Source: Antitrichia curtipendula
Taxonomy: Eukaryota > Streptophyta > Bryopsida > Hypnales > Leucodontaceae
DNA length: 64,000 nucleotides
NCBI GenBank assembly: GCA_951230915.1
Contig: OX579637.1
Span: forward strand, 24,862,001 to 24,926,000
Direction: 5' to 3'
Position numbers and translations under genes: made by a program
Notes under the pieces: model-generated
Seen by the model: the letters and a program-made list of their open reading frames with translations, nothing else
The model's database searches: none
What the model was told of the DNA's origin: nothing
Shown: piece after piece, positions 1 to 64,000 of the stretch
Numbering within the stretch: position 1 is the first letter of the stretch
Layout of the letters: every line of letters starts with the position of its first letter

Positions 1-702
1 TCCGGTTTGGTCCTTCACAGCAATCCAGATTGCAATCCGGTCCACTGGTCACACAAAGACCCCCCGTACGATCCTCTCAATACTACAACGACCCTGATGT
101 CATCCTATTCCGTGCGAAGCTAAGGCGGTTACAAGTGCACCCGTCCATTCCAACGTCAACTAGAATTCTTCCGTTTACTGTTAAGATGGTGAGACCTCAC
201 AGGAGATCGGACACTCAACCGGATTTCTCACCCAGGAGTTCTAGCGCGACTAAGGACTCCCTCCCTATCCGCCTAGCCTAACAACGACTTTCTCACCCGG
301 AATCTTAAACTCTAGACGCGCTGAGGCACTGAAGTTCACTCCCAACTCTATCCTATCCGCTCACATGCACTTAGAACCAAGAAAACACCAAGGGGAGAAA
401 TCCCATCGCATCCGCTCGCGCCTTCCGAACTCCCTCACGCACAATCCTGCCAAGACATGGGAGATCGTACAACAAAGAAGCACAAGGAGAAAACACAAAG
501 AAAGATGCAGAGGGAAAGACTCTCCCAGTCCTCAGCACAAGGACTGAATTATATACACTTTGAGACCTTCCAAAAATAACAAAAGGCAAAAAGAGCCGTT
601 AAAAGTCAACCTAAATCCGGATCCTAACTTCCGGTCCTTCTAACACTACCGGATCGGATTACTAATCCGGATCCGTTCCTATCCTATCTTTCCTAACTTA
701 TT

Positions 703-2346
703 CTACATCGCTATCCCGCACCCCAACGAAGGACTCTTGGGCTCCGCCTCCAATTGCTCGAAGACTTCTTCCAAGTTCCTGTTCCGCTCTCCGGCCATCG
801 GATTTGGCATGTCAGAACCGGGAGAGTCTTCGATGTTGATCGGCGCGGTCTGGGAAGGCTGACTCGGCTTTGACTGCGGAGTCTGGTTCCTTCCTTCCCT
901 TGGGTCTGGCACTTCCGGAAACGATTCCGGCATGGAGATGTCCGATAGGTGGACCCTCATCGATCCAGTCAGCTTCTGTGTACACTCCTCCATCCGGTCC
1001 GCCGCTCCTCGTGCTAAGACCAAATTCTTCTCCACCTGCTCGGAGAAGTCAGTCAAGATCCGGACTATCCGGGTACCGGATAGTTTCTTCTCCTCCAAGA
1101 CCTTCTCGTCGAAGAGTCTGGCCCTGACTGCCACGCTTCCGGTCTCTCCGAAAGTCGCCTTTACCGATTCCGCCACCTTTTTCGTCTTGTCCGCCATTAT
1201 CCGGGTGGCGGCCATATCTTCCTTGAAGGTGGCCACTTCCGCCTTCAACATGTCGACCTCCTCTTGAAGTCGACGGATCTCTGCTTCCTGCTTCCGGATC
1301 TCGATCGGATTGGTGATGCACTCCGCTACCTTCCCTGGCAACTTGCTATCCGGTGTTGCCTGCACCAACTCTCCGATCTGGATTAGGGCGATTCTCTTCG
1401 CCTCCCAGTCCAGGCGGATGTCGACGAGGATCTTCACCAACTTCTCGAACGGGTCGATCGGTCCCTTCTTCGAACAGCCTGCCTTCTCCCCTTCCGATGT
1501 CTTCTCCTTTCCGGTTTTATCACCGAGTGGAGATCCTCTTCCGGTCGGAGACGTCGTCTTGTGCCGCTTGGGCTGCCTCTCCGCCTCTTCTTCATCTTCT
1601 TCTTCTTCTTCGGTCTCGGATCCGGTTTCCTCTTCCTCCTCGTCCGTTTCCGATTCTCCGTATTTCAGGAGATTTTCCTGGGCCTTCCACTCCTTCTCTT
1701 CCGAGTCTAAAAGGAGCTGGTGTTGCTCATAGAGGTGGAAGAGGTAGGGACACACGGGTGTCGGCCTACTCCTTCCGACCCTCGTCGCCAACTGGGCCAC
1801 TAGATCGAACATGATCCGGGCCTAGTCCGCTTTCCGTTCACCGCTCAGGGCATCGAAAATAGTGTTGCCGAGGGTGATTGTCACCCTTGTCGGCTTCTCC
1901 GGATGGAGGATCGGGATCAGGAACTGTAACAGTTTCCGGTGCCGGTCGTCGATGCAGTCTTCCACCGCATATCCGTCCTTGGGGTTGACCGCTCCTCGGA
2001 ACTTGCCCCGGATGTACTCGTCCTTCCGGTTTGCCATCCCGTGGCCTCTTGCCCGGAACTTATAAACCTCCCTCCAGATCTCTTCCGTCCATTGATGTGG
2101 AACACAGCGGATCGTGTTGTCAAACTGGTTCGTCCACTTCCCCTGGATCTCCTTCACCATCCGCTCGTCTTTAAAATCCCAGGGTTTGTCGAGCAAACCC
2201 TGGCACCCCATCCGGTTGAGATCCAACCGGAGCATCTCCATCTCCTCCTCTGTCGAAGGGAGAACCGGAACGACCTTCCGGAGTTTGACCGGAGCCGATG
2301 ACATGGATGGGCCTGGTCTGTTCCGCCTAAGCTGCGGCATGAACAC
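703..2346 (-). pseudogene. Acidic coiled-coil protein of the repeat family, copy A; one in-frame TAG
   Basis: I do not recognise the family. One reading frame of about 547 codons runs from the ATG at 2346 to the stop at 703, broken only by TAG at 1822-1824. Residues about 20-175 form a compact domain with motifs such as NQFDNTIR, GAVNPKDGYAVEDCI and RVTITLGNTIF, shared with the other copies. Then come an acidic stretch (EEEEE runs, near residues 230-250), a basic/serine linker and a heptad-rich coiled coil (about residues 310-400; LQEEVDMLKAEV). Copies B and C have Trp at the site of the stop (KANWARI, KMSWGSV), so TGG became TAG here. This is the least damaged copy of the N-terminal domain. 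A gag-like structural role is speculation. Confidence 0.7.
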
Positions 2347-2604
2347 AGACTAGATCTAAGACAGTCCTTTCCGATTCTACCTCACACAGTCCTAGCTGCA
2401 CGTCCCGTTCTCACGTTCTCTCTCCGATCTGATCCGGAATCCTGCATAGCGATCGGTACGCAACCGGAAACCTACCTTGCAACACACCTCTAACACTCGC
2501 ACACTCACGCACACACGCGAACACTCACACAGCGCCGAAGCGCGACAAAACACTCTCACCAAACGGAGTTTGGAAAAAGGAGTGCGATTGAGGAGGTGCT
2601 GGCC

Positions 2605-2611
2605 TTTTATA
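2605..2611 (-). promoter_or_regulatory. TATA box of copy A
   Basis: The minus strand reads gactataaaaggcc about 260 bases upstream of the ORF start at 2346. The intervening leader has no long ORF. Upstream, 2674-2730 holds near-identical short direct repeats (tctaacccgaatccggt). Confidence 0.55.
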
Positions 2612-2859
2612 GTCTCTCCTGACCTAAAAGCCGTCATGATGACGTTTACCGGTCCGGTCCCACCAATCCGGTCTAACCCTAATCCGGTTCTCTAACCCGA
2701 ATCCGGTTCTCTAACCCGAATCCGGTCCACTGCTACTTCCGGACAAGGATCCGATTCCAATCCGATTCCTGGGTGTTACCAATAGGATTGAATTCGTTCG
2801 AACTACTCCACTATTTCAATGTCTTTCCTAATTTTCCGTCCTCTGCTGTTTCTAGACAA

Positions 2860-3510
2860 AACCTACATACTAATCGATAGTTTCCGTTCCGTTTTCTAGA
2901 TAAACAACTGAAAACCAAAAATTCGGACTGCGACACCACTTGTCTCTTCGGACACTTGCATTGGCTCCCCTGTAGTGTGCTCTTACCCACCTACATACGA
3001 AAACAACAACACAAGTCCGCCGGTAGTCCAATTCCACAATTTCTTCCAATTCACCTACATATTCGATGTCTGCTTCTACAAAATTTTGATCTCTTGCGCT
3101 AGATTGCCACGGTCTTCTAAAAGTTGCGGCCACTTCTGAGTCCTGAGTTTATAAACTCCTCTCACAACTTGCCACTCAAAAATGGCAACCGAATGCCCAC
3201 ATACTTTTGAACTTCTTGCAATTATATTGCGGTGGAGTAGATATATCTTTCACAATGTTTGGAACTTGGAATCCACCCTCCTCTGCACATTTCACATCAT
3301 CTTCCAACCATTTCGGAAACTCAGGAACTTCTGATAAATTTTCCGAAAATGCGAGCCCTCTTCTTCCGCTCTTGTGTGGATGTCTACGACAACAAGCTCT
3401 CTTGTGCTCCATAACATTTGCCTTCGCCTCCTCATAACGTCTATACAATGGTAATGCATTTTGTTCAGTGCCGTCCACTTCCCCATTCCTATCCACTTGA
3501 CTTTTTTCAT
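2860..3510 (-). pseudogene. CACTA TNP2 transposase, C-terminal exon(s) with DUF4216-like block
   Basis: On minus, 3496-3176 and 3133-2870 are in one frame, separated by TGA (3176-3178) and a TAA. The second part contains YVGELEEIVELDY followed by VVVFVCRWV, matching the DUF4216 pattern of plant CACTA transposases (YYG.L.+IIEL.Y...VVLFKC.WV). The first part (WAFGCHF after a basic stretch) corresponds to the linker that usually precedes it. The exon is probably joined to the DUF4218 exon by an intron with a gtaagt donor at about 3912. This is the C-terminal end of the TNP2 gene whose N-terminus is at 20645-22160. Confidence 0.75.
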
Positions 3511-3902
3511 GTACTCCTTTGTGTTCCTTTCAAATGAAACCGGTCTTCAACAGTTACAGTCTTAGAATTCATTACATATACAGCACTGATATTGACCGTC
3601 GTATTCTTTGAATACTAACGTGGTGTCCAACGTTTCCGTCCACTTCTGCGTTCTTCTGACAAAGCCAGACGTGACATTCAATCATTTGAAATTGCAGTCC
3701 CTCACTTCCTTGCAAATTCAAGAGAAACAATATTGTCTAATAAGAAAAAAAAATTGTGCACTTCAGTCGATTGTGGTTTTCTACTTCAACTGATCTATGA
3801 ACTCCACTACGGATTTCAATGAATGGGTTCCTATTTTCAATTATACCCGGATTTGAAGGACCAAAGACAAACAAAAAGAATTCAAGATAACTCAACAATC
3901 AC

Positions 3903-4800
3903 TTACTGTCTATGCTCTTCCAAGTACCCGGACGTGTCAATGACAAAGTTGTGAAATATGTCCCGCCTTTCCTCTGTTAGTGACCTTGTCACTCCATGGA
4001 CCTTCAAAACTTCATCTACCATGATGGGATCCTCTTGCGAGTCCCAAACTCTACTACTTGTTGACGTGTAATTCAACATGTACTCCGTCACGTATCCTGC
4101 AGCTTCTTCCAGCTCGTAACTGACGGTCATGCTGCCTTCGGATTTTGCAAGATTCTTTACAAAACTTCTAAGTCCTTTATAGTAACGCTCATATGGGTAC
4201 ATCTAGCGATTCTGCACAGGACCACAGATGTATAATTCTTGTACAATGTAGTAAGGCAGATGCATCATAATTGTGAATGCTAAGGAGGGCAGCAATTTCT
4301 CCAATAACACCATGGTCTTAGCTACTTCTTGTAACAACCCATTTCTAGAGTTTTTGCTGACGGTCTTCTCACAAACTCTTTAGAAAACTCTGCTCAATCT
4401 GATGATTGCTAACGCTAATTCCTGATTCTCAATGTTCCGCACACAGACAGGAAGAATCAGCTGCATGATTACATGAAAATCATGTGATTTAAGTCCACGA
4501 AGTTTCCCCTTCTCAATTTTTTCACAAAGATTGGATATGTATCTACTTGGTGTCTTCAAATTTCACAGTGTCTGCATGAACTCTGCCTTGTCAGCGTCGG
4601 AAAGAACATACTCCGCATGTGGCATTACAAACTTATTGCTCCCAAGAGATGTTTCTTGAAGCCAAAGGTACTCCCTCACAGATCTGTCTTCCAAGTCGAG
4701 CCTGACAACTGTTGTATCATTATCTCCCAAAAGGTAATTCAAAATTGTTTCGCAAATGTTCTTCTCGCAGTGCATGATGTCTAAGGTGTGCTTGGGACGA
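3903..4800 (-). pseudogene. CACTA TNP2 transposase, middle exon with DUF4218
   Basis: One minus frame runs from 4800 to 3903. It starts with HTLDIMHCEKNICE (canonical: LD.MHIEKNVCD), continues through ARLDL-like and LRGLKSHDFHV-type motifs, and ends with the DUF4218 signature MYPYERYYKGL followed by an EGSM.V.YELEEA segment. Two nonsense codons interrupt it: a TAG just before MYPYERY, where the family has Trp (RWMYP), and a TAA in VF*RVCEK, where the family often has Gln. The exon starts exactly where the 13.9-kb MULE begins (4801), so its own acceptor site was lost or replaced. Upstream coding sequence lies at 20645-22160. Confidence 0.8.
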
Positions 4801-4870
4801 TGCTATTTTGCGTGCGGTGAGCTTAGAGCATAGAGCAGTGAGCGTAGTTATGCGAGCCTAGGGACCCCTA
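4801..4870 (+). repeat. Left terminal inverted repeat and subterminal repeats of the MULE
   Basis: Fifteen bases (tgctattttgcgtgc) match the complement of the right end exactly. They are followed by agagcatagagc and gtgagcgtag, which recur in altered order in the right terminus (gtagagcgtagagcgtag). Confidence 0.75.
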
Positions 4871-5940
4871 AAATGGGCATATTCTATAAAAGTAAAAGTA
4901 GAAGATAGAATCTAAGTAAAAAATAAAGTAAAAATAAAAATAGTCGTACAAAAGTAGGGCCCTATATCCGTGAGGTTAGTCAAATGTGAGAAACAATTGA
5001 CCATGGTAATAGGCAGCACGGGGTGATCAAATGGTAAACAGAGACGATTCATTTCCTGAATTCCGTAGGTGCCCTATAACCGTTGTTACCCTAAGGCCAC
5101 GGGAACAGTTCCTTAAAATAAAGTAAGATACCTTTGGATATAATCACACCCTTACCACAAATAGAACATTTCATATTCTTTAGAAAACTGTAACCATGAG
5201 TGTGTCTCCAACAGTTGAAGGAGAAATTGGAAATTATTGTAGATAACCATATTGGAACTAGAAACCACTTTGGGGGGCTTCAATAGCTGTGTATTTTTTT
5301 GAATTCTCAATTTTGAAACAGAAAGAACTTTGCGAGCATAACCAATTATGTATTTTTTTGGATTCCCAGTTAGGAACAAGCAATCACTTTGGAGGCTTCA
5401 ACATTTGTGTATTTTTTGGGATTTCCACTTTTGAAGTAGAAATCAATTTAGGGAGTGTGTCTCCAACAATTGAAGAAAAAAATGGAAACTATCGTGGATT
5501 TTTTCACATCATAGAGATGAAAAAAATGTACTCAAAAAACATCCATTCATGAAAATTATAATCTGAATGCATTCAACAATGATAGAGCAAACAGACTACA
5601 ACAAGTTTATGGACAAATTGATAAATAAACGGGTTACGATTGAAATCATGGAGACTTTGCATGTAGAACTTCCTCAAATTTAGGAGGGTTCAAAGTTTAG
5701 TATTTAGTATGTTAAATTATTCCCCAGTCATTGAGAGTGTAGTCCAAGCCACAAATACTTTGGTGAATTGATGTACTTAAGCTGATCAGGTAGACAACCA
5801 CATTCAAGTACACTTCAAATGGATGCTAAGATAAACCATTAAACTGATACATACACACTTTGAACATTACAAATGGAAGCACAAGATGTATGCATGTAAA
5901 AATAATTATAACAATAAATCCGGTAGACAATGAAATAATC
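4871..5940. other. MULE left non-coding region
   Basis: AT-rich sequence downstream of the minus methyltransferase gene. A diverged direct repeat occurs at about 5165-5300 and 5330-5480 (gtgtctccaacagttgaag / gtgtctccaacaattgaag; tgtgtattttttt-like words). No supported gene. Confidence 0.5.
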
Positions 5941-8900
5941 AAAATGAGAAAGTGGAAGAACTGCCAGATGATATTGGTCTTGGTTCCATATCAGCATTGG
6001 TCTCGTCATCAATAAAAAGACAAACGCGTCTACTAGAACATCTACCAGTGGACGTGGAGGTCGGAGAAGATCCTGCCATGTGCAATATAGCGACTTTTGC
6101 GTCCCACGGTGCCATAAAATAGTCTCTGTCCGGAGAACGTAGTAAAGAAATCACTCTGAGACAAACGAGATTGTGTTAATGAACTGATCATAAACAGAAA
6201 AATGAAACAAATTAGAATCAAGTAGAAAATGTACTTATTGAACCTGTTCTTCTTTGTGATATGCTGAATAGGGACGTCCAGTGCAATCTTTGCTTGAGTC
6301 TCAGAAGCTTCAGGTGGAATTGGAGGGGTAGCTTCAACTTGGTCCAAGTGCTCCAACTTAGCCTGAAAGATCTCGATGTCGTCTTCGAGGGCCGCAATGT
6401 GTCGTCCAATAGCTTTGCAAGCTCGAACAGAGTTACCTAAATTTGGAAAAAGGAATTTAGTTTTAGAAATGACTCGAAAAATGAGAGAAAAGACTACTTA
6501 CCAGGAGAAGCATAAAGATAGAAAAGACTACTCACGAAGGGAAGCGAATGCATCCAGGACAACGGACCCCAACTTCGTAAAAGCCTCGATCAACATTTGA
6601 AGGAAAACTGGATCCTTCTCACGGGCGCCTCTCCATGGAACAGATCCATTCATGGATTAAGTGACCGCCGTAGTGAAATTGAACAACACATCAGTTTCAG
6701 CAACTCCCATTCTGAACTCTACTAGTGCTTGATTGGTCGTAATCGTGAACTCGCTAGCATCCATGGCACGATGAATGAAGAGCTGAATCCAAAATCCTCT
6801 GCTCTAAAAATGGACATTACAGTGAAATTGAATTAAAACAAGGAGAAACTGTAGAATGCAATGAATTCAAGTATTGATTTGAAATAGTAGTTACCTTATA
6901 TGTTGAGTTGTAAAACGACGCAGAAGGCAGGTCATTAATTTCCCACCACTCTTGATGCAGAACGAAGTTGTAGCCATGTCCATAGGACAACACATCAGTT
7001 TGGATCCTTGGAACATCTGGCACAAACAACAGAATTGCATCCGCACCGTGGAGAAAGTGTTCCGCAAACTCAAACAGACTTTCAGTGTATTGCTCCAAGT
7101 ATGCATTTTAGGCAGGGTCATTGCTGAGGTTTGCCGAAATGGACGGATCCCAGAGGCCATCTTTGATATCGCCAAGAATCAAATCAAAGCCACTATGCGG
7201 ACAAGACTTATTCAAAGCCTTTTCACTGTCTTCTTCCTTAACCTAGAGATTACAGAAAATGAAATTAGTTAATTCACACATAACAGAAGTATCATAAGAA
7301 ACCCGTTGGCCTCTAAACGCACAAGAATTGGTGAATGAAAAGTGGTGAATAAAAAGACAAACCTTGAAAACAAACTTGTTCACCGTCTCAAGGCAAATGT
7401 GCACCTCTAGAAGAGCCTCCATAATCTGAGAGAGTCTGGTATTCAGAACACAAACAATGGATTTAATTGAGGATCCAGATGTCGAAGCTAATATCCGAGA
7501 GGCGACTGTGCTTTTGAGCTTGTGCGTAACAAACGACAGCGGGCTAATGAGGCCAGGAAAAGAAGAAACATGCGGATATCGAGCACCACCAGGAGTGAGC
7601 TACGGAGGTCTGGGCAGAACCGACTCCATCGGCTCCATTTCCGTATCCTCACCCGGGCCTGAAAACGAAGCCTTTTTGGCACTCCCCGAAGCCATAACAT
7701 CACTCTCCTTTGCAGCCGCAGCATCTGAGGCAGCCTTCTTCTTTGCTTCTTCCTCAGCTTTCCTCTTTGAGCCCCTTGTCTTCTTTTCAGGCGCCTCTTT
7801 CCGCGGTGTATCGTGAACCGTCTTCAACCCAGCCAAATCGAGTTGCACCTTGTTCCTTAAATCAATCTCAAAGTGCGGAGGATTGTTCAAGGGGCAATCA
7901 ATATACCACCCACAGACTTCCCAGTGCTCCTTCTTCAACTTCCTCGCGATCTCATCCAATATCATACAATTCTCCGCATGTTTGTCCAAGTAGCTTGGGA
8001 AGAACGACGACGTCTTCGATGTGGCGTTCCTTGCGTACAACACAAACTTGAAATACCGATAGAGAACCCTCGCGACAGCCTTGTCAAGACCGACCTGAAA
8101 CTCAGGAGGAGGATTCTTGTGAACTCCTTTGCCATCAAACTCATGGGAGAAAGCTGTATCCCAAAGCTGGATACGATTTTGCTCCACATAATCAGCAATG
8201 CTAGGAATTGGACTTTCACCAGGCGGTTGATAATTGATGGTGACATCTAGCTCAGAAAGAGTCGCATCGAACAATTCCTGCACAGTACTCGCCAACTACA
8301 ACAGGGAATTAGTGACAACTCTTAGGCGGCAGGATCGAGTTAAGGAAATAACAGAACATGTAGACATTGTACGTGAGCCCACCAGGTGGCCTTGTGAAGC
8401 CAGTCGGGAAATGCATGATCTGGGAACTTGTTTTTCGGGAACCTCATTGCTTCTCAAAGCGAGGCAGGTTTGTTCCACCGCTCCAGCCATTTGACTTTCA
8501 CTGCCGCGTCCATGACCGAGGTTGAAAGATACCACAACTTCTTTTGGGACATCTCTGGGTCGTCTTCTTGGTTCTCATAATGAATACAAACTTGCTCCAG
8601 GAACTGTGGTGTTTGCCTTATGTCAGCAATTGGGAGTTGTTTCTTCACATCAGATGACATATCCTTCTTCACTTTATCCATGGCCTTCCCAATGACATCA
8701 TAAAGCTTCCCCATAGTCCATTCACTTGATTTCTCCGGATACTTCTCCTTGAATTTCTTGGTGGCGTAAGCTACTGCCTCACCCAACTCTTGCTGCAAGA
8801 CAACGGACAAGGCAATAGAAAGAGTAAATTTTGAAGAAATATAAAAATTTTGTTGCAAAACAATGAAATTCTCAACCCAACTATTGTAGCAGAAGGAAGT

Positions 8901-10198
8901 AAGTGCACTGGATTTGGAGTGCCGACATCGGCAGCCCTTTTAGTGGTGTCCCAGACAGCTGAGCATATTGAACAACTAAGAGGGGTGCCGATATCAACAC
9001 TCCATTTTAAGAGTCTCAGGCCAAACAAAAGACGTCAACAAACAGCGATAAAATTTCAAATCATCAAGCATGATAATGGACCGTACCTGATAGAGAACGC
9101 TTATGAGCCCGTCAAGCGTCAATGTGTACCAAGTTCAAGTCTTTGACCTCTGCTTCTTTTTGGCGTCAACTAGCTCTTCACTGGTAACTAGATTCTCGTA
9201 ATAGGACAAAGGTTGGCCAGCAATACTTTGAAGCCGGTAGAGTTTGTGTACAAGGTTTAACTTCACATGGCAGGTTTGGTTTCTCCTGTTTCAGCAATTC
9301 AGAGTAAGAACACAAGAACAGACATACTTCATAGTAAATCAGCAAGAAAAAACGGCTCTGACTTGTGGATTACCAATTCACTTGGTGCAACACAATGAGG
9401 AGTGGCCCAATCTGACCTTCCACCTCCAGAACAATTGATTCAACCGCATAATGCCATGACGGGTCGTCTCTGTGATTTCTGTTAATTATTGGCAGCCAGG
9501 CCACGAGCCGATGGTTGCCGTCCCAGACGAAGAACATCTTTCCCGAGAATTGCTTCCAAGCATCTTCCCTCTGAAGCTCCTTCTCGAAATTCTCATTTGC
9601 CTCAACCCATAATAGACTCCAATCGGCCAAATCGTTGTCTATCACGTCCAGAGTTTGGCCCTCGTTGTCCTGCAAGGCAACATAGAAAACACTATGCCCA
9701 TCCATGTATCCTGTACTTACAAAATGTGCGCCGAGTGCCATCACGTCGTTCTTCAGGTACGAATGAACAGCACCCAGAGCTTTCATCCAACAGAGCGGGA
9801 TGTTTAGTTTAGACTTCTCCCTTGGCGTGAAGCGCAGCCTGTCCATGACAACGTTCGTATTCACCGACTCCTAAACGACCATCTTGTCCATTTTCCTTCC
9901 AAGCTCCTCGGCGGTCATCTCTATTGACGCTTTTTCTGCTTTGTCAGTGTGTTGGGAGGTCTCGACATCCTTGTCACCCACTTCCTCTGCAAAACAGTTG
10001 CCGTTAGTCAAAGGAAAAGAAACAACATAACTTGACAGAACCTGGTTAAGGATTCGCACCCGACTCAAGAATTTCTGGTTGCGACAAGGATTGCAGCCTA
10101 TCCCTTACCAAATCCCTTCCAGGATAGGTCATATCCTCCGATTGTGCTGCAAGAAGGTAGAATAACATCAAATTAAATGTAGTGTTTGCACTTAAAAG

Positions 10199-10960
10199 CA
10201 TGCCCTTGGAGGAGGTGCCAATGTCGGCACCTTCTCCAAGGGGGGGTTGAGTTTTGATTCAGCACCCCCTTGGAAAGGGTGCCGACATCGGCACCTCCTC
10301 CAAAGGCGTGCTTCTAATCCAGATAACACCTCCTTGGAGGCGGTGCCGATGTCGGCACCCTCTCTAAGGGGGTGCTGAGTTTTGATTCAGCACCCCCTTG
10401 GAAAGGGTGCCGACATCGACACCTCCTCCAAAGGCGTGCTTCTAATCCAGATAACACCTCCTTGGAGGCGGTGCCGATGTCGGCACCCTCTCTAAGGGGT
10501 TACTGAGTTTTGATTCAGCACCCCCTTGGAAAGGGTGCCGACATCGACACCTCCTCCAAAGGCGTGCTTCTAATCCAGATAACACCTCCTTGGAGGCGGT
10601 GCCGATGTCAACACCCTCTCCAAGGGGTTGCTGAGTTTTGATTCAGCCCCCCCTTGGAAAGGGTGACGACATCGACACCTCCTCCAAAGGCATGCTTCTA
10701 ATCTAGATAGCACCTCCTTGGAGGCGGTGCCGTCATCGGCACTCTCTCCAAGGGGGTGCTGTATTTTGATTCAGCACCCTCTTGGAGAGGGTGCCAATGT
10801 CGGCACCGCCTCCAAGGGGGTGCTGAATCAAAACATTGCACCCCCTTGGAGAGAGTGCCGATGACGGCACCGCCTCCAAGGAGGTGCTGAATCAAAACTC
10901 AGCACCCTCTTGGAGAGGGTACCGATGTCGGCACCCTTTCCAAGAGGGTGGTGTCGTCTG
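10199..10960. repeat. 128-bp tandem repeats with GGTGCCGA-TCGGCACC palindromes
   Basis: The word gcgtgcttctaatccagat recurs at 10306, 10434, 10562 and (as gcatgc) 10690, a strict 128-bp spacing. Each unit contains two short palindromes of the type ggtgccgatgtcggcacc flanked by ccttgga/tccaagg arms, so single strands could fold. From about 10730 the order inverts and the unit is read in the opposite direction. The array lies in an intron of the minus methyltransferase gene. Single relatives of the palindrome occur at about 8920, 8985 and 16270. Confidence 0.85.
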
Positions 10961-11499
10961 GATTACAAAGGCCATGTAGTTAATTGATAAGCATAAATGA
11001 ATTCGGATCATTGACAAAATTAAGAATATTTAAAAAAGATGCACCAAACATGTGAATTCTATCTCTTGTGGTGTTCGTTCCCTCCTCTTCATTGCGCTTA
11101 TTCTGCCGCTCCAGTTCCGCTTTCTCCTTGTTGGTTTCGGATGGATTTGCACCTTCAGCAAGGAGAAAGCGGAATCAACCTGCTAGAATCAAAAATTCTG
11201 ATGAGGGCCTCAACGACTTCATGAAACTGATTGGTGAAACGAATAGTAAGGACATCAATCAAATAAAGACTCTTTACTCCAGACATGACTGAATACTCTC
11301 AAACGAGCCAAATTTCTCACCTTGATTGACACCTTCACTCAAAGCTAAAGCCTTGCAGGGAAATCCCAAAAATGACCCCTTAGCAAATCGGACAAAACTC
11401 TCGCAAGCATCCTAAACATGAAATGGAGAAACCTAAGTCTCTTATGGAAATCCCAAATTGGAATGCTGGGGACAACAAGAATCTAGTGAGCTTTCTGGC

Positions 11500-12215
11500 G
11501 AGTATCCAAGCATTAACAAGTACCGGGTCCGAGAGCTAAAGAGTACCGAAATCCTCGCGGTGAATCAAGCATTTACAAGTTCCGGATCCGAGAGCTAAAG
11601 AGTACCAATCCCTGGCATGTGCCCAAGCATTAATAAGTACAAGATCCGAGAGCTAAAGATTACCGAGACCTAGCATGTGTCCCAGCATTTACAGGTACCA
11701 GATCTGAGAGCTAAAGAGTATTGAAACCTTCACATTTGTCCAAGCATTTACAAGTCCGAATCCGAGAGCTAAAGAGTATCGAGACCCTTACGTCTGTCTA
11801 AGCATTCACAAGTTTGGGTCTGAGAGGTAAAGAGTACCGAAACCCTCGCGGTGAATCAAGCATTTACAAGTTTCGGATCAGAGAGCTAAAGAATACCGAT
11901 CCCTGGCATGTGTCCAAGCATTAACAAGTCCAGATTCGAGAGCTAAATAGTACCGAAACCCTCGCGTCTGTCCAAGCATTAACAAGTTCGGATCCGAGAG
12001 CTGCAGAATACCGAAACCTTGGCGTGTGTCGAAGCACTAACAAGTTTTGGATCCGTGAGCTAAAGAGTACCGAACCCCTGGCGATGATCCGAGCATTAAC
12101 AAGTACCGTATCTGAGAGCTAAAGAGTACCTAAACCCTAGCGAGTGTCCAAGCACTAACAACTACCAGATCCAAGAGCTAAGAGCACCAAAACCCTGGCA
12201 AGTATCGCCACAGCA
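11500..12215. repeat. About twelve tandem copies of a 57-59-bp repeat
   Basis: The unit reads roughly aagcattaacaagtaccgg followed by atccgagagctaaagagtac and a variable ccctcgcg/ggcatgtg end. Starts are near 11508, 11567, 11625, 11683, 11742 and onward to 12170. Copies differ by many point changes. The array is intronic to the minus methyltransferase gene. Confidence 0.85.
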
Positions 12216-13299
12216 AATCCCAAACCAATCGTGAACACCGTCCAAGAGTGGCATACCCTGGCCCGACTTCTAAACCGTGCCGCTAAACCAAAATCCTAAT
12301 CCCTTGCTCAAAGCGTGGCTTCTGGATAGATATAAAATCATTCATAAATGGTGGTGCTTCCAAGGAAACCCGCCATGTGAAGTCACTCAAGACAATAAAT
12401 AAAAAATTTAATCACACTAGTTCTCGCTCCTTCTTTCCTTGACGAGATTTTTACTGTAAGCGTGCCTATCGCAAATTAAGTCAATTTTCCTTGCAAGCCT
12501 ATGCTCAATCATTAATGAAGCCTCGCAAATAACATTTTTGCCTTCTTGGTAGCTGCATACGGGCCAATAAGACCAGGACTGGCAAACTCTAGAAAAAATC
12601 CCGATGTCTCTCGATAGACTCAAAACTCAACTCAACTTTAATCACAATCCCACTAATTACTCAACTCCCGACACTCCAAGTTTCATAGATCAATCTCTTG
12701 GCCTCACCTCTATCAGCATTTCGAATTAGAAGTTACTTCTACGGCAACCATCGTTAGCATCTGAGATCCTACGAAGCTGCCAAATATCGCTAATTGTCCT
12801 TACTACTTAGGTATGACGCGGGTTGTCATCCCAAAGTGGTAAAACCTCTAGCAACTCACACTTGCAATGAGTTTGCAGAAGATACTTGTGATAACACCTT
12901 GAAAAACACCAACAATGATGAGAGGAGACCAACCAAAAATTTAATCATCACATTACCTTGCTCTCTAGTGCCCTTTCTACTCGATCGTTTGCCACGATCA
13001 CCGGCACACTCATTAGGAGAACTTCCACTTTCGCTGCTAGGCTGGGAGGATTTCTCTGGAAGTTCTGCCCCCATTGTCTCTTCTGCAATTTTTGTAAGGC
13101 TACCTGAAGGATGACCCTGCAGTTTGCTAACTAATGGTTCTCTGCTACCAAATTGAAGGACTCTAATTGTCTCTCCTGCATCAGCTATCCGACAATGTGA
13201 TTGCAACTCCCTCATATTCCGAGACTTCTTCAAACGCTTCTGGTCTGTAAAATACAAAGCTTGGCAATTTCGTCTCTTCGGCATTCTGAAGGACATAGG

Positions 13300-14106
13300 A
13301 ATTGATTGTCAGCTCCATTCCCTGTAATACTTATTACCCTAGTTCTATTTATGTATCATATCACCTATGTTGGTATTATTTCAAGTGCTTGCGCCATAAA
13401 GACTTAGTTCTGCACACCAACGGGGTGTTAGAGATCATGTTAGAATCACCAATGGCATGAAGCCATTCTGACGGGCCGATGATCACTAATGACAGGTCGG
13501 TATATTCGAATCTGTAGCATCGTCAAAACTTATTTATTATGAAAATCAATATCGTGAAGGCAGTTGCCGTTCTAAGGAGTTGGTCCCGCCACCAGTCTGC
13601 GGGTTTGAATATTCTGACACTTCAATTGACGGTTGTTTGGAGGGAGGTCAAATTATGGATGACGTACTAGTTAAGAGCCTAAGGGCTTCTAATTACATGT
13701 GGAGTAGTTCTAGCTGTTCATTGACTGGTTGTCTATCCAAAAATAATTTCAAGGACTGCTCTTATAACCACGCATACTTTGAGAACTCAGTCTAATGAGA
13801 CACTTTGTTGTTTGTGCAGGATCTATAGATATGCCGCCGGTTCCAACTGGCTGCGGATCCGACAATTTCCTTTGTAATTGGAAATGGATACTATTTGAAT
13901 GGAACGTGTACCATCAAATTCGGTTTAGTAATACAGTGCCTTCATGACCTACTAAATGGCGGCATGTCTTTGATTATGAAATGAAAAGACTAAATTGATG
14001 TAGTCTTCAAATACTACGTTTCTTATTCAAGGAATTTAGTAGCTACATTTTACATTTCCTTATTCTGCATGTTGGTTGTATTGCCTGCTTTTGAGTTAGG
14101 ATTGCC
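13300..14106. promoter_or_regulatory. Divergent intergenic region of the MULE
   Basis: This 0.8-kb stretch separates the starts of the minus methyltransferase gene and the plus transposase gene. It should hold both promoters. I see no strong TATA pair and no supported ORF; a small plus ORF at 13580-13795 has no recognisable feature. Confidence 0.4.
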
Positions 14107-17100
14107 ATGTCTACGTTGGAGGATGCCATCTTGAATGCGGTTCTAATTCGAGGAGATGGATTGCCAGTGCCTATTTCTTTTAGCATGGAGGAGGATGGCT
14201 TCGTTAGAATTACAGGTTCTCGTTTGGCTTCTAGGTTCCAGATTGTGGAAGGTACTTTGGATTTGGATTTGGACATTATTGACCCAGTCTTGAGGCAAGT
14301 CTCTCACACTATAGCGCAGATGTCGTGTGACTCTCTGGGCGGTGAGGTCTGGTCTTTGTCACCCGAAAACTACCGCGTATATAGAATGAAGGACAATGCA
14401 GTCGATTCTTCAGCAAGACGTTCTTCCACGACATTAGTAGTCACTCCAATGCTTTGGAATGTTAAACTAGAGCATGTCAATGGTCTAGTCCTGCTTCTTA
14501 GTGATGATTCTGATAGTGACTGCATCCTTTCAATGCCAGACTTCACTGCTCCCAACCTTGTAGGACCCACGGTCGTGCATGCACCTTCCGTTCTTGAGTC
14601 TGGTCCCTCCCGTTCGTTAGGTCCCTCCACTTCTAAGCCTCCCTTGCCACATGCTGAAAGTATTGTCTCCTGCCTACGCTAGTTGAATACAACCAAGGGT
14701 GCTAGGTCAATTCTTAGCAAGTTAGACTACAATTCAATTACGATAGAGAAGGTAGAGTATCTGCCCCCAGATTTTAATGGTGATATTATCTTTGAACTCC
14801 CTCCGATGCGGAAGTATCCGCTATCCACTAAGACCGGTCAGCTGCATGGCATGGATAAAAAGGATGACGGACACGCCTGGACTCGAACAGCTACTACACA
14901 TATTCAGTCAGCATCTCAACTTTCTTTTAGATTGTCCAATTGCTTGGGACGTCTACGATGCACGAATACTGCTTGCAAATATGTAAGTTGGCCTAACCGT
15001 TTGTCTACGTCAAATGAAACAAAGTGGGACGGTCTTGCTTCCTCTGCCTTTGTTCCTGGGTCTGATCCCCCCTCTAATTCTACTGTCGTCTGTGCCCTCT
15101 ACCTTGTGAAGCCTACTTGCCTAGATAGTTGCCCTGCTAAGATATATTACGTTTATGGCCCCAATTACATGATCGTGCCTGTATCCATCTCGGATTCCAT
15201 TCACATCCTGTGAAACAAGGTAATTATCGTGAGTCAGTTGCCAAACTTCGTAGTCTTATTGGTGAACATGTAGAAAAGACTCCATCAGCAACAAACTCTG
15301 CCATTGTCCTTGAGGCGAGTAAGGAGTACCTTGGCGAACTACTTTTATGTCCGGTAGGTGTGTCTCAAAAGACTCTACTAATTGAGGAACTAATCCTTGT
15401 CCTGGACAAATTTAAGCAAATGTCATCTCCTAGTATCAGAAACAAGATAACCACTTTCGAATACCTCCGTTGTTTTGGAGTCCTTGATAGCATCACCAAA
15501 CTGAGAGGGTCTAGCAACTAGGCCTTCATCCAGGAGAACAGGTTTCCAAGACAAGGAGCGGATTCTAACAAGGTCTTCATTTTTAAGATGGCGGAGTTGG
15601 GCTCCGGAAGTGGGGTCGACTTGGTGAGGCGTATGCAACCCGGAGGTGACTTGGAAAACACGTGGATGATGTTTGACCACGTCAAACGGGTGAAGTCTTG
15701 GACCACAATGGCTTGTCACGTCTATGACTCCACATACTGTCGCGTCATGACTATTGCTGTTTGCGACATGCAATCTATAGATGTGGCAGCTCAACAAGTG
15801 TTTTGGAAAAATCTGAATGTTGTGTCTGCTAGGCATGATGTTACTAATCCGAATTTCAAAGGGATTATGGATGACAATGCATAGGCAAACTGGAGTGCGG
15901 TACGTATTGTGTACGGTTTTGGTGACTCAACAATTTCCATGGTCAACCGCGAGAGGACTTGCCTTTTTCATTGGACCCAATCATTGGAGAAACACACCAA
16001 GGCAGATATCAAAGCAGACCTGTAGGATCAACATCGACGCCTTTGTAAACAATACAAGAACTCGATATCATTGGAAGAAGCTCAAAGTAGGTATTGGGCC
16101 ATCCGTGCATGGTGGTTATCATCAGAAGCTTCAACTGATGAAGGACTTCCAAGACTCGACTTATGGATAGCATTCTGGCATTTTTGATACCGTCAGTGGG
16201 GAGGATTCATGGAACTGGTAAGTACAGCCTTCAGTCGTTGCTTGTCTTCCTTTGGCACACCGTGCACTCGGGATGCCAATATCGGCACTACTCCTCGGCA
16301 GTGCTAGTTCTTTAATCTCTTCCTTTCTATTCACCAAATGCTTTGTGTTCTTATTCCTCGTTTCAACACTCATCATGTAGAATTGCGTGCAAGACCTGTC
16401 ACCAACCGAATTGGCGGAGATGCCCTCATGTAATTTAGCGGAGTCAATTCACAACAAGTGGCTGCAACAGTCTAGCAAAAGAGGCAGTGACTTGTACGTT
16501 GCTTTTGTCGATGACATGGTCAGAGCATTCATGCAGGTTGTTGCCTACTATCAATTTCTAAAGGGTGAAAAGTCAGGTACTGGTTAGGGAAAAGAAGAAC
16601 TCCGTCTTTGTATTGCCCAACGCACCGCTCAACAATCCGGAAATTCAAAGGTTCTTCATGTTGCCTTCGCCAATATGCCTGGTGTTGACGTCTTCTGCAC
16701 ACGTGATCCTCATCTGGAAGGAGAGGAAGTTTTTGTTTCCTTGAAGAGAAAGGCTGATCTCCCTCCGGGATCAAAATTCAACTTGCACCGCCCTGACAAG
16801 ATTAGTGTCTCCCGCCCAAGGCGCAAGGCCCAACAGCTTAATCCAGAGATTGTTGATCTCACTGCTGAGGAACTACAGTCAGAATTTGAACTTTGACCAG
16901 GAGAAGGCACTACTCCCCCACTTAAGTCACCATTGACTCACTCTTCAACACAGCATGTCAAATCAGTTCAGGAGACCATTTGCGATGAGCGGCAGTGGCA
17001 TATTGCAAGACTTCCGAGGACGTCTGCAAAAGCTTGCTTTGCTCTGCAGGCCAAGACTAAAAAGAAATGCATGGCAAGGATTGTGCAGGGCAATCGAAGT

Positions 17101-17841
17101 ACACCTGCCCCAACTTACACCGGCTTGATGGACAATTACAAGAAGGTCAGATTAGAAAACATGCAGTTTTTTTTCTGCAATGATGACATCAATCGCTGTG
17201 TCAATGGAACTCGGCGGAAATGGGTAGTTTCTAAACCTATCGTCCCTGATGTTTGGCCTGTTAAAATGGGCACAAACTTGACAAGGAAAGAGATTCTAAC
17301 TCTCGAAAATGCTGGATTTAACTTCATGGAGCGCGTGGAGCTATCCCCTCGAAAGTTGTTTGCAGAAGGGATTTCCATAAACTTGAGCGACTATCCTTCT
17401 CCTCCACATCCTTCAGATCACCCCACTAAGCGATACGAAAAAAACATTCAAAGGAACCCTACCGCTCCAACAACGAAGCACCACAACAACTGCGCCTTTG
17501 CTTTGTCCATTGTTGGGGAGATCTGCAGTATTCTAATGGTTCCTCCTCCAGCTCTCTGCTGCATTGTTACATTAGAGTCTAGAAATATTTCTAAAGTATC
17601 TAGGTATCTGTTGACGATTGGTCAATTCCCAAGCTGCGACTGCCAATCATTCAAAGACATGTCACAAAAGTCACTTGGCAAGCGAGGAGCATGGACATAC
17701 TGTAAGCACCTGTACTACATGTTCGTCATAATTTGTAGGTTAAATCCCGAGGTACATATCTTTACGCACGCTCCTAGTTTCAGCTGGAATGAGATAAAAC
17801 AGGTTCTACAGATTCTGCTACTTAAACACTACGGTGCATAG
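14107..17841 (+). pseudogene. Mutator-like transposase with C-C-H-H finger, DDE core and SWIM finger
   Basis: The product would catalyse element transposition. Exon 1 (14107-about 16219) begins MSTLEDAIL, then has an RCTNTACKY...HSHP finger resembling FLYWCH/GCM types, a TPSATNSAI segment and the catalytic core, including FKGIMDDNA and CLFHWTQSLEKH (an FHW motif usual in MULE families). It ends in FMEL before a gtaagt donor. Exon 2 (about 16381-17841) holds SCNLAESIHNKW and a SWIM finger (CDCQSF...WTYCKH, 17635-17715). Nonsense codons lie at 14680, 15519, 15882, about 16023, about 16185, 16585 and 16894; most are explained by CAG to TAG or CGA to TGA. One single-base frame slip lies near 15172. 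Dead now, but the domain order is complete. Confidence 0.75.
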
Positions 17842-18640
17842 TGAGTATGAATAGTCCTATTATTGCAATGTGATCTTCTCCCCTACTTTAAAGAGAAGGC
17901 GGTGAGACTTGAAGGGCCACCGCCAGAGTTTCTGCACAAAGAGTTGTTGTTTTCAACTTGCTCCATAATCAAATCCAGTAGAAGTTCTTGGAGCATTTCC
18001 AACTAATCCTGTAAGTGCATGACATGAATTCCTACCCTATTCATTAAATGTCTGTCTCATATCTAAGCCTTTTTGTTTTTTTGAATCCATAAACACATTT
18101 CCGTTGTTGCCGCCGACTACGTCTATCTTCCAAGTGTTTTGGAATCACCCTAAACAACAAACCCACCATGTCTTTGCACCGTAAATTATTTGCCTCCGCC
18201 TTCTAAACCCTACCCATAAGCTAAACCGCACAAAAATCTGTTTGTCTACCACCACAGTAGGTGCTCTTCCTCACTCTTCCACGCCCATTCTCCATCACGT
18301 ACTCTCCCTAACTCTTGCAATCTCCTAAACAATACCTCCTCACCCCCACTCGACTTCCATTCCACTCTTCTTCTTGCTTCAATCCAGAACCACAGATATC
18401 ATATCTTCTCACCTCTTACAATCTTTATCACCACAGTTATAGGACCTTGTTTCCGATACTTGCGTATGTCGTCTTCTTGATGGTACATGTATTGACAAAA
18501 TAAAATTCCTCTGCACTACATTCCTGCAATTCGTTCCACGGTCATAGGTCCATCATTATTATACATTTCAAAAGTATTCACCCTTAAAATGTTCTATGAC
18601 TTTTACTTTATTGCTTGCATTCCAAAAATTAACTACCTTT
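17842..18640. other. MULE right non-coding region
   Basis: Pyrimidine-rich, AT-rich sequence downstream of the transposase gene. A plus ORF of 62 codons at 18315 lies in low-complexity sequence and is not supported. Confidence 0.5.
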
Positions 18641-18644
18641 TAAC

Positions 18645-18708
18645 GCTCTATGCTCGCAAATCTACGCTCTACGCTCTACACTCGCATCTCTATGCACGCA
18701 AAATAGCA
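18645..18708 (-). repeat. Right terminal inverted repeat and subterminal repeats of the MULE
   Basis: The last 15 bases (18694-18708) are the complement of 4801-4815. Inward, tacgctctacgctctacactcgc is a short tandem of the same octamer-like words as on the left. Confidence 0.75.
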
Positions 18709-19250
18709 ATCCCCGATGTGCCTGCAAGAATGACTTTGTAGCAAAAAAAACAATTTCTAGCCATCAAGCTTCTTTTTCCAACAAAAACCGTGTTAACAAA
18801 GGCTTTTCCCTGTCTACCCAAAAGATGAAGGAACCCACTAATGTCATATTCTTCTTTTTTGCACAGAGACGTAGCAACTGCCAATCTGAATACAAACTTC
18901 TAAGCTGCTCAACAGAGCACTCTAATCTGAGAAACATTGTCTCCTTTGTAAATGACTTGTGAATACCTACATGCTTCCCTTTCGTTCCTTCTAAGTTGGT
19001 GACCACTGTCGAGGTAATATTTTGAAGAATGGACATTGTACGACATTATTATAAGATGTTTTTGCATGGTGTGGGAGCTTGGAAAGTAAGATAAGTCTTG
19101 ATTAGTGAGGAAAGTAGAGGAAGGAGTTAATAGGGGTACAATTTTTTGGTTTATCTAAGGGTAATCTAAACACCTTATCACAATTAACGTTCCATACTAA
19201 TAGAGTAATGGTAGATAGATAATTAGGTTAAGACCAGTAGTTAAAGTTTC

Positions 19251-20360
19251 TTGTTTTTATTGAGAACCGGAACCGGATTGAGATCCAAGATCGTTCCAAA
19301 TACCGGGGCCGAATTTCAAAATATAACGGGAGGTATCTTTTGGGGAGTTACCATTCGGGAGAAGAAAAGTTGTCCAGTCAGTCAGCAAAGGAGGAGAGCG
19401 AATTCGAATCCGGATTTGAATCCAAGTCCCAACTCGACTTGGAAGAGGAAGAAGAAGAAGAATATGATTTGGCCTTGATTTCTCCGTCCAGCTTTAAAGG
19501 AAAGACTTCAGCTAAGGGTAAGAAAACTAAGCCTTCAACCAATAGAAAACAGTCACTAAGAAAGGGCGTCTCCAAAACCGAGGGACCTTCTCCAAAGAAA
19601 GGTAGAAAGTAGAAGTAGAAGTATGAGTTCTTAGGATAAGCCTAGGAATAGTAGGCGGAAAGTACAATAAAGTAAAGTAAAGTTCAGTTAACTTAATTAT
19701 AGGAAAGTAAAAGATAAGTTTAGTTTAGTTAAGTGAAGGAAAGTTAAAGCTTTTGAGTGTTAGAAAGTTAGTTGACAGCTACTTTTTGAGATGCATGCAC
19801 CTAGACGTGAGGGCAAATGCTAGCTGACGTCTGAGAGGTCTTGTTGCAACCGGAAGAGAGGAACTGGAAGGTAGGAGGAATCTCCTAGTTAGTAAGGTGC
19901 CACATCCCACTGTTTGGTTTGCATCCGGATGAGTCTGTCATTGTAGTAATATGGGGATTGTAGGGGTTTCTTGAGTGACCTGCTGGCGTAGATTATTTTC
20001 CGGGTTAGTTGTGATAAAGAACTTGCGTCCCATCCTTTTCTGTCTTTTTGTTATTTTCCTTTTTAGTGAAATCTTCAATCACTCTAATCATCTGGAGGGT
20101 AGGATTTACGCGTCCTTCCTTAACATAAGAGCAGACCCCTCTGTATATGAGGCTAAACTTCTACTTTCAATTTCTAATAGTTCCGGATCCTTTTTGCTTT
20201 GGTTTGGTTTTCCGGATCACATTCCGGTAATTTTGGGGAAGCTGCAGTTAAAGTCCTTTGGGAACAATACACGGGTCATTTTTGGTGTTTTGTCATTTAG
20301 AACACCTAAAGGTAGGATTTGTGCTTCTTTGTGCTACGACACATGGCTTTTCCATTACTA
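19251..20360 (+). mobile_element. Copy E, 3' fragment of the coiled-coil repeat family
   Basis: The non-coding part from 19925 (tcattgtagtaatatgggga) matches the 3' region of copy C at 62230, and the stretch near 20255-20345 (ggaacaatacacgggtcatt; tgtgctacgacac) matches 62766-62865. The coding part at 19340-19612 matches the C-terminal tail of copy C. The 5' half of the family is missing. The fragment sits, in plus orientation, in the long intron of the minus TNP2 gene. Confidence 0.7.
19340..19612 (+). pseudogene. C-terminal acidic/basic tail of the coiled-coil family protein, copy E
   Basis: The frame encodes a serine- and glutamate-rich stretch, a run of acidic residues and a lysine-rich end (SPKKGRK). 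Composition and order match 61398-61733 in copy C. There is no start of its own; it is a truncated remnant. Confidence 0.55.
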
Positions 20361-20644
20361 AGTGAAGTTCAATCTTCTCATGTTAGAAAATCAGGCTACG
20401 AAGCTATAATCTTCTATCCAGAACTTCGTCTCTTTGGTTTCTTTGAAAGTAACTACTTCACTTAAAGGCAGACAAACACAAATACAAGAACTTATAGTTT
20501 CAATCTTCTACAAAAGTAAATGTGCATGTCCGTTACTTGTGCAAAAATGTCCTATTCACTTAATCGCATGTAAATCACATATTCTTAAAATGTTTTATGC
20601 AAAAGTGAAGGACTACTGACAACCAATTCCATGTTCAACATACT

Positions 20645-22160
20645 TTACGGAATGGGTAACCAATGACTTACCGTCCAGTAAGGCAATTTGAAGAATATAC
20701 TCAGCCGTTTCACTCCATGTTTCTTCATCGGGTCATCCTCTGAGTCCTCTGCTCCACCTTCATTCAGAAATTTCTCTCTTTCGAGACCATTGCAATATAT
20801 TTGGTCACCTATTTGACGTTGGGGAGTCGGAGCCTTCTCTGTCTGGCCATTGAAAGCTCGTCTTGCATTTCTGAAGACATGGTCCACGTCAAGAAACCGC
20901 CTTGCACCTAGATAAACCATCTTCCTCAAAATGAAAGAGTGCTCCGCACATGTATCTTTTCCACAGAGTGGACAACCTTTGTACCCTTTTACTTGTTGCC
21001 CGGATAATAGACCGTAAGCAGGGAAGTTGTGAACAAACCACATCAATATTGCCCTCAGCTTGAAATGCCGGCAACCAATCCGTTTGGACATATCCACAAT
21101 AGGAACACCCTCCCACAATGTCAATAAATATTCTACAAGGGGCTCCAAATATATGTCCATGCAATCCACTGATGGTGCTCTAGGACTAGAAACCAGCTTC
21201 AAAAAAAAGGTTTTGCTAGTCATCCACAGAGGCAAATTATAAATGGCAATCAGAAAAGGCCACACAGAGTGCTTTGTTGACTGGTTACCGTAGGGGTTCA
21301 CCCCATCACCTATGAGACCTATGCGTAGGTTTGTAGGAATTGAAGCAAAATCAGGGTATTTTTTGTCTACGTGCTGCCACTATTCCCCATCCACCAGTGA
21401 CCTCATGAAACCATCCTCCGACTTATTGTTTTCATGGAATGTCATCATTTCAGTAATCTTTGGGCACTTGAACATTCGATGAAGCTGCTCTATAACAGAA
21501 AAATACCTCAACACTTTTGATGGTACAGTTGTTGATCCTGCAATATACCTTAATTTTCCACAACCGCTATGAGGACATGTGATCAGATCTTTATGCACTC
21601 CCCGGAATAGGACATGTCCATCTAGACAACAATGAATGGCTTCATGCTTTAGTCCTAGCTTCAAAACCATTCGTCTTGCTTCATAAGAAGTTCGAGGTAA
21701 GTGGTTTGACTTCGGAAGTAAGTCTTGAGAAAGAAATTTTAGTAACTCATCCGGAAATGCATATGGAATGCAATACAAATTGCACATTGTAATCAAAACA
21801 ATGGCAACTTCTAACCGATTCAGTTTGCATCCTTCAAGACTCGCTCACTTGAATTTTGCACCAACTCCTTGTACTCAGGGCTTGGCATTTCAAAGTCGTC
21901 TTCCAATTCCAGTTCTTCTTCACCTCCTTCTGACTCCTGCATTTCACTGTGCAAGTTATCTACTTGTGCAAAGGCGTCTTGAACTATTCTTGACACGTCC
22001 ACAGGATTTCTTTCCAGCCAAACAAATGCATTGTCTCCTCTGTTGTTGCTTTGAAATCCACGGAAGTAATCCTCGCCTTCGTCCAAGCCTTCATCTGTAG
22101 GCTCTCGAATGCTTTGACCATCCTCAGCCTGTACAAGGAACTCCTCATGTAGTTAGTTTT
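20645..22160 (-). pseudogene. CACTA TNP2 transposase, N-terminal part and tnp2 core
   Basis: Three blocks follow each other on minus. 22086-21820 encodes an acidic N-terminus ending SPEYKELV. 21796-21380 includes PRTSYEARRMVLKLGL, LRYIAGS and VLRYFSVIEQLHRMF. 21301-20645 starts NPYGNQSTKHSVWPFL and holds IYNLPLWM, FPAYGLLSGQQVKGYKGCP and FFKLPYW, all diagnostic of the tnp2 (Transposase_21) domain. The last two blocks share a frame and are split by TAG at 21380-21382 (family: Gln or similar before WQH). A one-base slip near 21820 separates the first. After PYWT comes gtaagt, a strong donor; the next exon is at 4800-3903, beyond the MULE. Confidence 0.85.
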
Positions 22161-22175
22161 AGCTCTACAGTTCAT

Positions 22176-24518
22176 AAATCATAACTACAAAAGTGACGGT
22201 ACACGGGCGTCACTTCCCGAACTCATCATTTGAACTTTTCCAACAGTATTCACCGGTTTTGATAAGAATCAAATGATATAATCACTATGTCACTCTATTT
22301 TTTAGTAGACAATTCCTTGTAAATTTCTCCTCCTCTGCATACTATAAAATCAAAACACACTTGTACCCACAACAATGCAGCTTTTCAGATGTTCGTAACA
22401 GGGAGTATGTGTGAAATGAAGAACTCGCCAGAACAAGGTACTGCAAATAAGGGTCTTAACCATGTATCTTATGATGTCAAGAAACGGTCTCATACTTTCG
22501 AATTGCGGCTCCTTTGCAACGTCTACAAGCACACAAGTACTCCAAAAGTCCCTGCCTCCTTGCAATAGACCGCTCTATGTGATACGCTCCCAATAGTCTA
22601 CTCTTTCAGTGCATTTTGAAGGTCACTGCAGAAGATGCAATGTCACACACTACTCTCAGCACTATCACTTTACACAACCGTATTCCATAACTATCATTCT
22701 GAAATTCAACTGTTCTTTAAGTGAAGCCTACATCTTTCCATAGACTAATTTGATTTTCACAATACCATGGAAACAGAAGTCCAAGCAATTCCATCCGTAT
22801 GTAGAAACCTCTAATCAGTTTTCATATTCATGTCAAGTTGCTTCTGAAACACAACTGCATTTCTAATTTTTAGTTAAAATGCATAACAACATATGTCTAA
22901 ATGTCCACTAGTGCCATACTACAGTAGTGCGCTGCACATAGCAGACGAAAACATGCATGGACCTGTGGAAGACTATAACATGCCGTATTATATGTATAAA
23001 GTCTATACAACAACTACCTTCAACTGATGAGTACAAAATATTGAGGTATGACAAAGAAACTCATTAACGACACAAGGGCAATGAAGTGTTGCACTGCTCT
23101 CACAAAAAACAGAAATGTGAAGGAGTCTGATAATGAAATACAGAACTTCCTTTGTATTACACGTACATCACATCCGCTTACCTGGAATCCAAATCACCTA
23201 ATAGGAGAAGTTGAACAAACACTTTTCTTTAATTTCCACTGTAGAATATGAAAACAAAGGGCTCTTTAGAAATATTCCCCTTCTGCCTCAGTAATTAGCC
23301 TCAACAATGGTTTCGGACAAACTCTACGGCAGTACCGTTCTTTGCAACCCAAGTTTTTCATGCATTGATGCTATCCTGTTTTGCATATGAACCTAACTGC
23401 AATGGCAATGCAATAACGATGTCATTACAACCGCTTCACAACCGCTACACATGCAAGTAACACATGCACACTGTGGTTGTATGCTTCTGAAATGCACGAC
23501 AACTTTGCCTACTATGTTTGAAAATCAAGGCATGACAGATTTCATAAAAACACAGTGCGCACTGCCATTACACAATGACATTTCAGTAGTATTGTTTCGT
23601 AAAACGATATATTTCAAGAGTTTTCTTTTCCGGCATGTGCAGCAATACGCACCTTATTGGCACAAATGCTTCTATGCTGGTCTATTTAGTCCCACTGCAA
23701 CACTATGTCATGGTGAAAGCAACAGAGGGGTCGCAATATAGAATTGCACTACGTATTAAATGAGTACCCCTCTTCTTCTACAACTGAATTTTTAACTACA
23801 AGACGATAAAGAATTCAATCCATAATGAACGCAAATGCACTAAAATAGGAGCGCTACGTCATTCTGTACAAGTAAGTACTCTTCATTTCCTAAACCTTAA
23901 TTTGAAACCTCAGTCCACTTTAAAAAATAGTGTGATTACAAATCAAATAGCGTCAGTGACAATAAGCTTTCAAGCAATATCATAAAACAAACACAGGAAG
24001 ATGAATTACAGATGCACTGACGCACTCCTCTACTTCTAGTGATGATATGGTAAACCAGTACTGCAATTGCACATGAAAGTAGGTATTGTCAGTCAAACAT
24101 GCATTACATTATTCTCAGAAGATATCATTTGTCATACATGTTTCCAGTATTACGGTACGTCGTGAACATAAGTGTTCCTTGTCTTATTGTACAACAACAG
24201 AAAGTGCAACTTATGCACCCCCCTCCCCCCGAAGAAACCCGACAATGGAAAGTAACACTACCTACGTCACTAGTGACACATGCATTTCTTCTGCACATCC
24301 TATACAACTGTACCTGTACATACCTAAAGACAGTAGAAAGGTTAGAAAAGACTACACATCTTCTGTATTATGGAGTGCTATCCAACTAAACATATGCAGA
24401 AGTACTAGTCCTTTTTTGTGACCCGGCTCTAACATATAGGTCTGAAAACTTTGTGTCTGCACCAACGAACACAATATTCTGCTCCATATGGTGTGGCCAG
24501 CGCTACCCTTCCTATTGT
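22176..24518. other. CACTA internal region, no gene recognised
   Basis: AT-rich sequence upstream of TNP2. Short ORFs on both strands lack recognisable motifs or codon bias. It may hold the divergent promoters or untranslated exons of the CACTA genes. Confidence 0.4.
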
Positions 24519-25057
24519 AACACCATATTTATTAAAATAAAAGTTTTCCATTGAAATGAGAAGTAAATTAAAGAATTTGAAGAAAGGGTTTATTCCAATT
24601 TAAGTTGAGTCGAGCTAAATTGACATAAAACCTTTAAGATTTGATCAAAGATTTTATGTCAATTTAGGTCGACTCGACTTAAATTGGAATAAACCCTTTC
24701 AAATTTGACCTAATTTTGAAAAGTTTTGTGACAATTTAGTTTGAATCGACCAAAATTGACATAAACACTTTCAGATTTGATCTAATTTTGAAAGATTTTT
24801 TTGTAATTTAGGGTCAAGTTGAGCTAAATTGACAAAAACACTTTCAAATTTGACCTAATTTTGAAAGAGTTTATTGCAATTTAGATCGAATCGACCTAAT
24901 TTGCAATAAACCCTTTCAAAATTGCCCTAAAATTGAAATATTCTATATCAATTCACCTCAGAACTCTCATTTCAATGGAAATTGTTGATTTAGGTCGAGA
25001 TGAACATGATTTATTTTGAGAGGTCCTCAATCTCCCATTTCAATGAATATGGTGTTT
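24519..25057. mobile_element. Foldback MITE-like repeat with nested hairpins
   Basis: The ends read aacaccatatt (24519-24529) and its complement aatatggtgtt (25046-25056). Within, 24582-24630 pairs with 24652-24700 (49-bp arms, two mismatches, 21-bp spacer), a second palindrome lies at about 24866-24922, and ttccattgaaatgaga (24547) pairs with tctcatttcaatggaa (24967). No clean target duplication is visible. Confidence 0.7.
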
Positions 25058-25059
25058 TA

Positions 25060-26387
25060 TGCACATTCTGAAATTCATATCATTCCAACTGCAAATGCTA
25101 GACTCCATCAACTAGTGCAGCATTACTTCAAGCACCTCATGTCCGCGGTTGTGAGTACTAACGGCTGTGTGACAAAGCACCTTTCTACCTTGTAAGCTTC
25201 TACTTTGTGAATACAATATTCGGATAATCCTCATTGCAAGGCAAAAAGGCGTAGCACCTTCAGCAATTTCAGAAATGAAACTTAGGAAGAGGAACTGACC
25301 TTGTTATTCAAACTCTGTCCATTTCTCTTCATGGCTTGTGAACGCTAGAGGCAATCTCTGGAATTCCTAAAACAAAGAAAGAGAAGGAGCACACAGAAAA
25401 ACGTTTGTTAGACTGTATTCTTTATTGATTAATCCTTTGTCACAATATGAAATCTTCATGGAAGAGCACGTGATTTCCACCTGTGCATACATGACAGTGC
25501 TCAAAAGAGTTCATTGCTCCAGTAAGATATGAAGTTTGTTATGGAAAGGAAGGGAAACGCCGACCTTGTTGTTATGAACGCACTCAACGTTTGAAATTGA
25601 ACTATGCTATTGTGCATTTCAAAGTGTGAAACTCAGATTACAAATTGTCAGACCAACTGCTACACTTTTTCACTATTGCGTCTGCTAAGTATTAAAAAGA
25701 AGACTAAGTCCATCTTCAGGACTCACTGCATCATCACAAAGTTTAGAATCTACAGATTGACAATGAATATTGCATGGTTACTGTTATTTCATGGGTGCGT
25801 ACAATAATTTACAACTTATCGCATTGTTACGATGCACATGATTACTGCAAAAAATTGGTACTACTTTGTATTCAGTATTAACTATGTAACTTCTTTACAA
25901 TCATCACAAGTGCGCAAAAGATACAATTTATGCATGAAAATTTATTATCTTTGCTGTGCATTTTCTGTGTGTTGACATACACGAAAAATCCATGACAATA
26001 ATGTCACTGCCATTTGCATTGCAATAAAATTTATTAACTGGTATCAATGTTTAAAAAATTATTGTCAATGAAGATCACCAATCTAATTAACAATAACTTT
26101 TTACATCATTAAATTTCTTGAATTTTATTTACCATGACTTGATTAGTTGTATATAATTTAATGGCCATCAAATTCTAGCTTCAGTTGGATCCATTAGTAG
26201 GCCGCCAAGAAACTTGGAGACGTAGTGAAGGAACCACTTGACTGGAAATTGGTGAGAAGTGTGAGTGGGGAGATCTCTTTTATTTTGAAATCCATCCAGT
26301 GAGCACTCAAACGATATGGGATACTTAGAAAATGAGAGTTGCACCGCTCATTGTCGAAATGTAGGAATTGAGTTAAGACTAAAATTT
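25060..26387. other. CACTA internal region, no gene recognised
   Basis: AT-rich; only short ORFs of unlikely composition. Nothing else seen. Confidence 0.4.
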
Positions 26388-26718
26388 CAGACCTCATTTA
26401 GGCATAGTATATTAGCTTTTTGGAAAAAACTTCAAACTAAAAAAAGTTGGTAAATCAGGTTAAGTTTCATCTCTAAAAATCGGTTTGAGATTTCAAGCCT
26501 CCAATCAAAAATTATATCAGACAAATTTCAGAGAGGCGTTTGAAAGGAATTGTTTTTGACATTTTTAAACATCCTCGTTGAAACTTGTCCATAACTTTTG
26601 AGCGGAATATTGAAATGTCAAACGGATTTTTGGAAATGAAACTCAACTTAATTTTACAACTTGTTTTAGTTCAAAGTTTTTCTTAAATATTTATTCTACT
26701 ATGCCTAAATGAGGTCTG
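26388..26718. mobile_element. 331-bp foldback MITE-like repeat
   Basis: A perfect 22-bp inverted repeat (cagacctcatttaggcatag plus two bases, 26388-26409; complement at 26697-26718) bounds the unit. The pairing continues inward with mismatches (aaaaacttcaaactaaaa against its partner at 26650-26690). Flanks are AT-rich and may share attt as a short duplication. Confidence 0.7.
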
Positions 26719-26719
26719 A

Positions 26720-28833
26720 TTTTTTACTTTGAACACAATTCCTACTTTTCAATTGACTTAGTACTAAAATCGTGAAAGATAAAAAAATGCAATGCTAGTA
26801 CAATAACTATGCACAGACATGATGTTGTATGATTATTGCACTAATTTTATATGTCTAAAATAAGCGCTAATGTTGCACGATATTAGTCACCCATCGCTAA
26901 AACACTAAAGTCATACAGATTTTGTTACACATAGTTATCGTACAACTTCAACATTTCAAATTCAAATATGAATAACATGCTTGAACCACATTGTAGTCTT
27001 GAATGGAAATATTGTGTTGTAATAATATTTTTTAATGAACGAATGTAACATGAAAGCAATGCCCGACGATAATCGTACGATTACTAGTGACAATTTGTGA
27101 CAAAGGAACTTTGTGATGATGAAAAACACCTTGGCGCAGGTACTGCTAGGAACTAGACATGTAGCTCTTACTAACAGAATTATCTTTTACGTGGCACTCA
27201 ATGGCATCAATTTTCATCGTCTTTTGCCTACTGAGTTCAAAACAAACCTTTCTCTAGAAATTGATGGTCACTTTCACGGTTTCACCGACTGCTGCTCAGA
27301 ATGTAGTGCGCATTTTTGTACGACATAAAACTATGCAAGGTTGTTTTCACTTCCTCGAGGTTCAGATATCTTGAAAGAAAAAAAATTAAGTCAATTGTCC
27401 ACAGACACACATGAATAGAGAAGTGTGCATACATAAAGTTGATGTGCTTTTCCGAAGTAAAACAAAAATTGAACAGTAGGTGTCCTGCGTTGCACGAACA
27501 CGACAGGAGAAAACAAAATTCTTCCATTTTGCAATGCAAGAGTACATTCAATTGACACAAGCACATTCATGTGCACAACTATGAAGAAACATGCACAAGA
27601 TTCTTTTTAGCAAAAAAAGTAACACGCACACATGAATTGTGCAGTAGAACTAACTTTGTGAAGAAGCACAATACCTTTGAAAAGATGATCGGATATTTCA
27701 TACAACATAAAAGTCTTCCTCGTGCACTGGCGAGGGTCGGCTAAGGCTAGTGCATGGACAGAGCTCACTATGTCTTCAGGTTGAAGAACTAATACAGGCA
27801 AAGAGGTGCAGCGGTACTTTGAAATTTGAACAGGACTTGAAGAACATTTAACAATAGCAAAGTACTTTCTAACACAGTTCAGGCCCTACGGTAATTGCAA
27901 GACAAAACCAACTGAATTCTACCAAACAGCTGTGCAGCATCATTTTCTAGTGAACCTCCTGTGTCTTTGATTTTACCAGACATTGTTCAAGTAATGAGAC
28001 AAGACACCTTGCCGACCTTCTTGTTTTACCATAATTACAAAAATTTACTTGTGATGATGGCAATCACTGTGAGAAGACTTGTAACAACTTGCAAATCAGG
28101 AATTGTGGTTCTGATATGGTAATCGGTGAAATACAACATGTGCATACTTGACTAACCTGTGCAAGTCGATAGAGATATGGCGATCAATTTCCAGAATGCG
28201 GACATAAATGCTTATGCAAATAAGCTCCTCATGTGTTCCTTCCATGTTGTTGTCTTCTGTAGAAGAAGAGGTGGACGACTGTCTGTGGTGTCCTTCTCCA
28301 CTTCGTGCAATTCTGATCAGTTGTCTTTGTCCCACTTGTGCACTTGCGAAATTTCATGGGACCTTTGTACATGAAGGAGGTAAAACAGCTTCGCAATGCC
28401 AGAAGTCACTCCATTCGAGCTCACAACTATACAAAGCAACCATGTGATTCTGAAAGAACTCTGTGGACCGGGAGAATTGATGTAAGTAGCAGTCGTAGTT
28501 CGTGTTTAGCAAAGCTGAAAGGTGTCAACGTTATATAGTTTTACAAAGAACAACATGAAGTATCTGAATTACTGTCGTTGTTGCATATATCTCATGGAAA
28601 TCTATCATATCAAGACAAATGCAAATTAATTTCAGAGGAGGTGAAGGCGGCGGAATAAACTACAATGTCGCTCAAATATAATGGTCCGGACGGCCATGTC
28701 TGCTTGCAAAATGTGTCTGGAGTTATTGTGCTCAGTCGTCTCCTCCTTCAAAACTAGAAATAGCATTGCGTTCACTGTGTCGACAAATCCTCTGCTAGTG
28801 CAATTGGTTCCTAACAAGTGGCAAAGTTAGGGT
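26720..28833. other. CACTA internal region, no gene recognised
   Basis: AT-rich sequence upstream of the Transposase_24-like gene. No supported ORF, repeat or RNA gene. Confidence 0.4.
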
Positions 28834-31800
28834 TTGCATGCTGTGAAGGCACAGTTCCCTAGGCGGAGGTGGTCGACGAAAGCTGTGGATGATTGCTGCA
28901 GTTCATCATTGTTCCATTTTCCATTGAATTTGGTATCTGCTGTGTGCGTCCACTGTCCCAGCTTTATGATTCAGTTTCATTTCTGTTTGTGCTTGATGTG
29001 CACTGAAATGTTTCCTCATTGCTGTGCTATAGATACAAGTTTCAAAACTCCAAAGCACTGTTGGACGCGACTTTGGCGTTGTCCACAAGTAGACTTCCCA
29101 CTCCAACTCCTTCAGTGTCTAGCACAGACAACAGTCACCCGCGGCGGCTCAGGTGAGGTGGAGGAGGTTGAAGATGTAGAAGAAATCATATTGGAGGTCG
29201 AGGTCACTAGTTCTGCATATGCCAAATTGCAAGATTTCTTTGCACAACCCAACGTTGCGGACAAAACGCGTGAGCTTTGCAGTCGTGTTAGAAAAGACAA
29301 TCTTGTTGGAGAAGAGGAAATCGACTCGAAAGAAGAAGAGATGACCGTAGATGACAGTGACTCAGATTACCTTGTAAGCAGTACAATGTAGACGTCCTCA
29401 GTGGATTTGGACACATCGCTGGGTCCTGACGAAGTAGACAACGAGTACACACAGCAGCTGCAAAAAAAACAGGACATACACATTGAACGTGACGTCGTGA
29501 GACAAACGTTGAAAAGGTATGCCAATGCTGATGCTGGTGTTGAGCGCCAAGTAGGCGGAAAACGAAATAGACTCCACAAGAATAAAATGGTTCTCCAAAA
29601 AACGGTGACAAAGCGAGCAAGGCCAGAGTCTTCTCAAAAGAACCTTCAGGTATGACTGCATTTTTGGATTTGCTGTTGTACAGATGCTTCCGGATCACGT
29701 CACTGGGCAGGCACGTAGAAGTCTTTGGCATTTATGGATTGTTTAATTCTTCATTGATAAATTCAAGTGCAAATGGGCAAGACCTAAGTTAGAAGCCATT
29801 TGAATGGGAAAAAAGAGAAGTCGAGAACGGAGTAGACGATATATGTTTTGAAGAAGAGCAACGTCTACAGGTCCTTGACAATTGCACATTGGTTTGTCAT
29901 TTTTCGAAGTTTGTATCTGCGGCTGGCGTGCTCTGTTTCTCACCATGTTTGCTAGATTAGACTGGTAGGAAGAACACAAGTGAGCAAAGTCTTTGAATTC
30001 TATAGAGCAATGAAGAAGTTGTCATATTCAGGTCGTTCACGTTAAAAGAAATGGGTTGTTAATGAGTAAAATAATTTGTAGGCAAATTTGTTTTCCAGTA
30101 CATAGTTCGCAACATTTGTTTGTGTCATTAGAGTGGGTACTTTGAAACATCGCAGGACTCTCCATGATTAGGAAATGAAGGAAGCCTAAGGGATAAGATT
30201 TGGAGAAGTTGGAGGAAGTGAGCATTCACATTTTCTTTCAAATTGTTTTCTATTGGAACCGCATTATCAGTTTATTACAATATGTAATGTCAAAGAATAG
30301 CGTATTGAGGACATCAGTTGTTGCTGTCATAAACTCTGCACGTGGTAAATGATTTTTTGATGTGCACAGAGGGGTAGTTACTGTATTTTTTCTGGGAAAA
30401 TAAAAACTGAAGCTTCGTCTGCTTCATGAATGGTATGACTACTAGAATTCCTTATTGACATTGTTCAAAAAGCTTTAGGTATGTACATTTCATAATTTTT
30501 GGATGAAAGTAGTTTCTCTGTCTCTGTAGTTCTTCATTATAGGTATAGTGTTGGAGTCACTAGAGTCATGCATGTTAGGATCACGTGGTATACAATTCAG
30601 AGGAAGTAGAAGAGGTTCATGAGCTCTTGAATCTGTTGCCGTTTTTTGTATGCATTGTCTACGGCATGTAGAAAACACAGTACTGTGATTAATTGCGCGT
30701 TGTCAAGTTTTTTGTGAATTCTGCTGTAAAAAGTAATTTTGGTCTTGATCACAGGCTGGCCTTGAAGAAAATGAAGCGGTTGCGTGTTGTTTAAGTTCGA
30801 AGCTGAAGGACATTAACCCATGTTACTGAAGAAAGCGGTCTGCTCGTCTTGGATTGTTTGCTGTCTTTTAGTTGTCTTGGATTGAAGTTGTAGCCGCATT
30901 ACTCTTTGTGTAGTCCTTTTTTGAGAATGAATTGAGCAGTGTGAAAAGTAAGATTTCACTTTCATTGCATACGACGGCTACATGGAATGCCATTGCTACC
31001 CTTGGAGAATTTTGTGTGGTACACTAATTTCTGAGACTCATGGCAGGCCTACACGTCAACATTTTCATCTCAAGACAGACAACTTTAGGAAGAAGGGTTC
31101 GAGACATGGGGAATGGGTACAAAATCAAAAAAAAAAAAGAGCACAAAAGACAGAGGAGGATAGCAGCAAGGACCCAAGAGAAATGAAAAAGAAGCTGAGA
31201 GTCAAGTGCAACGAAGGCCTACTGCAAAGAACACATTGAAGAAGAAGCAGGCGGTGGACGAAGCTAGATGCATCGACATCTGCTCAATTACTGCTGAGGA
31301 AGTACCTGAACCGGAAGAGATGTTTGTCTTTCACAAAAGGAGTACCTTCTTCTACAAAGTTTGAAGAAGAAATCGTTAGGAGAAATTTCAGAGAAGGACA
31401 TACACGGTGAGACAAACCCGGTGGAAGTGGGTACTGAGGTTCACACTCCACTACTGCATGCAGGTGAGGTTTGCAGAACTTGATGCTACAATTGTTAGTT
31501 TTCAATGTCGTCATTGTGAATAGACAATTATTTGAAATATATGTCCAAATATAGGTAAGGACGAGCACGCGAAGGTCGAAGGCAAAGAAATGTACGTGCT
31601 TCTGCTTCAGCATGTTGGTAGAGTGTCTAGAATGGGTAGTTGGACACTTAGACTCACTGCATTTTTTAATGTTGGCACGTAACCACAATCAACAATTGCA
31701 ATTGTATTGTGAAGGCAGAGAAGTGGAAAAAATAACGCATGGGTCGATTTTCTTTCAGTAATACAAGTGTTTATTACAGTTGTCCACTTAGAAACGAAGA

Positions 31801-34290
31801 TGTTCTACAAGTAGTGTATGAGAAGCGTTATAAGACAATGTTTATTTTGTTGGTAAAGTTTAGCGCCTCAATGCACCTTTCAAGTGTAGAAGCGGAGGAG
31901 CTGCACTGCATTTGTATTGGAATTACACATTTCAATTGAATGTTAGTGCTTCATATAGGGACGTTTTTATTGTAGTGAGTTAGGTTCTGCTGATTTTGAC
32001 TACCATGTCAATGAGACCTGTATGTGGTGTAGGTGTTCCTTGCAGTTCCCGAGTCCACAGGTGATTGCAGCGCAAAGAAAGTGCAGTCTAGGAAATCGTC
32101 GGCGTTCATTCAGTTCTTGTTGAGGCAATCCAGTGTCGGGATGGGAGAACAATTGTCATTGCTAGGAGACATGGAAGAAGTTGGACTGAATCAGACTTTG
32201 GAGAAGAGAAAGCAACCTGAAGTGGGCGGACAAACAAGTATTGCAGCAAACTGTGGCGGATAGACGTTAAATAAAAATTTACCTCGCTTTAAACCAGCTG
32301 CCACTTCACCGACAACGGAGGAGGGTGACTTTGAATCTGATTTGCAGACATTGGAGAAGGTAATTAACATTACAAAAACCTACTTGTAGTGTCGACAGCG
32401 TAAGGCATGCAAAATGCATGCATTAGAGAGTGCCACTGTTTTTGCAAGTGAAGGGCAATCATGTCAATGCATATGCATACAATAATGTTTTAGTACTCTG
32501 TAATGTTGAAGATATTTATGGTGGGGTTGTTAAGACTGGTGACGAAATACAATTTTTTCTAATAACCGGAATTCTGTTTTGCAGAAGAAAGCTGTTTTTT
32601 TGCGGTATGCAGAACTCCATGAAGAAATCAGGCGGCAGAACATGTGCATTGAACTATCTAATGACATTGTAGCAAACACGCTTGAACAGAAGAAAAAAAA
32701 GGAGAGGTAGGACATTCCCAAGGAGCCAGAAGTGGAGGAATTTTTGGGGAACAGGAGGCTTTGCCTTCGGAAGAGAAGGCGTTTCAAAAATCACTTGTGA
32801 CAAAGGACAGTGCTTACGGAAGGAGCGCGTATGAAAGAAATTCCTCGTCGAGGACGACAAGCATTTTTCCTTTCAAAGCAATGGCGGAGGATGATAATTC
32901 ACAGCTAAGAGAAAGTGGACGAGAGTTCGTAGACCTTGAGGCTCACATATCCGAAGATGACGATTTTCAAAAAATTTAGCCTCGTTACGCACGCAGCATA
33001 GACGTCAAAGACAAGCATGTGATGACGGAGTCATAGGCTAGGACTCAGCAAAAGCGCAAGAGAGCTACAACGGAGTTGGCAATCCAGAAATGCCAGGCAG
33101 TAGGTCAGAAGCCGTATTACATATTTGTCAGTCCATCTGGAATGCCTTACGGTGATGGCATGTCCGCATGGAAAGCCGAGTTAAACAAACTCTGGTTTTG
33201 ATCCGTCCATTTGGGACATTAGACAGCAACCGCATTAGAAAATTCAAATCTTGGAAAAGAGACTGACTGATAATTTCGAATACAGTGGAACTATATCGGA
33301 TAAGTACCTCCTTCCATTACTTGGTCAAGGAGTGTCTACAAGGAGAAACAAACTGATAAATCGAATCAAGACTGGAAAAGCGGCACCTAGTGGAATGAAC
33401 GAAGACATTTGGCGAAGATTGGAATGAATAAGTGAAAGTCCTAATTTCAAGAGAAAGTCAGCGGCAATGCAGTATGCGAACTCATGCAGACAAAGTTTAG
33501 GAAAAACAAGTCCAGGTGGAGAAATAGGTGTGCGGGATTCCTTGAAGCAAACGTTGTGCAGGTCCCTGGACCCCGACAAAGTTCAAGCTGAGATGAGCCA
33601 AGATAAAGGGTATGCTGGGGTGAAGGAAAAGAAAAAGAAGTTAGCACTTCAGAAAAGTGAGGCGATCAATTGCAGAGGTAATAAAGAAGGGACGACGGTG
33701 AATTGGGAGGCATTTGAGGATGACTAGTTGGAGTATGTGGAGAACGGCTCACAGAGAAGAAAAACAAGCAGCCGTCCAGAGCTGGATAATCACTCGTGGA
33801 CGGAGCACATGTAGCTTCTGAAGAATTTGCAGGAAGAAATAAAGCAATTGAAAGGGAAATTGGAGGCCAACAATTCTCAGAAGACCTTAGACAATGCCGA
33901 AGTGCCAGTGCAATCATTGCATTAGACGATTGAATTTTTGTCAGCCTAAGCACGCGCAGATTACGGGAGAGCATTGTGAAAAGAAGTATATTGTGTGTTT
34001 GGACGGATTTGAAATCTATCATGGTATTGCAGGGCTTGTACTACTGATCAGTCTGTGCAAGGTACCAAAAGTTGGTGTAGTGGACATGCGGAGAGTTGGG
34101 ACATGAAGGTCTTCAAGTATTTTGGTGAGCAAGAAAAGATCTTCCGATGTGGTTGGTATATGTCAAAAAATGTAGTGTGGGCAATGGCTGTGGGCAACTA
34201 TTTTGGGCATGATGGATTGCTTTTGTTTGTAGAAGTTGAGCTCCGGGATTGGAGATGTGTAGCTAGAATGCAACCGTTTACATTACCTTG
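28834..34290 (+). pseudogene. Transposase_24-like (Ptta/En-Spm partner) gene, several exons
   Basis: Exon-like open stretches on plus lie at about 28834-29650, 30980-31240, 32030-32360, 32760-32980 and 33090-34290. The first encodes an acidic segment (EEVEDVEEIILEVEV) ending in a basic region and a gtatga donor. The last carries KPYYIFVSPSGMPYGDG, a coiled stretch with LLPLLGQGVSTRRNKLINRI, EDIWRRLE and YANSCRQSLGKTSPGG, which resemble the Transposase_24 domain of proteins that accompany plant CACTA transposases, then a coiled coil (LQEEIKQLKGKL) and a further domain. Several in-frame stops occur (29389, 33427, 33724 and others). It is divergent from TNP2. Exon limits are approximate and the family call rests on remembered motifs. 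Confidence 0.5.
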
Positions 34291-34299
34291 AAATGGAAT

Positions 34300-37200
34300 T
34301 GAATGACGGAGACAGAGTACAGGGATGCTGGTGGTACCAGAAAAATTGCAAAAAGACATTTGGGGTTGGCGCATCATGTACTGTGTGACTGTATGTAGCG
34401 TAGTCACTGGACTTTGTAGCAAAGTTTACAATGTGGTTGGGGTTTTCTTGTTCTGCAAATGATATAGTTGTAGGCATAAATAAGTGTTGTTGTTGAAGTG
34501 GACAATTACCGTTTTCAGTTAAACATATATGTGCACACACTTGTGAATAATGTGGCGGTGTAAGAACTGCTTCTAAAATAATAATTATTGTCTGATAACA
34601 ATGTACGTCAATTCATGAGGTTCTTTTTATTGAAGTGCAAGTGAAATGCAAATGCAATGAGTTTGTGGAAATGAAGTGATGCGATAAGAAAGTCGGGTAT
34701 GGTTCTGTAAGATTTCTTAGCTCTGAAATTGATTCATGTCATGGAAGAAGACGTGCGACTGCACTTAGAATGCAGGAAAGAGGATGTGACACTTAGTGGC
34801 GGGCTTAATTTACAAAAGTAAGGAAAAGGGAAAGAAAGAGTGGTCTGTGCACGACAGAAGGACATTCTCATGGCATGGAATTGTGCAATTCATGAATTCG
34901 TTGAGGTGTGAGGAGTGGAGAAGACAAAGAACAAAAGAGCCGGGCTGACCACTGTGGATAGATTTGTTTGAGGACGGTGTGTGGTTCAACATTCAGGAGA
35001 CTCTGAACTTCAGAGACATTGTGTGAAGGAAACGGTGACGAGTAACACAAATACAGAAGCGGAGTTGTAAATGCAATCCCGGACAGCTAATTTTGGTGAC
35101 TCACTGCATTGAAGTGTGAAGTGTGAATTGAAATTTTTTTAGCAGCTTAGATAAAGTACACTTCGAAGATTGAAAAAGTAGTGAAAATCAGTGTTGAATT
35201 AAAGTATGTTAGTACAATGTGTGTGCTGAGATCGGGATGATGACGGTGTTTGAGAATTTTAGAGACACATCCGGAATATTGTAGTCTTTACCATCACATT
35301 TTGTATGTCACAGGCATTGCAAGTGCGTCTTGTGGTGGAGAGCATGTGGATGACTTGAGAAATGAACAAGAGAAGGTATGTTGACACTTCTGTCCACGAT
35401 GGTGACAGTTCTTACAATGTCTATGCACTGAGGTATCCCTTCACTTCTTTGAATAATGCAAACAAATGGATTCCTTGGCTTGCTGAAGTCTTCTTCTTAT
35501 CTGTTTCTGGAAAGCTTCGTTGGTGATTCTTGATGATATAGAGAAATGGTCACTTCTCTGGTGCCCATGACGAGGTCCACTGTCATTTTATTATGTTCGA
35601 GATGATGACTCTTGGTACAGTAGTTTCAGAATTTCGTCGTGCTTTTGTCCGGAAATTTCAGCCCATGTCAGGAGTGCTCTCTACTGCTCTCATGCAGAAG
35701 TACCAATACAGTTTAACGATGTTCATATATATGGTGGCAGAAATTTTTAGTTGACCAGCAAGATTGGTCAAAGTAGTATGACTATTCATTATGCAGTACA
35801 TTTGATTCACACTTTAAACGCAAAGGAGACTACGGATGCTGCAGTGAAAGAATAGGTGTGTGTGACAGCGCTTTCCCTTTCAAAAGCTTCGGCACATCAA
35901 GTGTGCATTATAGATTGACTTCCTTCATTTTCTGGTCATGCAAATTGTGTCTTCAATTTCTATAAGTCTCTGTATATGCAATTGCATGCATTTGTGGTAC
36001 AGGGCAATGAACTTTGTGCATCAGAAAATGCTGAGATTGAAAAAATAATGTACTGCACTTACATGATAGGAAGTCCACAGTGTTGATGAAAAGCAAATGT
36101 ACATATCAATTGGAGCACCCTTGACAGACAAGAACTGAGAGTAATGTTCCTTCGCAACATTCTTTATGTTTCTGTTTTTTTCATTGAAATGAAAGGATTT
36201 CATCACTTTTGTTCTCAGTAGTTGTTATATGAGCACAAGCAGTGTCATTTCCACGTGGACTTATACTCTGAGAAATTGTTGGAATCATATAATGGCATGT
36301 CTTACTTCAATTTCACATTGACTTATTTGTAGCTGCTGGCAATGTCATGAAAACATGTTTGCAGTGACTGTAACAGAAGTGCAAAAGATGTACATGATGG
36401 AAAAAGGTTTCTCCTATGTAAGTAGTGAAGTCCTTCGTGTTCAAAGTGGCTGTCGCTAGACTTCTTATTGCATTCAACAATGTATGAAAAGAGGAAGATT
36501 ATACAAGGAGATGCGCACTGAAGAAGAAGCACTGGAAACGGCAGGAAGATGTGTCATTCAAGTCGTGAAAGAAATCGTAAAATTGTGAATACACAAACAC
36601 ATTTTGTGAAAACTTAGTGATTAGTGAAAGGAAATGGGATTTTGAAAAGTAATTATTGAAAGTAAAATTGAAAGCACTAACGTAATGTAAGCTATGTAGC
36701 ACAAAGTCTGCTGAGAAGGCGGATGAAGATGCCATAATTTTCTGGTGTTAATTACGAATACAAAAAATTAAGATAAACCTATCTTGGAAGCAAATTGCAC
36801 ATGCTGATCGATCGGTGAAAAAACACTGTTTGAAGGAATTCATATTATCGCCACTTGTCTCTTTGTGGTTGGAAAGCAGCTTCAAAATTCAATCTTCTAG
36901 CTCCAAATATAAATAGAACATTTGGATATGCAGCAGTATAACACTACCACATGCAATGGCGGCACTGAAAGACAAAGAAGAAAAAACCAACATGTAATCA
37001 ATAGAAAATCACCATGTAATCAACAAAACACTCTTGATTGAAGACCGGAACCAATTGTTCCGAACCCACAGAGGAACCAACATATTTTGTCTTGATTTTG
37101 TCTTAAAACGAATACCATTTCTCTTGTAGTGGGGGCTCCCATCGGCGAACCAAGTATTGAGTCTAGGATGGTGCAACTAGCTAAAGCAGCATCAGTAGTA

Positions 37201-37367
37201 ACTCCTCAGTCTTGTTTCTGAATCTTCTAGTCGATTTTTTGTTGCTTTCATATTTGTATACATCCGGCAGTACGCAGCGTATTGGATTTACCAAATGCTG
37301 TGTTGGAATGTAGGATGGAAATAGAGGCGCTCCACACATCGTCCACTACTACAGGGGGAGGGATCAC
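34300..37367. other. Non-coding stretch to the CACTA right end and beyond
   Basis: AT-rich sequence with only short ORFs. The likely CACTA right terminus (TAGTG) lies at 37127-37131. Nothing else is supported. Confidence 0.4.
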
Positions 37368-37898
37368 GTGTTGGTGCAGGGCTCTTCTGAATCCTTTTGT
37401 ATTGGCTGTGAAGAATGTACTAGGGCAACTATGGCCGGAGCATTTGATTGCGTACTAGCAAGTGTTTCATGTACGGGTGTTGGAGAATCTAATGCTCTTG
37501 AAGCTGTGAGTGAACAAGCCACAGTCAACATCGGTGACAAATCCACCGTCACCATTGCTGAAGAATCCACCGTTGACGTTGCTGAAGAATCCACCTTCGA
37601 TGCGGCTAATAAAGCCGTGGCTGAGGTCGTCACCATTGCTCCGCAGCCCCCTGTGGTTGAATCCGTTGCTAATGAAGCCATTGCTCCACAACCAACCGTG
37701 GTTGAAGCTGTTGCTGAAGACGTCCTCGTTGCTCCACAGCCCCTTGTGGTTGAAGCCGTTGCTGAGGATGTCATTGTTGCTCCACAGCTCCCCGTGGTTG
37801 AAGCCGTTGCTGATGAAGTTGTTGCTCCAGAGCTGTCGCAGCACAGGGTAGGTAAATTCTCCATTATAGTCACAAAAATTGCTCTAGAGTATAACTAA
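37368..37898 (+). CDS. Short ORF with Val/Glu/Ala/Pro repeats from a minisatellite
   Basis: The ORF of 176 codons contains about five diverged repeats of the type EAVAEDV-VAPQP-VV between residues 80 and 160, from a DNA repeat of about 45-48 bp (gttgctccacagcccc...). The complementary strand is also open over the same stretch (37364-37873), so openness alone is weak evidence. The end (CAGCACAGG before gtaggt) could be a splice donor. I do not recognise a family. It may be an exon of a host gene or simple repeat sequence. Confidence 0.3.
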   Translation: MLVQGSSESFCIGCEECTRATMAGAFDCVLASVSCTGVGESNALEAVSEQATVNIGDKSTVTIAEESTVDVAEESTFDAANKAVAEVVTIAPQPPVVESVANEAIAPQPTVVEAVAEDVLVAPQPLVVEAVAEDVIVAPQLPVVEAVADEVVAPELSQHRVGKFSIIVTKIALEYN

Positions 37899-37899
37899 G

Positions 37900-40277
37900 T
37901 GACTCTAAAGATCAAACCCACAAGATTCTGTGAAGTATCTAGCCTTATTAAGCAATTAGACCTAGTCAATATCCAAATCCTTTCTCTCGGTCCTCTTCCT
38001 AACTGGAAACATAAAAACACCAAGAAAATTATAGACCGGATTTCCTCCATCTTCCGGCTCCAACTAGTTATTTGGTAATTAAACCCAACACAACCCCAAG
38101 ATTGTACCACTTCCGATCCTGGTATATGTTTACACCAATCCGCTTTGGATGGCAAACAAGTATTCTCACACCTATCCGGTTTGGTTTTACCTTTGTCTAA
38201 CCATCAAAGGAGTCACCGCTTGCTTTTGAGAGTGGTAGGCCCACCACACCTTTCGTAACTTATAGTGGCTGAAGACCCACTATCCTAATTTTTAATCCCC
38301 TAAACTAACCCGGATCTGGTTTGGTCCTACACAGCAGTCCAAATAGCAATCCGGATTGCAAGTCACACAAAGACCCCCATACAATCCTCTCATACTACAA
38401 CGACCTTGATGCCACTTCCTATCCGTACGAAGCTAGGTGATTACAAGTATACCCGTCCGGTCCAACATCAACTAAAGCTCTTCCGTTTACCACTAGGGTA
38501 GTGAGACCTCACAGGAGATAGAACACTCAACCGGATTTCCCACCCAGGAGTTCTAGCACGACTGAGGAATCCTTCCCTATTTGCCTAACCTAACAACGGT
38601 TTTCTCACCCGGAATTTGAAACTCTAGACATGTACTCACCATACAACCCTGCCACACACTTGGGAGAATCACACAACAAAAAAGCAAATAGAAAACACAA
38701 GAAAATTGCAAAGTGAAGACTCCTAATGCCCAACATAGGGACTGGCTTATATACAATTGAAAAATTTCCAAAAATACAAAAAGGCAAGAAGTGCCTGTGA
38801 AAGTCAACCATCTTCCGGATCAGAATTTCAGTCACTCTTAATACTACCAGACCAGATTCTAAGCCCGGATCCGTTCCCATCCTATCCTATACTTACAAAA
38901 ATATATCCTACCTACAATGCAACCCCACGCACCAGCGTAGGGCTTTTAGGCTCCGGTCCCAATTGCTCGAAGACATCCATCAAGTTCCTGTTTTGATCCT
39001 TGACAAGAGGATTTGAGAGGTCAGACATTGGTGATGAATCCAGATTAATTGGTCCGGTCTAGGTAGGTTGACTCTTCTTTGACTGGGGAGTCTAATCTTT
39101 ACCCTCCTTTGGATTAGTCCCATTCGGAAATGACTTTGGTAGCGAGATATTCGACAAGTGGATTCTCATGAATCCGGTCAGCTTCTGGCTGCACTCCTCC
39201 ATCCGATTTGCTGCCTCTTCTGCTTTTACCGTCGGCGCTTCCATCTGCTTGGAAAAGTCGGTCAGGATCCAAACCATCCGGAAACCAGATAGTTTCTTTT
39301 CCTTGAGTACTTTTACATCGAATAGGTTTGCCTTCACAACAATTGTTCTGATTTCTCCAAAAGGGGCCTTCACCCCCTCCACTACCTTTTGCGTCTCTTC
39401 CGCCATCTCCCGAATGGCGGCCATGTCTTCTTTGAAAGTGAAAATCTCCACCTTCAACATGTCGACCTCCTCCTGAAGTCGGCAATTCTCTTCTTTTTGC
39501 TTCTAGGTCTCGGCCGGATTGGTGATGCCATCTGCCACCTTCGTTGATAACTTGCTGTCCGGAGACGCATCCACTTGCTTCCCGATCTTAGAGAGGGTTC
39601 TTCTCTTAACCTCCCAATCTGCTCTGACGTTGCAGAGGATGCCAATCAACTAGTTGAACGGATCACCGGGATCCGTTTTCGCAGAGACTGACTTTTCCAC
39701 TTTTGATCCCTTCTCCAAAGTAAACTTGTCTCCAGGCAGCGTCCCTCTTCCATGAAGAGGTGTCGTCTTCTGCCGCATATTTGCCGGCCTCTCGAGCTCT
39801 TCTTCTTCTTCTTCTTCTTCCGTCTCTTGGTTGGATCCGGATTCGTCCTCGGCTTCGTCATGCGTTTTTGACTCTCCATACTTCAGGGGAAATTCTTGAG
39901 CCCTTCATACCTTCTCCTCCGTATCCGTAAAGAGTTGGTGGTGCTAGTAAAGGTAAAAGAGATAGGGACACAAAGGTGTGGGCCTACTCCTTCCAATCCT
40001 GGTAGTAAGCTAGGATACCAGATCAAGCAGGATCCGGGCCCAGTTTGCTTTCCGGTCCCTGCTCAAGGCTCCAAAAATGGTGTTGCCGAGGGTTATCGTT
40101 ACCCTTGTCGGCTTCTCCGGGTAGTGGATCAGAATAAGAAATTGAAGAAGATTCTGGTGCCGATTGTCTATGCAATCTTCTACCGCGTATCCGTCCTTCG
40201 GATTCACTGCTCCCCGAAATTTCCACTTGATGAACTCGTCCTTCCGGCTTGCCATCCCAAGACCTCCTAATCGGAAA
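37900..40277 (-). mobile_element. Copy B, left part of a coiled-coil family copy split by the hAT element
   Basis: The 38300-38930 block matches the 3' region of copy A at 1-700. Coding sequence on minus occupies 40277-38912. It stops at 40277 inside the conserved N-terminal domain, exactly where the hAT terminus CAGGGTTGA begins; the missing N-terminal part continues at 63489 (copy D). The left limit near 37900 is a guess. Confidence 0.65.
38912..40277 (-). pseudogene. Acidic coiled-coil family protein, copy B (C-terminal three quarters)
   Basis: The minus frame starts within GLGMASRKDEF and runs to a stop at 38912-38914 (GVAL). Compared with copy A it has several in-frame stops. At least three are CAG to TAG against copy A's glutamines: after LDLVS (A: LVAQLA), before TPQSK (A: NQTPQS) and after SQPT (A: SQPSQT). 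Others involve Glu, Lys or Arg codons. Acidic stretch, LQEEVDMLK coiled coil and C-terminal tail are all present. The N-terminus is at 63489-63886. Confidence 0.65.
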
Positions 40278-40640
40278 CAGGGTTGATAGGACGTCCGGAC
40301 GTCCGATAGATGTGGGCGCTGACCCCCGGACGTCTTTTGACATCCCTGGACCGGCCGTCCGCGCGGTCGGCCCGACGGTCGGACAAGGCGTCAAGGGGCT
40401 CGCGGACGGGATCTCGCGGACGGGCCCTTGGGCGGACAGGGCGTCGGGCTCGCGGACGGATCGTGCGGACGGGATCGTGCAGACGAGATCGCGCGGACGG
40501 GCACGTGCGGACGGGACGTCCGCGCGATCCCATCCACATGATCTGCCCGTCCGATTCTGGGGCGTCCGATTCGCACGTACGCGCCCGCATTGCCTGGTTC
40601 CGCCTTCGGACGCTATAAATAGCGCAACGGACGGCTCATT
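40278..40640 (+). promoter_or_regulatory. Left subterminal CGTCCG array and TATA box of the zinc-finger gene
   Basis: Dozens of copies of cgtccg / cggacg and near variants (gcggacgggc, ccgtccgcg) fill about 320 bases in both orientations. They end in tataaata at 40614-40621, about 280 bases before the ATG at 40897. All six frames stay open through the array because of its composition, so the ORFs here are not genes. Confidence 0.75.
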
Positions 40641-40896
40641 CCTCACAATCGTTTCCCTTGCGGAGTGGGTGATCCAGTGCCTCTCAGTGGCTCTGTGCGC
40701 CCCTTTCGTTTTGGTGCGTGAACAATTGTGCTCGGATACTGAATTGCACCAAATTATTTTGGTGATTACTTGGTTTTGAAGGCCTTGTTAACAACTTCAT
40801 CCCGTTTCATTGGCAAGTGTCAAACATTTTGTTCAGTTGTTCTAAAGATTCATGTGAACTTTGTCATCAGATCATTTCATTTTAATCAAGGTTATC

Positions 40897-41994
40897 ATGC
40901 CTCGCAATAGTAGTTCAAGGTCCAGTAACAAAGGCAAATCCCAGGACATGAACTAGGGAGATTGGGCAAATCCAATGTGTGTAGCTGAACCTGGATGGCA
41001 AGAAGAGCCCAAGAAGGTTTGGGACTGCACAATGTGCAAAAAGTACGTCAAAATGACGCACCTCTCCAAAATGTGGTCACAAAAAAGAGCAGACAAGCAA
41101 GTTCCACACTGGGAAGGACAAATTTCCACGTGCGAGAGCCAACACTTTGTGCACCGATACGAGGAAGTAACGCGGTGCGCTGAGCTGCTTGACTCCAAAC
41201 CAAATGTCATGAATTATTCCAACATGGCCATGATTTGGACTGAGATTGTACTCCACAAAGATGTAGACTGGCGCACAATTTATGGGAAAAATGTTGACAA
41301 CATGAAGCGCACTGACGTTGTTATTTATACGAGTTGGACTCAACCGAGCAATTGTATGCGAATGTGGTCCAATCGAGGGCAGTTTGGATTTCCGCCGGTT
41401 GTATTGCCGGATGCTGAGGATGAATGGTCGGACGACGATGATGTAGAAGACAATCCAGCACCCGTAACATTTACAGTGGGACATGAGTGTCAAGAAGCTC
41501 GGGAAGACATCCAGTTCAATCAACAAATGCAAGAAGCTATGCGTAGAAGCATGGAGGATCGGGGTCAACAACACGGGCATGACATGTCCTACCAACATGA
41601 TCGTACTGCATCTGGTTCACAAGATGATCAAAGGGTCTTACACTACGCTAATGACCCCCGAGGTACTTATTACAACCCAGAAAGAAGCCATGGAACCACA
41701 CATGATTTTGGATCTAGCCAAGGAGGCTCCCAATACTATTCCGGATCTACTACGGGTGGTTCATATGAGCGTCACACAGGCTCTCGTTATGTCGAACCAA
41801 GGCAAGGAAGGTCTCAGCACCGTGATGTAGTTCCTCCTCCAACTTTTGGAGGTCCTTACTATGGAAATCCCAATCAAGGAGCTACGCCAAGCAACTATGG
41901 ATGCACTTGGGGTGGAGGATCATATCTTGGCACTTATGGATCCGGTTCCACACCACCAAAACGTAGAGATGACATCCATTCAGATTCCGAGTAA
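40897..41994 (+). pseudogene. Zinc-finger-like protein with Gly/Ser/Tyr/Gln-rich tail; one in-frame TAG
   Basis: The ATG at 40897 opens MPRNSSSRSSNKGKS and runs in one frame to 41994 (366 codons), broken only by TAG at 40954-40956. Residues 35-125 carry W-x2-C-x2-C (WDCTMCKKYVKM), then H, a later C and HFVHRYEEV, then VDWRTIYG. The same order occurs at the N-terminus of the RING gene (59300-58900: SKMCKKYVKM, HFVH, WRALFGDKS, VDWSTYP). I read it as a shared BED-like zinc-binding module. The tail (residues 190-360) is low complexity with GGSYE, SQYYSGS and a terminal acidic patch. A DNA-binding regulator is plausible, but the family is not recognised. If the TAG is real, translation could start only at 40975. 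Confidence 0.6.
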
Positions 41995-41999
41995 AGTAG

Positions 42000-43247
42000 G
42001 TAGAGCTATTTTAGTCGTTGTCTCACAATCGAGTGGGCCTTGGAATCTTTTGCCATTGGATTATGGAGTGTGGCAATCATAGTACAAAAATATCGGCATC
42101 TCGGTAAATAGCATTTACGCACTAAAATATTTTGATGTAAATATATTGTACTAAAATGTATTTGAAGGTTGGTACTTGGTATCATCATAGCGGTATCGTT
42201 CAAGTATCAACTGTATTGCTTTTCAATATAAAAAATACTTGCGTACGATGAAATTCTATTATCATTATCCCCTAATCGTTTTTGACTATGTTTTCACCAA
42301 AAACGCTCTAAAACTGCCATTTCTAATACTAGTGTCAAATTTTAGAAAAAAAACATTCTTCGACACATGTAACCATAGGACTTTGTAGTAAACTTGTTTA
42401 AGAAGATGTAGAAAAAATTTCAGAATTTTCCACAATGTGGATTGCAAGATAATAGTGTTTGAACTGACAAAAATCATTTTTTTGTCCCTGCGAAAAAACG
42501 GGCAGCTGCCCTTCACAAGGTCACATTTGTATGAAAAAATGTCCAAAATGGTGGTTACTCTCTGGATTTATTCTTGAAGGCAAGTTGGCTACATGCTTGA
42601 AAATTTTCAGATCATTTGGAATTGTACAACATATAGTAAAAAAATAGTAAGTAGGAAGAGGTAGAGAATGATTCAAAACACTAAATTGTGAAGAATCTAT
42701 TTATGGAATTGAAAAATGCCAATCCAACGGTTGTAGTGTTGTAATAAACAATCTACACCCAATGTTTTCATTTTTTTTCAAAAATATTGAAAACTGAGTT
42801 AAATAAAAGACTTCAAAGTTTATTTTAGAGTTGAAATTCCATAACTACCCTTAAACTAAGAATTCTCATAACTTTTGACTCATAGATCTGAATGGAATGA
42901 TTCAAAGCTTTCCATGTACACATAAATCTAAAAAACCAATCGCTATATTGCCCAAAAAAACACTTTGGTCTTTTAGGGATTATATGTGTTCAACATTGAT
43001 TATACAACTTTGAACCCAACCATACCAAGCTAACATCCATCAACAATAATTGTTGCATTGCACTTCTCATCCAAGGATTTCAAGCAAAACATATGATGAA
43101 TGCATAAATAGATGGTAGACATTGGACATTGGAAGTTTCAAAACACACAAACATTTCAAAACTTTATATCAATTATAAGGGTGCACATATATTGGCATAC
43201 ATTGATGGTGCATATATATACTAGATAGTTTGCAAACAATCATGCAA
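42000..43247. other. AT-rich spacer between convergent genes of the hAT element
   Basis: No supported gene. Runs of A and T and many short ORFs only. Confidence 0.5.
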
Positions 43248-43409
43248 CACTAGTAGAAAATCTGAAATTTCTGTTGTTTTGGTCGCGTTGATGATCAACA
43301 ATTTTTTGCTGATTTTGACAAAAATCAGTTGATTTTTGTCAAAATCAGCAAAAAATTGTTGATCATCAACGCGACCAAAACAACAGAAATTTCAGATTTT
43401 CTACTAGTG
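43248..43409. mobile_element. 162-bp perfect palindrome, CACTA-type foldback MITE with TSD CAA
   Basis: The sequence starts cactagtagaaaatctg and ends with its complement. The arms are 80 bases each, apparently without mismatches, around a 2-base centre (gt at 43328-43329). It is flanked on both sides by caa (43245-43247 and 43410-43412), the 3-bp target duplication expected of CACTA insertions. The CACTAGTAGAAAA start is a common CACTA terminus. Confidence 0.9.
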
Positions 43410-43491
43410 CAAATTTATGTACTCGCCTCTACATTTACCTAATACTTCTATAGTTCTATCACTTCTATGTCGTCCATTAACACCATAGACA

Positions 43492-45024
43492 CTAATATGA
43501 ATGGCGGAAGTGTTCATCCGGAGTAGGCCAGTTGTAATTATTGGTAAATCGATGGATGATTTCGGACAAGCTACCGCGAGAATCAGTCACCGAATCACAA
43601 AGGCGCTCTAAGTAAAGGTGAAAAATCTTTGCCAAATCCTCATGGCTAAATCTTGTATGTCCTTCATTTTCCCAATGTAAGCTCACATAGTCCGCCAACA
43701 TGCAACCATTGTTGATGGCTTGAGCTATTTGACCTACCGCATATTCCTCCGATTTACGTGATAAAACCGGTATCATTGACACATCCGCATCTCTTCTATG
43801 CAAGTATGCAATAGAAAGGTCCACCCACCACTTCTTTTTCAAGGTCTCAGTCCGCTCACTCTGAGAGGTGAACGTGTACAAGGATTTCATTGGTTCATTA
43901 CGTAAAGTAGTCATGTCCCAATCGCAAACTCCAATGTAAACACGTGACTCATCATTGGGAAAGTGAAACATAATGTTGTCCAGTGAAAGATCATTGTGCA
44001 AATGTCCAGTGCTGTGCATTGCATTCATGAGGTGCACCAGTGCCCATGCAAGCTCTGTGCACTTCTTCCTCCAACGACCAAGAAAAAAAGCTTTGGTCAC
44101 CTCTTCCGGGGTCGGTTGAGAATAAGCCAACCAAATGCCAATGTTATCGGGATATTCCTTATCCAATTTTAACATTTGCCTCAATGTTCCGCCATTCCAC
44201 CAATACAAGTACTCTTCGTTCTGCATTGCATGAACAACAGAAAACCGGATAACTCCATCATGTGGAATTTTCAGTGCCATTGACCCATTTTGGTTTTAGA
44301 ACCTTGCGAGCTGAGGTCGTAAGCGTTGTTGTTGAGATACCTTCGCTGCGAACTCCCAAAATGTGGGTATCTCACGACATCCTTCAATTCGGACCCTCCG
44401 AATTGTTGCGTATCCACCCCTCAAGATTTGATCATCTTGTGGAATCACCTTTGTTGTTTCCGGAAGCGCTAAGAGATGTTGTTGCCCATGGTGCAACTCC
44501 ACAAGTCCCTCATCATTATTCCACCAACTCATTAAACCTCGCCTATTTTGATTCTTTGCAAAAGGGGCGCACTGGCAAACAAGCAAGTCTGCCCTCAAAA
44601 TGACCTGTTCAAAAGCGCCATCACCTACGCGGTGTTGCTTCCCGTACTTTTCTAAGATCACCTTTGCATTCTACAATGCATCATGGACCTTGTTCCTCAA
44701 AAATTGTTGAAAGCCCTTCCTCTCCATTTCATGAATCCAGTAGGGTACGTTTAAAGCATCCATGAACTTTTGTGCCATATCTCCCTTGAATTTATCTGGG
44801 CACTCGTCTTCATACCTCACAAATTTGGTATACAACGACGCAATGGTTTCCAACTCATAAAAATTGAAAATGCACTCAATGAGAAATGCTTTGCAAGCGA
44901 GAGAGGGAGCGTCCATACTCGCCTCACTAATCAGCTTCACTCGTTTGTCCTTTGCAGCCTTCTTTGGTCTCGCCATCGTGAAAAAATCACGTTTAGAAGT
45001 GCACTTGCAATTTCTAATCCACAA
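43492..45024 (-). pseudogene. Protein-kinase-like gene carried by the hAT element
   Basis: One minus frame runs from 45024 (likely start MARPKKAAKDKR at 44976) to 43492, with TAG at 44671-44673 and TAA at 44296-44298 and no frame slip. Kinase landmarks appear in order: GGYATIRRV (glycine loop, about 44430), AAKVS (possible VAIK lysine), HLHNDLSLDNIMF (catalytic loop with Asp and Asn, about 44000-43960) and CDWDMTT in place of DFG. A C-terminal helical region follows. The HND and DWD forms are atypical but keep the catalytic and metal-binding aspartates. N-terminal 110 residues are unrecognised. It is convergent with the zinc-finger gene and has its own CGTCCG array upstream. Confidence 0.65.
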
Positions 45025-45184
45025 GGCAATATACGATTTGCTAGATGATCATACACGAAATTTAGAAAAAAAAAGCAACAAGTATCTCCTAGAAATCACA
45101 CTGTTATCTTCCCTTAGAAAGGAGCCAATGGAGGATAAACCACCAAGCTCTCCGCTCTCTCTTGCATGACACAAGGGGGAAGAT

Positions 45185-45625
45185 AAAAGTGAGGGGCGGA
45201 CGGGCAGTCCGACTCTTTTATCCATGGCGGACGCCTCGACCATCCGCCAAATCGGACGGACCCAACGAGGCGGACGGATCATTGTCCGCCTCGTCAAAAT
45301 CGTCCAATCAGTCGGACGCCACCCGTCCGACTCATCGGACGGCCACCGTTCGCTCTGGGCTGTCCGATCCTAAAATCGAAGGCGGACGCCTCGACCATCC
45401 GCCTGATCGGGCGGACCAGATGACATGGACGGACAGTCGTCCGCATCGTAAGGACCGTCCAATCAGGCAAACGCCACCCGTCCGACTCATCGGACGGCCT
45501 TGATGAATCAGACGGCCCCGATGAATCGGATGGCCGCCGTCCGCCTTGGGTTGTCCGCCATGGGCAATCCGCCTAATCGGACAGCCCCTCTCAAGTGGAG
45601 ATGAAACTGAGAGATTTTTCGAGGT
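45185..45625 (-). promoter_or_regulatory. CGTCCG array and TATA-like box upstream of the kinase-like gene
   Basis: About 430 bases are filled with gtccgcc, cggacgg and similar words in both orientations, with a larger-scale repeat (ggcggacgcctcgaccatcc occurs at about 45226 and 45380). A minus-strand ggataaaag at 45216-45223 lies between array and gene. Confidence 0.7.
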
Positions 45626-45649
45626 CGTCCGACCAGGTAGATGGCTGCA

Positions 45650-47810
45650 TCATCTGACTCCTAAAACGACCTCAACCAGCAAATAATGACAAGGATGGGA
45701 AAGACAAAAATCTCATCGAGATTCTCTTTTTTACTTAAAGAACTTGAATCATTAAATAGAACTCCAACAGTTTTTTAATGCAATGATCTTCAATCTTATA
45801 TACTAAATCCTACACCCTAAACCCTATATCCTAAATCCTATACTCTAAAACCTAAGTCCTAAATTATACTCTAAAGTCACAAATGTAAGAAATCAGAACT
45901 AATTTAAAATATGAAAACAAATGCAAATTAAGTTCCTCAAGAAATATATGGACCATCTTCAATTAAGGACTTAGCTTGAGGATTCTTGATTGGATTTAGG
46001 TGTTTCTTGAAATCATAGCACGTATAAGTTCGCAAATAAAGCTTTGAAGTCAATTTTTAATTTCTTATGTGAATATATTTTATTAAACAAATTCAACAAT
46101 AGACTTTTTATGTAACTTTATCAACACCATTGTCCCACATTAGTTGAATGAATTTCTACCTCAAAGAATTCACCAATGTGCAATTGTGCATGGAATTTAA
46201 AAATTAAATGTTTACTTCTCTAGCTTTTCTAAATTGGGATGTTTGGTCATTCAACCCTTTTAGGAATATTCACGTACGTCTTTCACCTTGTGCATTTTAG
46301 CCAAAATTTAGGCAATTGAGTTATGAATAAATGATTAAATGTGAAATGTTTAACCCCTACTTTTTAGGCACCTTGCTTAACTACATTTTTTTGCTTTGAA
46401 CCTTTTTAACTAAAAAAGGCTACTCTAGTGATGGTGAATGTCAAATTTTATATGATAAACAATTGAGTTGAGAATCTAAAAAAAAGATATTTAAAAAGAA
46501 ACACTTAGTTTTCACTCATTAAAAAATTGTTAAGTAGAAGTAGATTCAAGATCGAAGGAAAAATTAAATCATTAATAGCTCTAAGATAGTAAGATAGAAT
46601 TGAAATATACTAATTTCAACTCTGAGATTGTTCTAGCAAGGAATCTAGACCTCGTGAAACTTTTTTTTTTTTTTAATTGTTAGAATTCAATTCAGAAATG
46701 AATCCTTCAAGTTATTTATTCTAAAAGATACCAAAAAAACTCAGAAAATTACAAAATATATTGAGGCCATAGGAGCCTGCCTAAAAATCTGACATCCATT
46801 TTGTCCCCCGATGGGACAATGGGACTTTAGAGGTTAAACTCAAAAGAACTACACGTTCAATTTTTTAAATTTGTGAAGTAGAAATTGGTGCACTATTAAA
46901 TGAAAAATAATGCGCAAATAACTTTTGGAAGAATTGAAGAATTGTTAATCCCAATGAAAAAAATATTCTAATAGACAATTAATATTCTTTGATATCAATT
47001 TTGAATAAAGAATTTTGAATTCTAGAAACATAAGACAACTCTATATGCTTTTTCTAACTTCATGATCCGCACTCCGCAAGACCGCAAGTCCGCAATATAC
47101 AACTCCAATTGATTTTTGACAACATTATTTGACATTGAATGGGGCAATTTCTTATAAGTAGGTAATTAGGTATCAATCTATACTATCATGATCAAAATGA
47201 TTTTTTAATATTACATCAAAATATTATCACACATCCATTTTCAAAATACACTTCTAATTTGGACAACATTTATATGAATGACATGAACCCTAAACCCTAA
47301 ATCCTATACTACAACTTTGCATACAAATATTTTATAAGATCGTGACTTTGATGCAATAGTATTATATAAGTACATAGCAGTTGTTTTTAGTTTCATGACA
47401 TTAAGTCAGATTTGGCTTACTTCAACAAATTTCTTCATAAAAATAGTTATTTTAAAATTGAGATGTCTTACAATATATTATATATAGTAATATATGATTA
47501 AAATCCAAATAAACTTTTGAATAATTAAATCTACAATCTATCATCAAAAAATTAGAAAAAAAAATTTAGAACTATAGGTAGCATTTCATTTTGATCTTTC
47601 AAGATGGTCATTTCAAAATATCATTGAGATGTTTAATTTCAAGATTGAACCTAAAAATATGATGTGCACATTGAAGAATGAACTTTGATGTTTGACCCAT
47701 GAGGAGTTCAATGTCTGCACACTGAAGAATGAACTTTGATGTTTGACCCATGAACTGGCCATTTCAGGAATCCTATGCTGCACTAAATGAGAAAAAAACA
47801 TGAATTGAGA
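45650..47810. other. AT-rich spacer with telomere-like words
   Basis: No gene is supported. At 45797-45865 and 47285-47310 there are degenerate runs of ccctaaa/cctaaat words. A 47-bp direct repeat (gaatgaactttgatgtttga with flanks) occurs at about 47673 and 47726. Confidence 0.5.
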
Positions 47811-47814
47811 TAAT

Positions 47815-48025
47815 CCGTCCGCCTGTCGGACGAAAGTGACCAAGGCGCGGACGGGCGGTCAAATCGTCTGCCTGTCGAACGGAGGTGACCAAGGCGCAGA
47901 CGGGCCACCAGGTGGACGGGCGGTCGGATTGTCCGCCCGTCGGACGGAAGTGACCAAGGCGCGGACGGGCCACGAGGCAAACAAGCGGACGGGCGGACTG
48001 GCGGACAAGTAGACAGACGGCCCAA
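47815..48025. promoter_or_regulatory. CGTCCG array downstream of the hAT transposase
   Basis: About 200 bases of gtccgcc/cggacgggc words with three diverged units of about 60 bp (tcggacggaagtgaccaagg at 47827, 47876 and 47939). No gene is evident on its low-coordinate side, so it may serve a lost gene or mark an old internal end. Confidence 0.6.
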
Positions 48026-48190
48026 ATTCTTCACTAATTTTAAGGTATTTGAAAAAACAATATTTTGATGGTGTGCACAACATGAATGAGCAAATTTGTA
48101 TTACAAACTTAAAGTTCAAATAATGAATTGTCATAACATAATGTGTTTAGGGGAAAAAACTAAACACCCAAGTTTACATCTTTTCAATCT

Positions 48191-50002
48191 TTATGGACTA
48201 TGGCTGGTAGTCACTATCTCCTTTGACTTCAGCTCCGCTACTAGGACCTGTTGTATCCCATCTGGAATCATCGTCACTAGATGAATTTTGCATACTATCT
48301 GATAAAGATTGTACAATCTTCCTCTTTCTTGTACTTGTTTCGATGCGCCTGATCTCACTGGTCTACCTAACTTATGATCCCTTTTGACTTTTAGTAGAGA
48401 CTTTCCAATACCTCCCTTAAGATCATGGATTGGTTTCACCTTTTGCTTGGTTAGAGGCAGACTTGCATCAAGGAGGGTTCTACCTACATTTTGTTTTTTC
48501 AATGGAGAGATTGCAAAAGGCTCCATTATTCTTTTCCTCTTAGCTTTTTTGGACTCCTTCACCGCGGGTGGACGTGCTTCCAAACCTCCAAGAATGTTTG
48601 TCTTCTCTACGGACAAAGCTTCCACTGTAGGGTTTGAAGATTTGATTGGAGAATGTTTTGCATGGCCAGAAAATCGACGAAATTTTGACTCCAATGTCTG
48701 CACATCATCGTTGTCTGCTGAAACGGATGGATTGGGGTTGGCTCCAATGCGCAATTCTTTCAAATTGCTCAAATTTTGTTCTTTAAACCGTGAGTCTCCA
48801 AGACCATTCAAAGTCGTGCTACCGCTTGTATATAGTGCATGTCGAGGACCGCTACGTGATGGTAATTGAGGATCTTGCACGAGGTGCTTCATGTCTTTGG
48901 CGTTGCGGTCTAGCATTGGGCACCCAGACTCCAATACACATGGATCTTGACTTCCCTCTATTTGAGGTGCTTGGGCATTTTGAATGCCGAAAAGTTCAAT
49001 AGTTTCACTTGTCAATGCCCTTGGTAATTCAATACTTTGGTTGACCACATTTGTGTGGGACTTCATCCCACACTCTCTCATGTCTTTGTGTTGATCATTT
49101 TCTTCCGCTCCTACCATTGTCATGGATGGACACTCGAGAATTCGAATCACTTCATCCATTTGGGGAGTTTCATCACCTATAACCATTTCCTCATCTTCCT
49201 TCGCTACCTTCGCATGAGTATTTTCCCTATTTGCTAGAATGTTTTCACTACGCAACAACCCGATTCCATCTAAGTATTTAGCTATGGAAGATCCACCTAC
49301 GTCATATTCACAGTCATCCTCATCCAGCGGAAACTTGTAAGGGTCTTCACAATCATCTCCGATGTCTGCATCATAACGAGGTGGGCTTCAAAGCGGTTCA
49401 TCATCGAAATTGTGGGTGCCGTGGTCATCTTCATCGTCCATGAGGGGATCAACTTCTTCACCGGATTCACAACCGTCGTCTTCCGATGAAGACAAGGCCG
49501 AATCCTCCGACTCAAGGTTCTCATCGTACCACTTCTTCTTGTCATTTTGCTTTGATGCACCGAGGACTTTGGAATTGGTATACACATATATCAAATCCTG
49601 TACTCTTTGTGGCTTCAACTTGTTCCGATATTTGTTGTGAACAAAAGAATAGCTACTCCAATTTCGTTCATATGAAGACGATGAAACCAGTTGGGCCAAA
49701 ATCCTCTTGGCAATTGGAGCAATGAGCTTCCCGCACGTGCCCTCAAAATCCCACCAAGCATGCGCCGACAATTGTTGTTCACCTGGATCCAACATGTTGT
49801 GGAACGGAGGTTCTCTATGGCGGAATGCTACAAATTCCTTCACCATCTTTGCGTACTCTAAAGGTGTACATATTTGCATCAAAACGCGCTTGCATGCAGC
49901 CATGGCATCGGTGTCGTCGGCTAGTTCTTTATCTTCAAGAAGGTAGGGATTCAAAAGTGCTCCTGCATAATGTAAATCGGTCTTCACCATATGTGGGCGC
50001 AA
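48191..50002 (-). pseudogene. hAT transposase, C-terminal dimerization domain and long tail
   Basis: The minus frame begins at the insertion point with VKTDLHYAGALLNPYLL and holds the hAT dimerization core (LSAHAWWDFEG, IAKRILAQLVSSSSYERNWS, RVQDLIYVYTN). After an acidic stretch a TGA at 49388-49390 interrupts. The frame then stays open through an unusual tail of about 390 residues down to 48191, with a basic end (KKAKRKRIMEPF; KRDHKLGRPVRSG). The part before KTDLHYAG lies beyond the LTR-type insertion at 53744-55308. Confidence 0.85.
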
Positions 50003-53000
50003 GATTACCTACCCTCGGTAATCGGGCGAACACCGACCAGGTTCTATGCCTTTATCCACCTTTTAAATATAGGTGGGTGTTGTGAGCGCGGTCCACTGTG
50101 CCTTCCAAGCAATGGATCTTTTTGTGCTAACGTTTTCTGAGTGTCGTGGATGGCAGCGAATACTACTAGAATTGCATGGGTAACTAATAAGCTAGCTGTG
50201 ATGAGCAAATGTGATTGGTAATTCTTAACTCCCTACTGTCTATCCTATGTATAGGGTTGGCTGGGTAGTTGGCATCATTTCTAACGTCCCTAACTACGTG
50301 AGTGGAGAACCTTTACATTCCTTCCATGAGTGTTGAAGACTATTTTTGGAAGTTTGACACTTCTCTCGAAAGTTTCAACCCTACGGCTAACCCTAAGCTT
50401 AATCTTTTCCTCTAATTCCTAACTTTTAAATATAACTCTAGATTTTTACTCCTAAATTTAACTCTAGATTTTTACTCCTAAATTTAACTCCAAATTTTTA
50501 CTCCTAATATTTAACTCCAAATTTTTACTCTTAATATTTAACTCCAAATTTTTACTCCTAAATGTAACTCCAAATTTTTACTCTTAATATTTAACTCCAA
50601 ATTTTTACTCCTAAATTTTAATTCCAAATTTTTACTCCTAATATTTAGCTCTAAATTTTTACTCCTAAATTTTAATTCCCAATTTTTTACTCCTAAATTT
50701 AATTCTAAAGATTTGCTCCTAAATTTAATTCTAAATTTGTACTCCTACTTTTAACTCTAAATTTTTATCTTGACTTATCCTGGGTCACTATTCACTTGAA
50801 CAGGCTAATTAAGGAAAAATCAATGCTAATAAGGAGAAACACCAAGTTTTGATTCAAGGACTTACCTCGTCACTACCGGTGTCGGAAATGCGCTCGTCCA
50901 CATTCGCACGCCCATTTCCATACTTCATAGTGGTCCTTGGGTCGTGGGAATTTTTCCCCAAGTTTATCGCTTATGCTATAAAAATTGTGGATCCCGTGTG
51001 ATCTAACCTCTTTCTTTCCCTTCCTCCTTCTTTCCTTCTCCTTTTCTTTCCCTTTCTCTCTTTCTACACTAACACTATTCTACCTAAGCTTTGATGGGGT
51101 GTCTTACAACTATAGATTCAAACCCCAAGAAGTTTTAATGTCCCTCCTAACCTCTTACACAACCTTGTCTTCGTGTCATCCTAATCCTACCTCCTAATGG
51201 TCACTATGAATTCTCGAGATTTCCTTTCTAACACCTATTTAACTAAGCCTAGGGCACTATTTATCGTCTCTCTCCCCCTTCTCCTATTTAATTCTATGAC
51301 TCACTAACCTACCTCCATTGTGTGTAGGTGTGATTGTGGTGAGAGTTGAGAGTTGTTTGATGCAAATATGGAAGTGCGACTTATCCTTTCTTTCTCCTTC
51401 CCCCTATTCTCCTTCCTTTTGTGTTTGATTTTTTCCCTTGACTTCAACCCTTTAACCTCCAGCGATTTGCCCCCGACCCCCCTTGCGACCTGCCAGACCC
51501 CAGCGACTGCTTCCCGACTCCCCAGCGGCTGACCCCAACTCCCCAGGGACTCACCCTGACTCCCCAGCAACTGCTGGACCCCTAGCGACTTGTCCTGACC
51601 CCCTAGAAACTGAATCTATTTTTTGAGGTTCCTTAAAGGAACCCACCCAAGCAAATCTAAATCGGATTTTTGGTAAACTCTCTCCGGTTTTTGGTGTAGT
51701 TTCTTGTTTTACGGACGCCGGCTCACAAGGGGTGGGGTGACTCTTAAACTTGGACATAATCTCAGACGCTAAACTTTGGACTTTTCCGAGAACGTCTCAG
51801 ACTCTAGACTTTGGAACGAACGTACATAGGAGTTCAAAGCTTCGCAGTAGAATTGGTTTTAACACCAACTTTAGGACTTACAATACCCCTGCGTTCAAAG
51901 CTCCGCCGTCTAAGGCTTGTTTTTAACACGTACTTTAGAACTGGGACTGGTCACAAGTTCAAAGCTTTGCCGTTCTCCGGGGGGTGGGGCCCACTCACAA
52001 CCAACAACGGAAAAGACAACTCCGGTTAGGACTCAATACGGGGACACACATGCATACAAGGTCAATAATCACGGGTAAAATATCATATACTAAAGGCCCT
52101 CCAAAGCGGCATCGCCAAGGTACGGTGGGGGGTGACTTTAGGATTAGTACAAGGCATACGAAGTCACACAAGTATAGGAGAGACCCGTTCAATTCACAAC
52201 AAGGATACAAGGTTACACTAAAGATAGAAAGACTTTTGAATAACAACAAGAGTATACACAAACACACACAAAGTGTGTACAAGACAAGGTAGAAGGACCC
52301 CCAAGGACCTTCAAAGCTTGAAATATAACAACAAAAAGAGCCAAAAGTGCTCCAAAAACACCGTAGAGGTTTCTTGGCTAAAACGCCAAAAATCCCAACA
52401 TAAGTTGGACCCACGGACCCAAAATAAGAATTAGGGGTGTCCTTGAGAGAAAAATGGGGACGTTAAATAGGTTTCTAAGGCCCCACCTCCCCCTCAAGAG
52501 CTCTAAAGTAACCTTATCAACTTGGATTTTCATCCTCATCTTCAAAGATTTTCATCCTAATCCCTAAAAAACTACTTTTACCTATCTACGCTGGACTAAC
52601 CTCCTAACTTTTGGAGTCTTACTCAAATTGTCAAACGGATTGCGCCATTGCCTCCAGATCGCCGTGTTTAGTCCAAGACCCCCATAAACCCCGTACCAAG
52701 GACAAAAAACCAGCGTAGGCTAATTTAGTTTAAAAACTAAATCGTGGTAAAATCCTAGATATTGGGGGTCTCCTATTTTGAGAAATGTAAATAGCTTAGG
52801 TTCTCCGGTAGGTGTGAGGGAGTCGGAAAAGACCCTTGGTTGACTTCGTTTCGCCATCGTATGGTCCCGGGATGCTGGTCAACGTGGCGGGGACCCCGAT
52901 ACGCGATTAATTCTTGAGGAATCTCGCCGGTTCGGGTACTTGCTGCTATCGGAATGTTGCGAAACTTCACGGAGCGCATTATTAACATAAAACAAGCTAG

Positions 53001-53743
53001 TCTAATTTTTAGTGAGATTTTCTGGCAACCTGGGTCATTTTCATGAAATTCCCGTTGGAGGTTACTAGGGTTGACCACCCGCAAAAGGTTCTTCTGCAAG
53101 TTGGAAGATGACGGGATTTTTCACATGACCTCTCATGGGGTCACATGAAAGATGTGCAGGTGCGTTTCTGTACCTGGTACAATTGGTCAGTGGAGATGAA
53201 TTGGCCATCTCCTTGAGTTTATCGATGGTGCGGGAATCTTTTGCAGATAGAGGAATCTTGGCAAATCGATTTTGTGGTTGGATTCCTGGCATGGGATTTA
53301 CCCTAGGACACCATCCTTGGGCTGTAGATTCCTCTATGGGCCCGGTCTTGCATCAGTGGCTCCTACATGCTAACAATTGGGGTTTGGGGAATTTCTAAAC
53401 CTAACTCTAGGACCCAACCTAGTGGCCTCGTTGTGGATCCCTCGGACCGACTTAGCCATGAACTGCCACCTTCATGGTGGGATTTAGCCCTTTTGGGCCT
53501 ATGTGACTTGAACCCTACAAATCTAACCGTTTCGTTCTTTCTACCTATTTTTGGGCCCGGTTTGGTGGGATTCTAAGTCTAAACACAAATCTACACCAAA
53601 TACTATAATGGGTATGGTACAACCCTATTTTGGTTCTGCACTCTTTTTATGGCTTTTTGTATATTTTTCTTAACTTTAAATTGCAAAATTTCCAAAAAAA
53701 TATTTTTACGAGTGGATCCCAAGTGACAAACTGGGAGCTCACA
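49992..53743. mobile_element. LTR-retrotransposon-type insertion (3752 bp, TSD CCATA), no coding capacity seen
   Basis: The unit starts TGTGGGCGCAAG and ends GGGAGCTCACA. It is flanked by ccata on both sides (49987-49991 and 53744-53748). Removing it plus one ccata rejoins the transposase frame exactly (RDMV to KTDLHYAG). TG...CA ends with a 5-bp duplication are typical of LTR elements. I could not identify two matching LTRs by eye. A TATA-like gctataaaaattg lies at 50968-50980 on plus. No gag or pol motifs are visible, so it is non-autonomous or a decayed solo form. Confidence 0.75.
50421..50770. repeat. Short tandem repeats inside the LTR-type insertion
   Basis: About twelve copies of a 26-28-bp unit of the form atttttactcctaaatttaa plus ctcc/ctct, with small changes. 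A separate threefold repeat of about 70 bp (gttcaaagct...ttaacac) lies at 51832-51980. Confidence 0.8.
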
Positions 53744-55308
53744 CCATATCACGTTGTTCGTAGAACGCCTTCACCAACGGGATGCCTTTGTTCAAAGCCA
53801 AATAAAATGGCTCTTTGTTTAAAGCGAGGACGTGCTTCTCTAATTTCCTCATAATATGTAACACCTTGCCCATGCATGGTGTCTTCGCATCCAAATCACA
53901 AAGAGCATTGACAATTGGAGCTGTCATATCTTCAAAATTTTGACAACGATGCCAAAAATGCCCACTTAGAATGGTCTTCTTCACCTGTTCGGATACTAAA
54001 TGAGTTTTGAATTTTTGCGAGTGCTTTCTAGTATATTCCTCCCATTGCGGGTCCGTCACAGTTTGTTGCAATTGTGCTTTCTCCTTGAGCATACGTGCAA
54101 CCATGTTGTAATTCAAGGCAAATCTTGTTTCCACCGCCAACAACAAGTTGTACTATGTTGAATATTTTCGAAGTATCGCAAGCGGCATGTGCTTCTTCTT
54201 GAAGAATTTGACTATCTTCTGGGAATCTTTCACGACGTCATCAATCCATTGTTCGTTTGCCCAATCTTTTAGCAACAAATTCAAGGCATGCATCACGCAA
54301 CCTTGAAAAAAATGTGGGGATAGGTAGTAGATACCAAACTCCATGCTGCTGGATTTACAACCGCATTATCTGTACTCACCTGCATTACGTTTGCAGGGCC
54401 CAATTGTTCTATAAAACTCTCTAATGTAGAGGCCAAATATGGAGCATCTTTAGTTTTCCCAGTTGTATCCACCGATCCTAGGAATTGCTCACCCGCGGAT
54501 GACACAAGCATAGCATTTATCAATGGCTGATTCGAAACCGAGGTCCACCCATCAATAGACAATGTGGCTCCAAACTTCCTAATACTAGTTTCTGTCCGCT
54601 TACGGAGATTGACCTCTAAGTCTACCTTTGCTTGGTCAAGCAATTTATGACGTAGATCATGGTATGATGGTGGGCTATAAGGTTGGTGAAACTTCGCCGT
54701 TTTCTTCACTGCTTCTTTGAAGGCTGGATTTCGGGCTACAGCAAATGGTATGTTTGCCGCATAAAAGAAATTGGCCCACATTGCATTCAAAATGCGTTTA
54801 TTTGCTTCTTCGAATCCTCCTACTAGCCTACTCTGTCTTTGAGGCCTACTGCTTGATGTCCGCTAAGTTCCACGTCCACCTGATGCTTGTGTACTTGGAT
54901 TGCTTGGAAAGAACCACCAACATATTCCTCTGGTGCCGTGCATGAGTCTTCTTTGGTAGAGTTCACAGTGTCTCTCGCATTTGACATAGCACGAACAACC
55001 ATAGGCATAGGTGTGTCGTTGCCATTCACATTGTGTGGAGTACTTCTTTGTGGAATCATTCCATTGCAACGAACAAATAGACCTTGAACTTCAGATGTCA
55101 TTTGGGTACAAAGGCTGATTCCTTTGTCACGACTCCCTGATGTGCCTGCATATCCCAAATGACTAAACATACGGACCGGCTTCTTGGCAAATACCAATTT
55201 GCAAGCCTTGCATTGTACTTTTTCATTTGATAGGGTTTCGTACCAAGAAGACCAATCCTTGGTCATGGTGGCTGTTTTAGGCTCTGTGTATTGAAACCCT
55301 AAGTTCAA
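53744..55308 (-). pseudogene. hAT transposase, BED-like finger and DUF659 part
   Basis: Segment 55308-54823 carries a BED-like finger (VQCKACKLVF...MFSHLGYAGTSG) near residues 30-60; the start is at 55308 or the second ATG at 55266. After a one-base slip near 54830-54860, 54790-54293 holds the DUF659 core (NIPFAVARNPAF, GATLSIDGWTSVSNQPLINAM, MQVSTDNAVVNPAAW). A second slip falls in a run of seven A at about 54305. Then 54344-53744 gives GCVMHALNLLLKDW and continues to FYEQRDMV at the insertion. A TAG sits at 54153-54155. The D...D pattern of the RNase H-like fold is present. Needed for movement of the element, but now broken. Confidence 0.85.
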
Positions 55309-55489
55309 AACATAATGATAACAATTGGGTAAAATCGTTCAAATGTTTATGCACAAAGCCTTGGAAAACAAAGCCCCCCTTTCCACTGAACTATGCATTA
55401 CCAAGCAAGGGACACAAAAAATTGCAGCTCCTAGTCCTTGGAAATCTTAATGTTCAGTTTCTTAGGAGTGCTTGTAAATGTCAATTTCA

Positions 55490-55690
55490 GGACTCTTATA
55501 GTCTTTATCTGTTGATGACCATTGCATAGGGGGAAAATAAAATCCTCCCATAACGGTCAGGCGGACGGCGGACATGCGGTTGGTTCGTCAGAACAGCGGA
55601 TGGGCGGATCAGACGACAGAAAAGTGGACGGCCAGCGGACGAATTGACCGGCGGACGGAAAACCAAACAGCCGGACAGGTGGTTTTAACA
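55490..55690 (-). promoter_or_regulatory. CGTCCG array and TATA-like box upstream of the hAT transposase
   Basis: Array words (ggcggacggcgg, agcggacgaattg) fill 55555-55690. A minus-strand actataagag at about 55494-55503 lies 190 bases before the first ATG. Confidence 0.6.
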
Positions 55691-56021
55691 ATTTCAGTAA
55701 AATGTTTGAAGTGTGCAAACAGGCGGACAAGGCGAATAAAAATGTATGTACAAATGAAAAGGGGTGATTCGTAGGCACGGGGTTATAGAAAACAACATAA
55801 TAATAACATAAAATGATCTTGTACAAATGTACAATAGATATAATCTTTTGCAATAGGTACGCAAAAGAAACATATTTGACAAATAAATAAGGCAAAATTT
55901 ACCATGATGAAAAAACAAATCCAAACATATTTGTATTGCATAAATATTTATACATTAATTAAAAGCAACTCATGACATAGCATGAGTGTTGTGCATTACT
56001 AATATTGAATCCTCATGAGAT

Positions 56022-59000
56022 TCAAATAAGTACAAAACAAATTTCATTGGTTAACCCCCTAATACAAACACTATTTTGCATCATCGCTACCATATGCGGA
56101 AATATGAGAGGCACCCTCTTGTTTGTGGGAGACAAATTTACTTCCTGTGCCTTTAGCGCTCTCAAAGCCGAATAAATCTTTTCTATCATAGCATTTACCG
56201 CTTTGTCATCATCTCGAGGGGTCAACGAGATCGCTTGCCCTGTGCCATGTAGAAAAATCCTCCACGTCGTTATAATGTCGGTGATCCTCTTATCAAATGC
56301 ACTTGCCACCTCCACGAGTGCATGTTCTGTGCTTGATAGCCCATCTACATTAAAAGCAGCACAAACTTGCGCAGCTTCTTCCAATTTTGATAAGAATAGG
56401 GCCCTCCCTATTAAGCTGTGATTGTATGCTCCGTACTGCTCATTGAACTCTTGGGATGGTTGCACTTCTATGCAGATGCCATCTTCTCCTTTCCGCACTT
56501 CTTTTTCAGGAAACTGGAAGAACTTTTGATGTGAGATGCTCCAGTGTCCCCTCATGCTACGACAAAACAATTCTCGAGCCTCCAAGTCTTCAATACCCCT
56601 AGCCCACAACTCCACCTCTCTATTGCGCGTCATCTAGTCAAAGTCATCCAATTCGTCATTGTAGTTCTCACAAACATTATGCATGAGTTTTTTTGCATTC
56701 CAAATTAGAGGTCGCCCCCAATGAATGTAATTTTGGAATAGAAATGGCTTTTGGTCAAGTGGAAGGGTTCATCGATTGTGTTCGTGGCTAGGGGGCATGT
56801 TCTCCTCGTGCCCAACCATTTCGTAAAACCTAGGGCTCAAAGGAGAACGACACTTGGGACAAACTGTACAAACAAGGGATGATTTCACCATACACGTGAT
56901 ATGGTAAGTGTGGCGACATTGGCCCATGATTAAGGCGCCCTCTGGACCAAAATGATTTAGACAAAGGCTGCATTTACCCTCCAATAGTTCCGTATTTGAA
57001 CTTTCACCATGCACTACTATCTTGTCCGCCTCTTTGATGTGTACTATATGCGTGTTGTAAGGGACCCAACCTTCTTCTACTTCCAAGGTCCAATTGATGG
57101 ACTTTGACGCAATCTTCTGCGCGTCATTCAATCACTCAAACATTGCCGACATGTCCCCCCAATATGTGACGTCAATTGAACCCCTATGATGTACCTCAAA
57201 CATCCTTCTAATAGATAGGAGGTTGGAGGAAATGGCATTGCATTGCTCCTTGGACTTCATAGCTAATTTGAGAAGCCCCTTCATTGCTCGGGTTACTACA
57301 AACGGTTTGTCTTGTAGTTTTTGAACCCACGTCAACCAACGAGTGTCGGAACTGTTCTCTGGCAAGCATTTATCTAGCTCTACTACTCGCATCATTTTCT
57401 AATATTGTGCCTCCAAATAGACGTTTTGTTGAGTTACCGACTCTAGTTCATGCTTCACCTCTTAGAACTCGCGGCCTTTCGTTTGCATGGACGCGTCTTG
57501 GAATGTGGGAGGAGGATTATCCATGGCGGTTTCGGATATTACTTCCTTTTGGTTGTTTTCTTCAACCGCTTCTATACGCATGGCTCCGTTGATCTTTGGA
57601 AGAATACATCCCCCATCCTTGAAATTCTTTTGCTTGAGCACTACAATTTCGTACTTCAATTTCTCGATAAATTCCCTTTGAGAAACTAGAGTGTCATATC
57701 GGCGATCTTGTGTGTTCGCAAATCTTTCATAATTAGCGCACACTCTTTTGAATGCACCAATCAATTGCTTGTGCTCTTCTTTCAATTTCTTATGTTCTAC
57801 CTTCAAGGCCTTGTATTTCTCATTCTCTTCAGTCAAGATGTGCAGCTTGTGATTATTTTTGACCCGCTCCTCCAATAATGGTTTCATAGATGTGACGAAA
57901 TCCCAAAATGACAAGGCACCAAACACCAACTCGGGCCTGGATTTGGTGAATTCCTGAGCAACTTCCATAAGTTTGGAGGCAATGCTAGCTACAAATTTAG
58001 CTGTAATCGACAATCTTTTCGAGGTGACCACAAAATTGAGCCATTGATAACTATATTCGGCGAAGGGATTACTCGGATCGGCCTCATTTGCGATTTCACT
58101 TGAGCCCGCTTCATTTGCGGGGTTACTAGAGTAGGCCTCGTTTGTCTCGATTACTTGGTTTGGTTGAAGAGAGATGTCTTGTTGATGTGCCCTAAACAAA
58201 TAAGAAGCTTCCAACAAGCTTTCCAATTCACTCGCCATTGGCAAATGACAAAGATCCTCCAATTATGCCGTATTTTGAGTTGACAAATGCGGATAGCTCT
58301 TATCCAATGGGTTGTCATCAATGGACACATTTTGCGCCATGCCATCGAGTTGCTTTCCATTTTTTGGCAACATCTGCCCTTCAACTCTTGGCCTCGATAC
58401 GGGGCCCAATATGGGGCTTGATACGGGGCTCAATACCGGGCTCGGTGTGGTTGGCAAGTCTTGATTGCAAGGTACTTGTGTCATAAAATTTGTAGCATCG
58501 CTCTCTATGATATTATCAATTGATGCAATGGCCCTTGCCATTTGTTCGGGAAGAACCTCTTCCCGACGTTTTTGTGGTGCAGACGGGGCCACCGATTCTT
58601 CAAAAATAGGCTGCATGCTTGGAGCACCACTTTGTTCACCCACGGGTGTAAAATTGCGTGTGCATATCCAATCCGTCTGAGGAGTTAAAAACACCTCTCC
58701 GTCAACACCTTCCACCGTGGCATTTGACATTGTAGTTGGAATCTTCGTAGAATCCAAATGTACTCCAATATTTCCCCCCTCCATGATCTCTTTTTTATAT
58801 TGCAATAAACCATCTTTTTGTCGCTTCTGTGATTTTGGTGCCTCACTTGGAGTTGCCTTTGGAGCATACAAATCGGGAATATCTTTTTGCCCTTCTCTAA
58901 GCAAAAGTGGAGCCGCAGTTGTCATTGGATATGTGCTCCAGTCCACCTTCCGAGCCAATATGAGCTCAGCATACACCATAGAGGCCACGCTGTAGTTTAT

Positions 59001-59340
59001 AAGACCCTTACTCATTGATTTGTCCCCGAAAAGGGCCCGCCAAACCTCAAGTGATCAATGGACAAAATGTCCATCCTTGCAATTCGATGGCTTGCAACAG
59101 AAACCTCGTGTGTGAATAATGTGGACCTCACGAGGCCACAACTTGTTGATGTGATACATTTTCACATATTTTTTGCACATTTTGGAGGTCCAATAATTTT
59201 CTTCCTCCTTCTCCCATTTGCTCTCCGCCTTGATATTTGGATCATCTAAAATGTCAAAGTGAAGCCCTTTGATTTTGTCTTCTCGGGATTGCCACCTCTT
59301 GAAGTCATCGCTACAGTACCCTTGGTTGTACCTTCTGTTG
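56022..59340 (-). pseudogene. Zinc-finger / coiled-coil / RING-H2 protein gene of the hAT element
   Basis: A single minus frame of about 1,100 codons runs from 59340 to 56022 with no frame slip over 59270-56022. It has nonsense codons at 59055 (TGA), 58263 (TAA), 57462 (TAA), 57132 (TGA), 56769 (TGA) and 56634 (TAG). Order of parts: zinc-finger-like module shared with the 40897 gene (SKMCKKYVKM, HFVH, WRALFGDKS; 59200-58900), low-complexity Pro/Ser linker, coiled coil (EENEKYKALKVEHKKLKEEH; about 57820-57760), RING-H2 finger (CSLC-x14-C-R-H-x2-H-x2-C-x10-CPKC; about 56975-56845) and a C-terminal helical domain. RING-H2 proteins are usually ubiquitin ligases. The start may be the ATG at 59308 with a slip near 59270. 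Copy C separates the gene from its TATA box at 63014. Confidence 0.6.
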
Positions 59341-59997
59341 TGTGGGAACCCAGAATACCAAAATCTATTACTTTGTAATAGATTTAAGTTAAAGACAGCT
59401 TAATTCTATATTATTTTTTTTGTTTATAGGGTAGATTTACCCAATCTATGTGATTCATAGATTAGCAACCATAGTATCTCTTTAATGAGATAAAATGGTT
59501 AAGATAAATCTTTGTTATTTTTGTCTTAGACCGGAAACCGGAAACCAATGAGAAATCCTAAACAGGATTCCCAGGTATCCGGGTATAGCCAAACCAGTAT
59601 CGGAAAACCTAACCAGCGACCAACGAACACTACCGGAAGATGCGGAGGACCGTTGAACGGAAACACTTTCCGAGTAAGGAGGAGAACGGTCACTTTTAAC
59701 GGTAGGAAAAACCAGACGGGGAAACAAAGAATAAAAGTCCAGTTCAAACCCTAGTCATCGTCTCTTTCCTTTCCGGTGTAGTCTGTTTTCTGAGAGTGTT
59801 TCTTAGTGATTGAGGAGCTTATCTGAAGAGTGTTAAGTGTTTTGCGATTCCGGTTACTGGACGACGGAAGTCTGACTGCCATCTTCTTAGGCGAGGAGTA
59901 GTGGTGTGAGGGAGCTGTCTCAAGCAAGAGTGAGCCGTGAGTGACTGTCATTTTCTTGAGCAAAAATTTGACTACCTAGTTTAGATCTTGAAGCACC

Positions 59998-61733
59998 ATG
60001 GTGAAGGTTGAGGTTAGCGATGAACCACTCTCGGTTGCTCTTCGGTCAGTAACGCCAGGGTTACCTGCAAGCATGAAGGAGAGAGCACTTTTGAAGGAGG
60101 ATCTGATCCAGATCGGGTGTGAGGGTTTGATGAAGAAGCCCTGGAGTTTGAGGAACGAGGAGATGGTGTTGGAGTTGCTTGCGGACCAGTCAAGCGAGTG
60201 GCACTAGACGATTCGAGCTCTGCCAACCGGATGGACTTCCGAGGTGTGGGCAGAGGTGTACGAGTTTCCGACGGAAGGAAAAGGCATGGCGGCAAGGTCA
60301 GACATGTTTGCAAATGGTAAGTTCTGCATTCTGTCAACCCCAAGGACGGATTTGCAATAACGGACTGTTCGAACTTGAGGCATAGGAGAGTGTTAGAATT
60401 CTTAGTTCCGCTTTTGAATCCGGACAGACCAACCAGGGTCACAGTGACCTTGGCTAACACGATCTTTGGGACCTTGACCGGAGACCGGAAGATGTCATGG
60501 GGGTCAGTAATGAGAGATGTAGTGAATAGAATGGTAGCAGTAGTAGGTAAATCAAAGCCATCAGCTCTCTCTCCCTTCTTCTTCCATCTCTATGAGCATA
60601 ATGAACTACTGAGAGGAAAAGAGAATACCATGTATAAGAAAGCAGCGGTCATGATGTTGTATGAGATTAGTCCGGAACCAGAACAGGAAGTAGAAAAGGA
60701 AGCATCACGAGAGGAATCAGAACCGGAACTTGAGGTTGCCCGGAAGAGAGTAAAGAAGGAAATAGTAGAGGGAACCAGTAAGGATCCGGTATGGGCAAAG
60801 AAGGATGACCCTCTTGGGGTTGTCATTGAGGAGTTGAAAGGCATCCGGGATCAAGTGATGAGGGATAGAGAGATGACCCAGAAGTTAGAGGACCGGATAG
60901 CTAGCCTAACCGGTCAGGTTAAGAATCTCGAGGAGAAGTTAGGGAAGAAGGCGGAAGATGACAGTAGGAGAGTCTCAGTTGAATCCGCGGATACCTTTAA
61001 GCGGATCCGGAATTTCCTAGGACATCCGGGTAATATGGTTAATAAGGCCAATCTCTTTGATGCCGGAGTATTGAAAGAGGGATCTCAGATAGGACCCAAG
61101 ATTGTATCAGTCTTGGTAGATTATCATGAGAAGATGGAGAAAACTCTCTTTGAGTTACGGGAAGTTATGTCAGAATCCGGTTACAAGCTGGAGAAATTGG
61201 TACCGGGTAAGTCACATACCTCACCAAGTTCTGCTGACCGGAAGAGGAAAGGAGGAATGGAGGAGAAGACTGCGCCGAGCAGCTGATCAAAGTTGCGGAC
61301 ACCATCAGAGATCGGAAAAGGGTTTTCACTTGGATCCCAAATCCTCAGTCCAAGTCAGAAACCGGAAGGAGGAACCCCATAGCGCGTACCATCCGGGTTG
61401 TCTCCCAAAGGAACTTCGGCAAAGCGTAAGTCTACTCCAAAGAAAGGTCGGGAGCCATCTCCACCTATTGACGTATATTCAGAGGAGGATGAGTCTCCGG
61501 AGACCACTGAGAAGGAGGTCAGTGAGTCCGACTCAAGCGATGAGTCTGGACATGAAGAAGAGGACTCGAAATCGGAACCGAAACCTACACCAGGGAAAGG
61601 TAAAGGAAAGGGACCGACCCCTTCCAAGGGTAAGGTGCCACGTGGTCCTAAGCCCTCAGCAAGTCGACAGCAGCTAGCAAAAAAGGGCACCACGAAGGCC
61701 ACACCAACGCCATCCAAGCGGCTGAAGAAGTAG
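59998..61733 (+). pseudogene. Acidic coiled-coil family protein, copy C
   Basis: The ATG at 59998 opens MVKVEVSDEPLS. The conserved N-terminal domain follows (DLIQIGCEGLMKKPW, EVWAEVYEF), interrupted by TAG at 60205 and by an indel near 60325. From 60375 the frame is open to 61286 (RVTVTLANTIFGTL, KMSWGSV, acidic stretch, coiled coil around 60890-60960 with GQVKNLEEKLG). After TGA at 61284 and a further TAG near 61378 it continues in the same frame through a Ser/Lys/Pro-rich tail to 61733. This copy retains the Trp that copy A has lost and is the only copy in which the C-terminal tail can be read in full. Confidence 0.7.
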
Positions 61734-61739
61734 GAAAAG

Positions 61740-62940
61740 CAGTAGGTAGAAAGCAGCTTTAGAGTAGCTTTCCGATCGGATGAACCTGGACAATCAGATC
61801 CGGATTTTTCGGATCTGAGATCCACTTTTTCCGAAATCCGCCGCAAGTTTGTAAAGTCAACTGTTAGTGGATAGGGAATGACGCGTGTCATTCTCTGGTC
61901 CTTAGTTTAGGATTTTCAGGAAACCTTTAGGATTTTCCTTGTGATTAGTATTTAGAGGGATTGAAATTAGCTTCAATCCTGGGCCAAGCAAGACTGAACA
62001 AGTTTTTCGCTTGTATTCTTTTCATTTCCATTGCAAAGTATTCTGATTTCCACTTCCTAAGTGTTGGTCTGAAAAGTCATGACACTGGGTTGGTATGCCG
62101 GCAATGCTAGAACCATTGTTTAGTGCGGGTAGCTGTATTTGTAGGTTTTGGAGAAGACAAGAAGTCCCCGGATGTTCTCTGTATCCGGTTTCTGGGAGTA
62201 GCGTCTCCATCTAGGGACTTGGGTCGGGGGAATCTGTCGTTGTAGTGATGTGGGGATTGTAAGGGTTTCCTGTGTGACCTTCTATGACCGGATTAGTTTC
62301 TGGGTTAGTTGTGAGGAGAAACTGAAGTCCCATTTTTTATGTCTTTTGTTGTTTTTCTTTTGAGTGGAACTTCTGATACTTTAAAACTTGAAGGGTAGGA
62401 ATTCACGCAACCTTCCTTAATTGCAATTTGTGGAATCCTTTGTTAGAGAGGCTAAACTTTGTATCCAGTTACTAGTTTGAGGATCCAGAAGCGGAATTTG
62501 GAAAAGGCACAGGATGATGACACTCCTTCCAGTTTCCGGTTCTGTATCCTAGGATCAGAGTGTTATCATTGAACAGGAGAGTGGTATATTGTTTAGGACC
62601 ATTCGTTGTTGTTGTTGTGCGGATTAGGACTACTGTAAAATAGTCCGACCGAATGGAAAATAGGCACGTAGGTATCTTTCGCTTTCCGGTTTAGAATCCG
62701 GTTACTTGTGGTTGCGATAACTTTCCGCATCCAGTTCCGGTCATCACTAAGAAGTTAATCGATCTCTGTGGGAACGATACACAAGTCATCTTAAAGGCGT
62801 TTTAAGTACTTTAGAACGTCTACTGGAGGGATTCTACTTTCTTGTGCTACGACACGTTGTCATGACTGACGACAAGTGATATCAAAATAATTGACCTCAC
62901 TTTCCACTTGTATAAGAGCAACTAGCACAATGAAGCAATA
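61740..62940 (+). other. 3' untranslated-type region of copy C
   Basis: No ORF of note. Blocks at 62230-62290 and 62766-62865 are shared with copy E, and the shared tcgttgtagt...gtgtgacc wording is also found in copy A (near 60-110, complement). Confidence 0.6.
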
Positions 62941-62999
62941 GTTGTAACTTTCGACACGGGTTCCACCTCTAAATGGAGAGAAGAAGTGAGGAAGAATGG

Positions 63000-63480
63000 A
63001 AGGGCCGTCCGCCTTTATACCCGTCCGCAACCAAACCTAAAGTAGGTTCGGCGGCGGACGCCCTCCCAAACCTCCCAAAGCGGACTCGGTTGTTCGATTG
63101 ATCGGACGAACCTACCGTCCGCTTGATCGGACGGACTGACCGTTCGTTGGATCGAGCGGCTGGACCGTTCGCTGGATCAGACGGTCTGACCGTCCATTGG
63201 ATCGAGCGGTCGGATCGTCCGATTGATCGGACGATCTGATTGTCCACTTGATCGGATGGTCGGATCGTCCGAGTCGAACCGTTCGTCGGCCGACCGCCGT
63301 CCGCACCGTCCGCCTTTCACCCGTCCGAAGAAACACCCGTCCGCACCGTCCGCCCGTCCGATGGTCGCTGTCCGTCGGACGGTGGCCACTTCGTTCACTA
63401 CGTCCGCAACAGCGTCCGCGAATGCTGCGCCCGGACGTTCGGTTTTTGGACGTGATTTGCCCTCGGACGTTCCAATTCGT
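63000..63480 (-). promoter_or_regulatory. Right subterminal CGTCCG array and TATA box for the RING gene
   Basis: About 470 bases of cgtccg/cggacg and gatcggacg words, some as an 18-20-bp tandem (gtccgcttgatcggacgga and variants, 63060-63250). A minus-strand TATAAA lies at 63014-63019, close to the array's inner edge. Copy C (59341-62940) now separates it from the RING gene. ORFs on both strands here follow from composition. Confidence 0.7.
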
Positions 63481-63488
63481 CAACCCTG

Positions 63489-64000
63489 ACTGAAAATCGA
63501 AAACCGGTCTCCACATTTCTTCTGTCCAATCGGCCGGAGTCCCCCGGATGGTGTTGTCAAACTGATTTGACAACTTTCCGAGTATCTCTCTCACCATCCT
63601 AGGATTTATCTATCAATCTTGGGCATCCCATCGTGGCAAGGTCTGCCATGAGCTGCTCCTTCTCCTTGTCCTGGGAAGGAATGATTGGAATCACCTTCCG
63701 AAGCTTAATCGCAGCTGCAAAGGAACTAGATGGCCCTAGTGTATGCTTGCAGAGGTGCGGCATGGACACAAGCTTGTCTCTCCCGATCCTTTCCGTCGCT
63801 ACCTCACCCTCTCCTAGCCGCACGTTCCGTTCCTCACTTTTTCTCTCCAATCTCAACCGGAAAATTGCACAAGACCTTGTAGTCACAAAAATCTAACCCT
63901 GCAGTACACCCTAGCACAATCATGCCTTTTGCATACTTATGCACACACAGAAAACCAAGGCTCTGAGCAGAAAATGAAGAGCGCGGAGAAACGTCTCGCC
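63489..64000 (-). mobile_element. Copy D: right part (5' end) of the coiled-coil copy split by the hAT element
   Basis: On minus, 63886-63599 encodes the family N-terminus (SSSFAAAIKLRKVIPIIPS, LATMGCPRLIDKS; copy A: LRKVVPVLPS, LNRMGCQGLLDKP). A stop follows, then the frame resumes with LGKLSNQFDNTIRG and EEMWRPVFDF, ending at the hAT terminus at 63488. The next family residues are found at 40277 in copy B. Leader sequence runs to the window edge. Confidence 0.7.

Follow-up and report, generated by a model that had tools for sequence, protein, structure and literature searches.

What is a gene with the look of a DNA methyltransferase doing inside a plant transposon, and would its product act on the element that carries it? 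In a 64-kb stretch of the Antitrichia curtipendula genome (64,000 nucleotides of contig OX579637.1, hereafter the window), a sequence-only reading had recognized a ParB-like domain fused to an amino-methyltransferase inside a Mutator-like element, and had proposed that the enzyme could mark its own DNA. Our preferred answer, to which we give a little less than an even chance, is that a probable Mutator-like element lying in a CACTA gene carries a broken, spliced DGNHR–methyltransferase-like gene, working relatives of which would likely bind the palindromes of their own element.

The element, described here from one copy within the 64-kb window, is a transposon of 13,921 bp (4794..18714, no strand assigned) delimited by inverted arms, a flanking duplication and CACTA pieces on both sides; the span of 5941..13284 given to it earlier is too short. 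Comparison of the ends located a left terminal inverted repeat at 4794..4861 (plus strand) and a right one at 18648..18714 (minus strand): the arms 4801–4861 and 18648–18708 match in inverted orientation at 77% over 61 nt, and an inverted match of 22 bases from 4800 agrees at 18 positions, the runner-up place in the window reaching 15. Directly outside these ends is an imperfect 9-bp target-site duplication, GGTGTGCTT at 4785..4793 and GATGTGCCT at 18715..18723 (both plus strand), with 7 of 9 positions identical in a register picked by eye; a scripted search settled on a slightly shifted register, with an 8-mer that has 1 mismatch. With the element taken out, the frame of the rejoined CACTA site is open. 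The length of the duplication falls within the 8–11 bp given for Mutator-like elements in the available text of one study (PMC6446971), and the 13.9-kb element is probably of the Mutator type. It sits nested within a CACTA transposase gene, parts of which flank it on the minus strand: a Transposase_21 match to the right of the insertion (20648..21379; Pfam, E 4.9e-58) and a further CACTA transposase part, DUF4218, to the left (3903..4784; Pfam, E 3.5e-6, 27.3 bits, cut-off 27).

A broken transposase gene occupies 14095..17838 on the plus strand, opposite to the methyltransferase-like gene, and contains MULE-type motifs: CxxH, a hallmark of such transposases, at 15960, and a SWIM-type CxCx(20)CxH at 17635. 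No Pfam family recognizes this gene, up to E 1 and up to E 10. The placement of the methyltransferase-like gene inside a MULE-like transposon is borne out.

On the minus strand, all four motifs from which the fusion had been read lie where they were reported, and splicing of eight exons is predicted to yield a single protein that combines a DGNHR domain with a methyltransferase-like domain; the proposed joining by GT–AG sites keeps phase at 7 of 7 joints. Exon 1 (9374..9986), placed by translation, relatives and the spliced model, encodes the DGNHR domain, ParB-like by its motif (VWDGNHRLVAW); exons 2 (9087..9285), 3 (8373..8792) and 4 (7363..8295, with a lysine-rich stretch) follow from the spliced model. 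Exon 5 (6895..7242), with FDLILGDIKDGLWD, contains the position of methyltransferase motif IV (DIKD), its DPPY column placed via a Ceratodon purpureus protein, P0001; exon 6 (6536..6803), with PWRGAREK..VLDAFASL, contains the position of motif X and the start of motif I, assigned to a phage counterpart via P0001. Exon 7 (6244..6436), with NSVRACKAIGRHIAALEDD, supplies motif II (ALEDD) and completes motif I according to Pfam and the spliced model, and exon 8 (5939..6155), from the spliced model, the C-terminal tail and terminal stop; a stretch at 12957..13284 (MPKRRNC..., minus strand) may be a first exon joined to the DGNHR exon. Because splice sites and exons were hand-picked around open stretches, the joints are a check of consistency and no independent test. 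Of the 1,062 codons in the joined frame, 6 are internal stops (41 and 64 in the other frames), and these premature in-frame stops mean that the window copy is dead. One detail of the earlier motif reading was lost on splicing: the G of ‘GNSVRAC’ is absent from the product, in which the split codon encodes Arg and motif I reads DAFASLRNS.

Homology of the second half to the beta-class amino-methyltransferases (PF01555), first suggested by motif order, held up. In the window gene, motif IV lies ahead of motifs X and I. P0001, a hypothetical protein of 275 aa that has just the methyltransferase domain, matches this part of the gene at E 9.8e-23 (1 match among 393 candidates; Gly placed at the split codon of the query) and aligns with the spliced window copy at 31% identity over 221 residues. 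Searching with the PF01555 profile, as had been proposed, succeeded for P0001, which covers profile positions 2–217 of 221 with 35.0 bits (cut-off 26.7), and failed for the spliced window copy, which stays below the cut-off at 16.1 bits (E 0.012, positions 170–217); with Gly at the split codon the latter scores 21.6 bits (E 2.4e-4), the drop being due to Arg in its place. A profile of the window copy and P0001 matched seven phage and plasmid methylases with a probability of 99.0% (E 4.8e-18, 203 columns), the spliced window copy alone with 89.5% (E 2e-6), and a control with ParB relatives gave 0.1%; since the seven were chosen among tblastn matches of P0001, the comparison confirms the relationship and does not discover it. 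Among the 30 matches listed of 537 records, 28 coincide with an annotated methylase or methyltransferase feature, and the other 2 records are unannotated. We infer that a phage or prokaryotic methyltransferase was the source of the gene.

Catalysis is more doubtful. The sequence-only reading had left activity open on account of DIKD, rightly so, and DIPE in P0001 deepens the doubt: with [DNS]PP[YFW] at motif IV as the criterion for an active amino-methyltransferase, the pattern is absent from both the window copy and P0001, and neither of these 2 plant-type sequences (one of them a pseudogene) retains the catalytic aromatic, an acidic residue standing in its place in each. In the rotifer enzyme N4CMT, changing SPPY to APPA, which replaces Ser and Tyr, abolishes activity according to the available text of its description (PMC8885841). 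These two observations, the six stops and a glycine-rich motif I that is degraded in the spliced window copy weaken the idea of an enzyme methylating its own element, while leaving its methyltransferase homology in place. Intact relatives might nevertheless be active enzymes that methylate the transposon (6mA or 4mC), possibly within or close to the palindromes described below, as a means of escaping silencing or controlling transposition: P0001 matches nearly the whole of PF01555, has a glycine-rich motif I (DIGAGTGAS) and retains the Asp and second Pro of motif IV, and transposon-borne methylases exist, DIRS elements carrying Dam-like enzymes and retrotransposons DNMTs, by the available text of PMC5890265. 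Given the loss of the aromatic and the APPA result, we judge such self-methylation unlikely.

The DGNHR domain is conserved: a search of 1,394 candidates found four relatives at E 2.4e-59 to 2.7e-48, with 52–61% identity, and VWDGNHR is present in 5 of 5 sequences, fitting the DGxHR / GxRR motif with its conserved Arg in the ParB/sulfiredoxin superfamily. Of the claim that the domain is ParB-like, the motif and layout survive and the profile support does not: for the DGNHR sequences, Pfam returned no ParB family (PF02195 or relatives) up to E 10 and an unrelated match for just 1 of 5 members, NCBIfam and PHROGs returned none up to E 1, and hhalign scored the DGNHR profile at 0.3% against seven ParB relatives and 0.7% against methylases. 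The best ParB profile match, which is non-significant, falls on the DGNHR motif; an AlphaFold2 model of the domain has a mean pLDDT of 43.6. Judged by its motif, the domain is possibly ParB-like.

None of 1,179 candidates combines both domains, which leaves the fusion dependent on the hand-picked splice joints in the window. Were the DGNHR and methyltransferase genes two separate accessory genes, their joint model would be an artefact of lenient splicing, and the missing long fusion protein, the single domain of P0001 and the DGNHR relatives of 241–313 aa would all suit this. The short relatives, however, may be partial gene calls: 2 of 4 DGNHR relatives end exactly at the exon end, and the other two, P0002 and P0004, extend past it by 31 and 27 dissimilar residues, which by their sequence may be intron. 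Phase is also kept at every one of the hand-picked joints, and we consider two separate genes improbable.

Across the window, the 16-bp palindrome GTGCCGAYRTCGGCAC is matched 15 times (≤2 mismatches), compared with 0.01 expected, all of them inside the 13.9-kb element. Repeat and palindrome scans place 12 copies in a 64-bp tandem array (10203..10950, plus strand); the palindrome scan locates three more outside it, also on the plus strand, of which those at 8919..8934 and 8985..9000 fall in the intron that separates exon 2 from exon 3 in the spliced model and that at 16273..16288 falls between transposase coding blocks, by eye likely an intron. An ordinary minisatellite with three remnants and no protein partner is a quite possible, if somewhat doubtful, explanation. 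MULEs containing minisatellites are known (PMC6446971, available text), another tandem array, made of 58-bp units, adjoins the first, and the palindromes at 8919 and 8985 are 66 bp apart, close to the 64-bp period; the isolated palindromes may be remnants of an older array. Against this, three matches lie outside the array, on both sides of the element, where 0.01 are expected window-wide, and within the array the palindrome core is 89% conserved, the flanks 78%. The isolated palindromes have unlike flanks, which alone are no proof of selection since the palindromes were located by their core.

These positions also bear on whether the gene is a captured host copy, acquired Pack-MULE style and serving no function for the element. 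Pack-MULEs hold captured gene pieces (PMC13317346, available text) and the window copy is a pseudogene, yet introns of the methyltransferase-like gene, and probably of the transposase gene as well, contain the palindromes, and the 52–61% identity of the DGNHR relatives suggests a long-lived gene. Searching the host genome for PF01555, exon by exon over 127 candidates, gave 0 matches at E ≤1e-3, a weak argument because the window copy itself escapes that search. We see a small chance that capture accounts for the gene.

The preferred reading, a self-targeting accessory protein, which we infer over a working self-methylase, draws on analogy. VANC proteins bind noncoding tandem-repeat-forming regions of their own elements (PMC6446971, PMC10398659, available text); the window element has a palindromic tandem array, a candidate target for comparable binding. 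Maize mudrB and vanB/vanC of Arabidopsis VANDAL elements are, like the window gene, second genes beside a Mutator-like transposase; unlike it, their available descriptions, on which the comparison is based, mention neither a methyltransferase nor a DGNHR domain. By description, Bacillus cereus Bce_0392 also resembles the window gene, being a ParB domain that nicks fused to an adenine methylase (PMC5512222, available text), whereas the window gene is spliced, eukaryotic and transposon-borne, lacks the motif IV aromatic and has a ParB fold that is only putative. Other methylases on transposons, as given in the available text of PMC5890265 (Dam-like in DIRS; DNMTs in LINE, DIRS and Gypsy; marine-virus DNA transposons with a DNMT, cited in passing), differ in being mostly on retrotransposons and in being Dam-like or C5 enzymes and not of the PF01555 type, with no DGNHR domain mentioned there. 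Rotifer N4CMT and Marchantia MpDN4MT1a/b, eukaryotic amino-methyltransferases of bacterial origin likened to the window gene by description, are presented as host enzymes in the available text (PMC8885841, PMC8566409), and N4CMT has the SPPY at motif IV that the window copy and P0001 lack.

In working relatives, the DGNHR domain would bind DNA, with palindrome GTGCCGAYRTCGGCAC as its site, and the methyltransferase half would act as an AdoMet-binding or DNA-holding module, not as a standard base methylase; the protein would aid resistance to silencing or control transposition, much as VANC does on VANDAL tandem repeats. A bolder version, rather unlikely as a whole, is that a eukaryotic DNA transposon domesticated a bacterial-type ParB-plus-methylase protein reading a parS-like palindrome in its own introns and 64-bp array, with the methylase half retained as a module that binds AdoMet but is catalytically altered, and with the element marked or shielded from silencing.

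Among the titles and abstract openings listed by full-text literature searches, with subscription papers mostly outside their scope, none describes an amino-methyltransferase relative as cargo of a Mutator-type element. Already known are methylase-carrying transposons, chiefly retrotransposons, and Arabidopsis MULEs with anti-silencing proteins on tandem repeats. If our reading is true, an amino-methyltransferase relative in a MULE-like transposon, together with palindromes confined to the element (in this window, at ≤2 mismatches), would join both themes, and self-recognition and self-marking by a DNA transposon would become directly testable.

The gene lies in a probable Mutator-like transposon of 13,921 bp, whose inverted arms (4801-4861 and 18648-18708) can be followed outward to probable termini at 4794 and 18714; a 22-base stretch starting at 4800 agrees with the inverted sequence at 18709 in 18 positions, and no other place in the window exceeds 15. 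Just outside these ends stand GGTGTGCTT and GATGTGCCT, equal at 7 of 9 positions in a register set by eye; a scripted search of the flanks returned an 8-mer that has a single mismatch and is slightly shifted in register from this 9-bp duplication. Pieces of a CACTA transposase on one shared strand lie on both sides, with DUF4218 to the left (3903-4202, E 3.5e-6) and Transposase_21 to the right (20648-21379, E 4.9e-58), and reading straight across from one flank to the other yields HILDIMHCEKNICETILNYLLG, an open frame preceded by a possible intron acceptor; the simplest view is therefore that the element is nested within a CACTA gene. On the evidence of the ends and flanks, we rejected the reading that the gene described here is part of the CACTA element. 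The roughly 1.9 kb between the right end and the Transposase_21 reading frame (18724-20647), an intron or another insertion, contains an acidic, lysine-rich reading frame at 19241-19609. Elsewhere in the window, the minus strand carries hAT-type transposase pieces with Dimer_Tnp_hAT and DUF659 (49391-50008 and 54296-54862; E 6.3e-10 and 1.8e-24) and a kinase-like reading frame (43495-44295) with weak, below-cut-off matches to APH and Pkinase.

Interrupted reading frames on the plus strand of the element contain CLFH at 15960 and a SWIM-type motif, CDCx(20)CKH, at 17635; CxxH is a hallmark of MULE-type transposases. As Pfam models found no match in these frames, the element is called Mutator-like on account of its ends, its 9-bp duplication, and the CLFH and SWIM-type motifs. 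Both SWIM fingers and target-site duplications 8-11 bp long have been reported from MULEs (PMC6446971).

On the minus strand, we recovered the motifs of the sequence-only reading, which had proposed a ParB-like domain fused to a methylase, in the places where it had put them. Exons joined by script at GT-AG sites picked by hand, with no base changed, make an eight-exon model that runs from 9986 to 5939. A phase-keeping GT-AG pair was available at all seven hand-chosen joints, in keeping with the good splice sites first proposed, but six of the 1,062 codons in the joined frame are internal stops (41 and 64 in the other two frames). The joining checks consistency and is not an independent test; it fits a single gene that is now a pseudogene. 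One residue had been misread: the motif I codon is split by an intron and encodes Arg, not Gly, so the product reads DAFASLRNS rather than DAFASLGNS. A search with the methyltransferase half found no such fusion protein outside the window among 1,179 candidates (proteins of about 0.55-1.75 times 997 residues).

The sole database match of the methyltransferase half, among 393 candidates, was P0001, a hypothetical protein of Ceratodon purpureus (E 9.8e-23). P0001 covers positions 2-217 of the 221 of the PF01555 profile at 35.0 bits, above the cut-off of 26.7, but the window copy itself stays below it, at 21.6 bits in the version first typed and 16.1 bits (E 0.012) in the spliced one. Profile comparison of the window copy plus P0001 with seven phage and plasmid methylases gave a probability of 99.0% (E 4.8e-18), and the spliced window copy alone gave 89.5% (E 2e-6) against the same seven, while a control comparison of the methyltransferase profile with ParB relatives gave 0.1%; as the seven were picked from tblastn hits of P0001, the comparison confirms a likeness already seen. 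Eight loci had been fetched for methylases, one of which, L009 (a methylase without ParB), was excluded from the alignment. By sequence, the best solved structures were DpnA, RsrI and CcrM (E 1.2e-4 at best); a single-sequence structure model of P0001 was unusable (pLDDT 30.7), and a misplaced fragment alignment for that modelling was left out. Judged by sequence, we consider the methyltransferase homology sound. No close ancestor was confirmed in the viral, phage, plasmid and prokaryote collections, where one locus, L001, gave a weak match (28% over residues 30-99). Three viral contigs (L016, L018 and L019) showed short local matches to the PWRGAREK stretch, at 50% over 24 residues (E 0.010) and 67-71% over 14-15 residues (E about 0.35).

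Catalysis, unlike homology, does not appear sound, because the aromatic residue of motif IV is missing in both P0001 and the window copy. The motif IV column reads DPPY, DIPY, DVPY or DLPY in the seven enzymes, DIPE in P0001 and, placed via alignment to P0001, DIKD in the window; in the rotifer N4CMT, changing SPPY to APPA is reported to abolish activity (PMC8885841). The element family may, as first proposed, encode an enzyme that marks its own DNA, but this reading is weakened by the loss of the aromatic residue in DIKD and DIPE.

The DGNHR region matched four proteins among 1,394 candidates, all entries from ENA or JGI sources (E 2.4e-59 to 2.7e-48, 52-61% identical). All four share VWDGNHRL and extend to ALHEVNW, the exon end, where two stop; beyond it, the other two have dissimilar tails of 31 and 27 residues. 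By eye, the layout around VWDGNHRL resembles that of ParB/sulfiredoxin domains. The ParB fold nonetheless found no support in profile searches, solved-structure sequences, profile comparison or structure modelling: no ParB family matched the domain in Pfam up to E 10 or in NCBIfam and PHROGs up to E 1, comparison of its sequence with solved structures gave no ParB support, and the structure model was poor. The DGNHR profile gave 0.3% against seven ParB relatives and a slightly higher 0.7% against the methylases, both meaningless; with an extra segment cut from the domain, the ParB alignment lengthened to 46 columns, yet gave 0.5%. The seven comprised one plasmid protein annotated ParB/RepB/Spo0J, a 210-aa segment of which matches Pfam HTH_ParB and not PF02195, together with six of the 13 phage sequences that it matched by tblastn, most of them unannotated. 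Among ten viral contigs selected by the exact VWDGNHR coding pattern, six (L022, L023, L024, L026, L028 and L029, of which L024 and L028 are apparent near duplicates) have the motif in a ParB-like layout by eye, and two of the six typed segments weakly matched PF02195 below the cut-off (E 0.013 and 0.023). These two are from L022 and L024; there and in L028 the motif sits in very large reading frames, of at least 1,589, 2,130 and 3,351 aa for L022, L024 and L028, which run up to or close to the ends of the stretches. A 96% profile match was discarded as circular, because the contigs had been chosen by the motif itself. We regard the ParB identity as a lead, not a result. A bacterial protein, Bce_0392, is described as a ParB domain fused to an adenine methylase, with nicking activity (PMC5512222).

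With up to two mismatches allowed, the window contains the 16-bp palindrome GTGCCGAYRTCGGCAC 15 times, against 0.01 expected, and all 15 copies are inside the element; allowing three raises the count to 17, of which two fall outside, and each of five plain shuffles then yielded 1-3. Twelve form an array of 64-bp units upstream of the DGNHR exon (10203-10950), two lie in the intron that separates exon 2 from exon 3 (8919 and 8985), and one lies between transposase coding blocks (16273). Within the array the core is 89% conserved and the flank 78%; the three isolated copies share 13 of 16 core bases with the array majority and 6-8 of 24 on either side, a contrast partly built in because they were found by their core. 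Still, three such matches on both sides of the element, against 0.01 expected, suggest that the site has been kept and may be bound by a protein. Alternatively, the isolated copies may be remnants of an older array, since two of them are 66 bp apart. A second tandem array in the element has 11.9 copies of a 58-bp unit (11505-12200). VANC proteins of VANDAL elements bind regions that form tandem repeats, and this binding is reported to remove silent marks (PMC10398659).

The gene could also have been copied from the host into the transposon. Searching the host genome (400 Mb, 303 contigs) with PF01555 returned nothing at E 1e-3 or below, which is weak evidence against this because exons were scored singly and the window copy itself was missed. 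A genome of that kind, the CACTA and hAT elements and a moss relative suggest that the host is a land plant. Eukaryotic amino-methyltransferases of bacterial origin are reported in rotifers (PMC8885841) and Marchantia (PMC8566409). Among transposons, Dam-like methylases are described in DIRS elements and DNMTs in LINE, DIRS and Gypsy elements, with DNA transposons carrying a DNMT in marine viruses cited in passing (PMC5890265). Literature searches of titles and abstract openings found no description of a MULE with such a gene, and the word methyltransferase is absent from the main texts of a MULE phylogeny paper (PMC6446971) and a review on how plant transposons capture genes (PMC13317346).

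Drawn from one copy of the element, that of the window, the best-supported picture is of a MULE-like transposon with an accessory protein bearing a methyltransferase-derived domain. Such a protein may bind the element's palindromes and may act against silencing or on transposition.
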